A stretch of 58,150 nt of DNA from Mycobacteriales bacterium. GTDB lineage: Bacteria; Actinomycetota; Actinomycetes; JAFAQI01. The stretch is taken from positions 1-58,150 of the forward strand of contig DATJSI010000043.1 in assembly GCA_035504215.1 (NCBI GenBank). The letters are read 5' to 3'. A program made the position numbers and the translations under genes. Of the stretch, positions 1 through 58,150 are shown one piece after another. Positions within the stretch are counted from its first letter, which is position 1; every line of letters starts with the position of its first letter. A model generated the notes under the pieces. The model saw only the letters and a program-made list of their open reading frames with translations, did no database searches and had not been told where the DNA came from.

Positions 1-604
1 CCTTCGCGGTCTCCGCCCGGTCGGCGGCCCCGGCCGGGTCGGCGGCGATCAGCTCCCGGCGAGCCGCCCGGGCCAGCTGCGCCGGGGTCCACCCGTGCTC
101 GACCGCCTGCGGCACCAGCCGCCCGTCGACCTGCCCGGCCAACCCCGGCGGACAGGACCGCAGCTCACCGGCCAACCGGCTCACGTGCGCCAGGCTCAGC
201 GCACCACGGTCCAGCGCGACCCACGCGGCCGGCAGCTCCCGAGCCACCTGGTCGACCAACGCGAGACGACGCGACTGCGTCCCATAAGAAGTAGCGGTAC
301 GGACCGCGAGCTCCTGACCGACCAGCCGGGCGGTGTCCTCACCCTCGAGGAACACCGGCAGGTCAGCCGCGGTGACCGCCTCGGTGGCGCTGATCATCGC
401 CTGCGCCTGGGTCCACGCGGTCAACCGGTCCCACAACACGGTGGTCCGGACCGCGGTCGAGCAGTCCATCACCAACCCCTGCAACCGGACCAGCGCCGCC
501 GCGAGACCCGGCCCGGGCGCAAGCTGCTCCGCCTCGCCGATGAGCACCGCGGCCCGGGCGTGCGCCGCGTCCAGCTCCGGGTCATCCACCCACCCCAACG
601 ACAT
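1..604 (-). CDS. DUF222 (13E12-type) protein, N-terminal part; gene runs off the window
   Basis: About 201 codons are readable from ATG at 604 to the window edge without a stop. The product is rich in Ala, Leu and Arg and carries the DUF222-like stretch WVALDRGALSLAHVSRLAGE. In this family (13E12 repeats) the C-terminus usually holds an HNH nuclease, which would lie outside the window, so nuclease activity is not shown here. A LexA-type box at 608-623 sits 3 bases upstream of the ATG, leaving no room for a ribosome binding site. The message is therefore leaderless, or the true start is a later codon. SOS control of DUF222 genes is known in mycobacteria. Confidence 0.8.
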   Translation of the reverse strand, partial: MSLGWVDDPELDAAHARAAVLIGEAEQLAPGPGLAAALVRLQGLVMDCSTAVRTTVLWDRLTAWTQAQAMISATEAVTAADLPVFLEGEDTARLVGQELAVRTATSYGTQSRRLALVDQVARELPAAWVALDRGALSLAHVSRLAGELRSCPPGLAGQVDGRLVPQAVEHGWTPAQLARAARRELIAADPAGAADRAETAK

Positions 605-607
605 GAC

Positions 608-623
608 TCGAACATACGTTCGA
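608..623 (-). promoter_or_regulatory. SOS (LexA) box upstream of the DUF222 gene
   Basis: The 16-mer TCGAACATACGTTCGA matches the actinobacterial/Gram-positive LexA consensus (TCGAAC-N4-GTTCGA) exactly in both half-sites. It ends 3 bases before the ATG of the minus-strand DUF222 gene, so LexA binding would cover the start region of that gene. Confidence 0.75.
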
Positions 624-788
624 ACCCCGACACTGTCCAGCCGACATCCACAAGCCGACATCCACAGTGGTGCGGAGGCTCCGCAAGGGGTCACGGCCGG
701 CGTCCAGGGCGGTGGACTCTTAGCCGCGTCGCAGCGTTGCGTGGCCGACCGGCGGTCCGGTTGCTGCGCCGTGTGCAGAAGATGAGGC

Positions 789-1574
789 GTGGCCTCAACC
801 ATTTCGTTCGAGGACCTTGTCGCCGAGGGCGAGTCCGTGCCCGTCGACGGTTGGGACTTCTCGTGGTTCGAGGGCCGGGCGACCGAGGAACGCCCGCCAT
901 GGCGCTACAGCCGGCTGCTCGCGGCGCGCATGGCGGCGCTCGCCGAACTGCCCGGAGCGGCGGCTCTCGACCTTCAAACCGGTGGCGGCGAGGTCCTCGC
1001 GGAAGTTCCAGTCGCTCCGCCGACCCTCGTGGCGACCGAGTCGTGGCCGCCGAACGTCGAGCTGGCTCGTCGGCGACTGGCCCGGCTCGGGGCCACCGTC
1101 GTGGCGATGGCGGATGAGCTCGATGACCTGCCGTTCGCCGATGGGAGCTTCGACCTTGTGGTCAGCCGGCACCCGGTAGGGATCCGGTGGGACGAAGTCG
1201 CTCGTGTCCTCAAGCCGGGCGGAACGTACCTCTCTCAGGACGTCGGACATGCTTCGGTAGGCGAGCTGACCGAGTACCTCATAGGGCCCCAGCCCGAACC
1301 GGACGGCCCGACCCGGGATCCGCGCTGGTCGGTGATGGACGCGAATGCGGCTGGGCTCGACGTGATCGATGTTCGCGAGTTCCGCGGCCGGATGGAGTTC
1401 TACGACATCGCGGCGGTGATCCACTTCCTGCGCAAGGTCGTGTGGATCGTGCCGGACTTCACCGTCGCGGCGTACCGAGACCGACTCCTCCGACTGCACG
1501 AGCGAATACTCGAAGCCGGCCCGTTCCGGGCCACGTCCGTCCGCTTTCTCTTCGAAGCCCGTAAATCGCCCTAG
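789..1574 (+). CDS. class I SAM-dependent methyltransferase
   Basis: 261 residues from a GTG start. A Rossmann SAM-binding motif is visible near residue 60 (AALDLQTGGGEVL), followed by the acidic strand end (VATE) and the FADGSFDLVVSR and VLKPGG segments typical of Methyltransf_11/25 enzymes. The substrate cannot be read from the sequence. The gene stands alone, divergent from the SOS-linked DUF222 gene and about 150 bases ahead of the purine operon, with no overlap that would suggest a shared role. Confidence 0.8.
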   Translation: MASTISFEDLVAEGESVPVDGWDFSWFEGRATEERPPWRYSRLLAARMAALAELPGAAALDLQTGGGEVLAEVPVAPPTLVATESWPPNVELARRRLARLGATVVAMADELDDLPFADGSFDLVVSRHPVGIRWDEVARVLKPGGTYLSQDVGHASVGELTEYLIGPQPEPDGPTRDPRWSVMDANAAGLDVIDVREFRGRMEFYDIAAVIHFLRKVVWIVPDFTVAAYRDRLLRLHERILEAGPFRATSVRFLFEARKSP

Positions 1575-1722
1575 GCCGTACGGGAGGGTTCACTACCTGC
1601 GCGTGGCTTTCACCTCGCTCCGTTCGGTGCGCCCCGACATTGCCAGTTCTGCCTGCGCTGCGCTCGGGACGATCGGAAGTCGCTGTCGGGCATGATGTCC
1701 GGAACAGGAGGTGGGTGCGCTC

Positions 1723-2595
1723 GTGGACTTTCTGTACGCGACCTCGTGGGACGAGGCGCTTGCAGCGAAGGCTGACCGCCCTGCGGCGGTGCCGATCGCC
1801 GGCGGGACCGATCTGATGGTGGACCTCAACTTTGATCGGCGCCGGCCCGAGGCGATGCTCGACCTCAACGGGGTCGCCGAGCTTCGCGAGTGGGAGCGCA
1901 CGGGAGACGTCGTACGGATCGGCGCCGGCGTCTCGTTCACGCGGATCATCCAAGAGCTCGCGCCCGAGGTGCCTGGCTTGGCGATCGCTTCGCGAACCGT
2001 CGGCTCGCCCCAGATCCGCAACCGCGGCACGCTCGGTGGACAGCTGGGTACGGCGTCTCCGGCCGGGGATGCATTGCCGCCGTTGGTGAGTGTCGGCGCA
2101 ACCGTAGAGGTCGCGTCCGTGCGCGGAGCGCGAACGGTGCCGGTGCGCGAGTTCTTCACCGGTCCGAAGCGCAACGTTCTCGAGCCCGACGAGCTGGTGC
2201 GAGCCGTGCAGGTGCCGGTCGCCGACGGGCCGCAACAGTTCGCCAAGGTCGGGACCCGCAATGCGATGGTGATCTCCGTGTGCGGGTTCGCGCTCTCCCT
2301 GCATCCCTCGCGCGGACTCGTCGGCACGTGCATCGGCTCGGCCGGCCCGACCGTGCTGCGCGCACCCGAGGCGGAGCAGTTCCTGCAGGAGGAGCTCACG
2401 GCCGGCGACCTGTGGCAGTCCCGCGCGGCGCTGGGGGAGTCGGTGATCGCACGCTTCGGCGAGCTGGCCGGAGCAGCAGCGCGCCCGATCGACGACGTAC
2501 GTGGGACGGCGAGCTATCGCCGGCACGCGGTCGGTGTGATGGCTCGCCGGACGTTGAGCTGGGCGTGGTCGGACTATCAGGCGGCCGCGGCATGA
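1723..2595 (+). CDS. xanthine dehydrogenase FAD-binding subunit (CoxM/PucC type)
   Basis: 290 residues; first gene of the purine operon. FAD_binding_5 motifs are clear: AGGTDLMVDLN near residue 30, IGAGVSFTRI near 68 and GSPQIRNRGTLGGQ near 95, followed by a CO dehydrogenase flavoprotein C-terminal domain. The protein passes electrons from the Mo and Fe-S subunits to NAD or another acceptor. Start choice: AGGAGG at 1706-1711 lies 11 bases before GTG 1723, whereas GTG 1711 would overlap this site. Its stop overlaps the next ATG (ATGA), so the subunits are translationally coupled. Confidence 0.88.
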   Translation: MDFLYATSWDEALAAKADRPAAVPIAGGTDLMVDLNFDRRRPEAMLDLNGVAELREWERTGDVVRIGAGVSFTRIIQELAPEVPGLAIASRTVGSPQIRNRGTLGGQLGTASPAGDALPPLVSVGATVEVASVRGARTVPVREFFTGPKRNVLEPDELVRAVQVPVADGPQQFAKVGTRNAMVISVCGFALSLHPSRGLVGTCIGSAGPTVLRAPEAEQFLQEELTAGDLWQSRAALGESVIARFGELAGAAARPIDDVRGTASYRRHAVGVMARRTLSWAWSDYQAAAA

Positions 2596-3074
2596 GGATC
2601 ACCTTCGACGTGAACGGCTCGACCGTGCACGCGGACGACGTGTGGCCGGGCGAGAGCCTGCTCTACGTTCTTCGCGAGCGGCTCGGCCTGCCCGGGACCA
2701 AGAACGCCTGCGAGCAAGGGGAGTGCGGGTCCTGCTCGGTCTATCTCGACGGGACGCTGGTGTGCGCCTGCCTCGTTGCCGCACCGCAGGCCCAGGGCAG
2801 AGTCGTGCGCACGGTCGAGAGCTTTGCCGCGGACGACGAGCTCGACCCGGTGCAGCAGGCGTTCGTCGACGCGGGCGCGGTGCAGTGCGGCTTCTGCACC
2901 CCGGGTCTGATCGTGGCGACCGACGACCTGCTGGCCCGCAACCCCGAGCCGGCCGACGGCGAGATCCGCGAGGCGCTCGCCGGCAACCTCTGTCGCTGCA
3001 CCGGCTACGAGAAGATCCTCGACGCGGTGCGGCTGGCGGCGGCGAGGCGGTCCGCGGTCGACGGAGCGTCATGA
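2592..3074 (+). CDS. xanthine dehydrogenase 2Fe-2S subunit (PucE/CoxS type)
   Basis: 160 residues. Two [2Fe-2S] clusters are ligated by the plant-ferredoxin motif near residue 40 (CEQGECGSC, then the Cys of LVCACL) and by the C-terminal QCGFCTPG and GNLCRCTGY motifs. This is the usual small subunit of three-part molybdenum hydroxylases. ATG 2592 overlaps the preceding stop and the stop overlaps the next ATG at 3071, so it is one of three coupled subunit genes. Confidence 0.92.
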   Translation: MRITFDVNGSTVHADDVWPGESLLYVLRERLGLPGTKNACEQGECGSCSVYLDGTLVCACLVAAPQAQGRVVRTVESFAADDELDPVQQAFVDAGAVQCGFCTPGLIVATDDLLARNPEPADGEIREALAGNLCRCTGYEKILDAVRLAAARRSAVDGAS

Positions 3075-5452
3075 CTGAGACCGCGCGCCGGGACGCGCCG
3101 ACACTGCCCACCCACCGGCCGGGGTCCGAAGCGACGACGACGCCGGCTCGGGGCGGAGTCGGCGAGAGCGTGCTGCGGCCGGACGGCATCCCGAAGGTCA
3201 CCGGCGACTTCGCCTACTCTTCCGATCTCTGGATGGAGGACATGCTGTGGGGTGCGACGCTTCGCAGCCCGCACCCGCGGGCCCGCATTCGCAGCATCGG
3301 CATCGGTCCTGCCCTGGCGCTCGCCGGCGTCACCGCCGTACTCACGCACGAGGACGTGCCAGGTTCCAAGACCTACGGCCTGGAGATCTCCGACCAGCCG
3401 GTGCTGGCGATCGACCAGGTGCGGTACGCCGGGGAGCCGGTGGCGATCGTTGCGGCCGACCACCCCGAGACGGCCCGCCGCGCCGCGGCTCTCATCGACG
3501 TCGACTACGAAGTGCTCGACCCGGTCAGCGACATGGCAGCCGCGATGCTGCCGGACTCGCCGCTCGTGCACGAGGTGCCCACCCAGGACCACTATCCCGG
3601 TGGCGGGAACATCCTGCGCAAGATCCGCATCCAACGCGGCGACCTCAACGCAGCGGCGGACGTAACCGTCACGGGTGAGTACGAAGTCGGCATGCAGGAC
3701 CAGGCCTTTCTCGGCCCCGAGTCCGGGTTGGCCGTCCCTGCAGAGGACGGCGGCGTCGACTTGTTCATCGCGACCCAGTGGTTGCACGTCGACCAACGCC
3801 AGGTGGCCGAGGCCTTGGATTTGCCGGAAGACAAGGTGCGGTTGTCGCTGGCCGGTGTGGGCGGCGCGTTCGGCGCACGCGAGGACGTCTCGATGCAGAT
3901 CCACGCCTGCCTGCTCGCGCTGCGCACCAACCGCCCGGTGAAGATGGTCTACTCGCGCGAGGAGTCGTTCTTCGGCCACGTGCACCGGCACCCGGCGCGG
4001 ATGCGGTACGCGCACGGTGCGCGCAGCGACGGCACGCTGGTCTACGTCAAGGCGGAGATCCTGCTCGACGGCGGTGCCTATGCCTCCAGCTCGCCGGCGG
4101 TTGTGAGCAACGCAGTGAGCTTCGCGGTCGGGCCGTACGAGTGCGACAACGTGCAGATCGATGGCCACGTCCTCTACACGAACAACCCGCCCTGCGGTGC
4201 GATGCGCGGCTTCGGCGCCGTACAGGTGTGCTTCGGGCACGAGTCGCAGATGGACAAGCTCGCCGCCGCGCTGGACATGGACCCCGTCGAGCTGCGAATC
4301 CGCAACGCGATGCGCAAGGGCTCGCTGATGCCGACCGGCCAGGTCATCGATGGCGCCGCTCCGGTCGCCGAGATCCTCCGCCTGGTGCAGAGCTCGCCCT
4401 TGCCCGCGGCCGCAGACCCTGCCGGCATCGACCTGCGGACCATGCCCGGTGGCGTCGCCAACACCACCCACGGCGAAGGAGTCCGCCGCGGCGTGGGCTA
4501 CGCGGTCGGGTTCAAGAACGTCGGCTACTCGGAAGGGTTCGACGACTACTCGACGGCGCGCGTGCGGCTGCAGCTGCTCGGCGACGAGGTCAGCGCGACC
4601 GTCCACACCGCGGCGGCCGAGGTCGGCCAGGGGCTGGTCACCGTGATGGCCCAGATCGCCCGGACCGAGCTCGGTGTCGAGCGCGTCGTCAACCATCCCT
4701 CCGACACGTCCGTCGGCAGTGCTGGTTCGACCTCCGCGTCGAGGCAGACCTACTGCACCGGCGGCGCGGTGAAGCTGGCCTGCGAGGCGGTGCGCACCCA
4801 GGTGCTGGCGATGGCGACGCGAAAGCTCGGCCTCGAGGTCGACGGTGCCTCCCTGCAGGGTGGTCAGATCGTGGCTGCCGACGGCCGGTCGATCACCTCG
4901 CTCGCATCCGTGCTCGGTGACGACGTCGTTGAGGAGACCCGCGAGTTCCACCACCGGCCGACCGTCGCCCTCAGCCGCACGCCCGCACCGGACGGGGCGG
5001 TCGGGCAGGGCGATGCGCACCTGCAGTTCGCGTTTGCGGCGCACCGCGTGGTTGCCGACGTCGACGTCGAGCTGGGGCTCGTGCGGCTGGTCGAGGTGAC
5101 CACCGCGCAGGACGTCGGAAAGGCGCTGAACCCGCTGTCGGTGGTAGGCCAGATCCAGGGCGGTACGACGCAAGGCATCGGTCTGGCTCTGATGGAGGAG
5201 ATCCAGGTACGCGACGGCTTGATCCGCAACCCGTCCTTCACCGACTACCTGATTCCGACGATCCTCGACACCCCGCCGATGCAGATCCACGTCCTCGAGC
5301 TCGGCCACCCGACCGCGCCGTATGGGCTGCGCGGTGTCGGCGAGCCGCCGACGATCTCCTCGACCCCAGCCGTCGTGGCTGCGTTGCGAGCCGCGTCCGG
5401 GCGGCCGCTCACCCGGGTCCCGGTGCAACCCGAGCACATCGCCGGCATCTGA
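3071..5452 (+). CDS. pucD: xanthine dehydrogenase molybdopterin-binding subunit
   Basis: 793 residues, the usual length for the large Mo subunit. Visible features are GGAFGAREDVSMQ (cofactor loop), PCGAMRGFGAVQ containing the substrate-binding Arg of the xanthine oxidase family, GSTSASRQTYCTGGA, and a C-terminal GLRGVGEPP with the catalytic Glu. The enzyme oxidises hypoxanthine/xanthine to urate at a Mo-MPT centre. It is coupled by ATGA to the Fe-S subunit. No XdhC-type maturation factor is encoded in this window. The urate genes downstream support xanthine rather than CO or an aldehyde as substrate. Confidence 0.9.
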   Translation: MTETARRDAPTLPTHRPGSEATTTPARGGVGESVLRPDGIPKVTGDFAYSSDLWMEDMLWGATLRSPHPRARIRSIGIGPALALAGVTAVLTHEDVPGSKTYGLEISDQPVLAIDQVRYAGEPVAIVAADHPETARRAAALIDVDYEVLDPVSDMAAAMLPDSPLVHEVPTQDHYPGGGNILRKIRIQRGDLNAAADVTVTGEYEVGMQDQAFLGPESGLAVPAEDGGVDLFIATQWLHVDQRQVAEALDLPEDKVRLSLAGVGGAFGAREDVSMQIHACLLALRTNRPVKMVYSREESFFGHVHRHPARMRYAHGARSDGTLVYVKAEILLDGGAYASSSPAVVSNAVSFAVGPYECDNVQIDGHVLYTNNPPCGAMRGFGAVQVCFGHESQMDKLAAALDMDPVELRIRNAMRKGSLMPTGQVIDGAAPVAEILRLVQSSPLPAAADPAGIDLRTMPGGVANTTHGEGVRRGVGYAVGFKNVGYSEGFDDYSTARVRLQLLGDEVSATVHTAAAEVGQGLVTVMAQIARTELGVERVVNHPSDTSVGSAGSTSASRQTYCTGGAVKLACEAVRTQVLAMATRKLGLEVDGASLQGGQIVAADGRSITSLASVLGDDVVEETREFHHRPTVALSRTPAPDGAVGQGDAHLQFAFAAHRVVADVDVELGLVRLVEVTTAQDVGKALNPLSVVGQIQGGTTQGIGLALMEEIQVRDGLIRNPSFTDYLIPTILDTPPMQIHVLELGHPTAPYGLRGVGEPPTISSTPAVVAALRAASGRPLTRVPVQPEHIAGI

Positions 5453-5455
5453 GCG

Positions 5456-6694
5456 ATGGGTCTGGACGCGGGGGCCTACGAGCGGCTCGACGCCGAGCTC
5501 GCCGAGGTGGATGCGCAGCTGCTGGCCGACTATCCCGGTGATCTCGGCACCCGCCAGCCCGTGCACACGGTGTACGTCCCGGCCGACGCCGTCACCGCGA
5601 CGCTTCCCGGCGACTGGGGTGAGCAGGCGCTCGGTGCGCTCGACCGGAACCTGCCCGAGCCGACGGCCCTTGCCGGCGTACTGGAGGTGGACGACGACCT
5701 GGCGGCCGCCGTGCTGCCGCGTGTGCGGGCGAAGCTCGCGCGAGAGCCGATCGAGGACCTTCGGGTCGACTTCGAGGACGGGTACGGCGCCCACTCCGAT
5801 GCCGAGGAGGACGCAGCTGCGCGGGCAGCCGCGCGCGTACTGGCCGGGACCGCGCTGCCGTTCTGCGGGATCCGCTTGCGGAGCCTCGAGCCGGGCACCC
5901 GCCGGCGCGGGATCCGCACGCTCGATCTCTTCCTGGCCGAGCTGCTCGACCACGCAGCGCTGCCGGACGGCTTCGTGGTGACGCTGCCGAAGGTGACGCA
6001 CGTCGCTCAGGTAGCCGCCTTCGCCGACCTGTGCGGCGCGTTGGAGCAGGCGCACGGCCTGAGCCCGGGCAGTCTGCGGTTCGAGATCCAGGTCGAGACA
6101 CCACAGGCGATCCTCGCCGCCGACGGCACGGCGTCGGTCGCCCTCATGGTGCACGCCGGCGGCGGGCGGGTCGCCGGGTTGCACTACGGCACCTATGACT
6201 ACAGCGCGGCCTGCGGAGTGCCGTCGCCGTACCAGAGCCTGGCGCATCCCGTTGCCGACCACGCGAAGGCGGTCATGCAGGTGGCCGCCGCCGGCACCGG
6301 GGTCCGGTTGAGCGACGGGTCGAGCAACGTCCTGCCGGTAGGGACCGCGGAGGAGATCGTCGCGGCGTGGCGCCTGCATGCGCACCTGGTGAGACGTTCG
6401 CTCGAACGCGCGTACTTCCAAGGCTGGGACCTGCACCCGCTGCAGCTCGTAAGCCGGTACGCCGCGACCTACGCCTTCTACCGCGGGGGCATGCCGTCCG
6501 CGGCCGCCCGGCTGCGGGCGTACCTGAGCGGCACGCATTCACCGGTGCTCGACGAGCCGGCGACGGCACAGGGCATGGCGGCGTTGCTGGTTCGCGGACT
6601 GCAGTGCGGAGCGCTCGACGAGGCCGAGGTGACCGAGCAGTCGGGTGCCGACCGCGTTCAGCTCGATGCGTTGTATCGGCGTCAGGTCCGCTGA
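5456..6694 (+). CDS. DUF6986 family CitE/HpcH-like aldolase-fold protein
   Basis: 412 residues, starting 3 bases after the pucD stop. It has the hallmarks of the CitE/HpcH TIM-barrel superfamily: [15 protein letters not shown] near residue 105 (acidic metal site), an Arg in [10 protein letters not shown], and [12 protein letters not shown] with the metal-binding Glu. Known relatives condense or cleave CoA-activated or free oxo-acids, for example malyl-CoA lyase and CitE-like malate synthases. Its place inside a ureide operon suggests that it acts on glyoxylate released from ureidoglycolate, but this is inference. No function is established from the sequence. Confidence 0.7.
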
Positions 6695-6719
6695 TGGGAA
6701 GTCCTCGGAGCACCGGGTC

Positions 6720-8048
6720 ATGACGGTGGACCTCGTGGTGCGCGCCCAGCGCGCCGTGCTGCCGGATGGTGAACGTGCCTGCAGCGTCGCGGTCAACGCC
6801 GGGCAGGTCGTCGGCATCGGGTCGCTGAGCGAGCCGGTCGAAGCAACGCGGATCCTCGAGCTGGCCGACGACGAGGTCTTGTTCCCTGGCTTGGTGGATA
6901 CCCACGTGCACGTCAACGAGCCGGGTCGCACGGAGTGGGAGGGGTTCGCGACTGCGACGGCCGCGGCAGCAGCCGGCGGGGTGACCGTGATCGTCGACAT
7001 GCCACTCAACTGCATCCCGCCCACTTGCGACGTCGGCGCGCTGGAGGTGAAGCGGACGGCCGCAGCGGGGAAGTGTGCGGTCGACGTCGGGTTCTGGGGC
7101 GGCGCGATCCCGGGGAACCTGGCGGACCTTCGCCCGTTGCACGCCGCCGGGGTGTTCGGCTTCAAGTGCTTTCTGCTGCCCAGCGGCGTCGACGAGTTCC
7201 CGCCACTCCATGACCGAGGGCTGCAGGACGCGATGCGCGAGATCGCTTCGTTCGGTGGTCTGCTGATCGTCCACGCAGAGGACGCCGGCATCGTCGCCGA
7301 TGCGCCGCATGACCGGCACTACCGGTCCTTTCTCGACTCGAGGCCGACGGACGCCGAGAACCGCGCGATCGCCCGGCTGATCGAGCTGTCCCGCGAGACC
7401 GGTTGCCGCGTGCATGTCCTGCACCTGTCGAGCGCGGGCGCGCTGCCGATGATCACCGCGGCGCGCGCGGCCGGCGTACGGATGACGGTGGAGACCTGCC
7501 CGCACTACCTGAGCTTCGAGGCAGGTGACATCCCCGACGGAGCGACCCAGTACAAGTGCTGCCCGCCGATCCGCGACGACGCCAATCGGGAGGCGCTCTG
7601 GCAAGGCCTGCGCGCGGGTCAGATCGACGGCGTCGTGTCGGACCACTCGCCGTGCACGGTCGACCTCAAGCGGCTCGACACCGGCGACTTCGGCGCGGCG
7701 TGGGGTGGCATCGCGTCGGTCCAGCTGGGGCTACCTGCGCTGTGGACGCAGGCTCGCGCGCGTGGCCTTTCGCTCAGTGACGTGGCCCGCTGGATGGCGG
7801 AAGGTCCGGCGAAGCTTGCCGGGCTGGCGCGCAAAGGGCGGCTGGCGCCAGGGTCCGATGCCGACTTCTGCGTGTTCGCTCCGGATGAGTCGTACGTCGT
7901 CGACCCCCTCCGCCTCAAGCACAGGAACCCGATCACGCCCTACGCCGGTCGCGAGCTCACCGGGGTGGTGCGCTCGACCTGGCTGCGCGGCGCGTGTATC
8001 AACGGTGACAACCCTGCCGGTCGGTTGCTGCGCCGAGGAGAGCGATGA
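6720..8048 (+). CDS. allB: allantoinase
   Basis: 442 residues. Metal ligands of the dihydroorotase-like amidohydrolase family are visible: [10 protein letters not shown] near residue 60, the carboxylated-Lys segment [10 protein letters not shown] near 145, HAED, HVLHLSS, ETCPHYL and SDHSPCT. It hydrolyses allantoin to allantoate. ATG 6720 is preceded by GGAG at 6707-6710 with a 9-base gap; longer readings would overlap the DUF6986 gene. The stop overlaps the allantoicase start at 8045 (ATGA). Confidence 0.93.
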
Positions 8049-9187
8049 ACCAAGACGCCGTCGTGACAGCGAGCGCGCGCACGCTGCCCGACCTCGCCTC
8101 TCGCGCGCTCGGCGGCAGCGTGGTCGCTGCGAATGACGAGCTGTTCGCCGAGCGCGAGAACCTGATCAAAGCGGAGCCGCCGGTCTTCCAACCGCACACC
8201 TTCGGGCCGAAGGGCCAGATCATGGACGGCTGGGAGACCCGCCGTCGACGGGAGCCCGGCAGCGACTACGCGATCGTTCGGCTCGGCTGCCCCGGGATCG
8301 TCCGGAGCATCGTCGTGGACACCTCCTTCTTCACCGGCAACTACCCGCCGGAGGTGTCCGTCGACGCCTGCGGAATCGAGGGCTACCCGGAACCGTCCAC
8401 GATCGCGTCCGGCGACTGGACCCCGCTCGTGGCACGGACCCGGATCGCAGGCGACACCATCAACGAGTTCGAGATCACCGCGCAGGAGCGCTTCACGCAT
8501 GTCCGGCTGACAATCTTTCCGGATGGCGGCGTCGCGAGGCTTCGCGTGCATGGCGAGGTCGTCCTCGACCCGAGAGCACTCCCCGGAACGTTCGACCTTG
8601 CCGCATGTGAGTCAGGCGCTCGGATCGCCGGCTGCAGCAACATGTTCTACTCCTCGCCGAGCAACCTGATCATGCCCGGCAACGCTCGTTCGATGGGCGA
8701 CGGCTGGGAGACCTCGCGAAGGCGCGACGACGGAAACGACTGGGTCGAGGTGCAGCTCGCCTGCCCCGGCCGGGTCGAGATCGCCGAGCTCGACACGTCG
8801 TGCTTCGTCGGGAACGCGCCGGGCTGGGCCCGCCTGAGTGACGGCGCCGACCGGGTTCTGCTGGAGCGCACGGCGCTGACGCCGGACACCCGGCATCGTT
8901 TCGTGCTCGACGACGACGCGTCCGTCGAGCGAGTCCGCATGGACATCTATCCCGACGGAGGGATGGCCCGGCTCCGCCTCTATGGGACGCCGAGCCCGCA
9001 GGCGCGGATCGAGCTTGCGCAGCGGTTCCTGGCCGGCCTGCCCGGGTCGCAGCTCGTCGAGGTGCTCGTCGGCGCAGGCCAGCCGCGCGCGGAGGCCGAG
9101 GCGCTGGCGGCCGGCCGGTCGATTGCTTTCGGCGACCTGCCCGAGTCCGCCCAGCACCGGCTGGCCGGGATCCGCGCGGCCCGATGA
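8045..9187 (+). CDS. alc: allantoicase
   Basis: 380 residues made of two homologous allantoicase domains. The duplicated signature appears as [19 protein letters not shown] near residue 60 and [16 protein letters not shown] near 220. Each is followed by a cupin-like jelly-roll region ending in a FPDGG/YPDGG-ARLR motif. It hydrolyses allantoate to ureidoglycolate and urea. It is coupled by ATGA overlaps to allB upstream and to the OHCU decarboxylase gene downstream. Confidence 0.93.
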
Positions 9188-9699
9188 CCGAGCGCTGGCT
9201 CCACGTCCTCAACGAAGGCTCGGCGGACGACCAGGTGGCTGCTGATCTCATGGCGTGCTGCAGCTCGCGCCAGTGGGCGGACCGGATGCTCGATCAGCGG
9301 CCGTACGCCGACAGCAATGCGCTGCTCGTGGCCTCCGACGCCGCGATCGCAGCGCTCGATGACGTCGGGCTCGCCGATGCGCTCGCCGGCCACCCTCGAA
9401 TCGGTGAGCGCCCGACTGGATCGGCTCATGAGTGGTCGCGCCGGGAACAGTCCGGTGTGAGCACGGCAACCGCCGGCGTACTCGAGGAGATCGCGGCCGC
9501 GAACGCGGAGTACGAACGCCGCTTCGGTCGGGTCTACCTGGTGTGCGCGACCGGCAAGACGGCCGATGAGCTGCTCGCGATCTGCCGGTCGCGGCTGGGC
9601 AACGACCCGCAGACCGAGGAGGGTGTCGTGCGCATCGAGCTGGCCAAGATCACCCGGATCAGGCTGGGTCGGTTGCTCGGCTCCTACGATGCAGCGTGA
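9184..9699 (+). CDS. uraD: OHCU decarboxylase
   Basis: 171 residues, the normal size for 2-oxo-4-hydroxy-4-carboxy-5-ureidoimidazoline decarboxylase. The diagnostic HPRIGE motif with the catalytic His is at about residue 64. The C-terminal segment AKITRIRLGRLLG closes the all-helical domain. It converts OHCU to (S)-allantoin, the last step of urate degradation. The stop overlaps the GTG start of uraH (GTGA). Confidence 0.92.
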   Translation: MTERWLHVLNEGSADDQVAADLMACCSSRQWADRMLDQRPYADSNALLVASDAAIAALDDVGLADALAGHPRIGERPTGSAHEWSRREQSGVSTATAGVLEEIAAANAEYERRFGRVYLVCATGKTADELLAICRSRLGNDPQTEEGVVRIELAKITRIRLGRLLGSYDAA

Positions 9700-10022
9700 C
9701 CGTTTCCACGCACGTCCTCGACACCGTCACCGGTCTGCCCGCGGTCGGCGTTGCGGTCGTGCTCGAACGCCGGGCCGGCGCGGGCTGGGAGCAGGTGAGC
9801 GCCGCCAGCACGGATGACGACGGCCGGATCTCCTCACTGGGCGAGCTGTCCACCGGGGTGCACCGGATCTCCTTCGACTCCGGTGCTTACTTCGGGTCGC
9901 GTGAGATCGAGACGTTCTACCCGCAGGTCACTGTTGTGTTCGACGTGAGCGATCCCGGCCGCCACCTTCATGTTCCGTTGCTGCTGAGCCCCTTCGCCTA
10001 CTCGACCTACCGCGGGAGCTAG
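9696..10022 (+). CDS. uraH: 5-hydroxyisourate hydrolase (transthyretin-like)
   Basis: 108 residues with all TRP-family hallmarks: STHVLDTVTGLPA with the N-terminal catalytic His, HRISFDSGAYF, FYPQVTVVFDV, the HVPLLLSPFAYSTYRGS end and the invariant C-terminal YRGS. It hydrolyses 5-hydroxyisourate, the product of urate oxidase, to OHCU. GTG 9696 overlaps the uraD stop. This gene, uraD and the uricase gene form the complete urate-to-allantoin route. Confidence 0.95.
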   Translation: MTVSTHVLDTVTGLPAVGVAVVLERRAGAGWEQVSAASTDDDGRISSLGELSTGVHRISFDSGAYFGSREIETFYPQVTVVFDVSDPGRHLHVPLLLSPFAYSTYRGS

Positions 10023-10028
10023 GTATTC

Positions 10029-10922
10029 ATGTCCGTGACCTTCGGTGACAACCAGTACGGCAAGGCGGAGGTCCGCCTGGTGCGGGTCACGCGCGGTGGC
10101 GAGCGCCACGAGCTGAAGGACGTGAGCGTGTCCACTGCGCTTCGCGGGGACTTCGCGGCCGCTCACGTGCACGGCGACAACTCGCATGTCGTTGCGACCG
10201 ACACGCAGAAGAACACGGTCTACGCGTTTGCCCAGCAGTTCGGAGTCGGGGCGATCGAGGACTTCGCGCTCCGGCTTGCCCGCCACTTCGTCGACTCCTT
10301 CGACTGGGTGAGCGGCGCGAGGGTCAGCATCGAGGAGTACTCCTGGGACCGCATCGAGGTCGACGGCGCGCCGCACGACCACGCCTTCTCGCGCGGAGCG
10401 GGCACCCGCACCACGGTGGTGACTCTGGACGGCTCCGCGGCGTGGGTGGTGTCGGGCATCTCCGACCTCGTCGTGCTCAAGACCACCGGATCGGAGTTCA
10501 CCGGCTTTCCCCGCGACCGCTACACGACGCTTCCCGAGGATCGGGACCGCATCCTCGCCACCGCGGTGACCGCTCGATGGCGCTACACCCACATCGACGA
10601 CGTCGACTGGGACGCGAGCTATTCCGACGTACGCCGCATCCTGCTGGCGTCATTCGCGCGGAAGCACAGCCTCGCGCTGCAGCAGACCTTGTACTTCATG
10701 GGGGAGCAGGTGCTCGAAGCGCACCCGGAGGTCGCGGAGATCCGGATGTCCATGCCCAACAAGCATCACTTCCTGGTCGACCTGTCGCCGTTCGGTCTGC
10801 CCAACGACCGGGAGGTCTACTACGCCGCGGACCGTCCGTACGGGTTGATCGAGGGCACGGTCACCCGCGACGACGCGCCCGATCCCGGTCGCGCCTGGCA
10901 GAGCATCCCCGGATTCTGCTGA
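10029..10922 (+). CDS. pucL: urate oxidase (factor-independent urate hydroxylase)
   Basis: 297 residues, a single uricase-only protein without the fused OHCU domain found in Bacillus PucL. Visible motifs are YGKAEVRLVRV (catalytic Lys), the TDTQKNTVYA segment with the active-site Thr, HDHAF, and the C-terminal signature EIRMSMPNKHHFLVDLSPF. It oxidises urate to 5-hydroxyisourate with O2 and no cofactor. Its stop overlaps the next start (TGATG). Confidence 0.95.
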   Translation: MSVTFGDNQYGKAEVRLVRVTRGGERHELKDVSVSTALRGDFAAAHVHGDNSHVVATDTQKNTVYAFAQQFGVGAIEDFALRLARHFVDSFDWVSGARVSIEEYSWDRIEVDGAPHDHAFSRGAGTRTTVVTLDGSAAWVVSGISDLVVLKTTGSEFTGFPRDRYTTLPEDRDRILATAVTARWRYTHIDDVDWDASYSDVRRILLASFARKHSLALQQTLYFMGEQVLEAHPEVAEIRMSMPNKHHFLVDLSPFGLPNDREVYYAADRPYGLIEGTVTRDDAPDPGRAWQSIPGFC

Positions 10923-12289
10923 TGGCCGAGATCGTCATCGACGGTTGCGCGATCGCGACGGTCGACGCTGCCGGCACCGAGTACGACGTCGGCCACGTCG
11001 TCGTGTCCGACGGTCGGATCGCCGCGGTCGGCAGCGGCCCGGCCCCGGAGGTCGAGGGCGCGAGGCGGGTCGACGGCAGCGGCTGCCTCGCGACGCCCGG
11101 CCTGGTGAACACCCACCATCACCTCTATCAGCGGCTCACCCGCGGGCGGGCCCAGAACAACACGCTGTTCGAGTGGCTGGTCACGTTGTACCCGATCTGG
11201 GGGCAGCTCGACGCCGAGCTCGAGCACGCCGCCGCGAGCGCCGGGCTCGCGAGCCTGGCGCTGTCCGGTTGCACGACCTCGACCGATCACCATTACGTCT
11301 TCCCGCACGACGGCGGCGACGTGCTCGCGGCGGAGATCGAGGCGGCTATCCGGATCGGGCTCCGCTTCCACCCGTGCCGCGGCTCGATGGACCTCGGCCA
11401 GTCCCAGGGCGGCCTGCCGCCGGATCACGTCGTCGAGGATCGCGACGCGATCCTGGCCGCGTGCGAGGACGCGGTGCGCCGCCACCACGATCCGTTCTTC
11501 GACTCGATGGTGCGAATCGCGCTCGCACCGTGTTCGCCGTTCTCGGTGACCGGGGAGCTCATGCGCGAGTCGGCCGACCTCGCTCGCCGGCTCGGGGTGC
11601 GGATGCACACCCATCTCGCCGAGACGGTCGACGAGGACGAGTTCTGCATGGAGCACTTCGGTTGCCGGCCGGTCGACTACGTGGAGTCGCTCGGCTGGCT
11701 GGGCGATGACGTGTGGCTGGCGCACTGCGTGCACCTGAACGGGCCGGACGTCGCGAAGCTTGCCGCGACCGGCACCGGCACCGCCCACTGCCCGAGCTCG
11801 AACGGGCGGCTCGGAGCGGGGATTGCTCCGGTTCCCGAGCTGCTCGCCGCCGGTGCGCCGGTCGGCCTGGGCGTCGACGGTTCGGCATCGAACGAGCACA
11901 GCGGTCTTGCCGTCGAGCTGCGGCAGGCGATGCTGGCTGCGCGCTCGCGGCGCGGGCCACTCGCCCTCGATGCGCGCGAGTCCCTCGCGATCGGCACGAT
12001 CGGCGGGGCACGGTGTCTTGGCCGTCAGGACGAGATCGGCTCGCTCGAGCCGGGGAAGCTCGCCGACGTCGCGTTGTGGCGCCTGGACGGCCTCGGGCAC
12101 GCCGACATCGAAGACCCGGTGTGTGCGCTGGTCTTCGGACCCCCCGCGCCGTTGGCGCTGTTGCTCGTCGGAGGGCATGCGGTGGTCGAGGATGACGAGC
12201 TTCGTACGGCGGACACCCGCACCCTCGCGACCGAGTCCCGGACGGCCGCCCGAACCCTCGCCGCCCGGGCGAGCGAGAAGGCTGGCTGA
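10922..12289 (+). CDS. 8-oxoguanine/guanine deaminase-like amidohydrolase
   Basis: 455 residues of the TrzN/AtzB-like amidohydrolase family. Metal and catalytic residues show in NTHHHLYQRLTRG near 65, STDHHYVFP near 120, MHTHLAETVDE near 225, LAHCVHL and GLGVDGSASNE near 320. The family is often labelled hydroxyatrazine hydrolase, but members linked to urate genes are 8-oxoguanine deaminases giving urate directly; simple guanine deaminase is the alternative. As last gene of the operon it would feed the upstream enzymes. ATG 10922 overlaps the uricase stop. Confidence 0.82.
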   Translation: MAEIVIDGCAIATVDAAGTEYDVGHVVVSDGRIAAVGSGPAPEVEGARRVDGSGCLATPGLVNTHHHLYQRLTRGRAQNNTLFEWLVTLYPIWGQLDAELEHAAASAGLASLALSGCTTSTDHHYVFPHDGGDVLAAEIEAAIRIGLRFHPCRGSMDLGQSQGGLPPDHVVEDRDAILAACEDAVRRHHDPFFDSMVRIALAPCSPFSVTGELMRESADLARRLGVRMHTHLAETVDEDEFCMEHFGCRPVDYVESLGWLGDDVWLAHCVHLNGPDVAKLAATGTGTAHCPSSNGRLGAGIAPVPELLAAGAPVGLGVDGSASNEHSGLAVELRQAMLAARSRRGPLALDARESLAIGTIGGARCLGRQDEIGSLEPGKLADVALWRLDGLGHADIEDPVCALVFGPPAPLALLLVGGHAVVEDDELRTADTRTLATESRTAARTLAARASEKAG

Positions 12290-12309
12290 GTTCGATACCG
12301 CAGGAAGAA

Positions 12310-12337
12310 CCGCCCGCCGCGTGCACGCGGCGGGCGG
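12310..12337. terminator. 28-bp perfect palindrome, likely bidirectional terminator
   Basis: A perfect self-complementary sequence with arms starting CCGCCCGCCGCG around a central TGCA. It lies 20 bases after the stop of the last purine-operon gene and faces the convergent csbD gene. There is no T-tract, as is common for actinobacterial hairpin terminators. Confidence 0.6.
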
Positions 12338-12424
12338 CAGGTCTGCGCAAGCAATGGCCTGCTCTGCGGTCGCCAGAAGCTCGTACGGATCTGTCTTCGC
12401 ACGCTCTATCCAGCGACCTCCCCG

Positions 12425-12592
12425 CTAGAAGGCGTCCTTCACCTTCTCGCCGGCCTGCTTGAGGTTGCCGCTCGCCTGCTCTGCCTTGCCCTCGGCTTCC
12501 AGAGAGCGGTCGTTGGTGCCCTTGCCCGTCGCTTCCTTGACCTTGCCGCGGGCCTGCTCACCAGCGTTCTTCATCTTGTCCGTCGCGCCCAT
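12425..12592 (-). CDS. CsbD family stress-response protein
   Basis: 55 residues, very hydrophilic and helical, with the family pattern of GEQARGKVKEATGK followed by AEGKAEQASGNLKQAGEKVKD. ATG 12592 is preceded by AGGAG about 5 bases upstream, which fixes the start; longer open readings upstream are not coding. CsbD proteins are abundant general-stress proteins, often SigB-controlled, with no known biochemical activity. No convincing SigB promoter could be picked out here. Confidence 0.85.
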   Translation of the reverse strand: MGATDKMKNAGEQARGKVKEATGKGTNDRSLEAEGKAEQASGNLKQAGEKVKDAF

Positions 12593-12858
12593 GATCACTC
12601 CTGTTCGTCGACGCCTTACCGTGAAAGCCTGCCCCCAGCGGTGTGGTCGAAACCGGGGCCGGCCGGTGTCCCGCTCTGCCGTGCTGAGGCGCTGAGGCGT
12701 CGCGAGGTGTACTTGCCGGCAGCTGCGCGGGGCGCCAGGTGAACGAGGGGTGAATCCCGGTGCGCGCCGCGGGCCCGGCGGGCGACTCAGGCGGAGCCAG
12801 GCAAGGCAGGTAGCGCCAGTACCGCCATAGTGTCGGTGCGGCAGGGCAGACTGCAGGT

Positions 12859-14451
12859 ATGTCCCACGCCTCACCGATGCATGCCGCTACGCACGAGTCG
12901 CCCGCTGCGCCCTCGACCACCGAGACCAACGACAACAAGTGGTGGACCCTGATCGCGGTGTGTCTCGGCACGTTCATGCTGCTGCTCGACATCACGATCG
13001 TGAACGTCGCCCTGCCCAAGATCCAGGATGACCTTCACTCGACCTTTGCCGACCTTCAGTGGGTGGTCGACGCCTACGCCCTCACCCTCGCCGCGTTGCT
13101 GCTGACGAGCGGAGCGCTCGCGGACATGTACGGACGGCGTCGGCTCTACATCCTCGGCCTGGTGATCTTCACCGCCGCTTCCGTGTTGTGCGGGGTGGCA
13201 CAGGGCTCGCTCATGCTGGAGCTCTCACGGGCGCTGCAGGGGATCGGCGGCGCGATCATGTTCTCGGTCTCGCTGGCGCTGCTCGCGCACGCCTTCCGGG
13301 GCAAGGAGCGCGGGCTCGCGTTCGGGGTGTGGGGAGCCACCACCGGCTTTGCCGTCGCGATCGGACCGGTGCTGGGCGGCGCACTGGTGAGCGGGCTGTC
13401 GTGGCGGTTCATCTTCTTCGTGAACCTGCCGATCGGGATCGGCGCGCTCGTGCTCACGATGATGCGGGTCGAGGAGTCCCGCGACACCGCGGCGCGTCGA
13501 CCGGACTGGTGGGGGTTCATCCTGTTCACCGCGGGGCTGTCCAGCTTGATCTACGCCCTGATCGAGGCGGGCCTGACCAGCTTCGGTGCAACCCGCGTCA
13601 TCGTGTGCTTCGTCCTCGCCGGCGTACTGATTGCCGGCTTCCTCGTCGCCGAGCGCATCGTGCGCGACCCGATGTTCGACCTGTCGCTGTTCCGGTTGCC
13701 GACCTTCAGCGGCGGGGCGATCGCCGCCTTCGGGCTGTCGGCCAGCATCTTCTCGATGTTGCTCTACCTGACGCTGTACCTGCAGGACCTGCTTCAGTAC
13801 AGCGCGCTGCAGACCGGCCTGCGGCTGGTGATCATGTCCGGCGGCATTCTCGTCGTCGCTACCGTCGCCGGTCGGGTCTCGTCGCACGTCCCGGTGCGGC
13901 TGTTGATCGGGCCGGGGCTGCTCGTTGTCGGTGCGTCACTGCTGTTGATGCGCGGCCTTGGCGCCGGCTCGTCGTGGACCCACCTCATCCCCGGCCTGAT
14001 CGTCGGCGGGATCGGGGTCGGGCTGATCAACCCGCCGCTGGCGTCGACCGCGGTCGGTGTGGTGCAGCCGCATCGGGCCGGGATGGCCTCCGGGATCAAC
14101 TCGACGTTCCGGCAGGTGGGCATCGCCACCGGCATCGCCCTGCTCGGCACGTTGTTCGCTAAGCGCACGGCGACCTCGGTGGCCAGTGGCCTGGCGCACA
14201 CGCCGCTGGCGGGCAAGAGCGCTGCGCTCAGCAATGCGTTGAAGAGCGGCGAGGCCACGTCGTACTTCAAGCAGCTCCCGCCGAAGCAGGTGCCGATCGC
14301 CGCTCACGTGGCCCGGGCCAGCTTCACCGCCGGGCTGAACGAGATCCTGCTGGTGGCCGCGATCGTCGCGCTCGTCTCCGGCGTGCTGACCTTCGGGCTG
14401 ATCCGCACCAAGGACTTCATCCGGCACGAACCGGCCGGCGGAGCCGGGTAG
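12859..14451 (+). CDS. MFS transporter, DHA2 (14-TMS) drug exporter family
   Basis: 530 residues. After a 25-residue polar N-terminus the first helix carries the DHA2 motif LLLDITIVNVALP, followed by LADMYGRRRLYILG (motif A) and LSRALQGIGGAIMFS. About 14 hydrophobic helices are visible, ending near residue 515. Members export drugs, dyes or metabolites by proton antiport; the substrate is unknown. The 266-base region between this gene and the divergent csbD holds both promoters. No regulator gene is adjacent. Confidence 0.88.
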   Translation: MSHASPMHAATHESPAAPSTTETNDNKWWTLIAVCLGTFMLLLDITIVNVALPKIQDDLHSTFADLQWVVDAYALTLAALLLTSGALADMYGRRRLYILGLVIFTAASVLCGVAQGSLMLELSRALQGIGGAIMFSVSLALLAHAFRGKERGLAFGVWGATTGFAVAIGPVLGGALVSGLSWRFIFFVNLPIGIGALVLTMMRVEESRDTAARRPDWWGFILFTAGLSSLIYALIEAGLTSFGATRVIVCFVLAGVLIAGFLVAERIVRDPMFDLSLFRLPTFSGGAIAAFGLSASIFSMLLYLTLYLQDLLQYSALQTGLRLVIMSGGILVVATVAGRVSSHVPVRLLIGPGLLVVGASLLLMRGLGAGSSWTHLIPGLIVGGIGVGLINPPLASTAVGVVQPHRAGMASGINSTFRQVGIATGIALLGTLFAKRTATSVASGLAHTPLAGKSAALSNALKSGEATSYFKQLPPKQVPIAAHVARASFTAGLNEILLVAAIVALVSGVLTFGLIRTKDFIRHEPAGGAG

Positions 14452-14499
14452 CGCACGCCCACTCGCGGGGCTCGCTACGGCCGAGGATTGCTGCGGCTG

Positions 14500-15363
14500 A
14501 TGCGGTTACTTTCTCCCGCCCGGGGGACGGCACGGGCCGTGGCCGTCCGGATCGTTCGCCTTCTCGCCCTCGGCAGCTGTGCGGTGCTCGTGGTGCCCGC
14601 GTTGGTGGGCTGGTCGGCGGCGGCACCGGCGGGCGGAGCCTCTCGTACTACGGTCCGAACCCACCATCGCCACCACGGTCCGCTTGCCGGCGTGACCGTC
14701 GGCGTGGACCCTGGCCACAACGGCGACAACTGGGCGCACCCCGGCGTCATCGACCGCAAGGTCTGGAACGGCAGGGAGTGGGAGAACTGCAACACCACCG
14801 GGACCGCGACCGACAGCGGCTACAGCGAGGCCAAGTTCAACTTCCGCGTGGCCGAGGACCTGCACCGCGACCTGCGCCATGAGGGAGCGCACGTGGTGAT
14901 GACCCGGCACAACAACCACGGCGTCGGGCCGTGCGTCAACAAGCGTGCCGAGATCATCAACCGCTCACACGCGAGCGTCGGTATCGACATTCATGCCGAC
15001 GGCGGGCCGGCCGGCGGGCGCGGGTTCGCGGTGCTCGAGCCGGTGCGCGACAAGGAGAACCGTCACGTCATCGGATTGTCGGACCGCTTCGGGCACATGT
15101 TGCGGCGCGCGATGCGCAGCGGGACGACCATGCCGACCAGCACGTACGACGGGCACCACGGGCTTGCCCACCGAGACAACCTGGCCGGCCTCAACCTGAC
15201 CAAGGTTCCGCTCGTCCTCATCGAGTGCGGCAACCTGAGGAACTCCCATGATGCCCGGCTGCTGACCAGGACCCGGTTCCAGCACCGCCTGGCGCGTGCG
15301 TTCGCGGTTGCGATCACCCGGTTCGTCCGCTACCGCGAGCACCATCGCGATGCCGTGCTCTGA
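14500..15363 (+). CDS. secreted N-acetylmuramoyl-L-alanine amidase (Amidase_3)
   Basis: 287 residues. A basic N-terminus and hydrophobic segment (about residues 18-43) form a signal or anchor. The catalytic domain shows VGVDPGHNG (zinc His), SEAKFNF (zinc Glu), VGIDIHADGG (zinc His) and LIECGNLRN with the catalytic Glu. It cleaves the MurNAc-L-Ala bond of peptidoglycan outside the cell. ATG 14500 is preferred over TTG 14488, but neither has a strong ribosome site. The gene converges on the kinase gene with a 1-base gap. Confidence 0.85.
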   Translation: MRLLSPARGTARAVAVRIVRLLALGSCAVLVVPALVGWSAAAPAGGASRTTVRTHHRHHGPLAGVTVGVDPGHNGDNWAHPGVIDRKVWNGREWENCNTTGTATDSGYSEAKFNFRVAEDLHRDLRHEGAHVVMTRHNNHGVGPCVNKRAEIINRSHASVGIDIHADGGPAGGRGFAVLEPVRDKENRHVIGLSDRFGHMLRRAMRSGTTMPTSTYDGHHGLAHRDNLAGLNLTKVPLVLIECGNLRNSHDARLLTRTRFQHRLARAFAVAITRFVRYREHHRDAVL

Positions 15364-15364
15364 C

Positions 15365-16750
15365 CTACTCCGTGCTGGCAGTTGCAGGCCGGCGGTCGAG
15401 CTCTGGCACCGCGCTATCGGGCGCCGCCGGCAGCACCAGGACGAAGCGCGCACCGCCCAACGGTGAGTCCTCGACCCGGACGCTGCCCCGGTGCGTGTGC
15501 GCCGTTGCTCGCACGATCGCCAGGCCGAGGCCCGTGCCGCCGTCGTCGCGGGCGCGGGCGTCGTCGAGTCGGACGAACCGCTCGAACACCCGCTGCCGAT
15601 CGCGCACGGGCACACCGGGCCCGTCGTCGTCCACCCGCACCTCGATCGTCGTGCTGCCGGTCCGTACGACGTCGACGACCACCTGTCCGGCGGCGTGCCG
15701 GTTGGCGTTGGCGACCAGGTTGTCGACGGCGCGGGCCAGCGCTGGGCGATCGCCGAGGACGACGTACGGATCTGCTCGCACGAGCCCCGCGAGCTCGGCC
15801 ACGTCGACCGGCTCCGAGACCGGCAGTTGCTCGGCCTCCATCCGGGCCAGCGTGAGCAGGTCGTCGATCAGCGCGGCGAGCCGCCCGGCGTCCTCGAGCG
15901 CGCCCGCCACCAGCTCGTCCTGCCGGGCCGGGTCGCTCTGGCGGAGCGCCACCTCGAGCTGGGTGTGAAGGGCGGCGAGCGGGCTGCGCAGCTCGTGCGC
16001 GACGTCGGCCACGAACTGCCGTTCCCGGCCGGCGGCCGCGGCGAGCCGGTCGAGCATCGCGTTCAGCGTGACGGCAAGCGCGCGGATCTCGTCCTGGCTG
16101 CCGGGCAGCGGCAGCCGCACGCCGCCCGCCGGGTCGGTGACCGCCTCGGCGCCCCGGCGCAGGCCGGAGACCGTGGTGAGCGCCCTGCCGAGCAGCATCC
16201 ACAGCGTTGCGCCCACCAGCACGAGCAGCACCGGCGCCGCAATCGCGAGATAGCGACCGAGGCTGCTGAGGGTGGCGCGCTCGTCCCGGAGCGACTCGAC
16301 GACCACGACGTAGTAGGTCGCGCCGCGGACGCGGACCGGCCGGACGAGGATCCGGTTGACCCCGGTAGCCGCGGTCTGGCTGACGTTCCCGCTGCTCGGT
16401 CCGGTCCGGGCGAGCCGGGCCAGCGCGCCGGCCGGCACGAGCGGCAGGGTTCGCGACGTACCGGGGGATACGGCGAGCACCTGGCCGCGAGCGGTCAGCA
16501 CCTGAGCGCTTTGCCCTGCCTGCACCGGGAGCGTGGGTGGCAGCGCGCCCGTCGCGGTGAGGCTGGCGATGTCCGACGCGGCCGACCGGCTGGTCGAGTC
16601 GATGGCGTGCAGGCGGCTGGTCGAGAAGCCGTACAGCAGCAGGACGCTTCCGGCGGCAAGGAACACGGCGAGCGCGACCGTTGCGATCAGGGTGAGCCGG
16701 GCCCGCAGGCCCAGCCGGCTCCATCCGCGGGGAGCGCGCCAGGCCGCCAT
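15365..16750 (-). CDS. two-component sensor histidine kinase
   Basis: 461 residues: TM1 about 18-40, an extracellular sensor of about 125 residues, TM2 about 167-187, a HAMP-like linker, HisKA with the phospho-acceptor His252 in FVADVAHELRSPL, and a HATPase_c domain with NLVANANRH (N box), DDDGPGVP (G1) and GGTGLGLAI (G2). The start overlaps the regulator stop (ATGA), so the pair is co-expressed. The stimulus is unknown; the divergent envelope genes suggest cell-envelope sensing. Confidence 0.92.
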   Translation of the reverse strand: MAAWRAPRGWSRLGLRARLTLIATVALAVFLAAGSVLLLYGFSTSRLHAIDSTSRSAASDIASLTATGALPPTLPVQAGQSAQVLTARGQVLAVSPGTSRTLPLVPAGALARLARTGPSSGNVSQTAATGVNRILVRPVRVRGATYYVVVVESLRDERATLSSLGRYLAIAAPVLLVLVGATLWMLLGRALTTVSGLRRGAEAVTDPAGGVRLPLPGSQDEIRALAVTLNAMLDRLAAAAGRERQFVADVAHELRSPLAALHTQLEVALRQSDPARQDELVAGALEDAGRLAALIDDLLTLARMEAEQLPVSEPVDVAELAGLVRADPYVVLGDRPALARAVDNLVANANRHAAGQVVVDVVRTGSTTIEVRVDDDGPGVPVRDRQRVFERFVRLDDARARDDGGTGLGLAIVRATAHTHRGSVRVEDSPLGGARFVLVLPAAPDSAVPELDRRPATASTE

Positions 16751-17454
16751 CAGCCGGCCCCCGGTCCGGCCCCGGTGGCGGCGCCGGGAGTGGTGGCGAG
16801 CGGAGTGCGGTAACCCGCGCCGCGAACCGTTTCGACGATCTCGCGGCCGAGCTTGCGGCGCAGGTAGCCGACGTAGACCTCGACGACGTTCAGGCCGCGC
16901 CCCGCGTCGTGCGACTCCCAGACATGCTCGTAGAGCTCCGCCTTCGATACGACGCGCCCGGCGTTGCGGGTCAGGTAGGCGAGCAGGGCGAACTCCCGCG
17001 CCGTGATCTCGACCTCGACGCCGTCACGAAGGACCTGCCGGGTGGCGGGGTCCACCTCGACCGTGCCGGCCCGCAGCACCGTTGGGCGAGGCGCCGAACC
17101 GCGTCGGAGCAAGGCGCGGATCCGCGCAACGAGCACGACGAGGGAGAACGGCTTGGTCAGGTAGTCATCCGCTCCCTCGTCGAGCGCGTCCGCCTCGTCG
17201 TACTCGCCGTCCTTCGCGGTGAGCATCAGCACCGGCGTCCAGATCTCCGCGCTGCGCAGCCGGCGGACCACCTGGTAGCCGGAGAGAACCGGAAGCATCA
17301 GGTCGAGGATGATCGCGTCGTAGCCGCCGGCGCACGCGGCGTCCAGCCCGGACTGGCCGTCGTAGGCGACGTCCACGACATAACCTTCGTCGCTGAGCCC
17401 GGTCTGCAACGCGCGTGCCAGCCGGCGCTCGTCGTCGACCAGCAGCAACCGCAC
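16750..17454 (-). CDS. OmpR/PhoB-family response regulator
   Basis: 234 residues. The receiver domain has the acidic pocket DDE (residues 7-9), phospho-acceptor Asp51 in ILDLMLP and Lys in YLTKPFS. The C-terminal winged helix contains the effector sequences LLAYLTRNAGRVVSKAELYEHVW and VEVYVGYLRRKLG. It uses a GTG start and is transcribed first, ahead of its kinase. Four CTCTCAG repeats at 17508-17556 in the divergent promoter region are the likely binding site, typical of this class of tandem-repeat binders. Confidence 0.92.
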   Translation of the reverse strand: MRLLLVDDERRLARALQTGLSDEGYVVDVAYDGQSGLDAACAGGYDAIILDLMLPVLSGYQVVRRLRSAEIWTPVLMLTAKDGEYDEADALDEGADDYLTKPFSLVVLVARIRALLRRGSAPRPTVLRAGTVEVDPATRQVLRDGVEVEITAREFALLAYLTRNAGRVVSKAELYEHVWESHDAGRGLNVVEVYVGYLRRKLGREIVETVRGAGYRTPLATTPGAATGAGPGAG

Positions 17455-17507
17455 GCACCCAGTCTCGGGGTGCGGCTGCGCAACGCGCCACTCGTCCCGC
17501 CGGTTCG

Positions 17508-17556
17508 CTCTCAGGCTCCTCTCAGGGAGACCGCGTCGCTCTCAGCGTCCTCTCAG
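17508..17556. promoter_or_regulatory. four CTCTCAG repeats, probable OmpR-type operator
   Basis: CTCTCAG occurs at 17508-17514, 17519-17525, 17539-17545 and 17550-17556. Within each pair the repeats start 11 bp apart (7 bp plus a 4-bp spacer), the geometry of PhoP/OmpR boxes. The two pairs are 31 bp apart. The array sits between the divergent response-regulator and LolA-like genes. Confidence 0.65.
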
Positions 17557-17579
17557 CCGGCCCTTGGCATCGTGGCCGC

Positions 17580-18785
17580 ATGCCAATGAGTCCCATCGCG
17601 CGCCGTCGGGCCCGGTACCTCGTCCCGCTGGGCGCGGCAGCGATCACCGCAGCCATCGTGTTCGTCCCGCAGGCTGCTTCGGGTGAGCAGCACCCGAACC
17701 TGCCGGCCAAGTCGGCCGCGCAGCTGCTCGCTTCCCTTGAGCAGCTGAAGCTGCCGCAGTTCAGTGGCACCGTGGTCGAGACGGCGCGGCTCGGGCTTCC
17801 CGACATCGGCGACAGCGCGCTCGGCTCGGAAGTCGCGCCCGGTGGCGGCAAGACCGGCATCGAGCAGCTGGTGACGCTGCTCACCGGTTCGCACACGGCG
17901 CAGCTCGCCTATGGGGGCCCGGACAAGCAGCGGGTTGCCATCTTCCTGTCCGACCTGTCCGAGACCGACGTCGTGCACAACGGCACCAACCTTTGGACCT
18001 ACTCCAGCGACAGCAACACGGTCTCGCACAAGACGGTCGCGCGCGACAGCGAGGATACCGCGCCGCAGGCCACGACGCCGCTCAACCCGACGAAGGAGGC
18101 GGAGCAGGCACTGGCGAAGATCAACCCGTCGACGAAGGTGACGGTCGACCGTACGGCGGAGGTCGCGGGCCGCCCGGCGTACCAGCTGGACCTCGACCCG
18201 CGCGACAGCCGGGCGTTGATCAGCTCGGTGCGGATCGCGATGGACTCGCAGACCTCGATGCCGCTCCGGGTGCAGATCTGGTCGCGGAAGAACACCTCGT
18301 CGCCGGCGTTCTCCGTGGGGTTCACGAGCATCGCGATGTCCGCACCGAGCGCCTCCACGTTCGACTTCACGAAGCCGCCGAGCGCGTCGATGCAGTCCTC
18401 GCCGTTCTCTGGCGAAGGGCTGGGCGCCATCTCGCACGGTGCCGCGCAGCGCGCGTACGCGCAGCCAACGATCGGCAAGGACTGGACCGTGGTCTACGTC
18501 GACCGGGGCTCGGTCGGCACCTCGTCGTCCGCTAGGTCGGTGCGTTCATCGGTCACCCGCAGTGGAGTGTTCGGGTCGAAGAGCAAGTCGGTCGGCGTCG
18601 AGGGATCGGGCGGCGGGCCTGGTCTCGCGCAGGAGCTCGACCAGCTCGGGAGCCGCGTGCCCGAGGGACATCTGATCACGACCAGCCTGGTGACAATCCT
18701 CGTCACCAACGACAACCGGATTCTTTTCGGCGCCGTTACGCCGCAGTATCTCGAGCAGGTCGCAGCCAGCCAGGCTGCGCAATGA
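17580..18785 (+). CDS. exported LolA/RseB-like envelope protein
   Basis: 401 residues. The N-terminus is basic with a hydrophobic segment (about 12-32) serving as signal or anchor. The rest resembles the LolA/RseB fold (DUF2092-like): FSGTVVETARLGLP near 60, LTGSHTAQLAYGGPDKQRVAIF, and DRTAEVAGRPAYQLDLDPRD near 195. Relatives bind lipids or lipoproteins or sense envelope stress. It is coupled by ATGA to an ABC ATPase gene and divergent from a two-component system. An envelope role is inferred; the exact ligand is unknown. Confidence 0.7.
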   Translation: MPMSPIARRRARYLVPLGAAAITAAIVFVPQAASGEQHPNLPAKSAAQLLASLEQLKLPQFSGTVVETARLGLPDIGDSALGSEVAPGGGKTGIEQLVTLLTGSHTAQLAYGGPDKQRVAIFLSDLSETDVVHNGTNLWTYSSDSNTVSHKTVARDSEDTAPQATTPLNPTKEAEQALAKINPSTKVTVDRTAEVAGRPAYQLDLDPRDSRALISSVRIAMDSQTSMPLRVQIWSRKNTSSPAFSVGFTSIAMSAPSASTFDFTKPPSASMQSSPFSGEGLGAISHGAAQRAYAQPTIGKDWTVVYVDRGSVGTSSSARSVRSSVTRSGVFGSKSKSVGVEGSGGGPGLAQELDQLGSRVPEGHLITTSLVTILVTNDNRILFGAVTPQYLEQVAASQAAQ

Positions 18786-19771
18786 CCGCGCTGATCGAGG
18801 AAGACGCCGAGTCCGCGCCGTCCGCATCGACCACCGAGTCCCTGGTCGTCGCAACCGAAGGCCTGACCAAGCGGTTCCGATCCGGACAGGTCGCGGTGGA
18901 CCACATCGACCTGGCCGTGCCCAGAGGCGCGGTCTACGGCTTCCTCGGCCCGAACGGGTCGGGGAAGACGACGACCATCCGGATGCTGCTCGGCCTGATC
19001 CGCCCGACCGAGGGATCGGTGACGCTGGTCGGCGAGCCGATCCCGCGCGGTGCGCCGCGTGCGCTGCCGAAGGTCGGGGCTCTGGTCGAGGGCCCGGCCT
19101 TCCATCCGTACCTCACCGGTCGGGCGAACCTCGTCCGGCTCGACCGGATGGACGAGACGGCGGACCCGCGGACCCACGACGAGCGCATCGCCGATGCACT
19201 GGCTCGGGTTGGGCTCACCGCGGCGGCGGGCAAGAAGTTCCGGCAGTACTCGCTCGGCATGAAGCAGCGGCTCGGGATCGCCGCCGCGCTGTTGCAGCCG
19301 CGCGAGCTGCTGGTGCTCGACGAGCCGACCAACGGTCTCGACCCGCAGGGCACCCGCGAGGTGCGCAACCTGGTCCGCGAGCTGTCGTCGGACGGCCTCA
19401 CCGTGTTCGTGTCGAGCCACCTGCTCGCCGAGGTCGAGCAGGTCTGCACGCACGTCGGGATCATGAGCACCGGCAAGCTCGTCGTACAGGGCACTCTCAA
19501 TGACCTGCGCAGGAACGGCACAACGCAGGTCGTGGTCACGACACCCGCCGTTGAGCTGGCCGCCTCGACGATGGCTGCGCTCGGCCTCACCGATGTCGGC
19601 GCGGGCGCGCCGGAGGAGGTGCACGCGACGCTCGGCGAGGTGCTGCCGGAGGCGGTGACCGCCGCGCTGGTGCGCGCCGGCGTCCCCGTGCGGGGGATCG
19701 CCGTGACCCGACCCGCGCTGGAGGACCTGTTCGTGGAGCTCACGGGGGAGGGATTCGATGTCGTCCGCTGA
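18782..19771 (+). CDS. ABC transporter ATP-binding protein
   Basis: 329 residues: Walker A GPNGSGKTT near residue 58, Q-loop region VGALVEGPAF, the signature YSLGMKQRLGIAAAL (LSGGQ variant), Walker B LLVLDEPTNGLDP and the switch His in FVSSHLL. The C-terminal extension is typical of DrrA/CcmA-type exporters. It pairs with the permease encoded downstream (14-base overlap) and is coupled to the LolA-like gene upstream. The substrate is unknown; the divergent two-component system and LolA-like partner resemble envelope-stress or antibiotic-detoxification modules. Confidence 0.92.
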   Translation: MTALIEEDAESAPSASTTESLVVATEGLTKRFRSGQVAVDHIDLAVPRGAVYGFLGPNGSGKTTTIRMLLGLIRPTEGSVTLVGEPIPRGAPRALPKVGALVEGPAFHPYLTGRANLVRLDRMDETADPRTHDERIADALARVGLTAAAGKKFRQYSLGMKQRLGIAAALLQPRELLVLDEPTNGLDPQGTREVRNLVRELSSDGLTVFVSSHLLAEVEQVCTHVGIMSTGKLVVQGTLNDLRRNGTTQVVVTTPAVELAASTMAALGLTDVGAGAPEEVHATLGEVLPEAVTAALVRAGVPVRGIAVTRPALEDLFVELTGEGFDVVR

Positions 19772-20645
19772 AGCCGTCGGCCTCGGCGCCGGCCATGCGG
19801 TGGTCGCGCCGCGTCGCCATCGCGGCGCGCTCGGCCGGCAGCTGCGCTCCGAGCTCCGCCTGGTGTTCGGCCGTCGGCGCAACCAGATCCTGCTTGGCGC
19901 GCTCGGAGCGATCCCGCTCACCATCGGGATCGCGGTCAAGCTGGCTCCACCCGGCGGTTCGGGTGGCGGCGGCGGCCCGGAGTTCCTGAACCGCATCACC
20001 GGCAGCGGGCTGTTCCTCGTGCTGACCGCGCTGTTCCTGACGCTGAACCTGTTTCTACCGGTAGTGGTCGGGATCATTGCGGCCGACGGGATTGCCGGCG
20101 AGGCACAGAGCGGCACGCTGCGGTATCTGCTGACCATCCCGGTACGCCGCACCCGGTTGCTGTTCGTGAAGGCGTTCGGCCTCGCCGCGTACGCGTTGGC
20201 CGCAGTCGCGACGATCGCGCTGGTTGCCGCTGTTGCGGGCGTCGGGTTGTTCGGCACCGGTTCCTTCACGTTGCTCGGCGGCCAGACGGTGTCGGTCGGC
20301 GAGGGTTTGCTGCGCATCTTCGGCGTCGCGATCTACGTGTGGCTGTCGCTGTGGGGGCTGCTGGCCGTCGGGCTGCTGATCTCCGTGCTGACCGAGGTGC
20401 CGATTGCAGCGATGGCGGGCACGCTCGGCTTCGCCATCCTGTCCATCGTGCTCGACCAGATACCGCAGCTGCATGCGATCCATCCCGGCCTGATCGACAA
20501 CTACTGGCAGAGCTTCGGCACGCTGATCCGGGTCGGCCCCCACTTCGGGCAGCTCGGCCGCTACCTGCTGTTACAGGCGGTCTATGTCGCGGTCGCCGGC
20601 GGGCTGGCCTGGGCAAGGTTCAGCGACGCGGACGTGACCTCGTAG
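19758..20645 (+). CDS. ABC-2 type transporter permease
   Basis: 295 residues with about six transmembrane helices: about 45-62, 80-105, 135-160, 185-212, 215-240 and 270-288. The intracellular loop IAGEAQSGTLRYLLTIPVRRTRLLFVK region is the ABC2 membrane family hallmark. ATG 19758 lies inside the end of the ATPase gene, so the two are co-translated as an exporter. Its stop faces the convergent YunG gene 10 bases away. Confidence 0.88.
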   Translation: MSSAEAVGLGAGHAVVAPRRHRGALGRQLRSELRLVFGRRRNQILLGALGAIPLTIGIAVKLAPPGGSGGGGGPEFLNRITGSGLFLVLTALFLTLNLFLPVVVGIIAADGIAGEAQSGTLRYLLTIPVRRTRLLFVKAFGLAAYALAAVATIALVAAVAGVGLFGTGSFTLLGGQTVSVGEGLLRIFGVAIYVWLSLWGLLAVGLLISVLTEVPIAAMAGTLGFAILSIVLDQIPQLHAIHPGLIDNYWQSFGTLIRVGPHFGQLGRYLLLQAVYVAVAGGLAWARFSDADVTS

Positions 20646-20655
20646 CTCCTACCTC

Positions 20656-21159
20656 CTACCGGGTGAGATGCGCCAACACCCGGTCGCGCAGGAGGGTGTA
20701 CTGCTCCGCGCACCGAAGCGGCGGTCCGCCGGGCCGCGGCATGACGCGGCCGGGCTGAACCTGCTCGCCGTCGGTGAACTGCGACCGGGTCAGGTCGAGC
20801 TCGGAACCGTCCGGGAGCCGGTTCCAGAAGTGCACACCCTGCCGGGATCCGTCCGGTCGGAGGACCTCGGCGAGGATCAGGTCTCCGCCGCAGAGATCGT
20901 TGATCACGAGCGCGGTGACACCGCACTGCCCACGCGCCCGATTGGTCTCGCTCCAGAGCGGCAGGTCGACCGGGTCGCAGGTCTCGACCGACCAGCTCGC
21001 GCGGCAGGCGCCGGCTACCTGCTCGATCGTCCACGCGGCCATCGGCGCATCGTTGCAGACCATGACGACCTCGAGCGACGGCTGCCCGAGGTTGTTCCTC
21101 GAGCGGCAGTTGGACCGGCGCGGCTCGGTTTTGTGCACCCTGGGACGGGTATCTGTCAC
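20656..21159 (-). CDS. YunG family protein
   Basis: 167 residues. The family block is clear: RASWSVETCDPVDLPLWSE, then RARGQCGVTALVINDLCGGD, VHFWNRLPDGSELDLTRSQF and a Cys near the C-terminus. The function is unknown; the conserved Cys/His/Asp set suggests a papain-like or amidase fold, an inference only. GTG 21159 has GAGGAG seven bases upstream. Met33 and Met40 are alternative starts that would match shorter relatives. Confidence 0.75.
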   Translation of the reverse strand: MTDTRPRVHKTEPRRSNCRSRNNLGQPSLEVVMVCNDAPMAAWTIEQVAGACRASWSVETCDPVDLPLWSETNRARGQCGVTALVINDLCGGDLILAEVLRPDGSRQGVHFWNRLPDGSELDLTRSQFTDGEQVQPGRVMPRPGGPPLRCAEQYTLLRDRVLAHLTR

Positions 21160-21231
21160 GGAATTGCTCCTCGTTCGTCTTGAGCAGCATCTGGCTGATC
21201 GACGTTCGTGGTTCTCGAGGAGGCGTTCGGC

Positions 21232-21819
21232 ATGTCAAGTGTGGTCATCGCCATCATCGTCATCGTGGTCGTCGTCGCGGTCGCGCTCGCCGCCGTCTCG
21301 TTCGTCACGCGGCGCCGCGCTGAGAAGCTGCGTGGGCAGTTCGGGCCGGAGTACGACCGTGCCGTCTCAGATCACGACAGCCGCCGCAAGGCCGAGCGCG
21401 AGCTGCGTGAGCGTACTGAACGCCGGGAGCGGCTCGAGATCGTTCCGCTCACCCGTGAGGAGACCGAACGGTATCGGGCCGAATGGCGGCTCGTTCAGGA
21501 GCGCTTCGTCGATGTCCCGGCTGAGTCGCTCGCGATGACCAAGGCGTTGCTCTCCGCCGCGATGAGCGATCGCGGCTATCCGACTGCCGGTACTGACGAG
21601 CGGGCGTCGTTGTTGTCGGTCGACCACGCCGACGTCGTGCAGGAGTACCGCGAGGGCGCAGCGATCGAGCAGCGCTGGCGCGACACGGACAGCGCCGACA
21701 CGGAGGATCTGCGGCAGGCGATGCAGCACTATCGAGCCGTCTTCGGGCGCGTTGTCGGTGCCGGCGCGGACACCGAGGCCGGACAGACCGCGAGCCGATC
21801 GCGTTCCGGCCGGGCGTAG
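21232..21819 (+). CDS. conserved actinobacterial membrane-anchored protein
   Basis: 195 residues. One N-terminal transmembrane helix (about residues 3-24, valine/isoleucine-rich) is followed by a charged coil (RRKAERELRERTERRERLE) and a conserved helical region with YRAEWRLVQERFVDVPAES and MSDRGYP. I recognise the pattern from uncharacterised actinobacterial proteins but know no function. The start is set by GAGGAGG at 21217-21223, eight bases before ATG. The C-terminus is polar and low-complexity. Confidence 0.72.
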   Translation: MSSVVIAIIVIVVVVAVALAAVSFVTRRRAEKLRGQFGPEYDRAVSDHDSRRKAERELRERTERRERLEIVPLTREETERYRAEWRLVQERFVDVPAESLAMTKALLSAAMSDRGYPTAGTDERASLLSVDHADVVQEYREGAAIEQRWRDTDSADTEDLRQAMQHYRAVFGRVVGAGADTEAGQTASRSRSGRA

Positions 21820-21871
21820 CGGTCGGCTAAGTCTCGCGGCCACAACTCGGCCGAAACCAGGCGCGGCCCCG

Positions 21872-21901
21872 CTCTACTACTACAGTGTTGTAGTAGTAGA
21901 G
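21872..21901. repeat. 13-bp perfect inverted repeat, operator or hairpin
   Basis: CTCTACTACTACA is followed by the loop GTGT and the exact complement TGTAGTAGTAGAG. It is AT-rich compared with its surroundings. It lies 52 bases after the stop of the membrane-protein gene and about 170 bases before the glycosyltransferase gene, so it may be a terminator, or an operator for the downstream genes. Confidence 0.6.
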
Positions 21902-22070
21902 TTGAGGTGCTTACGTCGCGTACGACGCGTGCGAGATCGCGTCGCGTGTGAACACGTGACGAGGCGAACAACGGGACCGGATCCACCGTGCCGACGCCGG
22001 TGCGCTTACCCGATCTGAAGGGGCGTCGCGTGATCACTGCAGCGGGCGGTTTCGTTCGCGGCAGCGGTCG

Positions 22071-23249
22071 ATGCGGCACGCAGCCGATGTCGTCGTGAGC
22101 GGGTTCCCCAGAACAATGGTGGTGACCGGGCACTTCCCCCCGGCGCACGGAGGAGTGCAGCGCTTCACCGCGGAGATTCTCGCGCGACTCCCGTACGAGC
22201 GGATCGTCGTGATGGCGCCGAGGCAGCCGGGCAGCGCGGCGATCGACGCCCGGCTGCCGTTCCCGGTTCACCGCTACCCGGGCCACATCACGACCAACCC
22301 GCGGCTCTCGTCCCTAGTCCGCGAAGCCTTTCGCGCCCACGGCTGCGAGGCGGTGTGGTTCACCTCCGGCATGCCCCTCGCGGCAATGGCGCCGGCGTTG
22401 CGCCGCGGCGGTGCGCGCCGGATCGTGGTCTCGACGCACGGGCTCGAGGCTGGTTGGTCTTCGATCCCAGTGGTTCGCACCGCGCTGCGCCGGGTCTCGC
22501 GGGCCGTCGACGTCGTAACCGTCCTCGGCGACTACACCCGCGCCGCGATCGCACCCGCACTGCACGGCGCGGTACGGATGGTCCAGCTCACCGGCGCGGT
22601 CGATGCCGGACGGTTCCACCCGGACGTCGACCCTGCGCCGGTGATCGCCCGGCATCGGTTGCAGGACCGTCCCGTTGTCATCTCGGTGTCTCGCCTGGTA
22701 CGCCGCAAAGGACACGACGTCCTCCTCCGAGCCTGGCCCGGCGTCCTGCGCCGGCAACCGGACGCGGTCGCACTGCTCGTCGGCGACGGCTATCTGCGTC
22801 CGGCGCTCGAGCGAGAGGCTCGTCGCCTCGGCATCCATCGCAGTGTGCGCTTCGCCGGCTCGGTGCCCGACGACCGCCTTCCGGCGTACCTGAGCGCCGG
22901 CGACGTCCACGTGCTTCCTTGCCGCACACAGCTGCGCGGCATGTCGGTGGAAGGACTCGGTCTCACCACCCTCGAGGCGTCGGCCACCGGGCTGCCGGTG
23001 GTCGTCGGAGACTCCGGGGGCGCGAGGGACACCGTCCTTGACGGGGTGACCGGGGTCGTGACCAACTGCTCGGGACGGCATGCCTCGGCGCGGCTCGCAA
23101 CAGTGTTGGGCGATCTGCTCGCCGACCCCTCCACGCGGCAGGCGATGGGCGTGAAGGGACGGCTGTGGGCGAGCGAGGCCTGGTCCTGGCCGACGATGAG
23201 CGGCCGGCTCGCGGACGCGCTCTGCGGGTCGACTGAGTTGGGCCGATGA
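22071..23249 (+). CDS. GT4-family glycosyltransferase
   Basis: 392 residues with a GT-B fold. The N-terminal acceptor side has GHFPPAHGGVQRFTAEI. The C-terminal donor side has SVSRLVRRKGHDVLLRAW, LLVGDGYLRPALE and the EGLGLTTLEASATGLPVVVG block with the EX7E-like glutamates. It resembles PimB/PimC-type mannosyltransferases, so lipoglycan or exopolysaccharide glycosylation is plausible. ATG 22071 has a weak ribosome site; GTG 22095 is an alternative. It is coupled by ATGA to a membrane protein of the lipid flippase-like YbhN family. Confidence 0.82.
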   Translation: MRHAADVVVSGFPRTMVVTGHFPPAHGGVQRFTAEILARLPYERIVVMAPRQPGSAAIDARLPFPVHRYPGHITTNPRLSSLVREAFRAHGCEAVWFTSGMPLAAMAPALRRGGARRIVVSTHGLEAGWSSIPVVRTALRRVSRAVDVVTVLGDYTRAAIAPALHGAVRMVQLTGAVDAGRFHPDVDPAPVIARHRLQDRPVVISVSRLVRRKGHDVLLRAWPGVLRRQPDAVALLVGDGYLRPALEREARRLGIHRSVRFAGSVPDDRLPAYLSAGDVHVLPCRTQLRGMSVEGLGLTTLEASATGLPVVVGDSGGARDTVLDGVTGVVTNCSGRHASARLATVLGDLLADPSTRQAMGVKGRLWASEAWSWPTMSGRLADALCGSTELGR

Positions 23250-24334
23250 CCGGGTCGCGCCGGCTGCTGAGCCCGCTCGCCCGCCGCGCGCTTCGGCGTT
23301 CGGCCGAGCTCGCCATCCTCGCGCTCGTGATCGAGTACGTGCTGCTGCCGCAGTTCATCGGGCAGCGCAGCCAGTTCCACCGGCTGCTCGCGCTCAACAG
23401 CCCGTGGTTGCTCGTGGCGGTCGCGGCGGAGCTGGCTTCGCTCGTGTCATTCGCACTGTGCAGCCGCGCGATGCTGCCGCGCCATGCGCGGCCGAGCTTC
23501 CCGCGCCTGGTCCGGATCGATCTGTCGACGGTCGCGCTGTCACACAGCTTGCCGGGCGGAAGCACAGCGGGAACCGGGCTCGGCCTGCGACTGCTGTCCG
23601 AGGCGGGAGTGCCGCTGCCCGATGCGGCCTTCGCAAAGCTTGCGCAAGGCTTCTCGTCCGCGGTCGTGCTTCAGGCGCTGCTGCTGACCGCTCTGGTCGC
23701 GACGTTGCCCACGCACGGCGGCTCCGAGCTCCTGGGCGCGGTGACGGTGGGCGGCGTGCTGCTGATCGTGCTGGTAGTGATGGCCGTCGTACTCGTGCGG
23801 TGGGGCCGGGACCGCCTCGCTGCTGTCGTCGCACGGGTCTGCCGCTGGACGCCGTTCCTGAGCGATCAGTTCGGACACCGCCTCGTGATGTCGACCGCCG
23901 CGTCCCTCGACGCGATCCTCGCGGACCGGCGACGGCTGGCATCGGCAGCGCTCTGGTCGACGGCCAACTGGATGATGGACGCGTTGGCGTTGTGGGCGTC
24001 GGTGCGAGCCTTCGGCCACTCGCTGTCCTACCTCAGCCTGATGGTGCCGTTCGGTGTGGCCAGCACGCTGGCGTGGATCCCGCTGACACCGAGTGGCCTC
24101 GGCTTCGTGGAGGGCGCACTCGTGCCGCTGCTGATCGCGTTCGGTACGCCGAAACCGGCCGCCGTCCTGGGCGTGGTCACGTGGCGCATCATCGCGTTCT
24201 GGCTACCGGTACCGCTCGGCGCCGCGGCGTACGGATCGCTGGCCGCCTTTCCCGGCCGAGGAGCTGTCCGGCGTACGCAGCGCGCGGCCGGCGCCGGTCG
24301 TCAACTGGTCGTCAGCCCACCAGCTTCTCGATGA
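23246..24334 (+). CDS. YbhN/UPF0104 (LPG synthase TM-region) membrane protein
   Basis: 362 residues with about eight transmembrane helices. The family motifs are LPGGSTAGTGLGLRLL near 105 and PLTPSGLGFVEGALVPLL near 285, where glycine- and proline-rich segments re-enter the membrane. Relatives include the MprF flippase domain and AglD-like proteins. Coupling to a GT4 enzyme suggests transfer or flipping of a glycolipid. The 3' end overlaps the convergent secreted-protein gene by 23 bases. Confidence 0.78.
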   Translation: MTGSRRLLSPLARRALRRSAELAILALVIEYVLLPQFIGQRSQFHRLLALNSPWLLVAVAAELASLVSFALCSRAMLPRHARPSFPRLVRIDLSTVALSHSLPGGSTAGTGLGLRLLSEAGVPLPDAAFAKLAQGFSSAVVLQALLLTALVATLPTHGGSELLGAVTVGGVLLIVLVVMAVVLVRWGRDRLAAVVARVCRWTPFLSDQFGHRLVMSTAASLDAILADRRRLASAALWSTANWMMDALALWASVRAFGHSLSYLSLMVPFGVASTLAWIPLTPSGLGFVEGALVPLLIAFGTPKPAAVLGVVTWRIIAFWLPVPLGAAAYGSLAAFPGRGAVRRTQRAAGAGRQLVVSPPASR

Positions 24335-25433
24335 GCGCATGTCCCGTGGCGCCCGGCTGGTTGCCCACGGCGAAACAGTGCTTCGACGACGCGCACGAGC
24401 CCCCCACGAAGCCGCTCGGGTGGTTGCCGGGATTCACGCTGCGGGCGACATGCCAGGAATGACCGTTCCACTTCGCTGCAATCGTGGACCGGTCCTTCGA
24501 GGTGGGGTGTGCTCCGGCGAAGGAGAAGGCACCACCTTGACCATTGGCCCAGCAGTCCTTGCTCGAGACGCAGCTCACTGCGAGCAGGGTGTTGTAGGGG
24601 AAGGCCAGATGAGTCGGGTTCGGTGAGATCACGGTCGTGAACCGGCCCTTGCGATAGACCTCGGTGAGGGTCTTGTACGCCTTGCTGCTGTCCTGTTCCC
24701 CTACCGCGATGCACTCCTTCGAGGTTGGGCAGGACACGGACCACATGTCCGCGGTGTAGCCCTTCGCCGTGTGCCCGGCCTTGACCCGGGTGAACTTCTT
24801 GCCCGTTGAGCGCTCGAGCAGTGCGCCCTTGGTACCACCGCCGACGGCCATGCACATGCTGCCGTGGCAGCTCACGCCGTTCAGATAGTCGAGCTTGCCG
24901 ACGGTCACGGTCGACACGATCGTGAACTGTTTGCCGGTCCAGTGCTCCGCCAGGGTCGCGTTTCCGTCGATGGCGCCGACCGCCCAACAGTCCTTGGCCG
25001 AGGGACAGCTCACCGCCTTGAGTGCCGCGGTCGACTGCGGGTTCGCGGCGGTGACCTCTGTCCAGGACGTCCCGTTCCACTTCTCTGCCAGCGGACCGCC
25101 CGTGACGATGCCCACCACCATGCAGAACTTCTTGCTCACACAGGAGACGCCGTCGAGATAGGCACCAGCGGGAAAGGCCGGTGTCGTTGTTGTCCAGTGA
25201 TGTCCGTTCCAGCGCGCGACGTCGGCCGCGCCGCCCGAGTTGGCGCCGACCGCCATGCAGTTCGTGGGGGAGGCGCAGCTGACGGCGTTGAGCCGGCCGG
25301 TCGCGCCTGCCTTGACCACGACCCAGTGCGGCGATGCAGCGAAGGCGGCGGGCATCGATCCCAACGTCGAGCCCAGCAGCCCCATCGCAAGCACCAGAAC
25401 GAGCTTCGAGCTCCTCGTGATTCGCCGAGTCAT
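24312..25433 (-). CDS. secreted beta-propeller-like protein with Cys-containing repeats
   Basis: 373 residues with a Sec signal peptide (basic start, hydrophobic core, AFAASP cleavage region near residue 33). It consists of about seven repeats of roughly 45 residues with the pattern L..VSC.S...C.AVG....LAE.WNG..W; each has two cysteines that may form a disulphide. Such repeats form propellers on the cell surface. The function is unknown. It belongs to a local group of secreted propeller proteins of different repeat types. Confidence 0.72.
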   Translation of the reverse strand: MTRRITRSSKLVLVLAMGLLGSTLGSMPAAFAASPHWVVVKAGATGRLNAVSCASPTNCMAVGANSGGAADVARWNGHHWTTTTPAFPAGAYLDGVSCVSKKFCMVVGIVTGGPLAEKWNGTSWTEVTAANPQSTAALKAVSCPSAKDCWAVGAIDGNATLAEHWTGKQFTIVSTVTVGKLDYLNGVSCHGSMCMAVGGGTKGALLERSTGKKFTRVKAGHTAKGYTADMWSVSCPTSKECIAVGEQDSSKAYKTLTEVYRKGRFTTVISPNPTHLAFPYNTLLAVSCVSSKDCWANGQGGAFSFAGAHPTSKDRSTIAAKWNGHSWHVARSVNPGNHPSGFVGGSCASSKHCFAVGNQPGATGHALIEKLVG

Positions 25434-25539
25434 GAACCCCGCCCTCTTTACTCACACCCCCGTCGGCGTTCGCAACCCTAGGCCCCGGCGTACGATTCGT
25501 CAGCCTTTCCTGCGACCTCCGGTGGCCGGTGAGCGCGCG

Positions 25540-25757
25540 TCAGCCGTCGTGGTCGGGGTGTTGCGGGCTGATCAGAATCGGTCGCGGCGTGTGCGCCGCC
25601 AGGGTGTGCGAGACGCTGCCCAACAGTGCACTGCGGACGGCGCCTCGCCCGCGTTGGCTGCACACGATCAAGCGCGCCGACAACTCATCGCCGCCCTCGA
25701 CCCGTCAGATCCGTCGAAGCAGAACAGCACAGGCCCGGTGCGGGCACCCTCGGTCAT
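25540..25757 (-). pseudogene. universal stress protein remnant (internal deletion and frameshift)
   Basis: From ATG 25757, with GAGG upstream, the frame reads as a UspA N-terminus (GPVLFCFDGSDGSRAA). It hits a stop within about 33 codons. A shifted frame then reads as a UspA C-terminus (DELSARLIVCSQRGRG, SALLGSVSHTLAAHTPRPIL) to the stop at 25540. The 218-base span is not a multiple of three. About 80 internal residues of a normal 140-150-residue protein are missing. It lies 32 bases after the DksA-type gene and was probably once in the same operon. Confidence 0.72.
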
Positions 25758-25789
25758 GGCAGTGGTCCTCAATCTGTTGTTTGACGGAC

Positions 25790-26167
25790 TCAGTGCCGGC
25801 GGCCTCGGCGAGCCGGTCGCGCGTCGTTGCGCGAGTTGCTCTGGCAGCTGACGCAGCGCACGGCGGTGGGGAGAGCATCGAGGCGGGCCTCGCCGATCGG
25901 GCCACCGCAGTCGTCGCAGCGCCCGTAGCTGCCGTCCGCGACCTTGGCGAGCGCTCGGAGCACGACGTCGAGCTGCTGGTCGAGCTGCTCGGCCGTCATC
26001 GCGCGCTCTTCCTGCTCGGTCGCGATCGCGGTGAAGTCGCCCGCCCGCTTGCCGAACCCGATCGCGGCCATGCCTTCTTCGCGCGGCGCGTTGAGCCGCG
26101 CAATCTGAGCGACCAGCTCGTCACGGCGACGCGTCAGCTCTGCGTCGACCTCAGAAGTTCGACGCAA
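25790..26167 (-). CDS. TraR/DksA C4-type zinc finger protein
   Basis: 125 residues. An N-terminal helical hairpin is followed by the zinc finger GSYGRCDDCGGPIGEARLDA...CVSC with four Cys ligands near residues 88-110. DksA-type proteins bind the RNA polymerase secondary channel, but short actinobacterial members lack clear functional assignment. The start is uncertain: TTG 26167 is 4 bases after the NHL gene stop and would make the pair an operon; Met33 is an alternative. Confidence 0.78.
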   Translation of the reverse strand: MRRTSEVDAELTRRRDELVAQIARLNAPREEGMAAIGFGKRAGDFTAIATEQEERAMTAEQLDQQLDVVLRALAKVADGSYGRCDDCGGPIGEARLDALPTAVRCVSCQSNSRNDARPARRGRRH

Positions 26168-26171
26168 GCCA

Positions 26172-28358
26172 TCAACCCGTTACTTTGATCGTGATCCGGT
26201 GAGTGTAGGCCCGGGGCTTGACCCCGTTGGAGGCGCGCACCTTGAAGCGGTACTTGCCCGGCTTGGTGGGCTTGCCCGAGAGGACGCCGGTGTCGTGGTT
26301 GAGGTGCATGCCCTTCGGCAGCTTGCCGGAGAACAGGACGTAGCGCGCGATCGGGTAGCCGAGCGCGATGAACTGGTACGCGTAGTGCTTGCCGACCGTC
26401 ATGTGCCGCCGAGGATGTTCGGCCGCGAACACCGGTGCTTCCGACACCACGATGTGTAGCGACGGTGAGAGCACGCTGCCGAGCGAGTTGCGCGCGCGAA
26501 CCCTGAAGGTGTACCTGCCTCCGACCCCGGGAGTGCCGGTCAGCTCCCCGGTGCCGGCGTCGAGGCGGATGCCACGCGGCAACGCGCCCTTGGCGATCGA
26601 GTACGTCGGTCGCGGCGTACCGGTGGCGTGGAAGGTGTAGTAGTAGAGGGCTCCGGCCCGGGCCTTGGCGCCCGGATGGTCTGCGCTGAACTTCGGTGCG
26701 GTCGCCGGGACGAGGGGAAGCTTCAGCAGTCGGCTGTTCCCGCTGTCGACGACGAAGACGTTCTTGGCCGAGTCGACGGCTACGGACTGCGGATGCCGCA
26801 GACCGATGAACGGCAGAACCTTCGGAGAACTCGAGCCGTGGGCGAGCTCGAGCACCCGGTTGTTGCCGGTGTCGGCGACGAACACGTCGCCGGAGGAGTC
26901 CACCGCGATGCCGGTCGGACCGGACAGGCCGACAAACGGCAGCGTCTTCGGCGTGGATGCGCCTTTGGCCAGCTCGAGCACGCGGTCGTTGCCGGTGTCG
27001 ACGGCGAACAGGTCGCCGGCCGAGTCGAGCGCCACGCCGGTCGGGCTCGCCATGCCGGTGAAGGGCATGGTGGTCAGCGTGCTCGATCCGGAAGGGAGCT
27101 CCAGCACATGGTTCTTGGCGTTGTCGACGATGAAGGCGTTACCGGCGGAGTCGACTGCGACGCCGCGAGGATGTGCCACCGTCGTGACGAGGATGTTGCC
27201 GGTGTTCGCGCCGTTCGCCAGGGACACCAGCTGGTCGTAGCGCACGTTGGTCACCCATACGCTCTGCCACGACTTGCCGGAGGCCTGGATGGCGACCCCC
27301 TGCGGTTGGTGCAGCCCATCGCTCATGAGGACGGTCGGAGTCGACGCTCCGACCGGTAGCTCCACAAGCCGCGCGTTGCCCGAGCTGTCGTAGTCGGCGA
27401 CGAATGCGTCGCCCTTGGGGTCCACCGCGACTGCCTTGGCGGTGTACAGGCCGAAGGACGGTACGGCGGTCGCCGGCGCCTTGTGCCCGACGTACTCGTA
27501 CAGCGACGTTGATGCGGCGAAGAGGTTGCCGTTGCTGTCGACGGCCAGTGCCTGAGCCGGCGTCCCCGACAGTGGCAGCGTGGTGACCTGGTTCGATCCT
27601 GCCGCGAGCTCGCTGATCTCGGCACCGGCCACGAACACGTCGCCGGACCCATCGACCGCCACGCTTTGCGGTGCCGAGAGAGCGCCGAACGGAAGCACGG
27701 TCTGCGAGCTCTTGCCCTTCTTCAGCTCGACGACCTGGTTGCCTCCGGTGTTTGCGACGTACACGTTGCCGTGGCTGATCGCGACCGCCTGCGGGTTCGT
27801 GAGCTTGTTGAAGCCGAGCAGAGTGTCGTGCGAGGTGCCGTGGCGCAGCTCGGCAACCCGTCCGGTGTTGAAGTCGGTGACCACGACGTCGCCGTCCGGG
27901 TCGACCGCCAACCCGACCGGCGAGGTGATGCCGTGGAGTGGCAACACGGTCTGCTTGGTGGCGTCGTGCGCCAGCTCGAGGACTCGGCCGTGCCCGGAGT
28001 CGACGACGAAGACGTCCCCGGCGGAGTCGACGCCGATGCCGGTGGGGTCCGACAAGCCGGTGAACGCGAGCTGTTTCGCGGTACTGGAGCCGGCCCGCAG
28101 CTCCAACGCGCGGTTGGTCTTGCCGTCGGTGACGAAGATGTTGCCGGACGTGCTGATCGCCAGTCCGTTCGGGCTGGTGAGCGCGGGGCCGATGAGGGTT
28201 TGCTGCGCGCCGTAGGCGAGAACCGTGGCCGCGGTCTTCGGGACCGCCGCGGACTTACCGTCATGCGCCGAGGCAGCGCCGACGGAGGCCGGCCAGAGCG
28301 ACCCGAGCGCAACCGCGGATGCCAGCACTGCGGCACGCCGAGCAGGTACGCCACGCAT
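26172..28358 (-). CDS. secreted NHL-repeat protein with C-terminal Ig-like domains
   Basis: 728 residues. A signal peptide (about 1-28) is followed by roughly ten NHL repeats of the type PTGIAVDSSGDVFVADTGNN-RVLEL (residues about 60-540), forming one or two six-bladed propellers. Two putative Ig-like (He_PIG) domains follow from about 555, marked by PTYSIAKGALPRGIRLDAGTG and LFSGKLPKGMHLNHDTG. The repeats resemble the extracellular sensor of PknD kinases, but no kinase is present. It probably binds a surface ligand; the function is unknown. Confidence 0.82.
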   Translation of the reverse strand: MRGVPARRAAVLASAVALGSLWPASVGAASAHDGKSAAVPKTAATVLAYGAQQTLIGPALTSPNGLAISTSGNIFVTDGKTNRALELRAGSSTAKQLAFTGLSDPTGIGVDSAGDVFVVDSGHGRVLELAHDATKQTVLPLHGITSPVGLAVDPDGDVVVTDFNTGRVAELRHGTSHDTLLGFNKLTNPQAVAISHGNVYVANTGGNQVVELKKGKSSQTVLPFGALSAPQSVAVDGSGDVFVAGAEISELAAGSNQVTTLPLSGTPAQALAVDSNGNLFAASTSLYEYVGHKAPATAVPSFGLYTAKAVAVDPKGDAFVADYDSSGNARLVELPVGASTPTVLMSDGLHQPQGVAIQASGKSWQSVWVTNVRYDQLVSLANGANTGNILVTTVAHPRGVAVDSAGNAFIVDNAKNHVLELPSGSSTLTTMPFTGMASPTGVALDSAGDLFAVDTGNDRVLELAKGASTPKTLPFVGLSGPTGIAVDSSGDVFVADTGNNRVLELAHGSSSPKVLPFIGLRHPQSVAVDSAKNVFVVDSGNSRLLKLPLVPATAPKFSADHPGAKARAGALYYYTFHATGTPRPTYSIAKGALPRGIRLDAGTGELTGTPGVGGRYTFRVRARNSLGSVLSPSLHIVVSEAPVFAAEHPRRHMTVGKHYAYQFIALGYPIARYVLFSGKLPKGMHLNHDTGVLSGKPTKPGKYRFKVRASNGVKPRAYTHRITIKVTG

Positions 28359-28535
28359 GCGTAAGCCTCAACCCCCCGCACCCATCGTTGCCTGACGGAC
28401 CGTCACACAACTGGGTGCGATCGCGGGGCGACGGCCGCGACAAAATGCTAGCTTCCGCAAACCCGTTGCGGAGCCGATTCGGAGAATCAGCTGCCCTTCG
28501 CACCGGGTGAATTTTTGCCTGGTTTAGAGGGTTTC

Positions 28536-29378
28536 TCAGACCTCGAGGCTGTCCGCTCCCTGTTGGATGTCGGGCCGCGCAACCGCGAGATAGCCGACGA
28601 GTGCGGCAACCAGCAAGAAGCAGATCGCCGCGGTCGGTCCGTTGCCGTAGTGCAGGCCACCAATGCGCTGCGGTTTGCTGAACCAGTCCGCGAACGAGGC
28701 GCCGAGCGGACGAGTGAGCACGTACGACGCCCAGAACGCTGTGATCGCGTTGAGGTGGAACCGCCAGTGCGCGATGCCGGGCAGGACGATCAGGATGCCG
28801 AAGAACACCGCGGAGCCGAGGTAGCCCATGTTCAGGACGGACGCGGTGTAGTCACCGAGCGCGGTGCCCAGAGCGAAGGTGGCGAAGACGGTGGCCCAGT
28901 AGTACGCCTCGCGGCGGCGGGTGTGAATGCTGTGGATCGAGAGGGTTCCCTCGGCGTGATGCCAGAGCACGAACACCGCCGCCAGGACTGCTGCCCAGAG
29001 CAGTGTTGTACCGAAGTACGGGATGTGCAGGTCCAGATGCATGAAGTCCGCGATGCCGGTGCCGAAGATGGCGATCGAGAAGGCGAGCCACCAGTAGGAG
29101 AAAGCGCGGTATCGGCGGGCACTGAACTGCAGGAGCAGGCCGATCGCGAACTCCAGCACCTCGATGCCGCCGCCGACGACGTTGCCGTACCTGGTCAGGA
29201 AGTCAGACGTCGCCTCGCCACCCGCGGTAGTGAGGACCTTGACCACCCAGAACAGCGGGATGATCTCCGGCACCTTCGACGTGGTCGGCCAGGCCCAGAC
29301 CCGCTCCCACCCGAAGTTCGCATGCGGATGCGCGCGCGGTCGGGGGAGCGGTCTCAGCCGCGCCTCGCCGTCCGCCAC
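28536..29378 (-). CDS. COG4705-type multi-pass membrane protein
   Basis: 280 residues with about eight transmembrane helices. Family signatures are KVPEIIPLFWVVKVLTTAGGEATSDF near 35, FGTGIADFMHLD near 105, YYWATVFATFALGTALGD near 165 and a second domain-like ITAFWASYVLTRPLGASFADW near 215. The two halves look like an internal duplication. The function is uncharacterised. GTG 29378 lies inside an inverted repeat, leaving no ribosome site, so a leaderless start or a slightly later start is possible. Confidence 0.75.
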   Translation of the reverse strand: MADGEARLRPLPRPRAHPHANFGWERVWAWPTTSKVPEIIPLFWVVKVLTTAGGEATSDFLTRYGNVVGGGIEVLEFAIGLLLQFSARRYRAFSYWWLAFSIAIFGTGIADFMHLDLHIPYFGTTLLWAAVLAAVFVLWHHAEGTLSIHSIHTRRREAYYWATVFATFALGTALGDYTASVLNMGYLGSAVFFGILIVLPGIAHWRFHLNAITAFWASYVLTRPLGASFADWFSKPQRIGGLHYGNGPTAAICFLLVAALVGYLAVARPDIQQGADSLEV

Positions 29379-29395
29379 TACTTACGACAAGTAGT
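29377..29395. promoter_or_regulatory. inverted repeat over the start of the COG4705 gene
   Basis: ACTACTT, a 5-base spacer (ACGAC), then AAGTAGT, followed by further AGTAG units. The dyad covers the GTG start at 29378 of the minus-strand membrane-protein gene, an ideal position for a repressor. Confidence 0.45.
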
Positions 29396-29478
29396 AGTAG
29401 TCACGTCGTCGAGCGTATCTCCGGCGGTTCGCGAGTGCGGTCCGAACCTCGGATGACCGCGCGAAACGACTATCCGGC

Positions 29479-29907
29479 TCAGGCCCGGCGCAGCGCCAGG
29501 ACCGGAATGGTCCGAACGCCCTCGGTCTTCTCGGCGTACTCCGCGAAGCCGGGGTAACGGCTGGCCTGCTCGGCATAGATCCGGTCTCGATCCGCGCCGG
29601 TCAGCTCGGTGACCGTTACGGGGTAGGTCTCGGTGCCTACTTCGACCACCGCGCGCCCGGCGGCGATGGCGTTGTAGTACCAGTCCGGGTTGGTCGGCGC
29701 GCCGGCTTTCGACGCGAACACGTAGATCAGGCCGTCGTCTGCGGGATCGGCCAGATACATCATCGGGCTGATGAACTCACTGCCGCTCTTGCGGCCCGAG
29801 TGGTGCAGCAGGACGATCGGCGCGCCGTCGAACGGACCGCCGACTCGTCCCTCGTTGGCCCGGAACTGCTCGATCACCGAAGTGTTGAAGTCGTTGGTGG
29901 AGGTCAT
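29479..29907 (-). CDS. Ddn-type nitroreductase family deazaflavin-dependent oxidoreductase
   Basis: 142 residues. The family pattern is FRANEGRVGGPFDGAPIVLLHHSGRKSG, then MMYLADPADDGLIYVFASKAG, NPDWYYNAIAAG and RYPGFAEYAEKT. These split-barrel proteins bind F420 or related flavins and reduce quinones or nitro compounds in mycobacteria and streptomycetes. ATG 29907 is preceded by GAGG; longer reading upstream is unlikely. It is divergent from the cyclase gene, with 124 bases between them. Confidence 0.85.
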   Translation of the reverse strand: MTSTNDFNTSVIEQFRANEGRVGGPFDGAPIVLLHHSGRKSGSEFISPMMYLADPADDGLIYVFASKAGAPTNPDWYYNAIAAGRAVVEVGTETYPVTVTELTGADRDRIYAEQASRYPGFAEYAEKTEGVRTIPVLALRRA

Positions 29908-30019
29908 GTGTGCCTCAACCGGCGGCCCGTGATCCCGCATTCCCCCACGACGGACCGGCCGCGTTCTCGGACGCCTGCGTGTTCGCGGGATCTGGCCGCT
30001 CAAGCGATCTGCCACGGCC

Positions 30020-30025
30020 TAGGCT
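30020..30025 (+). promoter_or_regulatory. -10 box (TAGGCT) giving a leaderless start
   Basis: TAGGCT lies six bases before ATG 30032, placing the expected transcript start on the ATG. No ribosome site is present upstream, consistent with a leaderless message. No clear -35 box is visible. Confidence 0.4.
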
Positions 30026-30031
30026 CAGCGA

Positions 30032-33000
30032 ATGGCGGCATGCGTGGCGTGTGGCGAGCCACTGGGGGACGGCGCCCGCTTCTGCGCGGCCTGCGGGCAC
30101 GCGGTCCAGGTCGGAGCTCCGCACGAGGAGCGTAAGGTCATCTCGATCTTGTTCGTGGACCTGGTCGGTTCTACCGCTGCAGCTGACGGCAAGGACCCGG
30201 AGGTCGTCCGCGATGTTCTTCGCTCCTACCACCAGCGAGTGAAGGAAGAGCTGGAACCGTACGGCGCTGTCGTCGAGAAGTTCATCGGTGATGCGGTGAT
30301 GGCCGTCTTCGGAGCGCCGCATGCCCACAGCGACGATGCCGAGCGGGCAGTTCGGGCCGGACTACGGGCGCTGGATGCGGTCTCCTCGTTGACCACACCG
30401 ACAGGGACGGCGCTTGCCGCGCGGGCCGCGGTCGCAACCGGCGAAGCGGTCGTGATGGTCGACGCGAACGCCGGCGCGGGCGAGGCGCTGGCGATGGGCG
30501 ACGTCGTGAACATCGCGGCCCGGCTGCAGTCAGCTGCGCCCGAGAACCGCCTCCTCGTCGACGACACCACGATGCGGGCAACCCGGCGGACGATCAGCTA
30601 TCGCGAGGCTGATCCGGTGGTCGCGAAAGGCAAGGCTGATCCGCTCCCGGCCTGGTTGGCCGACGCCGTGTCTTCGGAAAGCGTGGCGCCGGTCGGACGG
30701 GTTCCGCTGGTCGGGCGGGACGCAGAGCTGTCACAGCTGCTTGCGACCTGGGAGCGGGTCGCTCAGCAGGGCCGACCGTCCCTGGTGGCGGTCATCGGCG
30801 CGGCCGGGGCCGGCAAGTCGCGGCTCGCCAGCGAGTTCCGGGACGCCGTGGACGCGCGAGTGGTAACCGGGCGAAGCCTGCCGTACGAGCAGGCGAACGC
30901 GTACGGCTCGTTCACCCGGCAGCTCAGGCAGCTGGCCGGCATCGTTGAGGGTGACGACCGATCGGTCGGTCGGGCGAAGCTGGACCGCCTGGTTGACACC
31001 ACCGTGCCCGAACCGGAGCGCGCGGAGGTGCGCCGCTGCGTGGCCGCGCTGCTGAGCCAGGCCGCGGACGAACCGGTCGTCAGTGACTCAACCGTGTTGT
31101 TCTACTCCATCCGGCGGTTGGTGGAGTCGGTGTCGACGGACCGGCCGACCGTGTTCGTGTTCGAAGACGTGCACTGGGCGGAGGCGGCGGAGTACGAGCT
31201 GATTCGCTACCTGGCTCAGTATGTGCGGGACGTGCCCGCGATGTTCGTGCTGCTGGCCCGTCCCGAGCTCATGGAGACCAGGCCCGACTGGAGCAGCGGC
31301 CTGCTGTCCTACAGCACGATGCCCCTCGAGCCGCTCGCCGGCGAGGATGCGCGGACGATCGTGCGCACCATCGCCGGCGCGGGTCTGCTCTCCGACGTGG
31401 TCACGCGGTTGGTGGAGCGGGGAGCAGGCAACCCACTGTTTCTCGAAGAGCTCGCGACTGCGGTCGCGGAGAGCCGCGGATCCGGCGCGGACGACCTACC
31501 GGCGAACGTTCGGTCCGCGATCGCCAGCCGCATCGACGCCCTGCCGGCTGATGCGCGCTCGCTCCTGCTGACCGCCTCGGTCGTCGGACGGTCCTTCTGG
31601 GTCGGCGCAGTGGCTTCGATCGCTGCCGCGGAGGTCGGTGGAGCGCTGGCCCTGCTCGAACAGCGAGATCTGATCCGGCGGCAACCGACGAGCGAAGTGC
31701 CTGGAGAGGTGGAGTTCCGCTTCAAGCACGCGCTGATCCGCGATGTCTGCTACGGGACGCTGCCCAAGGGCGAGCGGGCGCGTACCCACGCGGCGGTCGC
31801 GACGTACCTCGAGCAGCGGGTCGGGGGAGACGACGAGTTCGCCTGGCTGCTCGGGCACCACTTCGAGCAGGCGGGTGCCGCTGCTGAAGCGATCCGTTAC
31901 CTGCTGGCCGCGTCGGATCGGGCTAAGGCGGTGTTCGCGCCGACTGAGGCAGTTGCGCTGCTCGATCGCGCCGAGCGGCTCGCTCTCGACGAGCCGACCC
32001 GGACGCGGATCCGGCTGGCGCGCGGCCGCACGCTGACGATCTTCGAGGACTACGACGAGGGCTATGCCACTCTTCAGCCGCTGCTGCCGCTCCTGAGTGG
32101 CGACGATCTGATCGAGGCGCTCACCGACTACGCCCGATGCTGCCACTGGACCGAGCGGACCGACGAGGTGATCGAGGTCGCGCAGCGCGCCGCGGACCTC
32201 GCACGCGAGCTCGGCCGCATGGATGCCGTCGCGCCGGCGCTGGCCCGGCTCAGCCAGGGCTACGCGATGCGTGGCCGCGAAGGGGATCTGGCGCGAGGGA
32301 TCGACATCGGTGAGCAGGCACTGGCGACATGGTCGCCCGGCATCAGAGCCGAGGATCGCGCCGAGCACGAGTACCTGCTCGGCCATCAGTACCACTGGGC
32401 GGGTGACTATCACCGCGCGATCGAATTGGCCCGCACGGCGCGCGAGACCGCGGTCGAGGACCCGGCCAGCGTCGAGGCCCGCCTGCGCGGGATCGGCATG
32501 GACGGGATTCTGCTCGCGACGATGGGCGACTACCAGGAAGCGCTCGCGAAGTTCGACGACGCCCTGACCCTCGCCGAAGAGATCGGCCGGCCCCGCCGGG
32601 TGCTGATGAACTACTCGACGCTCGCGTTCCGGGAGCTGTTCGACCTCGAGGAGGCACGGCGACGTAGCAGCTGGGTGCTCGACGGGATCCCGAAGTCGTC
32701 GTTCCACATGCCGTGGATGAATGCTGAGGCCGACCTGCTGCATGCCGACGTGCTCGCCGGAGACTGGGGCGCCGCGGCGAGCCGGTGGAACGACCTGTAC
32801 CCGCAGGTGGCGGCGACCGAGGCCTGGGAACGCTGGCTGTTGGGCTCGAAGCTCGTGACCTTCCGCGCCGAGATCGCGCTGCACACCGAGGAGCCGGCGG
32901 TCGCCGCCGATTGGGCAGCCCGGGCGCTCGACTCCATCCTCGAGTCCGCCCGGATCAAGTACGAGCCATCCGCGCGCGACACGTTGGCTCGTGCGCTGGC

Positions 33001-33265
33001 GGCGATGGGCGACGGCGAACGGGCCCGAAGCGAGGTCGGGGCCGCTGTGGCCTCCGCGGACCGGCTGGACAACCCGCACGTCCGGCTGCTCACGCACACC
33101 CACGCGGCGGCCACGCTCTACCGGCTCGGGGACGATGACGCCGCCGCGGCTCACCATCGGGTCGCCGAGCAGATCGCCGCCGATGTCGCGGCTGGTCTCG
33201 CGCCGGACAGCGCAGCGCACTATCTTGCCGCGGTCCCGCTGCCGGCGGTCGACGAGTACCGATAG
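30032..33265 (+). CDS. class III adenylate cyclase / AAA ATPase / TPR signalling protein
   Basis: 1077 residues. An N-terminal zinc ribbon (C4, C7, C18, C21) is followed by a class III cyclase domain with metal Asp43 (FVDLVGST) and Asp87, substrate Lys83 (VEKFIGD) and the GDVVNIAARL segment with Asn160 and Arg164; the residues favour ATP. An AAA/STAND ATPase follows (Walker A 256-263, GAAGAGKS; FVFEDVHWAE Walker B region near 370), then helical TPR-like repeats to the C-terminus. No HTH is visible. It likely couples ligand sensing by the repeats to cAMP production. Confidence 0.85.
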   Translation: MAACVACGEPLGDGARFCAACGHAVQVGAPHEERKVISILFVDLVGSTAAADGKDPEVVRDVLRSYHQRVKEELEPYGAVVEKFIGDAVMAVFGAPHAHSDDAERAVRAGLRALDAVSSLTTPTGTALAARAAVATGEAVVMVDANAGAGEALAMGDVVNIAARLQSAAPENRLLVDDTTMRATRRTISYREADPVVAKGKADPLPAWLADAVSSESVAPVGRVPLVGRDAELSQLLATWERVAQQGRPSLVAVIGAAGAGKSRLASEFRDAVDARVVTGRSLPYEQANAYGSFTRQLRQLAGIVEGDDRSVGRAKLDRLVDTTVPEPERAEVRRCVAALLSQAADEPVVSDSTVLFYSIRRLVESVSTDRPTVFVFEDVHWAEAAEYELIRYLAQYVRDVPAMFVLLARPELMETRPDWSSGLLSYSTMPLEPLAGEDARTIVRTIAGAGLLSDVVTRLVERGAGNPLFLEELATAVAESRGSGADDLPANVRSAIASRIDALPADARSLLLTASVVGRSFWVGAVASIAAAEVGGALALLEQRDLIRRQPTSEVPGEVEFRFKHALIRDVCYGTLPKGERARTHAAVATYLEQRVGGDDEFAWLLGHHFEQAGAAAEAIRYLLAASDRAKAVFAPTEAVALLDRAERLALDEPTRTRIRLARGRTLTIFEDYDEGYATLQPLLPLLSGDDLIEALTDYARCCHWTERTDEVIEVAQRAADLARELGRMDAVAPALARLSQGYAMRGREGDLARGIDIGEQALATWSPGIRAEDRAEHEYLLGHQYHWAGDYHRAIELARTARETAVEDPASVEARLRGIGMDGILLATMGDYQEALAKFDDALTLAEEIGRPRRVLMNYSTLAFRELFDLEEARRRSSWVLDGIPKSSFHMPWMNAEADLLHADVLAGDWGAAASRWNDLYPQVAATEAWERWLLGSKLVTFRAEIALHTEEPAVAADWAARALDSILESARIKYEPSARDTLARALAAMGDGERARSEVGAAVASADRLDNPHVRLLTHTHAAATLYRLGDDDAAAAHHRVAEQIAADVAAGLAPDSAAHYLAAVPLPAVDEYR

Positions 33266-33269
33266 CGGG

Positions 33270-33288
33270 GCGAGCCCGGCCGGCTCGC
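33270..33288 (+). terminator. hairpin terminator after the cyclase gene
   Basis: GCGAGCC, loop CGGCC, then GGCTCGC: a perfect 7-bp stem starting 5 bases after the cyclase stop. No T-tract follows. Confidence 0.5.
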
Positions 33289-33302
33289 GCAGGCACCGGG
33301 TT

Positions 33303-33452
33303 CTACTTCTTCGGCAGCGAGAACTTCACGACCTCTTTGACCGCACCCTTACCGCTGGGCGTGAACGACCTCGACGCGGTGAGTGCATCCGGTGCCGGAA
33401 AGAAGACCCTGACGGTGACGCTCACGAAGGCCGGGCGAGAGGCATGCGCCTG
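33303..33452 (-). pseudogene. possible C-terminal remnant of a secreted protein
   Basis: About 49 codons without a plausible start, ending at 33303. The product is beta-strand-like (VSVTVRVFFPAP, then GAVKEVVKFSLPKK), the usual tail of actinobacterial secreted Ig/propeller proteins. It lies just downstream of the PQQ-like propeller gene in another frame. The opposite strand is also open and partly protein-like, so strand and coding status are uncertain. Confidence 0.3.
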
Positions 33453-33487
33453 TCACCGCGGTGAACCACCAGCTCACTGGAGTGCAG

Positions 33488-34801
33488 CTAGCGTTCGCCG
33501 TACGCGACGTAGTGCGTCTTGTTGTCGACGAGCAGCCGTCCGTCGGCCACCAGTACCGGGCCAAGTCTGGTCGCCTGAGACGTCCAGAGCGTCTGGCCGT
33601 CGCTGAGCCGGAACGCGCGCACATGGTTGCTCGCCGTGTCGGCGTAGATCACACCGTCCGCCCCTACCACGTGGTCGAAGAACTCGGACGCCGCGCGGCG
33701 CCACAGCACGTGGCCGCTCGCGATGCTCAAAGCGACCAGCCTTCCCGGGTTGGTGATGTAGACGACCCGTTTGCCGTCCGTGACGATGAACGAACCATCC
33801 GGGCCGCCGCTGGCGTGCGGCTCGGCGTGCGCCCAACGGACCGTTCCCGCCGCGGCGTCGAGGGCGTAGATGTCCGAGGCCGCGTTGTCGGTCGAGTTGG
33901 CGGTCACGAAGACGGTCGAGTCGCTGTAGGAGACGCCGGTGATGTAGGGGTTGTCGGTCAAGGAGAACTCCCACGCCAGCACCCCGGTCGCCTCGTTGTA
34001 GGCGTGGATCTCCACGTCGACCGAGGGCTCCTCGCGCGGGCCGGCCGTCTCGATGACCACCCCCGAAGCGGGCACGTAGACCATGCCGCCCCCGACGGCG
34101 ATCGGCCCGTAGGCATCTGCGGCTGACCAGAGCAGCTGTCCGGTCGTCAGGGAGAAGGCTTCGAGCTGGTCGGAGTCGGTGTACGACGGAGAGAAGCTCT
34201 GCGTCTCGAGTACGGCGAAGACGGTCGATCCGCTCACCGTGAGCGAGCTCCACTGGTTGGACACCGACGAGGTGTGCACCTCCGGCACCTTCCAGTCGAC
34301 CTTGCCGTTCGACAGGTTGATGGCGACGAGATCCGGTCCGGTCGTCGTGATCATCCGCGACCCGTCGAACGCCGGCGGGACGATCGCGGTCGCCCCTCGC
34401 TTGACCGTGAAGGTACGAACGTGGCGGCCGGACGCCATCGAGTAGGCCCGGACCGTGGTCGGGTTGGCCTCGAACAGCGTGCCGCCCCGGACGCCGATCG
34501 GCGGGACCGCGGCTCGGTCGCCCGAGTACGCCGGGACCTCCCACTTCTTGACGATCTTGCCCACGGTGACCGGTCGCAGCGTGTGCTCCGAGCCGTTGTA
34601 GGAGGTCGCCGCGCCGTTGTAGTTCCAGTCCGGCCACGGGTCAGGAGTTGGAGCGTGCTTGGTGGCTGAGGGTGACGACGGCGACGAGTGGTGCGGCGCC
34701 GCTGCTGCTGCCCCGGGACCGGCCAGGCCAACGGCCGCCACTGTCCCCAGCAGGGCGATGAGCGTGCAGGCGCCCGTGGTCCGCGACCTGTTCCGGTTCA
34801 T
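33488..34801 (-). CDS. secreted PQQ-like beta-propeller repeat protein
   Basis: 437 residues from ATG 34801. The signal peptide is about residues 1-35 (basic start, AVGLAGPGAAAAAP). The rest is six to seven PQQ-like blades with recurring motifs such as GRLVALSIASGHVLWRRAA, DIYALDAAAGTVRWAHA and LEAFSLTTGQLLWSAAD. There is no sign of PQQ-dehydrogenase catalytic residues, so this is a surface propeller rather than an enzyme. A longer reading to 34846 exists, but 34801 places the signal peptide correctly. Confidence 0.75.
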   Translation of the reverse strand: MNRNRSRTTGACTLIALLGTVAAVGLAGPGAAAAAPHHSSPSSPSATKHAPTPDPWPDWNYNGAATSYNGSEHTLRPVTVGKIVKKWEVPAYSGDRAAVPPIGVRGGTLFEANPTTVRAYSMASGRHVRTFTVKRGATAIVPPAFDGSRMITTTGPDLVAINLSNGKVDWKVPEVHTSSVSNQWSSLTVSGSTVFAVLETQSFSPSYTDSDQLEAFSLTTGQLLWSAADAYGPIAVGGGMVYVPASGVVIETAGPREEPSVDVEIHAYNEATGVLAWEFSLTDNPYITGVSYSDSTVFVTANSTDNAASDIYALDAAAGTVRWAHAEPHASGGPDGSFIVTDGKRVVYITNPGRLVALSIASGHVLWRRAASEFFDHVVGADGVIYADTASNHVRAFRLSDGQTLWTSQATRLGPVLVADGRLLVDNKTHYVAYGER

Positions 34802-34890
34802 CCAGATACCCGCCCTTCGTCCCGATCGCTGCGGCCAGCCTGACACGAAGCGGCGGCCGGGTCACGGGATCCGGCCGGTGACGTCGCGAG

Positions 34891-35562
34891 CTACCGCGGG
34901 GCGGGAAGCCCGGCCGCGACCGTGGCGGCGAAGCGCAGCCGGTCGTCGAGCAGCGCCACGTCGTGCTTGTGGTAACCCTGCCAGAGGAACAACCGGTCGT
35001 TGACGATGTGCATGCCGGTCAGCGCCTGGGCGGGAAGGCCGGCCCGCACCGCCGGCGACAGGGCGGCTTTCGCGTACTCCTGGTCCTTTGCGAACAACAC
35101 GTACGTGCTGTCAAAGGTCTCGTCGCCGGTCGGGACCGCTTCGTCGTCCCCGTGCCGGCGTAGGTGCTTGCGCTGGGTCACGTGCAGCCAGGGAACGCTG
35201 GTCGGGAGCTGCATGACCAACATGGCGAAGTAGACGTGGGAGGCTCCGGAGCCGGCTGGGCCGACGCCACTACCCACGGTGGCGAAGTAGAAGTCGTAGA
35301 CCGCGATCGCGCGCTCGGCGTACCTGCCCGTGATGACCCGGTGCGCGTACTGACGATCGAACTGCCCGAACGGGTAGAACGTCAGGCCGTCGTACTGGCT
35401 GTTGTCCTCGAAGACATAGCTGCAGCCATGGGAGGTGGCCCATGCCTGCATGTCGTCGTTGTGCGCATTGAACACCCGCTTGTTGCGGCGCGCGATCGGA
35501 ATGGCCACCACGACGAGCACCAGCACCGCGATGATCGCGAGCACGCGACCCAACGAAACCAC
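34891..35562 (-). CDS. membrane-anchored hypothetical protein
   Basis: 223 residues. One N-terminal transmembrane helix (about 5-22) is followed by a soluble domain with FNAHNDDMQAWATSHGCSYV, PFGQFDRQYAHRVITGRYAERAIAVYDFYF and a C-terminal FLWQGYHKHDVALLDDRLRFA. The layout resembles actinobacterial DUF3137-like membrane-anchored proteins; no function is known. GTG or ATG starts near 35562 are both compatible with the helix. It is divergent from the sorbosone dehydrogenase-like gene. Confidence 0.6.
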   Translation of the reverse strand: MVSLGRVLAIIAVLVLVVVAIPIARRNKRVFNAHNDDMQAWATSHGCSYVFEDNSQYDGLTFYPFGQFDRQYAHRVITGRYAERAIAVYDFYFATVGSGVGPAGSGASHVYFAMLVMQLPTSVPWLHVTQRKHLRRHGDDEAVPTGDETFDSTYVLFAKDQEYAKAALSPAVRAGLPAQALTGMHIVNDRLFLWQGYHKHDVALLDDRLRFAATVAAGLPAPR

Positions 35563-35704
35563 CCCCCGACCTGCCGCCGTCCGCGCTCACCATAGCGACC
35601 CGAGCCTGGTTGCCGTGACCTACATATTGCCGAGTGTTGCCGAGAGCGTTTATCGATCAAGGTTCCGTGGCACGTCCGGGCATCGGCTAGCAGGAGGTGA
35701 GGCC

Positions 35705-36751
35705 ATGTTCACACGCGCGATTGCGCTCTCAGCCGTGGTTGCCACGTCAACTTTGGGGTTGGCGGGCATCCCGGCGCATGCCGGATCGGCGCCGCCATTG
35801 CCGACCGCGACGAACGGGCACAAGGTGCATCTGTTCGCGTCGGGCTTGAAGACGCCGACATCGTTCGCCTTCGGGGACGGCGCAGTGTTCGAAGGTGATG
35901 GCGGGAACTCGGAGGGTTCGGCGCCCCCGAACGGGGGAGTCTTCCTGCTGAAAGGCGGAAAGGCGACCGAGATCCCGGGCTCGCCGCAGTTCGTCGCGGG
36001 GCTCGCCTGGCACCACGGCGCGCTCTATGTGAGCGGCGGCTCGGTCACTGACACCGGCGTCGCCTGGACCCTGTCCAGGTGGACCGGCTGGACGGGCAAG
36101 AAGTTCAAGCACCAGAAGACGATCTTCACCGCGCCGTGGAAGAAGTTCGACGGCTTCAACGGCTTGGGCTTCGGAGCCAACGGGCGTCTGTACGTCGGTG
36201 TGGACGTCGGCCTGACCGACGGCAACGACCACGGTCCCGCATCGACGTCACCACACGTGTACCAGATCCTGTCGTTCACCCCGAACGGCAAGCATCACAA
36301 GATGTTCGCCCGCGGGATCCGGCAACCGTGGCAGATGGTCTTCCCGGCCGGCTCGAACTCGCCGTACGTCACCGATCTCGGTCAGGACAGCGGCGCGACG
36401 AACCCGCCGGACTTCATCCTCAGGGTCAAGGCCGGCCAGAACTACGGCTTCCCCAAGTGCAACCGCACCTCGGGCTCGGCGTGCTCCGGTTTCGCCAAGC
36501 CGTGGCGGAGGTTCCATCCGCACACGGACCTGATGGGCATCGGTCTGCGTTCGCGCCATCTGTACCTCACGTCGTTCCAAGGCCCGAAGGCCAAGGGTCC
36601 GGGTGGCGAGGTCTACTCGCTGTCGCTGAAGGGTCACACGCTGAAGCCGTTGATCAAGGGCTTCGTGGCCCCGACCGTCGGACTCGGCATTCATGGCGAC
36701 TACCTGTATGTCGGCGAGCTGACCGGACAGGTCTTCCGCCTGAAGCTGTAA
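35705..36751 (+). CDS. secreted glucose/sorbosone dehydrogenase-like propeller protein
   Basis: 348 residues. The signal peptide (about 1-26) ends at AHAGSA. The single propeller has HLFASGLKTPTSFAFGDGAVF, NGLGFGANGRLYVGVDVG, GIRQPWQMVFPAGSNSPYVTDLGQD and QNYGFPKCN, all matching the GSDH fold. Catalytic identity is unproven. The start is firm: AGGAGGTGA at 35692-35700 is an ideal ribosome site. A terminator hairpin follows 17 bases after the stop. Confidence 0.78.
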   Translation: MFTRAIALSAVVATSTLGLAGIPAHAGSAPPLPTATNGHKVHLFASGLKTPTSFAFGDGAVFEGDGGNSEGSAPPNGGVFLLKGGKATEIPGSPQFVAGLAWHHGALYVSGGSVTDTGVAWTLSRWTGWTGKKFKHQKTIFTAPWKKFDGFNGLGFGANGRLYVGVDVGLTDGNDHGPASTSPHVYQILSFTPNGKHHKMFARGIRQPWQMVFPAGSNSPYVTDLGQDSGATNPPDFILRVKAGQNYGFPKCNRTSGSACSGFAKPWRRFHPHTDLMGIGLRSRHLYLTSFQGPKAKGPGGEVYSLSLKGHTLKPLIKGFVAPTVGLGIHGDYLYVGELTGQVFRLKL

Positions 36752-36767
36752 GCAACGTTCACGTCGA

Positions 36768-36809
36768 CGGGGCGGGTGTCTGCGCATCACAGCGCGGATG
36801 CCCGCCCCG
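36768..36809 (+). terminator. hairpin terminator after the sorbosone dehydrogenase-like gene
   Basis: CGGGGCGGG at 36768-36776 pairs with CCCGCCCCG at 36801-36809, with an inner TGCGC/GCGC helix. It starts 17 bases after the stop and has no T-tract. Confidence 0.6.
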
Positions 36810-36878
36810 CGGCATCGTCTGCGCCAGATGTGGGTACGTCGTAACCGAGACGCGACGCGTCAAGGCGGAGGTGCCACG

Positions 36879-37034
36879 ATGATCATCCTCGGTATTGTGC
36901 TGCTGTTACTCGGCTTGATTACCGGAATCGGCATCCTTTGGACGATCGGGATCGTCGTCCTGGTCATTGGCCTGATTCTCCTGCTGCTGGGCGGAACCAG
37001 CCGCGCGGTCGGAGGCCGCCGCCACTACTACTGA
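36879..37034 (+). CDS. DUF6131 family small membrane protein
   Basis: 51 residues with two hydrophobic helices (about 2-18 and 23-40) and the C-terminal signature RAVGGRRHYY, typical of DUF6131. The function is unknown. ATG 36879 is preceded by GGAGG with about 7 bases spacing; the longer upstream reading has no ribosome site. Confidence 0.82.
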   Translation: MIILGIVLLLLGLITGIGILWTIGIVVLVIGLILLLLGGTSRAVGGRRHYY

Positions 37035-37108
37035 GCAACCCGAGGCGGCTGAGGGCCGAGTGATGCCTGACCGATTCCGCCTGCGAAGGACCGCGTGTCC
37101 CGCGAGGA

Positions 37109-37137
37109 TTGCCGTGGGGTGGCCATCTGCTTAGGCT
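37109..37137 (+). promoter_or_regulatory. predicted promoter of the FG-GAP gene
   Basis: TTGCCG at 37109-37114 and TAGGCT at 37132-37137 are separated by 17 bases, a housekeeping-sigma arrangement. A 7-bp hairpin (TGCGCAG/CTGCGCA, 37149-37168) lies in the leader just before the ribosome site. Confidence 0.4.
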
Positions 37138-37187
37138 CCCGGAGCAACTGCGCAGCATGCACTGCGCACCTCTCACGAGGAGTCACC

Positions 37188-39314
37188 GTGTCCGACGCTG
37201 CCGTCGCTGCTCCCGTCCGTCCGGTGGTGCTGCCTTCGGTAGTTCGCCGCCGCGCCCTGATGGGCTTGGTCGCGCTTGCCTGTACGGCGTTGGCCGCGGC
37301 CGGCCTGCCGGCGCTGCTGTCGTCGGGCTCCGGCGCGGCCGAGTCGCTCGCCGGCGGAACCGGTGCGGCGTCTCTGTCGGTGACGAATCCGGCCCAGGGG
37401 CTGACCGCAAGCTTCGGCATCGGCGCTTTGACGGTCCGATCACAGGGCGCACGGTTCACGCTCGGGCGTCCGGCGGTCGCGCGCGGATCTCAGGTCCACT
37501 CACTCGCGCCGGTGCAGCCGCGGGTGAGTAGTGGGGAGGTCCGGTACGCGTATCCGGGCGGCGTGACCGAGACCTGGCAGAACGAGTCCGCCGGGCTCGA
37601 GCAGAGCTTCGTGATCGCGCGGCCGCCCGCCGGAGCTGGTCCGTTGAGCATCGACATGACAGCGCCTGCCACCGCGGTGCTGAACGGCGCTGCTGTGTTG
37701 CTGCCGGGCGGTCTGAGCTACGGCAGCCTGCGCGCCACCGACGCCAGCGGACGGGTATTGCGCTCCTGGCTCGCGCTTTCACATGGGACTTTGCGCATCA
37801 AGGTCTCCGACCACGATGCCCAATACCCGGTGCGGATCGATCCGCTCGTCCATAAGGCCAACGTGACCGCGAGTGACGGTGCGGTCGGGGACCTGTTCGG
37901 GACGAGCGTCGCGGTGTCCGGAAGCACGATGGTTGTGGGAGCTCCTGACCACAAGGTCGGATTGAATTCCAACGAAGGGGCGGCGTACGTCTTCACCGAT
38001 CGGTCGGGTCACTGGAAGCAGGTCGCCGAGCTCACGCCGCCGGCCGGTATCCCCAGCGAGGAGTTCGGCGCGGCGGTCGCGATCTCCGGCAAGACGATTG
38101 CCGTCAGCGGTTGGGGTGCGGGCAGTGACGCCCAGGGAGCGGTGTTCGTGTTCAGTGATAGCTCTGGACACTGGAAGCAGATCGGCACGCTCACCGCGTC
38201 GGATGCCGCGCCCAACGACGAGCTCGGCCACTACTCGATCGCCATGCAAGGGAGCACGATCGTCGCGGGTGCGCCGTACCACTCGGTCGACTCGGTCAGC
38301 GGCCAGGGGGCGGTGTATGTCTTCGACGAGCCGTCCGGCGGCTGGCACAGCATGACGCAGAGCGCTGAGCTGACCGAGTCGCACGGGGCGCCGGACGACT
38401 ATGTCGGCTACTCGGTATCGATCTCCGGCAACACGATCGCGGCCGGGGCGCCCGCGCCGTACCACGGGAACAACCACAACGCCGCGATCTTTGTCTTCAC
38501 CAAGAGCGCAGGGCACTGGAAGGTGACCGGCGAGATGCACCAGAAGAATGCCGCCCTCGACAACGACATCGGCAGCGCGGTTGCGATCTCCGGTCACACC
38601 ATCGCGGCGGGCGCATCAGAGACCGGCGCCTTGTACGTCTTCCAGCCCAAGGGCGGCAAGTGGAAGCAGACGGCAGACCTGAGCTATGGAGGGTGCGACG
38701 CTGGCTGCCTGACCTACAGCTATCTGGGCAGTGCGGTTGCATTCGACGGCAGCACCATCCTGGCGAGCGCCGACGACATCAGCGCCAAGGGCGACTACTT
38801 GGGTGCGGTGGCTCAATATCGGGAGATCTCAGGCCACTGGCGCGAGGTCGCAAGGTTCCTGACCGGGTCCGGCGAGCACAGCACGCAGAACCTGTTCGAC
38901 GAGTCGGTTGCCGCATCGGGCAGCACCGTGGTCGCCGGCGTCTACAACAGCGGCGACAAGGGCTCGGCGGTCGTCTACAAGGGCCACGTCACCAGCGAAG
39001 GTCTGCTGATCGACCAGATCGGGGCCACCACAACGGGTGAGGGCGTGGTGTCGGTGACGTGCGAGGAGGTCCACTCGACCTGCCGCGTGACCGTCGGCGT
39101 ACACCGGGCGGGCACCAAGAAGGTCATGGGCCACGCGAAGCCGAAGAACATCCCGGCCACCGACGTCAAGACCATCACGGTCCACTTCAACAAGGCCTTC
39201 GAGCATTTGCTCGCCAAGCCAAAGGGCGTGGACGTGACTTTCACCGTCCGTGAGTACTCCCACGGCAAGTTGAAGGCGCACGGAAGTGCGACGGTCCACT
39301 TCATCCCCGAATAG
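37188..39314 (+). CDS. secreted FG-GAP-type beta-propeller protein
   Basis: 708 residues from GTG 37188, fixed by GAGGAG five bases upstream. The signal or anchor is about 20-45. Residues about 60-215 form a non-repeated beta domain with PVRIDPLVH at its end. About seven FG-GAP-like repeats follow (for example LFGTSVAVSGSTMVVGAPDH and GAAYVFTDRSGHWKQVAELT). A C-terminal beta domain contains the Cys pair VTCEEVHSTCRVTV. The repeats resemble integrin-type propellers; the ligand is unknown. Confidence 0.8.
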   Translation: MSDAAVAAPVRPVVLPSVVRRRALMGLVALACTALAAAGLPALLSSGSGAAESLAGGTGAASLSVTNPAQGLTASFGIGALTVRSQGARFTLGRPAVARGSQVHSLAPVQPRVSSGEVRYAYPGGVTETWQNESAGLEQSFVIARPPAGAGPLSIDMTAPATAVLNGAAVLLPGGLSYGSLRATDASGRVLRSWLALSHGTLRIKVSDHDAQYPVRIDPLVHKANVTASDGAVGDLFGTSVAVSGSTMVVGAPDHKVGLNSNEGAAYVFTDRSGHWKQVAELTPPAGIPSEEFGAAVAISGKTIAVSGWGAGSDAQGAVFVFSDSSGHWKQIGTLTASDAAPNDELGHYSIAMQGSTIVAGAPYHSVDSVSGQGAVYVFDEPSGGWHSMTQSAELTESHGAPDDYVGYSVSISGNTIAAGAPAPYHGNNHNAAIFVFTKSAGHWKVTGEMHQKNAALDNDIGSAVAISGHTIAAGASETGALYVFQPKGGKWKQTADLSYGGCDAGCLTYSYLGSAVAFDGSTILASADDISAKGDYLGAVAQYREISGHWREVARFLTGSGEHSTQNLFDESVAASGSTVVAGVYNSGDKGSAVVYKGHVTSEGLLIDQIGATTTGEGVVSVTCEEVHSTCRVTVGVHRAGTKKVMGHAKPKNIPATDVKTITVHFNKAFEHLLAKPKGVDVTFTVREYSHGKLKAHGSATVHFIPE

Positions 39315-39400
39315 AGGTCTCGACCCGTAGCGGGGTGGCGCCAGCGTGGCCGGAGTCGTTCGGCCATGCTTGATGCGCCGGCTGCGAGGAAGGGATCCCG

Positions 39401-41134
39401 ATGTGCCCGATGGCGGACCAGCCGAGGGTTGGGGGCGGCACCGCAAGCGCGCCAGGGACGCGGAAAGCGCGTTGGGAGCTGCTCGCGGATCCGCTGACGA
39501 ACCGCGGTACGGCGTTCTCCGAGGCCGACCGTGACCGCCTCGGCCTGGCCGGCCTGCTGCCGCCCGGGGTCGAGACGCTCGAGCAGCAGTCCGAGCGCGC
39601 CTGGCGGGCAATGCTGGCGGTCGAGGGAAGTGACCCGTCAGCACGCGACCTCGCCCGCCACATCAACCTGCGTGCTCTTCAGGACACCAACGAGGTGTTG
39701 TTCTACAAGGTCCTGTCCGACCACATCGCAGACACCCTCCCGATCGTCTACACGCCGACGGTCGGTTTGGCGACGGAGCGGTTCAGCGAGATCTACCGGC
39801 GACCTCGTGGCCTGTTCATCTCCTATCCCGACCGGCATCGGATCCGCGACCTGCTGGCCAACCGACCACGCAAGGACGTCGATGTCATCGTCGTCACCGA
39901 CGGGCAGCGGATCCTCGGGCTCGGCGACCAGGGCGCCGGCGGCATGGGCATCCCGATCGGGAAGCTGTCCCTCTATACGGCCGTGGGCGGCATCAACCCG
40001 GCGCGGACGTTGCCGATCCTCCTGGACGTCGGCACCGACAACGCGGAGCGACGGGCGGATCCGATGTACGTCGGATGGCGCCATGAGCGCGTTCCCGAAC
40101 CCGACTACGACGCGTTCATCGATGACTTCGTTAGAGCGGTGCAGGCCGAGCTGCCCGGCGTACTGCTGCAGTGGGAGGACTTCGCGACCAACCATGCGGC
40201 CCCGATCCTGCAGCGCTACCGCGACCAGCTGCTGACGTTCAACGACGACATCCAAGGCACTGCTGCCGTCGTGGCCGGGGCGATGACGGGTGCGGTGGCC
40301 GCCACCGGTACGCCGCTGCGTGACCAGCGAATCGTGATGGTCGGGGCCGGGTCGGCGGGGATCGGTGTGCTCGACCAGCTCGTCCGCGGCATGGTCCGTG
40401 ACGGCGCCACCGAGCAGGACGCGGTGGATCGGTCGTACGTCGTCGACGCCGGAGGGCTGCTCGTCGAGGGGCGCGAGGGTCTCACTCCCGGCCAGCGCCG
40501 CTACGCGAAGAGCGTCGAGCAGCTGGCCGGTTGGAGGATCGACACCAGTAACCCTGCCGGGCTCGATCTCGGCGCCGTCGTGCGCCAGGTGCGCCCCACG
40601 ACGCTGATCGGCCTGTCGACCGCGCACGGCATCTTCACGAAGGAGATCGTGCAGGACATGGCGCGGGCGGTGGCGCGGCCGATCATCATGCCGTTGTCCA
40701 ACCCGACCTCGCGCTCGGAAGCCGATCCGCAGGACCTGGCCGACTGGACGGACGGCCGGGCGCTCATTGCGACGGGGTCGCCGTTCCCGCCGATCGTCGG
40801 CCATGGCGCACCAAGGCGGGTGGCGCAGTCGAACAACGTCTACATCTTCCCGGCGATGGGGCTGGGTGTGCTCGCGAGCGGTGCTAGCCGGGTGACCGAC
40901 GGGATGTTCGCGGCAGCCGCGGAGGCGCTCGGCGTACTGGCACCTGTGCATCGCGATCCGGACGGTGCGCTGCTGCCCGAGATCACCGACATGCCGGCCG
41001 CCGCCACGGTGATCGCGGAAGCTATCGCCATCCAAGCCGTGGCCGACGGTGTCGCGCCGCATCGATCCGCCGATGAGCTGCGCGCAATGGTCCGCGCGTA
41101 CCGATGGACGCCCGCCTACGCCGACGAAGGGTGA
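39401..41134 (+). CDS. maeA: NAD-dependent malic enzyme
   Basis: 577 residues, the long form. Visible are the catalytic Tyr in VYTPTVG near 120, GLGDQGAGGMGIPIGKLSLY with the catalytic Lys near 185, the metal site FNDDIQGTAAV near 280 and the dinucleotide motif VGAGSAGIGV near 315. It decarboxylates malate to pyruvate. GGAAGGG lies about six bases before ATG 39401; Met4 is an alternative start. It is a single gene with no operon partner. It could use malate made from glyoxylate, but no link to the purine operon is shown. Confidence 0.92.
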   Translation: MCPMADQPRVGGGTASAPGTRKARWELLADPLTNRGTAFSEADRDRLGLAGLLPPGVETLEQQSERAWRAMLAVEGSDPSARDLARHINLRALQDTNEVLFYKVLSDHIADTLPIVYTPTVGLATERFSEIYRRPRGLFISYPDRHRIRDLLANRPRKDVDVIVVTDGQRILGLGDQGAGGMGIPIGKLSLYTAVGGINPARTLPILLDVGTDNAERRADPMYVGWRHERVPEPDYDAFIDDFVRAVQAELPGVLLQWEDFATNHAAPILQRYRDQLLTFNDDIQGTAAVVAGAMTGAVAATGTPLRDQRIVMVGAGSAGIGVLDQLVRGMVRDGATEQDAVDRSYVVDAGGLLVEGREGLTPGQRRYAKSVEQLAGWRIDTSNPAGLDLGAVVRQVRPTTLIGLSTAHGIFTKEIVQDMARAVARPIIMPLSNPTSRSEADPQDLADWTDGRALIATGSPFPPIVGHGAPRRVAQSNNVYIFPAMGLGVLASGASRVTDGMFAAAAEALGVLAPVHRDPDGALLPEITDMPAAATVIAEAIAIQAVADGVAPHRSADELRAMVRAYRWTPAYADEG

Positions 41135-41276
41135 TGTTCGCCCGGGTCGGTGGATGGGTTGAATGACGGACGCCGTACGTCGTCGCGGTTGGGCGCACTG
41201 CCCGTCTTCGCGTCGGCGACCACCCACCTGGGCGTGTCGCGCAACACGCCGAGGCGGATGGTCGCCAGCACGAAGA

Positions 41277-42755
41277 TCACTGCAACGACAGTGCTGCTTG
41301 CGCCTTCGGGCGTCGGGTGGCGAGGGCGAGCATCGCGATCGCGCCGGCGAGCAGGGCGGCCGCGCCGGTGAACACGGCGTCGACGCCCTGGGTGAAGGCG
41401 ACCGTCCCGGCGCTCGTGCCGCTGGCGGCACCGAAGACGCTGACCAGCACGGCGACGCCGAGGGCGGCTCCGAGCTGCTGCGTGACGTTGACGAGACCTG
41501 ATGCGGCGGCGGCATCCTGCGCGTCCACGCCACTGACGGCGCTCGCGGTCAGCATGACGAAGGAGATCCCGTTGCCGCCGGCGAAGAGCAGCATGCTGGC
41601 GAGCAGGATCGGGTAGCCGCTACCGGTGCTGAGCTGGCTGTCGATCACCATGCCGATGGTCGACGCGGTCAGGCCGACGTACATGAGGACGGTCGCCGGG
41701 AAGCGGTCGACCAGCACCCGCGTCGTCAGCTGTGACATCACGAAGATCGTGAGCGGGATGGGCAGGAAGGCAACGCCGGCCTCGAGCGGTGAGTAGCCGC
41801 GGACGTCCTGCAGGAACTGGGTGAGGAAGAAGAACATGCCATAGGCACCGGCCGAGAGCAGCGCGCGGGCGACCAGTGCGCCGCCGCGGGTGCGGTTCGT
41901 CAGCAGGCGGAGCGGCAGGATCGGCTGGGCGGCCTTCGCTTCGGCCCGGACGAACACCGTCAGTAGTACCGCGCCGGCCGCGAACGCCGCCAGGGTCCGG
42001 GTGGCGAGCCAGCCCGCGGAAGCCGCCTCGACGAATCCGTAGACCATTGACGTCACGCCGGCGGTCGAGGTCAGGGCGCCGGTGAGGTCGAAGTGTCCGC
42101 TCCGCCGCGGCGTCTCGTCGATGACGAATGCACCGAGCACGATCACAGCGATGGCGATCGGGACGTTGACGAAGAACACCCAGCGCCAGTTGGCAAGGTC
42201 GGTGAGCAAGCCGCCGGCCAGCAGGCCGGTGGCGGCGCCGCCGACCGAGACCGCGGCGAACGTACCGATCGCTCGGGTCCGGGCCCGGCCGTCGGGGTAG
42301 AGGCTCATCAGCAGCGCGAGTACGGCGGGGGATGCCACGGCGCCTCCGACGCCCTGTACGGCACGCGCGGTCAGCAGCATCCAGCCGCTGGTCGACAGGC
42401 CGCCGATCAGGGAGGCGGCGGCGAACAGGGCGACGCCCGTCAGGTAGCTCCGCCGGCGGCCGAGCAGGTCGCCGCAGCGGGCGCCCAGCATCAGCAGGCC
42501 GCCGAAGGTGAGGGCGTAGGCGTTGATGACCCACGACAGCCGTTCGGTGGAGAACGACAGGGCGTGCTGGATCTGGGGGAGAGCGACGTTCACGATCGTG
42601 CCGTCGAGCACGACCATCAGCTGGGTGGTGAGGATCACCGCCAGCATGACCGCGGACCGGGCCGGCCGGCGAGACCGGCGGGCGGCTGGCTCGACGAGGT
42701 CGATCAGGTCGCTGGGGGCATGCGGGCGGACAGGAGCTTCGAGCTGAGCTGGCAT
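41277..42755 (-). CDS. MFS transporter, DHA2 (14-TMS) drug exporter family
   Basis: 492 residues with about 14 hydrophobic helices. The first helix has MVVLDGTIVNVALPQIQ, followed by WVINAYALTFGGLLML, GDLLGRRRSYLTG (motif A) and ARAVQGVGGAVASPAV (motif C region). It probably exports a drug or toxic metabolite. It is divergent from a TetR gene, and tandem operators at 42781-42843 lie between them, the normal layout for a self-regulated efflux pump. Confidence 0.9.
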   Translation of the reverse strand: MPAQLEAPVRPHAPSDLIDLVEPAARRSRRPARSAVMLAVILTTQLMVVLDGTIVNVALPQIQHALSFSTERLSWVINAYALTFGGLLMLGARCGDLLGRRRSYLTGVALFAAASLIGGLSTSGWMLLTARAVQGVGGAVASPAVLALLMSLYPDGRARTRAIGTFAAVSVGGAATGLLAGGLLTDLANWRWVFFVNVPIAIAVIVLGAFVIDETPRRSGHFDLTGALTSTAGVTSMVYGFVEAASAGWLATRTLAAFAAGAVLLTVFVRAEAKAAQPILPLRLLTNRTRGGALVARALLSAGAYGMFFFLTQFLQDVRGYSPLEAGVAFLPIPLTIFVMSQLTTRVLVDRFPATVLMYVGLTASTIGMVIDSQLSTGSGYPILLASMLLFAGGNGISFVMLTASAVSGVDAQDAAAASGLVNVTQQLGAALGVAVLVSVFGAASGTSAGTVAFTQGVDAVFTGAAALLAGAIAMLALATRRPKAQAALSLQ

Positions 42756-42780
42756 GGGGATCGCTACTTCCGATTGAAAC

Positions 42781-42843
42781 GGAGACTGTCTCCATAACTA
42801 TACGGAGATTCTCTCCACTTGGCAATAGGCGGAGGGGTTCTCC
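42781..42843. promoter_or_regulatory. tandem TetR operators between efflux and regulator genes
   Basis: GGAGACTGTCTCC (42781-42793) and GGAGATTCTCTCC (42804-42816) are 13-bp dyads of the form GGAGA-N3-TCTCC with centres 23 bp apart. A weaker copy, GGAGGGGTTCTCC, follows at 42831-42843. They sit in the divergent promoter region of the DHA2 exporter and TetR genes. Confidence 0.7.
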
Positions 42844-42875
42844 ACTTTCTTGGCGGATCGTGGCATCATGGGAAC

Positions 42876-43445
42876 GTGGCGACGACTGTGGAGCGGGATC
42901 GGCCGATGCGGGCCGATGCCCGCCGCAACTACGAGCGGATCCTCACCGCCGCCCGCGAGGAGTTCGCGGAGAACGGCACCGACACGTCGTACGACGACAT
43001 TGCCCGGCGGGCGGGGGTCGGGGCGGGGACGCTCTACCGGCACTTCCCGCGCCGGATCGACCTCGTGGAGGCGGTCTACAGCAGCGACATCGACACCCTG
43101 GTGAGCGCCGCGGACAAGGCCGAGTCGATGCCGGACGCGTTCGAGGGCCTGCGGCTGTGGATGCGGGCTTTCGTCCGCTACACCGACACCAAGCGGGTTC
43201 TCTTCAACGAGATGCACGAGGCATTCGAGCGCGACCCGAACCTTAGGGTGCAGCTGCGTGAGCGGCTGTCGTCCGCGGCCACCCGCGTGCTTCGGCGGGC
43301 GCAGGACAGCGGCGTGGTGCGGACCGACATCAACCCGGACGACCTGCTCCAGTTGCTCGGCGGCATGTGCCTGTCAGCGACGGCAACGCCGGCCAGCAAC
43401 AAACGCCTCCTCAACGTGATCCTCGAAGGCCTCCGCCAACCCTAA
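42876..43445 (+). CDS. TetR/AcrR family transcriptional regulator
   Basis: 189 residues. The N-terminal HTH reads ILTAAREEFAENGTDTSYDDIARRAGVGAGTLYRHF, a classic TetR domain; the C-terminal ligand domain is helical. GTG 42876 is chosen because the protein then begins just before the first TetR helix; the open reading further upstream runs into the operator region. It is divergent from the DHA2 exporter and very likely represses it and itself. Confidence 0.87.
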   Translation: MATTVERDRPMRADARRNYERILTAAREEFAENGTDTSYDDIARRAGVGAGTLYRHFPRRIDLVEAVYSSDIDTLVSAADKAESMPDAFEGLRLWMRAFVRYTDTKRVLFNEMHEAFERDPNLRVQLRERLSSAATRVLRRAQDSGVVRTDINPDDLLQLLGGMCLSATATPASNKRLLNVILEGLRQP

Positions 43446-43575
43446 GCGGACAACTGCGCGATCAGTTCGAGACCGGCATGCAGCGTCGCGCAGCGGATTC
43501 ACCCGAATGCAGCAAGTTGCCTTAGCCCGGTCGGCGGTACCGTCGATTAGCCCGCATGCAGCAGCGACATCGATT

Positions 43576-43595
43576 GGCCACCCGGGCGGGTGGCC
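43576..43595 (+). repeat. 8-bp inverted repeat upstream of a small gene
   Basis: GGCCACCC, loop GGGC, then GGGTGGCC, a perfect stem ending 16 bases before ATG 43612. It may be the terminator of the TetR gene region or a leader hairpin. Confidence 0.4.
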
Positions 43596-43611
43596 GCATC
43601 TGTGAGGTGGC

Positions 43612-43971
43612 ATGAGCACCGAACAGCGGTTAGCCACGCGCGCTGAGTTGCTCGCCGTCGCGGTGAGGCGACTCCACGCTGAGTTCCCGACCGTGGCTGC
43701 TGATCAGGTGGTCCGGTGCGTGCAGATCGCTCGGGACGAGGTGAAGGCCGCGCATCCCGCCGAAGCCGCAGCGGCCGATGCCGCGGGGTTCGTCGGAATC
43801 GTCGAGACTCAGGCCCGTCTGTACCTCGCAAAGTTCGAAGCGGTCCGCGCGGGAGCACAGGTGTCCCCGCCGCCGCCTTCCGCGCCGAAGGTCATTGAGC
43901 TCGGGGCCGCCGAGCGCCGCCGCTTCGGCCGCCACCGCCGCGACGCCGGCACATCCAAGGCCCTCAGGTAG
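43612..43971 (+). CDS. small helical protein, possibly three-helix-bundle dimerisation type
   Basis: 119 residues. The N-terminal 70 residues are predicted all-helical (AVRRLHAEFPTVAADQVVRCV, then an Ala-rich helix and FVGIVETQARLYLAKFEA) and resemble actinobacterial three-helix-bundle (DUF3562-like) proteins. The C-terminal 40 residues are Pro- and Arg-rich. ATG 43612 has GAGGTGG just upstream. The function is unknown. Confidence 0.55.
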   Translation: MSTEQRLATRAELLAVAVRRLHAEFPTVAADQVVRCVQIARDEVKAAHPAEAAAADAAGFVGIVETQARLYLAKFEAVRAGAQVSPPPPSAPKVIELGAAERRRFGRHRRDAGTSKALR

Positions 43972-44256
43972 CACCACACGGCCGATACGCCGCAGTCGCC
44001 GAGGGCACAGGCCCGGGTCTGCGGCCGTTCGAACTGAAGCAGCAGCCAGAGACGCGCGCTCAATCAGAGGTCGTAATACAGCGCGAGATTTGGCGCTGAA
44101 CTGGGGATACACAGGCTGCGTGGCTCGGCTGGGCGCAGGTGGGGCACACCACCTACGGCCGTGGGCGGCAGAGGCACCCCGCGCGCCTCCGCCACTACTG
44201 GCGGCGTGCCCGGTTGAGAGGTCAGGTCGGCCGCGCCTGTTGCCGATACAGACCGG
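43972..44256. other. non-coding stretch with the left 19-bp repeat
   Basis: No gene with coding character is visible on either strand. It contains the direct repeat copy at 44063-44081 and, directly after it, a small inverted repeat (CAGCGC...GCGCTG, 44079-44098). Confidence 0.4.
44063..44081 (+). repeat. 19-bp direct repeat, left copy
   Basis: ATCAGAGGTCGTAATACAG. It matches the copy at 49865-49883 in 18 of 19 positions and the same orientation. Both copies are intergenic. Confidence 0.5.
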
Positions 44257-45345
44257 ATGGGGATCCCCACCTGGTGGCGGAACCGACGGCACGACGACCC
44301 GGCGGTGTCGTCGGATCGGCGTGCGGTCCGCCAGGCAGCGGTGCTGTTCATCGCGGCTGGCGCGATCGGGTTGATCACCGACTTCATGCCGGGCGCGGTC
44401 GGGCCAGGGAACAAGTTCCTGGATGCGTTGAACCTGATCGTGGGCCTGCTCGCATTGACCCGGCTGTCCAACCGAGTGACCGGCTACCGGGCGCTGGTCT
44501 TCCCGGCTTTCGGGATGGTCGTGATCGGGTTGAACAACGCCGCGGGCGCGCTACCCGCACCGACCTTGGGAATCTGGTTCGTGCTGATCTTCTTGTGGAT
44601 CGGTTCGTGGTATCCGCGGGGGATCTGCCTGCTGGCGAGCCCGTTCGCGGCAGCGGCCTACCTGGCGCCGTACGGGTTCGGTGCACCCCGCACGACCGGT
44701 GCCGTCGGCTCGGCGATGCTGGTGATCCCGGTCGCAGTCTTGGCCGGCGAGGTGATCGCAGCGAACGTCGCGCGGTCGCGGGCGCTGGCGCGCGAGCAGC
44801 AACGCGCGGTGGATGCGCTAGCTAAGGCGAACCTGACCGATGACCTGACCCAGCTCGGTAACCGCCGGTTCGGTAACCAGATCTTGGACGGGATCGAACC
44901 GGGTGACGCGTTGGCGTTGCTCGACCTTGACCATTTCAAGGCGATCAACGACCAGTACGGGCACGCCCGCGGCGACGTGGTCCTGCAGCAGCTCGGTGAC
45001 TATCTGCGGGCCATGGTGCGAAGCGAGGACGGGATCGCTCGGATGGGCGGCGAGGAGTTCATGGTGATCCTGCACGGGGTGACGCTTGGGCAGGCGTTCG
45101 ACTCGGTCGACCGGCTGATCCGCGGCTGGCGGGCGACCGGGCCGCTGAGCACCCTGAGTGCTGGCGTCGCGCTGCAGGCCGCGGGCCGCTCCCCGATCGA
45201 CACCTACCGCGACGCCGACAACGCCCTGTACGTGGCGAAGACCACCGGCCGGGACCGCACCGTCCTTCACGACGTCGCGGTAGCCGCCGCCTTGTTGGCT
45301 GAGGGTGGGGTGGACTCGCCGGCTGCGGGCACGCGCTCCGCGTAG
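44257..45345 (+). CDS. membrane diguanylate cyclase (GGDEF)
   Basis: 362 residues. Five to six transmembrane helices occupy about residues 25-170. A short coiled linker (REQQRAVDALAKAN) leads to the GGDEF domain: DDLTQLGNRRF, LLDLDHFKAINDQYGH and the active site MGGEEF near 270. An RxxD product-inhibition site (RSED) lies five residues before it, so an active, feedback-inhibited c-di-GMP synthase is expected. No N-terminal ligand domain is recognised. The gene stands alone. Confidence 0.88.
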   Translation: MGIPTWWRNRRHDDPAVSSDRRAVRQAAVLFIAAGAIGLITDFMPGAVGPGNKFLDALNLIVGLLALTRLSNRVTGYRALVFPAFGMVVIGLNNAAGALPAPTLGIWFVLIFLWIGSWYPRGICLLASPFAAAAYLAPYGFGAPRTTGAVGSAMLVIPVAVLAGEVIAANVARSRALAREQQRAVDALAKANLTDDLTQLGNRRFGNQILDGIEPGDALALLDLDHFKAINDQYGHARGDVVLQQLGDYLRAMVRSEDGIARMGGEEFMVILHGVTLGQAFDSVDRLIRGWRATGPLSTLSAGVALQAAGRSPIDTYRDADNALYVAKTTGRDRTVLHDVAVAAALLAEGGVDSPAAGTRSA

Positions 45346-45508
45346 TTGATGTCGCTCGCGAGACACGCTTGCAGTATCCGCAGGTATTGCGGTCGCGCTT
45401 GCGGCTCGCGGTTCCGTACCGGTCGCCCGCCTCCCGCCGCTGCTGGTAGTAGCCGCGAACCGCCGGTGAGGCGTTGATCAGCGGGGTGACCCAGAGGTGG
45501 ACCGTCAG
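45346..45508 (-). pseudogene. IS110-family transposase C-terminal remnant
   Basis: The minus strand reads HLWVTPLINASPAVRGYYQQ RREAGDRYG, matching the conserved NASPAVRAYY..RR..GD block of IS110/IS116 transposases. The alignment then shifts frame to a stretch like the family end (QYLRILQACLASDINYAE). There is no start, no catalytic DEDD part and no intact frame, so this is a decayed end of an element. No terminal repeats were found. Confidence 0.5.
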
Positions 45509-45688
45509 ACGAGCAACCGTCGCTTAGGGGCCCGGATCGGCTCTATCGTCCGAGCTAGGTACTCGGCTGACGGTGGGGACTGGCGAGCACCAGCTCCCCG
45601 ACCGCCAGCGGGCCATGCGGTGGCGGTCGGGGCGCACGCCGGCAGCCTTACCCCTTCAGTTCCAGCAGGTCTGGTCCTAGCCTGAATC
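45509..45688. other. non-coding stretch between IS remnant and VOC gene
   Basis: I see no gene here; the only signal is the -10-like TAGCCT at 45678-45683. Confidence 0.35.
45678..45683 (+). promoter_or_regulatory. -10 box (TAGCCT) before the VOC gene
   Basis: TAGCCT ends five bases before ATG 45689, and there is no ribosome site, indicating a leaderless message. Confidence 0.35.
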
Positions 45689-46033
45689 ATGCACATCATC
45701 GGACTGTCATTCGCTGGGACATCAACCCCCCAGCGCGAACAGATGACCGAATTCATGGTGTCTGTACTCGGCGTCGAGCGCGCTGAGATCACCGGGGTAG
45801 AAGCCGACCTGTTCTGCTTGGCCGACGGCAGCCTGTTCGCCGTTGCGGCACCGGACACGATGGGGCCATCCGCTCGAGCCATTGGCTTCCTCGTCGATGA
45901 CCTCGACGCCGCGATTTCAGACCTCCGAGACCACGGCATCTACACCGACGAGATCGTGACCAACGATCTCAACCGCTATGTGCACTTCACGGCACCGGAC
46001 GGTCATCTCTACGAACTCGTCGAACCTTGCTAG
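45689..46033 (+). CDS. VOC (glyoxalase/bleomycin resistance-like) family protein
   Basis: 114 residues, a single VOC module: an N-terminal beta-alpha unit (FMVSVLGVERAEI, LFCLADGSLFAVAAP) and the second half AIGFLVDDLDAAISDLRDHGI ending in YVHFTAPDGHLYELVEP with the metal-type Glu. The substrate cannot be predicted. The start is supported by a -10 box directly upstream (leaderless). Confidence 0.8.
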   Translation: MHIIGLSFAGTSTPQREQMTEFMVSVLGVERAEITGVEADLFCLADGSLFAVAAPDTMGPSARAIGFLVDDLDAAISDLRDHGIYTDEIVTNDLNRYVHFTAPDGHLYELVEPC

Positions 46034-46205
46034 TCCTGGACCAACGCGAACGTCGGTTCTGCAGTACTTGCCTTTGCGCGCCGCGGGCGGTGGTCATCGA
46101 GAAGCAGTCAGGACTTCAGATCGTCCGGGTGGCGGAAGCCGAACGGGATCGACGCCTCTGGCCAGTTGACGGCCCTGCAAATGAGCTGCCGCTACCGGCT
46201 GTGGG

Positions 46206-47711
46206 TTATGACGCGCGCAACGCGCCGGGATGAGCGATCTTGCTCGCGAGCGCGGCAGAGTAAGGCACCGCCGTGCCTTTGCCGGCGTGCTTCGCCGCGT
46301 ACATTGCGAGGTCGGCGCGTCTGAGCATGTCCGTCGCATCGACGGGTGCCTCGGCTGATGTGAGGGTCGCGACGCCGATGCTCGCCCGAACGGACAGCTG
46401 AAGACCCGCGATCGCGATCGGCTGGTCGAGGCTGTGCAGGAGGCGCTGCGCAGTCTCCAGCGTTGCCTCGCCTTCCTCGATCAAGATCGCGAACTCATCG
46501 CCGCCGAGGCGCGCGACCGTATCGCCTGTTCGAACGGTTGTGCAGATACGCTCGCTGACGCGCACGAGCAACTCGTCCCCGCACGGGTGTCCGAGGGTGT
46601 CGTTAACCGTCTTGAAGTCGTCGAGGTCGACCAGCAAAACAGAGACAGTTCGGCCGTCTCGTCTGTGCAACTCGAGGGCATGGGCGAGACGGTCATTGAA
46701 CAGGGCACGGTTGGCCAAGCCGGTCAGCACGTCGTGAAGCGCCTGGTGGCTGATGCGGTTCATGAGGGTGCGGTTGTCAAGCAGAACAAGCACCTGACGA
46801 CTAACCAGCGCGACCGCGAGCAGAGCCGCGGCCCACGCGGTGGTGGGATCGAGCTTCCTAGTAGACACCTGGTTCAACACGATCGCGATCGCCGCGGTCG
46901 CGGGCAGATAGGGCAGCAACAGTGCCGTGCGCGGCGCGAGCGCCGTGACGGCGTCATCCTGGACCGTGTCGTCGACGACGGCCGCGACCGCGATCACCAG
47001 GAATCCCGCGACCCATCCCGTGTCGATGAGGTTGACCGCGCCGTAATGCCCGATCGCGGTGAGATAGGCGAAGCCGCTGTCGGCAACCGACAGGAAGGTA
47101 AGGCCCGCGACGGTGGTGACGAGGCCAGCCCGATGACCAGTCCGCGCGTAGCTGATGACCACGACCGCGACGGTGACAAGGACAAGGTCACTGACTGGGT
47201 AGGCCAGCGACACCACCGCCGCGAACCGGGTGTCTGCGCCCTCGCGGTACACCTCGCCGAGCGCGGTGATCCAAGTGATCAAGAACAACGAGGCGGATAC
47301 CAGCGCGGCGTCCAAGCCGACCCGGACCCTGCCTTGACCCGTGAAGGCGGCCGACGGGCGGGTCAACAGACCAGCGAGCGCGAGCACGGGGAAGAGCAGG
47401 AACCCCGCATCCGCTAGGGATGGGAAGGGCGTCTCGCGACCAACCAGAAGTTCGTAGTAGCACCAGATGGCCTCTCCGCCCGCCCATGCTGCGCAGCCCG
47501 CGGCGAACAGCGCCCATGACCTCCGGTAGCGGCGAGCGGCTCGATGCGCTCGCCAGGCCCCGGCAGCTGCTGCCACACCGGCTGCGACCATCTGGGCGAT
47601 GTCATCGACACCCCGGGTGAAGGAGACGCCACGCGGGCGCAGGACGATGTCAGCGACGAACGCGGTGACGAGCACCGCGCACGCTGTCGGCGCCCAGCGA
47701 CGTCCATGCAT
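46206..47711 (-). CDS. membrane diguanylate cyclase (GGDEF) with large membrane sensor
   Basis: 501 residues. About nine to ten transmembrane helices span residues 10-320, then a GGDEF domain: HDVLTGLANRALFNDRL, VLLVDLDDFKTVNDTLGH and ARLGGDEFAIL near 425. RTGD, an intact RxxD I-site, precedes it. No EAL domain is present. ATG 47711 removes a Pro/Arg-rich upstream reading and places the protein start just before the first helix, although its ribosome site is weak. It is likely to synthesise c-di-GMP in response to a membrane signal. Confidence 0.85.
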   Translation of the reverse strand: MHGRRWAPTACAVLVTAFVADIVLRPRGVSFTRGVDDIAQMVAAGVAAAAGAWRAHRAARRYRRSWALFAAGCAAWAGGEAIWCYYELLVGRETPFPSLADAGFLLFPVLALAGLLTRPSAAFTGQGRVRVGLDAALVSASLFLITWITALGEVYREGADTRFAAVVSLAYPVSDLVLVTVAVVVISYARTGHRAGLVTTVAGLTFLSVADSGFAYLTAIGHYGAVNLIDTGWVAGFLVIAVAAVVDDTVQDDAVTALAPRTALLLPYLPATAAIAIVLNQVSTRKLDPTTAWAAALLAVALVSRQVLVLLDNRTLMNRISHQALHDVLTGLANRALFNDRLAHALELHRRDGRTVSVLLVDLDDFKTVNDTLGHPCGDELLVRVSERICTTVRTGDTVARLGGDEFAILIEEGEATLETAQRLLHSLDQPIAIAGLQLSVRASIGVATLTSAEAPVDATDMLRRADLAMYAAKHAGKGTAVPYSAALASKIAHPGALRAS

Positions 47712-47992
47712 GCCACCAACATCGGCAGGAGGACGGCACGCTCTATAGCCCGATTGCACTGCTACCCCCGCCAAATGGCGCGGCCGGCGGCCTGAAATAG
47801 CTTGCCCCCGATGCGCCAAGACCGTGCTGCCGGGTCTCGGTTACGTCGGGGGCGCTCTCTTGCCTGTGAGGGGTCGCGTCGGCGACGGAGGACCCCGATG
47901 CGACCGTTCTCGTGCCCGACAGCCGGGTCATCCGCCTCCGAGATTCTCAGGAATCCGTCTCCCGCTATCGGACGGATTGCTACGTTTGCGGA

Positions 47993-48622
47993 GTGTCCGA
48001 ATCAGGCGAATTAGATGCATGGCTGGCGCGCCTGACGGCGGCAGAGTCGGACCTCGCTGACCGGGAATCCGCAACTCAAGAGGCGGAGCTGAGTCCCGAG
48101 GAGCGGCGAGCATTCGCGGAAGAGCACGAGAAGCTGGCCGCTGACCGCGACGCTCTGGCCGACGCGTACGACAACGCTGCGAGCTATCGGGACACCGCTG
48201 GTTTCGCTCGCGACGTCTACGGCTCGGAACGCGACCGTGACGCGCGCCGCCGGTTTCAAGACCTCGACCCGGGCTGGTCCGACCGGGTCACGGCAGGTGA
48301 GGACCGTGATCTCGCCGCGGGTGACCGGGCGGACGCGGGTGATGATCGAGCGCGCAGCGCAGCGGACCGGCTCAGAGCGGCGGCCGAGCGGCAGAGAGCC
48401 CGGGTTCACACCGAGGGCCTTGAACGAGAGATCGCGTTGCTGCGGGAAGCACTCACGGCGCGGCAGTTGATTGGGCGAGCCGAAGGACTACTGATGGCTC
48501 GCCACAACCTTGGTGAGCCAGCCGCCTCCAAACTCCTCACCCGACTCGGGGCCGAACTCGAGCTCGATCGGACCGCGATAGCAGTAGGGATCCTCAGCGA
48601 GCACGCGTCGCAGCGACCGTAG
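47993..48622 (+). CDS. ANTAR-domain RNA-binding protein with charged repeats
   Basis: 209 residues. The N-terminal 150 residues are a very charged helical region with recurring D-R-D/A-A-D motifs (EDRDLAAGDRADAGDDR). The last 60 form an ANTAR domain: ALTARQLIGRAEGLLMARHNLGEPAASKLL. ANTAR domains bind paired hairpins in nascent RNA and prevent termination. No receiver domain is attached. GTG 47993 sits seven bases after a TACGTT -10-like box (leaderless); GTG 47912 is a longer alternative. Confidence 0.7.
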   Translation: MSESGELDAWLARLTAAESDLADRESATQEAELSPEERRAFAEEHEKLAADRDALADAYDNAASYRDTAGFARDVYGSERDRDARRRFQDLDPGWSDRVTAGEDRDLAAGDRADAGDDRARSAADRLRAAAERQRARVHTEGLEREIALLREALTARQLIGRAEGLLMARHNLGEPAASKLLTRLGAELELDRTAIAVGILSEHASQRP

Positions 48623-48731
48623 CAGGCGTTCTTTGAAGTGCTGGCTCAATCAAGCAGTGCTGGAAGCCTCTGGCCATCGTCAGCGCCTGTGCCCAGCATG
48701 ACGAATCTGGCAGGAGTGTTGGCACAGAGTC

Positions 48732-48989
48732 CTAGCTACCCACCCTCGATCGTCGTCTGACGATGTCGGCGCAGATCCCGCAGGCCCGCCCTGTTCCAGG
48801 CCATGGTTCCCGGTAGTCATTCGCGATCTGGACATTGCAGAGGGTGCGGCTTGAGCCGGTTTCGACCGCGTGCCCGACACCAACGGTTTCGTGACGGTAG
48901 TGGACAACCGTCTTGTCGGCGATCAGGCGGTCGTATGGCTCCTGGACGTGCTCCCACGCCATCTGCACAGGCGCAGTGTGCTCTCCCAC
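48732..48989 (-). CDS. small hypothetical protein with Cys pairs
   Basis: 85 residues. HYRHETVGVGHAVETG is followed by SRTLCNVQIANDYREPWPGT and RACGICADIVRRR. The spacing C...W.P...C..C recalls short actinobacterial zinc-ribbon-like proteins. The start is unsure: GTG 48989, or ATG 48962 which trims nine residues. No function can be given. Confidence 0.45.
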   Translation of the reverse strand: MGEHTAPVQMAWEHVQEPYDRLIADKTVVHYRHETVGVGHAVETGSSRTLCNVQIANDYREPWPGTGRACGICADIVRRRSRVGS

Positions 48990-49063
48990 GCTTACCTGAT
49001 CAAGAAACCCCCGACTGCCTGACGTCCGGCTTGTTCGAGTTCGCTCCCGGTGCCCCCGAAGGA

Positions 49064-49183
49064 TCAGCGCGAGGCGACAATCGCGACCGCAACGACAATG
49101 AGGATCATGGCGATGATCGGCCAGACCGGAACGTAGCTCAGTTTCCGGCGCTGGTTACGTTCCGCCTTGGACGGGCTCGGCAT
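49064..49183 (-). CDS. 39-residue single-pass membrane protein
   Basis: Begins MPSPSKAERNQRRKLSYVPV, then one hydrophobic helix (WPIIAMILIVVAVAIVAS) and a final Arg. The positive-inside N-terminus and clean helix make this a believable small membrane protein. GTG 49192 is an alternative start. No strong ribosome site is seen. Confidence 0.5.
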   Translation of the reverse strand: MPSPSKAERNQRRKLSYVPVWPIIAMILIVVAVAIVASR

Positions 49184-49351
49184 CCGCTGCACGATGCTCG
49201 GTCTACCCGATGGCGCTGGTCGGCAACCGTCGGTGGCCCTGGCTTGCCAGGCTAGGTGGTCGACAAAGGCCGCATGCGCATGAACCTTCCGCTGGGCGCG
49301 CCCGGTCGACGCGTCGCCCCATGACCCATTTCCAGCCGGCTCAACCTAGCT

Positions 49352-49831
49352 ATGCGTTGCACCGGTGTCAGCAAAACGCTGCAGAAGCGGTCGGCGTACC
49401 TAGGAGGCAGCTCGCGGCGAGGACGCGCGCTCGCGACCAGCTCACCCACGTTGCCTTATGCGGCCGGGTTCGACACCACCACCTATGCACCGGTCATCCA
49501 GCGGTTCAACGGCACGACCTGGTCTGCCGCGACGTTGACCAAGAAGGCCAAACACCCAGATCAGCTGGAAGGGCTCACGATGCATGGTCGGTCGGCGTGG
49601 ACAGTCGGCATCCACAACGGCAGCGAACCTGAGATCCTGCATACAGCCGGGGGGGTTTGGACGGTTGAGCAAACCCTCAAGAGCGGCGACACCCTGAGCG
49701 CGATCAGCGCCGCGTCCAGGAAACACGCCTACGCCGCCGGCAGCTACCTGAACAAGACCGACATGGCCCGACGAACCCACCTCGAGTACTTCAACGGCCA
49801 CTCGTGGAAGGCCGAGCCCTCCAAGGTCTAA
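49352..49831 (+). CDS. propeller-repeat fragment without signal peptide
   Basis: From about residue 35 the product reads as two to three repeats of the type AAGF....APVIQRFNGTTWSAA...AWTVG, close in style to the repeats of the secreted protein at 24312-25433. The first 35 residues are basic and not signal-like, so the gene looks like a truncated, possibly dead, piece of a secreted propeller protein. The true start, if any, is unclear. Confidence 0.4.
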   Translation: MRCTGVSKTLQKRSAYLGGSSRRGRALATSSPTLPYAAGFDTTTYAPVIQRFNGTTWSAATLTKKAKHPDQLEGLTMHGRSAWTVGIHNGSEPEILHTAGGVWTVEQTLKSGDTLSAISAASRKHAYAAGSYLNKTDMARRTHLEYFNGHSWKAEPSKV

Positions 49832-50092
49832 GCACTGGTCGTTGGAATTGCCGTCAGCTCGCCCATCAGATGTCGTAATACAGTCGCAGGGCGCCGGCGA
49901 TGCGCGTCTGACCTGCGGTTTCGCTTCAGCGGTCGACGGCTGGATGTTCTCTGGATGTTCTGGGAGCGCTCTGAGAGTGTCCCTTGGTCGCCGCGTCGCC
50001 GGCGCGACCGCTAGCTGAAACCGAGTGGTCAGGTCCGGCAAATGATGTGGGAGCGATTCAGCCTTCACTGTGGTGGGTGTCGCAAAATGGCG
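49832..50092. other. intergenic stretch with direct repeats
   Basis: No gene is seen. It holds the right 19-bp repeat copy and a tandem repeat of TGGATGTTCT (49941-49950 and 49952-49961) with 11-bp periodicity. Confidence 0.4.
49865..49883 (+). repeat. 19-bp direct repeat, right copy
   Basis: ATCAGATGTCGTAATACAG, one mismatch to the copy at 44063-44081, same orientation, 5.8 kb apart. Confidence 0.5.
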
Positions 50093-50557
50093 CTAGTTAT
50101 TCGCCTCGACAGGCTCGATCGCAACGTCCAGGTTGGCCTTCATGATCGGGAGGGTCACGCCGGTATAGCCGAGCCTCAGCGCGGTCGAATGGATTGCCTC
50201 ACGCAGGTTCGGCGTGATCATCATCAAGCCGACGTTCTCGGTGAAGCGCTGGACGACCGCCACACTCGGTTCAGGCCCCACGAAACTGAAGGCAAGGACC
50301 ATAGCGACTCGGACGTGAGCAACTGGCTCGCCATCATCGCCTTTCAGGGTCGCGGTGCACTCGAAGCGGAGAAACAGACTCTTGTCGACTACCGAGAAGT
50401 TCGATTCAAGCTCGTAACTAGTGGTCGGTGCGGCTCCGGGACGCAGCCGATCGGCGTGCAGGTTCGTGGTGTCGATTCCAAGGAGTTGGCTCCCATGGAT
50501 GAAGGCGTTGTACTCCTCAGCCGAGAACGGCACGAGCGGTTCTGCGTAGTTAGGCAC
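50093..50557 (-). CDS. SecB-like chaperone of a toxin-antitoxin-chaperone module
   Basis: 154 residues from a GTG start. The core matches the SecB fold: FSVVDKSLFLRFECTATLKG, then VAMVLAFSF, and the C-terminal ITPNLREAIHSTALRLGYTGVTLPIM, equivalent to the SecB PYLRE..... helix and LPP loop. Actinobacteria normally lack SecB for secretion; solitary SecB-like proteins such as Rv1957 guard a HigA-type antitoxin. Here the start overlaps the antitoxin stop by 8 bases, which strongly supports the same role. Confidence 0.75.
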   Translation of the reverse strand: MPNYAEPLVPFSAEEYNAFIHGSQLLGIDTTNLHADRLRPGAAPTTSYELESNFSVVDKSLFLRFECTATLKGDDGEPVAHVRVAMVLAFSFVGPEPSVAVVQRFTENVGLMMITPNLREAIHSTALRLGYTGVTLPIMKANLDVAIEPVEANN

Positions 50558-51182
50558 CGCGGACGACCTCCCACATCGGACTGTTAATCGCCTCTGCGGT
50601 GAACAGCCCGACTGGTCTCTCCACGGCCGCTCCTCCGACCTCGAAGGCAGCGCTCACGTCTGCGTCATTCGCCGGCTGAAAAACAGACTCAACAACCAGT
50701 CGGCCGGGCGTCATGCCGACGACGCTCGACTCGACAACGAGTGGTTGACCACTCGCCGGATAAACCATGTGCCAGATAATGGGCTCTCGACTGAGCTCTC
50801 TGCGCTGCCAACAGCACTCGACGTGCGCGCGACCCGGTTCTACCGGATGAACGGCCAGGCACGATTGGTAGCCCATCGCTCGCGTATACCGGCCGATTGT
50901 GGCAATGCGAAGGTTGCCATCGCCGTTGAGGACCTGCGAAACCGCGCTCTCAGACACGCCAAGCTCATCCGCGACCGCCGATGCCGTCATGCCGCTGGCA
51001 GCGAACGTCTTCTTCAAAACGCCCGACACTGTAATGGCAAGTTCGGCGGCTGCGAGCTCCTGCAACCCAGCCGGGGTACTGGCGTACTCGTCGAACATCG
51101 ACGGCTCGGCATTGCTGACCGCGCCGTCGCTACGTCGGCGGGGCGTGCGGCCAGAGCGAGGCGAGTGCTCAAGGTCTGTCAT
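50550..51182 (-). CDS. XRE-family antitoxin (HigA-like) with long C-terminal domain
   Basis: 210 residues. The HTH lies at about 65-105: MTASAVADELGVSESAVSQVL followed by NLRIATIGRYTRAMGY. The N-terminal 45 residues are polar. About 100 residues after the HTH (LAVHPVEPGRAHVECCW to the end) are beta-rich; in TAC antitoxins the region after the HTH carries the chaperone-addiction segment. The gene overlaps the toxin by 14 bases and the SecB gene by 8, so all three are one transcript. It probably represses the operon and neutralises the toxin. Confidence 0.75.
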   Translation of the reverse strand: MTDLEHSPRSGRTPRRRSDGAVSNAEPSMFDEYASTPAGLQELAAAELAITVSGVLKKTFAASGMTASAVADELGVSESAVSQVLNGDGNLRIATIGRYTRAMGYQSCLAVHPVEPGRAHVECCWQRRELSREPIIWHMVYPASGQPLVVESSVVGMTPGRLVVESVFQPANDADVSAAFEVGGAAVERPVGLFTAEAINSPMWEVVRGA

Positions 51183-51591
51183 GCGCGGCGTCTTCCTCGC
51201 GAATCTTCAACGCTTCCTGAACCTTCTCGGGTGGCGCAAGGTCGTCATCCTTCTCCCATGCACAGCCGAGGCGGAGAACTGCGTCCATCTCGGGATACCA
51301 CCATTTGTCGTCGGGATGGAACTTGCCTGGAGTCGTGCTGTTGAAATCCTTGACACGAGGCTTCGGTGTAAACGTGCCGTCACCTGGGGTATCCCAGTAG
51401 CTGAGGCGGCGATTGCTGTGCTTGAACTCCCACACGCCGTCGTCAAGATCGTTCACATCCGTCCGAGTAGACGGCTCGCCGAACTCAACGACGTGTTGGA
51501 TCTTCTTCAGAAGATAGGCATAGTCGTGGATTTGGTCCTGGTCCTTTGGTGGTTGGTAGCCCGGGTCGTCGCGACGCGCCCCGTTCCGCAT
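51169..51591 (-). CDS. HigB/RelE-like toxin of the TAC module (start uncertain)
   Basis: 140 residues from ATG 51591. HigB/RelE-like pattern: AYLLKKIQHVVEFGEPSTR, then LDDGVWEFKHSNRRLSYWDT and a C-terminal CAWEKDDDLAPPEKVQEALK resembling the family tail (F.KK...P..E...A). An insert of about 35 residues (PKPRVKDFNSTTPGKFHPDD) separates the last two blocks. The frame stays open upstream with GTG 51813 (214 residues) or GTG 51918, but that part has weak codon bias and contains a dyad at 51699-51716. Related HigB toxins attack mRNA. Confidence 0.6.
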   Translation of the reverse strand: MRNGARRDDPGYQPPKDQDQIHDYAYLLKKIQHVVEFGEPSTRTDVNDLDDGVWEFKHSNRRLSYWDTPGDGTFTPKPRVKDFNSTTPGKFHPDDKWWYPEMDAVLRLGCAWEKDDDLAPPEKVQEALKIREEDAAHDRP

Positions 51592-52094
51592 CGCTGTGAT
51601 GTACTCGCGCGCCGGCGAGGAACGATCAGCACGTACGGCGCACTCTGCGGCGTCATGGATGGCCCTTCCGCTACCTCTGTACACCACGTCTCGACTGACT
51701 TTAGCAAACACTAAAGCAAGAGTCACCGGGTTCACCTGAACGGGCTCTACGCCCGCGGTGGAATCAGGCGGGCCTGTGATCGACCCCTCGTCATCCTTAT
51801 ACACCTCGGCCACGCGGCGCACAGTACGCCGCGATCTCCCGCGCCAGTGTGATTTCTCGCGGGTATGTCGCTGGCGACAGATCACCCACCCGCGATGAAT
51901 GCACCCGGAAGCCATCACTTCGCGTGTGAACGTTCGCAGAATGCAGCCGACAACGCGAGATGGGTAGCCTCTGCATCGAAAGGTTGTGGATGTACGACGT
52001 CGTCGGAGAGTGCGGTCGACCGGTCACCGATCCCGAGACTTGACAATCCTGACGGGGTGCTCGATCGAGCCAAAATTCCCCGCGACCTCCCCAG
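51592..52094 (-). other. leader region of the TAC operon, possibly coding for a toxin extension
   Basis: If the toxin starts at 51591 this 503-base stretch is the operon leader; if at GTG 51813 its 3' half is coding. It contains the 51699-51716 dyad and no other gene that I can support on either strand. Confidence 0.4.
51699..51716. promoter_or_regulatory. inverted repeat CTTTAG-N6-CTAAAG, candidate antitoxin operator
   Basis: A perfect 6-bp dyad with 6-base spacer in an AT-rich patch, 108 bases upstream of the toxin ATG 51591. XRE-type antitoxins often bind dyads of this size at their own promoter. Confidence 0.45.
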
Positions 52095-55000
52095 CTAATT
52101 TGTGGACGCGGCGAATAGTTCTGCCTGCTCCAACACCAGCTCGATCGCGCGCTCTTCGTGGTCGGGTGGGTAGTCGTACTTCGCGAGCAGACGGCGGATC
52201 TTGGCGCGCATCGTCGCACGGACCGACTCCTTGAGGTTCCAGTCGATCGTGACGCTCTGCTGGACCGCGAAGACGAGGTCGACCGCAATCTTCTTGAGGG
52301 TGTCGTCGCCCATCTCAAGGACTGCGGCGTCGTTCTGGACGATCGCGTCGTAGAGCGCGGCCTCGGCTACTGACAGGCCGAGTTGCTCATGGCGGTGCTG
52401 CTGGTCGCGCATTTGTTTCGCGAGCTTCACCAGCTCGGCGATGATCTCGGCAGTCGTCAGGGCACGGTTCGTGTAGCGGTTGATCGCCTCGTCGAGTTGC
52501 GCGGAGAACAGCCGGGCCTGCACGAGGTTCGTCCGCTGGACAGTCGAGATCTGGTCGTTGAGCAGCTTGCGCAGCAGGCCCATCTGCAGGTTCGGCTTGT
52601 CCTTGTGCGCGAGACCGTCAAGGAACTCGTCCGACAGGATCGACAGCTCTGGCGTCTCGATCCCCGCCATCGCGTAGACGTCGACGACGTCGTCTTCCGC
52701 GGTGACGGCCTCGTTGACGAGCTGGCCGATCGCGGTCTCCATCGCGACGTCGCCACCGGCGCCGGCTCGACCCGAGTCGGGGTTCTCGATCTTGAGGATC
52801 GCCGCGCGGACGTCGGCGAACAGCCGCACGTCGTTGCGGATCGCCAGCGCCTCGTCTCGGCTGCCGCACAGCGCGAACGCCTTCGCGAGCGCGAGCACCT
52901 GATCGAGGTACCGGGTCTTGCGGTCCGGGTCGGCCATCACGAAGTCGAGGACGACCGCATGCTGCGCGAGTCGCTCAGCCGCCGGCAAGGCGGGTGAGGA
53001 GTTGAAAGCGCAGCCGTGCAGCAGCGTCCGGATGACGTCGTGCTTCTCGAGCATGACCGAGACCATCTCGTCGATCGGCACTCCAGCCTGGTCGCGATCG
53101 CTGGGGGAGTACTCGCGCAACGCGGCTCGCAAGCTGGTCGCCACGCCGATGTAGTCGACGATTAGGCCGCCCGGCTTGTCGCGGAAGGTGCGGTTGACCC
53201 GCGCGATCGCCTGCATCAGACCGGCGCCCTGCATCGGCTTGTCGACGTACATCGTGTGCACGGCAGGCGCGTCGAACCCGGTGAGCCACATGTCCCTGAC
53301 GATCACCAGCTCCAGCGGGTCGTCCGGGTCCTTCGCCCGCGCCTTGAGCTGCTTGCGCACGTCCTTGCCGTGCAGGTGCGGCTGGTACGCCGGCGGGTCC
53401 GCGGCCGAGCCGGTCATCACGACCTTGATCGCCCCGGCGGCCGGGTCCTCGTCGTGCCAGTCCGGCTGAAGCTCCACGATCTTGGCGTAGAGCTCGACCG
53501 CGATCCGGCGGCTCATCACGACGATCATCGCCTTGCCGAACAGCTCGCCCCGGCGCCGTTCCCAGTGCTCAACGATGTCCGCTGCAACGACGTCGAGCCG
53601 GTCGTCCGCGCCGACAATCGCCTCAAGCCGCGCCCACTTCGATGTCGCCGCACGTGCGTCGTCCTCGGAGGCGCCTTCGATGATCTCCTCGACTCCGGCG
53701 TCAACTGCCTCTCGCGCGTCGTCGGGCAGCGACACCTTCGCCAGACGCGACTCGTAGAAGATCCGGACCGTCGCACCGTCCTCGACCGCTCGCGTCAGGT
53801 CGTAGACGTCGATGTAGTCGCCGAACACGCTGCGGGTCGAGCGGTCGCCGGACTCGATCGGGGTGCCGGTGAACCCGAGGTACGTCGCATTCGGCAGCGC
53901 ATCACGCAAATGCTTCGCGTAGCCATCCGCGAACCCATACTGCGAGCGATGCGCCTCATCCGCGACGACCACGACGTTGCGACGATCGGTCAGGACGGGG
54001 TGGATGTCGCCGCGTTCCTCGGGCGCGAACTTCTGGATCGTGGTGAAGATGATGCCGCCCGCCGCACGCGACAGCAGCTCGCGCACCTCGGCACGTGACT
54101 CCGCCCGCCGCGGTGCCTCCGGCAGCACTCGTGCCGGCGCGAAGACCTCACCGAACAGCTGGTCGTCGAGGTCGTTGCGGTCGGTGATGAACACCAGCGT
54201 CGGGTTGCCCATCGCCGCAGAGCGCATGATCTTCGCGGCGTACAGCAGCATCTCGAACGACTTGCCCGACCCCTGGGTGTGCCAGACCACGCCGCCGCGT
54301 CGGTCACCGTCCGGGCCGGCCGCCTCGATCGTCGACTCGACGGCGGCGTTGACCGCCCAGTACTGGTGGTATTTCGCGAGCCGCTTCACCAGCCCGCCCG
54401 GCTCGTCGGAGAACGCGATGAATGACCGTGTCAGGTCGAGGAACCGGCGCTGATCAAACACACCGCGCATCAAGACTTCGAGCGCAGGCCGGTTCGTGAT
54501 CACCTCGCGGCCGTCGATCGTCTTCCACGGCGCGTAGTGTTCCCAGCCGGCGGTGAACGACCCCATCGACGCCGAGGTCCCGTCCGAGACGACCGTCACC
54601 GCGTTCGGGACGAAGATCGACGGGATGTCGTGGCGGTAGGTCTGGATCTGGTTCCACGCGCCGCGCAGCGTCGCGTTCTCATCGCCGGGGTTCTTCAGCT
54701 CCAGCAGGGCGAGCGGCAGTCCGTTGACGAAGACCACAACATCGGGCCGGCGGTTGCGGCCGGCCTCGATCACCGTGAACTGGTTGACCGCCAGCCAGTC
54801 GTTCGCCGCCGGGTCTTCCCACGAGATCAGCCACACCAGCGACGTCCGGATCAACGCGTCCGCGCCGCGATGCTCCACCGGTACGCCGTCGACCAGCAGC
54901 CGGTGGAACCGCTCGTTCTCCGCGAGTGGGTTCTGCGACTCCGGCCGCAGCAGCGCCTTGATCGCGTCGTCGATCACCGCAGCGGGCAGTTCCGGGTTGA

Positions 55001-55178
55001 TTCGCGCCGCCGCCTCGCGGAGCCGGCCGAGCAGCACGACCTGCTCGTAGGACTCGCGTTCGGGTGCGTTGCCGTCCTCGGCGATCACTGGTCCCGGCTG
55101 CGTCTGGTAGCCGAGGCCGCGCAGGTAGTCCAGCGCCGCGTCCTCGACGACCGCCTCGGTGATCCCGGATGGACTCAC
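52095..55178 (-). CDS. hsdR: type I restriction enzyme R subunit
   Basis: 1027 residues. The nuclease domain has RPDVVVF...ALLELKNP (Asp146, Glu160, Lys162: D...ExK). The SF2 translocase shows Walker A TQGSGKSF (301-308), DEAH (407-410), GFTGTP near 430 and the C-terminal helicase block with DMWLTGFDAP and QAIARVNR. A helical C-terminus contacts the MTase. It cuts unmodified DNA after translocation, together with HsdM2S. GTG 55178 overlaps the stop of the Phd-like gene (GTGA), so expression is coupled to the toxin-antitoxin genes rather than directly to hsdS. Confidence 0.93.
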   Translation of the reverse strand: MSPSGITEAVVEDAALDYLRGLGYQTQPGPVIAEDGNAPERESYEQVVLLGRLREAAARINPELPAAVIDDAIKALLRPESQNPLAENERFHRLLVDGVPVEHRGADALIRTSLVWLISWEDPAANDWLAVNQFTVIEAGRNRRPDVVVFVNGLPLALLELKNPGDENATLRGAWNQIQTYRHDIPSIFVPNAVTVVSDGTSASMGSFTAGWEHYAPWKTIDGREVITNRPALEVLMRGVFDQRRFLDLTRSFIAFSDEPGGLVKRLAKYHQYWAVNAAVESTIEAAGPDGDRRGGVVWHTQGSGKSFEMLLYAAKIMRSAAMGNPTLVFITDRNDLDDQLFGEVFAPARVLPEAPRRAESRAEVRELLSRAAGGIIFTTIQKFAPEERGDIHPVLTDRRNVVVVADEAHRSQYGFADGYAKHLRDALPNATYLGFTGTPIESGDRSTRSVFGDYIDVYDLTRAVEDGATVRIFYESRLAKVSLPDDAREAVDAGVEEIIEGASEDDARAATSKWARLEAIVGADDRLDVVAADIVEHWERRRGELFGKAMIVVMSRRIAVELYAKIVELQPDWHDEDPAAGAIKVVMTGSAADPPAYQPHLHGKDVRKQLKARAKDPDDPLELVIVRDMWLTGFDAPAVHTMYVDKPMQGAGLMQAIARVNRTFRDKPGGLIVDYIGVATSLRAALREYSPSDRDQAGVPIDEMVSVMLEKHDVIRTLLHGCAFNSSPALPAAERLAQHAVVLDFVMADPDRKTRYLDQVLALAKAFALCGSRDEALAIRNDVRLFADVRAAILKIENPDSGRAGAGGDVAMETAIGQLVNEAVTAEDDVVDVYAMAGIETPELSILSDEFLDGLAHKDKPNLQMGLLRKLLNDQISTVQRTNLVQARLFSAQLDEAINRYTNRALTTAEIIAELVKLAKQMRDQQHRHEQLGLSVAEAALYDAIVQNDAAVLEMGDDTLKKIAVDLVFAVQQSVTIDWNLKESVRATMRAKIRRLLAKYDYPPDHEERAIELVLEQAELFAASTN

Positions 55179-55351
55179 GGCGCGAGCTTTCGGACAGCGG
55201 TGGGCGGTCGCAGGAAGGCGACGACCTTGCCGCGCCGGCTCAGCGCGACAGTCTCGCCGGACTCGATCGCGCGAATCAGTTCGTGCATGTGCGTACGCGC
55301 GTACGTCATCGAGACGACGTGTCCAGGGTCGGCCGTGGCGCGGTCAGACAT
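55175..55351 (-). CDS. Phd/YefM-type antitoxin-like protein
   Basis: 58 residues. VVSMTYARTHMHELIRAIES followed by GETVALSRRGKVVAFLRPP is the Phd/YefM N-terminal DNA-binding fold; the usual toxin-binding tail is very short. No Doc or YoeB toxin is adjacent. The ATG lies 8 bases inside the mazF end, and the stop overlaps the hsdR start, so it links the two modules in one operon. It may repress the operon. Confidence 0.75.
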   Translation of the reverse strand: MSDRATADPGHVVSMTYARTHMHELIRAIESGETVALSRRGKVVAFLRPPTAVRKLAP

Positions 55352-55685
55352 CGAGGAACAGCCGGATCGTCCGCGACACGGCTGACATCACCTCGAGGCC
55401 GACGAACCCATCACGGCGTACGAGCCGCCGGTCACTGATCGATCGGATGTCCTCGACCCGCGCGTATGAGGTCACTTTCAGGCCGTTAGCCGCGTCTGGC
55501 TCGATCTCCACACGAGTGGGAAAGTCGTGCTTGGTCTTGGTCAGTGGAAGCACTGTCAATGTCGAGGCATGGCGATTCCACTGGTCGGAGGACACGACAA
55601 GCGCGGGTCGCTCGAAGCCTTGCTCATGTCCAATCGGATTGCCGAGGTCGACTCGCCACACTTCGCCGCGGCGTGCTTCAGTCAC
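55344..55685 (-). CDS. mazF: MazF/PemK family endoribonuclease toxin
   Basis: 113 residues, normal length. RRGEVWRVDLGNPIGHEQGF (with the catalytic Arg region), RPALVVSSDQWN, TLTVLPLTKT and VTSYARVEDIRSISDRRLV are the MazF hallmarks. The toxin cleaves mRNA at short motifs. Its start overlaps the upstream antitoxin by 8 bases and its end overlaps the Phd-like gene. Confidence 0.9.
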   Translation of the reverse strand: MTEARRGEVWRVDLGNPIGHEQGFERPALVVSSDQWNRHASTLTVLPLTKTKHDFPTRVEIEPDAANGLKVTSYARVEDIRSISDRRLVRRDGFVGLEVMSAVSRTIRLFLDV

Positions 55686-55902
55686 GATCGAGACCGTCGG
55701 CCGCCGTCCGCTCCCACAATGGATCGGCCTCGCCGGCCTCCGCGTGCGCCGCGAGGGCTTGGCGAGTTTGGCGCCAGAACTCCTCTTTCTCTAGGGCTTC
55801 GAGTGCGGCGTCGACCACGTCGCCGATCGAACTGCCCCGCTCGGCCGCGAGCGCCGCAGCCCTGGCTCGTGTCTGCTCGGACACCCGCACGGTCGTGGTC
55901 AT
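55678..55902 (-). CDS. MazE-like (ribbon-helix-helix type) antitoxin
   Basis: 74 residues. TTVRVSEQTRARAAALAAERG gives the beta-strand and first helix of an RHH domain, SIGDVVDAALEALEKEEFW the second helix, and an acidic C-terminus (EADPLWERTAADGLDRD) would wrap the toxin. It partners the overlapping mazF and should autoregulate the internal promoter. Confidence 0.82.
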   Translation of the reverse strand: MTTTVRVSEQTRARAAALAAERGSSIGDVVDAALEALEKEEFWRQTRQALAAHAEAGEADPLWERTAADGLDRD

Positions 55903-55945
55903 GAGCCGAGTCTACTGTTCTGCATGCAGAAACGCATGCACGATC

Positions 55946-56368
55946 TCAATTGTTGATGAAGACGCCGATGTTCGGCTTGTCGCGAGTGCCGCCGCAGAGC
56001 GTGGCGTCGAACTCGACCATGACGCCTTGGCCTCCCCAGGCATCCAGCGTGCTCGCTAGTTCCGCAGCCTGCTCACGCGCGACATGGCCGACGATTCGAC
56101 CCCTGATGTGTACGGCGATGGCGTTGCGGTCGTACTGGTTGTGCGGCTCGCGCACCAATCGCGCGGGCCAGCTGTCGCTCTGCCGCTGAAGTTGGCGAAG
56201 GGCCGAGAGGTGGAACGACTCGCCACGGATCTCGAGCCGATGCCGGTAGTTCAGCGCCGAGAAGTCAACGACCCGCACCGGAGTCGCAGCGCGCTGCACA
56301 GGCACTCGCCGCCGTCGTCGCAGGGTCAATAAGGACACGCGGTCATGGTGGCGCGCCGGCAAGATCAC
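55946..56368 (-). CDS. HIRAN-domain protein
   Basis: About 140 residues. The HIRAN pattern is clear in the C-terminal 100: YRHRLEIRGESFHLSALRQL, ARLVREPHNQYDRNAIAVHI and GRIVGHVAREQAAELA. HIRAN domains bind DNA ends or stalled forks in eukaryotic HLTF and occur alone in bacterial restriction and phage loci. The start is uncertain (GTG 56368, 22 bases after the hsdS stop, or GTG 56338). It is the first extra gene between hsdS and hsdR. Confidence 0.7.
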   Translation of the reverse strand: MILPARHHDRVSLLTLRRRRRVPVQRAATPVRVVDFSALNYRHRLEIRGESFHLSALRQLQRQSDSWPARLVREPHNQYDRNAIAVHIRGRIVGHVAREQAAELASTLDAWGGQGVMVEFDATLCGGTRDKPNIGVFINN

Positions 56369-56390
56369 TCGCAGCCGAACGCTGGATCGC

Positions 56391-57572
56391 TCAGCCGCTC
56401 TCGGCAAAGGCTTCGCGCGCCTCTGGTACTCGAATGCGCCCTGACAACAACTCGGGCAGCAGGATGTCGCGCAACGATGTAAGAGTTCCAATTTCGTCAG
56501 TCCGCGCCCGGACGACTGCAAACAGGCTTGCCAAGGCTGACTCGACCCTTTCGAGCTGGTGCGCGGCGGGCAGCCGAATTTGGTGCGCCTTGAGGTTGCT
56601 CATGCTGATCTTCGCTTGGACCGCTCCCGTGACGATGGGCCGTACGTCCGTGTCTTCGAGCGCGACCATCAGAAGTTCAGTGGATATCTGTCGCCCGACG
56701 AGGACATGGGCGTGGTTGTTGACCCAAGATGGGCCCCAGATGTACTGGACGACAGGTGATCCATCTGGATTCACGACACTGCCGTCCTCGCCAACCAACA
56801 CCAGCACCTGGTCGAAAATTGGCTCGGCGACGTGGCCGAAGACCCCCGTCGCGCCGTAATACGGCACCGTGCCGGGCATCTCCGACCTCTGCTTGGCCGA
56901 CAGTGGCACTCGTTGCCGATTTAGGAAGGTCGACGACTCCGCGACAACCCCCAACACCGTGGCGTCGGCCAAGCCGGCCAAGTAGTGCTGCCGCGCGAGT
57001 TGCCGAGCGGTCGTGATTACCCGACGGTTGGAGTCGATCTTGTCGTCCAGCGCCCCCAACGTTGCGGCTATCCCGCGCCGCACGAGATCGGGCGGGAGTG
57101 GGATCGGCACTTCACGGAGGTCCTTGAGGTTTAGCGTCGGTTGCACGGTTGTGTTCAACCGCGACGCGATTCGAGCCTTCGCCTCGCGGGACCTGAGACA
57201 GAGCGCGACCCACTGAGCGCCGATCTGTGGCCGTATGCGCGCTACGCCAATCGCCCGCGCAGTGTTCCATCCCGTTAGCGATCCAGGCGCGATCGCTACC
57301 TCGCCTGCCGTACCTACGAGTGTGATCAGGAGCTCGCCGCCGGTCAGCCGGGACCGCGAATACGCTGCCTCAACCGCAGGATCGACGAACAGCGGATCCG
57401 CGGTATCGATCCGCCCGTCCTGAACGTTCGATACCCGCACTATTGGAATGCCTCCGGCTACGGCTGGTCCGGGCTGGACAATGCCGTACGTCAGGTCCTC
57501 CGGCGATACGAGCACGCTCCCTAGCGGCTCGACAGGCCAGTCAGGCAACGCGATCCCGAGCCCACTCACCAC
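56391..57572 (-). CDS. hsdS: type I restriction enzyme specificity subunit
   Basis: 393 residues with two target recognition domains and two conserved helices. TRD1 ends in LNLKDLREVPIPLPP near 150, followed by the spacer helix GIAATLGALDDKIDSNRRVI. TRD2 ends in ISMSNLKAHQIRLPA near 330, followed by the second helix and LRDILLPELLSGRIRVP. The TRDs determine the bipartite DNA target, which cannot be read here. GTG 57572 overlaps the hsdM stop; GTG 57569 is an equal choice. Confidence 0.9.
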   Translation of the reverse strand: MVSGLGIALPDWPVEPLGSVLVSPEDLTYGIVQPGPAVAGGIPIVRVSNVQDGRIDTADPLFVDPAVEAAYSRSRLTGGELLITLVGTAGEVAIAPGSLTGWNTARAIGVARIRPQIGAQWVALCLRSREAKARIASRLNTTVQPTLNLKDLREVPIPLPPDLVRRGIAATLGALDDKIDSNRRVITTARQLARQHYLAGLADATVLGVVAESSTFLNRQRVPLSAKQRSEMPGTVPYYGATGVFGHVAEPIFDQVLVLVGEDGSVVNPDGSPVVQYIWGPSWVNNHAHVLVGRQISTELLMVALEDTDVRPIVTGAVQAKISMSNLKAHQIRLPAAHQLERVESALASLFAVVRARTDEIGTLTSLRDILLPELLSGRIRVPEAREAFAESG

Positions 57573-58150
57573 AGGATGCTGCCGAGCCGAGCCCGCACCT
57601 CATCTTCGAGGCGACGCCCCTCGTCGAACTCGGCATACAGCGCCCCGGTCAGGCGCGTGATCTTGTCGTCAATCGGTTCTCCGTCGTCCTCCGCTTGCGC
57701 CTGGCCCACGTATCGACCGGGTGTTAAGACGAAGTCATGCTCCGTGATCTCATCAACTGCGGCCGCTCTAGCGAAGCCGGAGACATCCGAGTACGGCGGC
57801 TCGGGCGCAGTTGAGCGCCACGCGTGGTAGGTGCCGGCGATCTTGGCGATGTCCTCCGCGTCGAGGACTCGAAGCGTCCGGGTTTCCATGCGGCCGAGCT
57901 GGCGGGCGTCGATGAAGAGCACCTCGCCGCGGCGCTGCCGGCGGCCATTGCCATGTCTGTTCTTCGAGACGAACCACAGGCAGACTGGGATGCCAGTGTT
58001 GAGAAACAGCTTCTCTGGCAGCGAGACGATGCAGTCGACGAGATCGGCCTCGACCAGCTTCCGGCGGATCTCGCCCTCGCCGGACTGCTTTGACGACAGC
58101 GAACCGTTGGCGAGCACAAACCCCGCAGTCCCGTTCGGCGCGAGGTGGTG
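57566..58150 (-). CDS. hsdM: type I restriction enzyme methylase subunit, C-terminal part
   Basis: The frame is open to the window edge, so this is the last 194 residues only. It reads HHLAPNGTAGFVLANGSLSS, RRKLVEADLVDCIVSLPEKLF, TGIPVCLWFVSKNR and a helical tail, as in N6-adenine HsdM proteins. The SAM and NPPY motifs lie outside the window. It is coupled to hsdS by an overlap. Confidence 0.92.
   Translation of the reverse strand, partial: HHLAPNGTAGFVLANGSLSSKQSGEGEIRRKLVEADLVDCIVSLPEKLFLNTGIPVCLWFVSKNRHGNGRRQRRGEVLFIDARQLGRMETRTLRVLDAEDIAKIAGTYHAWRSTAPEPPYSDVSGFARAAAVDEITEHDFVLTPGRYVGQAQAEDDGEPIDDKITRLTGALYAEFDEGRRLEDEVRARLGSILW

Follow-up and report, generated by a model that had tools for sequence, protein, structure and literature searches.

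The window, the whole 58,150-nt stretch of DNA analysed here, carries a two-component system transcribed away from genes for a LolA/RseB-like protein and an ABC transporter (Table 1). The response regulator combines a receiver with a winged-helix (Trans_reg_C) domain according to Pfam, as action at an OmpR/PhoB-family operator requires. The three forward-strand genes overlap at their ends and appear to form one operon.

An AlphaFold2 model of the LolA-like product (mean pLDDT 78.9, built on a 37-sequence alignment) matched LolA, RseB and MucB in Foldseek, with E-values down to 1.5e-9. The RseB/MucB match spans nearly the whole length of the protein. TM-scores of the matches are moderate (0.5-0.58 on the target). 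The modelled structure is a LolA-type half-barrel fold in the two-domain layout of RseB.

Table 1. Genes and sequence elements of the locus, in window coordinates
Feature	Position	Strand	Basis and remarks
Sensor histidine kinase (HAMP, HisKA, HATPase_c)	15368-16750	-	Pfam; kept beside the regulator in relatives
OmpR/PhoB-family response regulator, 234 aa, GTG start, recognition helix NVVEVYVGY	16753-17454	-	Pfam Response_reg and Trans_reg_C; PhoP alignment; helix survey
-10-like hexamer GAGACT	17461-17466	-	6 nt ahead of the regulator GTG; predicted leaderless promoter
Distal (upstream) pair CTCTCAG-GCTC-CTCTCAG	17508-17525	+	Lineage-specific; putative second dimer site
Proximal pair CTCTCAG-CGTC-CTCTCAG	17539-17556	+	Conserved, putative operator core, in place of a -35 element
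-10-like hexamer CATCGT	17568-17573	+	11 bp past the proximal pair, 6 nt ahead of the ATG; spacing kept in relatives
LolA/RseB-like protein, 401 aa	17580-18785	+	Pfam DUF2092, weak MucB_RseB; predicted fold
ABC transporter ATPase	18782-19771	+	Pfam ABC_tran; start overlaps the LolA-like stop (ATGA)
ABC-2-type permease	19758-20645	+	Pfam ABC2_membrane; 14-bp overlap with the end of the ATPase gene

Two pairs of CTCTCAG repeats precede the LolA-like gene

The 125-bp gap between the regulator GTG (17454, reverse strand) and the LolA-like ATG (17580) holds four exact forward-strand copies of CTCTCAG, at 17508-17514, 17519-17525, 17539-17545 and 17550-17556. Their arrangement is that given in the initial annotation: two direct-repeat pairs, with a period of 11 bp within each pair and of 31 bp, about three helical turns, from pair to pair. 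The period within a pair is the one seen in operators of the OmpR/PhoB family; since 31 bp is no multiple of 11, the four sites read as two dimer sites rather than as a continuous 11-bp array. When the gap, which has a G+C content of 72%, was dinucleotide-shuffled 2000 times, four copies never arose. Elsewhere in the window CTCTCAG occurs three times on the forward and once on the reverse strand, and the exact 18-mer CTCTCAG-N4-CTCTCAG has two occurrences in the 3.47-Mb assembly, both of them in this array. The array is not a product of chance. Both -10 elements in Table 1 are hexamer patterns marking predicted promoters; CATCGT is without the consensus first T.

The proximal pair and its spacing are conserved

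Relatives of the LolA-like protein were gathered with protein similarity as the sole criterion, from 118 relative genomes and, with an alignment as query, from a genome collection. The gene order, with kinase and regulator on one side and the LolA-like, ATPase and permease genes diverging on the other, is kept across Actinobacteria, and the regulator is divergent and close in 85 of 110 LolA-like loci. Dereplication by shared 8-mers left 62 of these 85, with kinship among them reduced, not removed.

Failure to find the repeats upstream of orthologous gene pairs had been set beforehand as the refuting outcome, and the operator proposal withstood this check. An 11-bp pair (WCAG-N7-WCAG) was found in 56 of the 62 dereplicated loci (shuffle mean 0.8, maximum 4), a strict TCWCAG pair in 33 (shuffle 0), and the pair followed by N11 and an xAnnnT hexamer in 52 (shuffle mean 0.03, maximum 1); six loci have no clear 11-bp pair. 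Distances between half-sites form one main peak, at 11 (56 loci), and 50 of the 62 likewise have 11 bp between the last pair and the -10-like hexamer. Alignment on the pair gave the consensus YTCTCAGCGTCNTCACAG-N11-CAnnAT, the hexamer lying within GCAnnATGG. Columns free of the search pattern are near-invariant too (C2 and C13 100%, G28 88%, C29 90%), and position 3 is T rather than A in 98% of the aligned promoters. In relatives the start codon often lies 6-7 nt past the hexamer, a spacing suggestive of a leaderless transcript; leaders are longer in some genera.

The distal pair is absent from the two closest relatives (L007 and L008), and four half-sites were present in 3 of 52 promoters. 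These alignments indicate that the proximal pair is the ancestral unit and the distal pair a local addition, the fourfold array being rare. Thus, of the quadruple operator originally proposed, the four copies are real, but the conserved, defining part is the proximal pair alone. The distal pair does look like a duplicate of the proximal pair, the 21-bp units agreeing at 19 positions, and is lineage-specific, as expected if the array had arisen by chance or recent duplication and had no regulatory role; the maintenance of the proximal pair across Actinobacteria at fixed geometry refutes this for that pair and leaves such an origin scarcely credible as an account of the array.

Co-occurrence of the pair with the regulator gene

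Twenty-five loci have no close regulator. In 18 of them, including all Streptomyces loci fetched, neither a regulator in the fetched flank nor the pair was found. The pair is kept in L065, L080, L123 and L124, where the regulator lies 2-3 kb upstream, and is present with no regulator in the fetched flank in L010 and L061 (apparently the same locus) and in L098. That the pair accompanies a regulator gene in cis, and is absent without one, strongly supports its assignment as a putative operator of the adjacent regulator.

On the regulator side of the gap, an xA...T hexamer stands 6-7 nt ahead of the regulator start in 53 of the 62 loci. Ten loci have a mirrored pair facing the regulator gene, several at the same N11 geometry; none was found in the window's own gap.

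Recognition helix and half-site letters

In the crystal structure of PhoP bound to DNA, residues N212, V213, E215, S216, Y217 and Y220 contact bases of TCACAGC; the 4-bp spacer of the operator is strict, and three or four repeats are bound more tightly than two (PMC4832192). Alignment of the window regulator (NVVEVYVGY) with PhoP (NVVESYVSY) showed that five of the six base-contacting residues are kept (N212, V213, E215, Y217, Y220), and the single contact change, Ser216 to Val, parallels the change of the third half-site base from A to T (TCACAG to TCTCAG). An EVY[VIL]GY helix is present in all 79 LolA-linked regulators with a readable helix. Among PhoP-like regulators, with an ESY..Y helix, 8 of 12 pairs are TCACAG/TCACAG and none is TCTCAG/TCTCAG, and CTCTCAG pairs closely precede regulators of the mycobacterial MprA type (helix NALEVY[VI]GY). 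Of 52 LolA promoters, 40 have a TCACAG-like second half-site, so the Val-to-T correlation is strict for the first half-site only. We infer from this covariation that the Ser216 change may have caused the half-site shift.

The genome of the window also encodes a PhoP-like regulator, L141, with a TCACAG-N5-TCACAG pair at about 1028-1044, some 128 bp upstream. TCACAG pairs ahead of L141 and several of its orthologues suggest autoregulation.

Could another PhoP/MprA-type regulator of the cell, and not the neighbour, use the site? Half-site recognition is nearly identical among related regulators, L141 is itself preceded by a TCACAG pair, and a further regulator, L146, has an EVFVGY helix. We consider this very unlikely, since the pair tracks the adjacent regulator gene in cis and is missing where that gene is absent. 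Conservation, linkage in cis and the match of the recognition helix together lend good support to the initial proposal that the array is an operator of the adjacent regulator.

Further sites and targets

The initial annotation had expected a new regulon, to be traced by a genome search with the 18-bp motif. In the window's own genome, the pattern TCWCAG-N5-TCWCAG is matched exactly at three places, two in the array and one upstream of L141, and with one mismatch at ten more, versus nine for the reversed control; no further site above background was found in this assembly (96% complete, 150 contigs). A one-mismatch copy of the 18-mer lies within the window (49960-49977, reverse strand). It was rejected as a second target: it falls between the ends of two converging ORFs, one-mismatch matches are at the reversed-control level, and it is probably due to chance.

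The composite element (pair, N11 and -10 hexamer) was matched 17 times in 116 genomes versus 0 times for the reversed control: 12 matches are at the LolA locus, 2 precede an LppX_LprAFG lipoprotein gene and 3 are unexplained. The two lipoprotein sites (L217 and L211, at about 1501-1535) belong to genomes G068 and G083 of one genus. In L217 the next gene encodes an MFS transporter, an arrangement like that of LprG/P55, and the site in G068 is about 10 kb from the LolA-ABC locus. The three unexplained matches (L203, L214, L215) share no clear target and may be chance or further targets. Placement of the composite element ahead of an LprG-like lipoprotein and MFS operon in this one genus is what could be expected of a genome-wide regulon with several further targets. 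In the window's own genome the sole extra exact site precedes the PhoP-like regulator and one-mismatch matches are on a par with the control, and we regard such a regulon as quite improbable. The search results do not support it and point to one local target in this genome.

Nor is the motif unique to this system: mprA genes of the mycobacterial type have the same 18-mer ahead of them, and so, with the -10 left out of the match, do genes for HtrA. The HtrA-like genes follow a kinase gene in L043 and L046 (Pfam-verified), and the 18-mer is similarly placed, judged by position, in L042, L044, L045, L047 and L053. In L039, L042-L047 and L053 the 18-mer separates a kinase gene from the gene that follows, and a -10-like hexamer comes about 10 bp after it. 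Thus, several PhoP/MprA-type systems have the half-site in common; what is largely specific to the LolA locus is the composite element alone. Away from the LolA locus, relative G021 has CTCTCAG four times in succession at an uninterrupted 11-bp period, as repeats of CTCTCAGACGC (L040/L057/L059, about 1501-1540).

A predicted activator-dependent promoter

The array is very probably a tandem-dimer operator of the PhoP/PhoB type, bound by the adjacent regulator and replacing the -35 element of a leaderless LolA-ABC promoter. Each CTCTCAG-N4-CTCTCAG pair would accommodate a dimer of the phosphorylated regulator, arranged head to tail in the manner of M. tuberculosis PhoP on TCACAGC-N4-TCACAGC. At the proximal pair (predicted -41 to -24) the dimer would occupy the place of the -35 element and recruit RNA polymerase to CATCGT; transcription would begin with, or close to, the ATG of the LolA/RseB-like gene and continue into the coupled ATPase and permease genes. 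A second dimer on the distal pair, three helical turns upstream, may strengthen or sharpen the response. The sequences directly show the repeats with their spacing and conservation, the -10 geometry, the linkage to the regulator, the helix match and the operon overlap; from these we infer binding, its dependence on phosphorylation, activation over repression, where transcription starts and what the distal pair does.

The proximal pair overlaps the -35 region, a position that could equally serve a repressor competing with RNA polymerase at the LolA-ABC promoter until released by the kinase. A repressor would allow variable placement. Here the gap to a poor -10, which has no -35 to accompany it, stays at 11 bp even between distant genera, as is characteristic of an activator in contact with polymerase. 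By its sequence geometry the element thus has the fixed placement ahead of the -10 of class-II-like activation. Activation is the more likely mode, and repression appears unlikely.

The RseB/LolA-like product leads us to guess that the kinase may sense envelope or lipid stress. More broadly, the locus may represent a widespread, undescribed actinobacterial two-component system, a dedicated regulator of envelope lipid traffic that would control an RseB/LolA-like protein and an ABC transporter through a leaderless promoter, together with an LprG-like carrier in some genera, and in which Ser216 to Val would convert TCACAG to TCTCAG recognition; this reading is tentative and somewhat more likely wrong than right. 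We found no description of a LolA/ABC-linked two-component system in the literature searched, which took in few subscription papers. For a system without description there, the analysis provides a precise conserved candidate operator and its target. It also links a two-component system to a LolA/RseB-like protein in bacteria mostly thought to be without a LolA-requiring outer membrane, and gives a straightforward way to examine how a single recognition-helix residue adjusts PhoP/MprA-type specificity.

Comparison with known systems

The proposed mechanism is known in kind, while the particular operator-target switch seems undescribed. In E. coli the pho box bound by PhoB consists of 11-bp direct repeats with CTGTCAT-like half-sites that replace the -35 element of an activator-dependent promoter under phosphate control. 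The window has the same 11-bp repeats in the -35 place, with different half-site letters.

The operator of M. tuberculosis PhoP has the same 7-bp direct repeats, 4-bp spacer and TCnCAG core (PMC4832192). It differs in reading TCACAG where the window has TCTCAG, and the window helix has Val for Ser216 and Gly for Ser219. With five of the six helix contacts, and CTCTCAG rather than TCACAGC in all four half-sites, the window system does not class as a PhoP of the M. tuberculosis type. PhoP has a broad regulon, whereas the window system appears to have one local target, and the window genome has L141 as its separate PhoP-like regulator.

An MprA operator at the mprA promoter was reportedly described by He and Zahrt in 2005, as cited in PMC3062566. 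Our comparison rests on mprA upstream sequences found here, on our recognition of these genes and on citing literature. The exact CTCTCAG-N4-CTCTCAG precedes the genes in L049-L052, which we take to be mycobacterial-type mprA genes; the recognition helix (NALEVY[VI]GY) is similar, and an envelope-stress setting may be shared. However, the window regulator is only about 43-44% identical to the L049-L052 regulators and does not class as their orthologue, MprAB is linked to HtrA/PepD where the window regulator is linked to LolA-ABC, and the HtrA promoters, as read by eye, have 10 bp from pair to hexamer versus 11 in the window. The MprA motif of C. glutamicum, TKTTAAGAAM, differs, and CutR, with a reported site of TAWATAAA, was rejected as a counterpart.

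On the target side, the predicted fold of the window protein matches both RseB/MucB and LolA, and its gene, with ABC transporter genes next to it, would be regulated by a two-component system instead of through an anti-sigma factor.

Follow-up and report, generated by a model that had tools for sequence, protein, structure and literature searches.

The closest described relatives of the locus presented here are the islands, prophages and AICEs that tyrosine integrases insert at the 3′ ends of genes. In these systems the direct repeats at the borders are the end of a conserved gene, which is restored, and paired arm sites and tandem arrays are found, as they are here. The main texts of the papers we consulted describe AICEs in tandem at tRNA genes and others inserted in protein-coding genes (PMC3218068), arm-type sites flanking short cores, down to 10 bp, in mycobacteriophages (PMC10865867), many attB sites in Mycobacterium (PMC10654092), prophage sites in actinobacteria (PMC10023795) and large island catalogues that include attB sites in protein-coding genes (PMC12884075). 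Our locus differs in that the target is glnA rather than a tRNA gene, and in that no integrase was found with the two units in the assembly.

The type of event is already known, and glnA may be listed as a target somewhere. The term ‘glnA’ has no occurrence in the main texts of these five papers. In the literature searched, which was covered in part, we found no description of glnA as an attB site; such absence from print is weak evidence. Papers that pair glutamine synthetase with an attachment site, or that mention the ‘end of glnA’, proved to be unrelated on inspection. What our analysis contributes is that an unexplained repeat pair becomes a mapped landing site at the 3′ end of glnA, a conserved gene of nitrogen metabolism; this gene end is apparently the target of a single integrase clade in many genera of actinobacteria and, in three loci, of a second lineage. 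It is a place to seek defence genes and mobile elements, and a predicted site at which genetic tools could be integrated in actinobacteria that are poorly tractable.

Copies of the glnA end in the window and the genome

The window is the whole stretch of DNA that was analysed, 58,150 nucleotides of a contig that we call C43. The original prediction reported a 19-bp direct repeat pair here, with both copies in the same orientation. Our search recovered both, ATCAGAGGTCGTAATACAG at 44063-44081 (att1) and ATCAGATGTCGTAATACAG at 49865-49883 (att2) as read on the plus strand, and no further match in the window at up to three mismatches; 100 shuffled windows gave 0 matches. The copies read as follows on the coding strand of the gene from which they appear to derive:

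44063 to 44081, minus strand: att1, a copy of the glnA-end core, CTG TAT TAC GAC CTC TGA T; 18/19 bases, with an Ile-to-Leu codon change
49865 to 49883, minus strand: att2, a copy of the glnA-end core, CTG TAT TAC GAC ATC TGA T; exact, 19/19 bases

Calling the copies intergenic is fair, with the qualification that att1 touches the end of a 135-aa ORF (44064-44471, minus strand) that has no Pfam match.

Across the organism's own genome (3.47 Mb in 150 contigs), the 19-mer is found three times at up to three mismatches: att1, att2 and positions 1627-1645 of a second contig, C87. The reversed 19-mer, used as a control, gave 0 matches. With just three copies, the sequence is not the many-copy interspersed repeat that had been considered as an alternative. 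All three share one orientation, and outside the 19-mer their 60-bp flanks have pairwise identities of 13-21/60 on each side.

On C87 the 19-mer forms the 3′ terminus of glnA, which encodes glutamine synthetase: the protein ends in ...RPHPYEFALYYDI (...LYYDI), and the reverse of the 19-mer reads CTG TAT TAC GAC ATC TGA T. This glnA is intact, with a 474-aa frame from ATG to LYYDI* inside an open frame of 505 aa. When 60 genomes (own included) were searched at up to two mismatches, the 19-mer was found in 13; the other 12 genomes contribute one locus each (L004-L015), and all of these are glnA ends save one, L010. Because the C87 copy and 11 of these 12 loci are glnA 3′ ends, the repeats in the window appear, by sequence comparison, to be displaced copies of the terminal 18-19 bases of glnA.

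Could the repeat instead be a small regulatory or coding motif that has nothing to do with integration, as had also been suggested? Its shortness and the lack of an integrase in the window would suit such a motif. However, there are exactly three copies in the genome and one of them is the end of glnA, Rfam at its gathering threshold has no match in 43000-51500, and two of the three copies have arm repeats in common (see below). We judge this explanation to be very improbable.

The glnA end in other actinobacteria

A viral contig from IMG/VR (L059) carries the core, with one base different, beside a tyrosine integrase, and has arms, AGTCCGCA, that also repeat with an 11-bp period. In one genome of the class sample (G114), an integrase end that is 78% identical over 67 aa to the L059 integrase lies just after glnA. 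A scan of GTDB genomes for the L059 integrase family gave 258 relatives. Among the best 80 of the 258, which were analysed, 40 of the 41 with at least 51% identity (L077-L117, the exception being L116) adjoin the 3′ end of a glutamine synthetase (GS) gene, as against 0/39 at 45% identity or less.

At these 40 loci the distance between GS end and integrase match is 15 to 614 bp, and an arm repeat starts 26-49 bp past the stop codon (40/40). In 18 of the 40 the gene tail recurs 5.7-10.5 kb away, with 0-3 mismatches in 21, and an arm repeat precedes this distal copy in 18/18; 34 of the 40 loci extend at least 10.6 kb in that direction, so that longer elements lie beyond view. Judged from these sequences, glnA ends appear to serve as attB outside the bacterial family of our genome too. 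The elements at the glnA ends of other Actinomycetes (L077-L117 except L116, together with L059, L063 and L217) resemble those described here in core and target, and, in all but L063, where the comparison covers core and target, in having arm repeats at an 11-bp period. They differ in carrying an integrase at the core, and the L059 clade has its AGTCCGCA arms at other distances.

A Tn7-like transposition, in which a gene end is recognised and the insertion is made beside it, would also use a conserved gene end as a landing mark and leave the gene intact; the insertion point of Tn7 is downstream of the target gene (PMC4046053). In contrast to this, 18 elements have a duplicate of the gene end at their far side, and tyrosine integrases and arm repeats accompany the site. 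A Tn7-like origin is hardly credible here. The suggestion in the original prediction that the repeats are attachment sites is supported, the repeat being a glnA 3′ end of the kind that tyrosine-integrase elements appear to use.

A probable restriction element beside att2

To the right of att2 the window contains the genes of a type I restriction-modification system, with hsdR, hsdS and hsdM side by side and hsdM cut by the contig end:

50093 to 50557, minus strand: ORF of 154 aa, no Pfam match
50550 to 51182, minus strand: HTH_3 (XRE-type) protein (Pfam)
52095 to 55178, minus strand: hsdR, type I restriction subunit
55946 to 56521, minus strand: HIRAN-domain protein
56391 to 57572, minus strand: hsdS, specificity subunit
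57566 to 58117, minus strand: hsdM, C-terminal part, cut by the contig end

The hsdM fragment is the sole N6_Mtase match in the genome, which ruled out hsdM as a route for linking contigs. On C87, the DNA on the element side of the glnA core holds a 54-aa ORF and a cut 405-aa ORF, the latter with no match in Pfam or PADLOC. The GC content is 69.3% in the left flank of the repeats, 66.2% in the 5.8-kb segment between them and 64.6% on the restriction side; on C87 it is 63.3% on the element side and 70.8% from glnA onward.

Two short motifs lie on the element side of att2, and a weak copy of one of them lies beside att1:

49909 to 49921, plus strand: TGACCTGCGGTTT motif, 25 bp from the att2 core, on the element side
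49940 to 49959, minus strand: arm repeat AACATCCAGAGAACATCCAG, an 8-mer repeated at 11 bp, ending ~57 bp from the att2 core
44096 to 44111, plus strand: CTGAMCTGCGGAAACG motif in a weak copy (13/16), lying 14 bp inward of att1, with side and orientation as at att2

The arm has a sister, AACATCCACAGAACATCCAG, at C87:1505-1524, downstream of the glnA core. These two are the only matches to the arm repeat in the genome at up to three mismatches, one right of att2 and one beside the glnA core, and among 393 genomes of the class (own included) the arm AACATCCANAGAACATCCA has 2 exact matches, both in this genome. Each arm sits on the inner side of its core, so that the restriction element has arm-type repeats inside both of its ends. 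Because 85 of 400 random 260-bp windows contain a 7-mer repeated at a period of 9-14, the period by itself proves nothing; unlike the period, a private pair of arms at two predicted ends is not weak evidence. The second motif, between core and arm, consists of TGACCTGC followed by a short run. Its score at att1 (13/16) is modestly above chance, being reached by 22/3000 random 100-nt windows; in its strict form it scores 11/16 at the C87 site, a level reached by 402/3000 random windows.

Direct repeats equal to the end of the target gene would flank this DNA (att2 at 19/19, with att1 further out at 18/19), a reading that bridges the assembly gap between the glnA core on C87 and att2 on C43. The better-supported element is the DNA right of 49883 that carries the restriction genes and runs off the contig toward C87. 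The original prediction had placed an inserted segment at 44063-49883: that interval does have a core at each end, but the better-defined element lies outside it, because the third core and the att arms place it right of 49883.

We found no fitting integrase in the assembly, which has four Phage_integrase matches (C81, C120, C22 and C99), the surroundings of those on C81 and C120 being read. The C81 integrase was rejected as the missing enzyme as it sits beside tmRNA, and that on C120 as it sits near tRNA-Met. A profile search of the genome added just a weak fragment on C131. The visible parts of the elements, which have the assembly gap between them, yielded no integrase of their own.

The glnA flanks of five same-family relatives (G001, G002, G004, G005 and G007) were read for comparison, and the geometry fits in two, G004 and G005. 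On the distal side, our locus and G004 share the same distances from the core, 25 bp to the motif and 57 bp to the end of the arm; on the proximal side, motif and arm are at +44 and +103 here vs +46 and +105 in G005, where a Phage_integrase (tyrosine integrase) gene directly follows glnA and the arm. A relaxed form of the motif, defined after inspection of the sites compared, scores 9/13 in G004 and 10/13 in G005. G001 has an arm at ~+190 and no distal core was found there; no arm was found at the glnA flank in G002 or G007, nor on the proximal side in G004. The arm sequences of the relatives differ from ours, and in G001, G002, G004 and G005 a distal core is either not seen or, as in G004 at the predicted distance, degenerate (5/19 bases differ), unlike the exact att2.

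The integrase of G005 belongs to a second lineage. Its type is found at 23 loci in 148 genomes, with a GS gene within flanks of up to 1.5 kb in three of them, G005 included; because of this 3/23, the lineage is not glnA-specific as a whole. The G005 integrase has no relative in IMG/VR and no match above 60% identity in plasmids. The AACATCC arm was found in two viral contigs.

In four of the five relatives, toxin-antitoxin or abortive-infection genes lie downstream of glnA: the 3′ flanks of G001, G002, G004 and G005 hold PIN (VapC-like), AbiEi/AbiEii or DUF5615/DUF433 genes, which, judged by eye, are apparently absent from G007. The site is the same as ours and the cargo differs. This small sample hints that the glnA 3′ flank is a defence-gene hotspot in the family. 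A more speculative proposal, which we consider rather unlikely, is that the glnA end in this family is a stacking dock for small integrase-less cassettes that glnA-specific integrases of phages or larger elements would move in trans. Just as tentatively, such cassettes would keep the att core and arm sites, with restriction, toxin-antitoxin, DUF6933 or GGDEF genes as cargo.

The 5.8-kb segment and the proposed order of events

The segment between the two cores of the window (44082 to 49864) contains the following genes, all with Pfam matches, and unknown ORFs besides:

44257 to 45345, plus strand: GGDEF gene
45689 to 46033, plus strand: VOC/glyoxalase gene
46206 to 47819, minus strand: larger GGDEF gene
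47912 to 48622, plus strand: ANTAR gene

The two GGDEF genes, VOC and ANTAR are as originally described. The IS110 remnant reported among them has no Pfam support among ten ORFs in and around the segment (seven inside), where a search with E up to 1 gave a single match that is weak, irrelevant and outside the segment. The stretch 45341-45520, which we take by eye to be the part most like an IS110 C-terminus, has no Pfam match. Nor does the segment have a Phage_integrase match, and there is no arm repeat at 44063, and neither arm nor motif on the segment's side of att2. Because it has cores at both ends without these arms, the segment is probably an older, decayed unit in a tandem.

Three cores share one orientation, two of them have paired arms, and in other actinobacteria elements with integrases of their own sit at this gene end. 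We consider it probable that the repeats are att cores left behind when elements inserted site-specifically at the glnA 3′ end. As the end of glnA is a landing site for mobile DNA in many actinobacteria, they would most likely delimit foreign segments, one with a restriction system, that are stacked downstream of the gene. Recombination by a tyrosine integrase would take place between the gene end, as attB, and an attP that has the same 18-19 bp; integration would restore the gene end on one side and leave a core copy on the other. Outward from glnA, the proposed order is the glnA core (C87:1627-1645), the restriction element, att2, the older unit, att1 and the flanking chromosome. The restriction element would run from C87:1626 to 1, across the assembly gap and on from C43:58150 to 49884, a contig join that we infer. 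Under this order att2 would be both the distal attR of the restriction element and its junction with the older unit, and att1 the outer attR of that unit (49864 to 44082), which lies to the right of att1. The 5.8-kb segment would have been in place first and been displaced outward by the later entry of the restriction element at glnA. The integrase may lie in the gap, have been lost, or have been supplied by another element.

Did the segment arrive alone, as a single mobile element at 44063-49883, with the glnA copy elsewhere as the original target only? It does have direct repeats at both ends, and 5.8 kb is within the 5.7-10.5 kb range of the 18 two-core glnA elements. The arms, however, lie outside it, to the right of att2, and the segment itself has neither arms nor a Phage_integrase match; we find this reading improbable.

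A less remote alternative, which we regard as possible though doubtful, is that there is one real element, the restriction island from the glnA core to att2, that the segment is ordinary variable chromosome and that att1 is an excision scar or stray copy. This is consistent with the absence of arms at att1 and its I-to-L change, with the intermediate GC content of the segment and with the larger GGDEF gene, to which two relatives have a similar gene in a different setting. On the other hand, att1 retains 18/19 bases, is oriented like the other cores and has a weak motif on the side where one is expected, and the segment is not collinear in any relative among the matches listed.

Conserved synteny through the segment was sought by comparing 41000-50100 with 12 relatives; among the stronger matches that were listed, none spans the segment. 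A tblastx comparison of the left flank with the DNA downstream of glnA in relatives gave scattered matches at noise level, a 119-aa gene of the left flank (at 43612) is in 0/12 relatives, and we found no genome in which a single contig holds both glnA and this left flank. No empty site was observed. The strongest match of 41000-50100 to a relative, among those listed, is to one GGDEF gene in other surroundings. Since the larger GGDEF gene matches G003 and G007 in other surroundings (72-73% DNA identity), some of the segment may belong to the ordinary chromosome.

Conserved genes preceding CTGAMCTGCGGAAACG

In a search of 26 genomes (G000, the genome studied here, and 25 relatives), CTGAMCTGCGGAAACG was found at 23 places (loci L171-L193) in 15 of the genomes and its reversed control at none, while G000 itself returned no match. 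The motif often directly follows the 3′ end of a conserved gene. ARAGORN placed a tRNA there in 5 of the 22 loci scanned, Rfam placed RNase P RNA there in 2 of the 20 scanned (L172 and L177) and, judged by eye, the gene is glnA in L175 and L176. CTGAMCTGCGGAAACG may be a common part of actinobacterial attP sites.

Integrases and their targets

Contig C214 of genome G008 (L194, L214) carries a glnA-clade integrase (profile E-value 5e-169), accompanied by AGTCCGCA arms. Because neither the glutamine synthetase gene nor the core was found in the fetched DNA scanned around this integrase, which instead seems to be preceded by the end of another gene, the target may switch.

G000 has two other tyrosine integrases:

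C81, 3429-4628 (L061): tyrosine integrase near the tmRNA
C120, 4096-5334 (L060): tyrosine integrase near tRNA-Met

The motif TGACCTGCGGTTT is found immediately upstream of the C120 integrase.

Gene content of glnA-end elements

Among the elements with two cores, L102 (1200-11200) encodes a primase/polymerase-like protein and a minor-tail-like protein (PHROGs), therefore some glnA-end elements may be phage satellites. The viral contig L059 looks phage-like, by eye only. A PIN-domain unit downstream of glnA is common to relatives G001 and G004 (L018 and L019; 92% DNA identity). In G001, approximately 1 kb of additional DNA, which hosts a DUF6933 gene and its own arm repeat, AGCAACCAGAGAGCAACCAG, lies between glnA and this unit.

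In the window, the larger GGDEF gene (46206-47819, minus strand; 537 amino acids) has 73% DNA identity to part of a longer open frame in G003 (800 amino acids). As it matches only a part of that frame, the window copy may be truncated.
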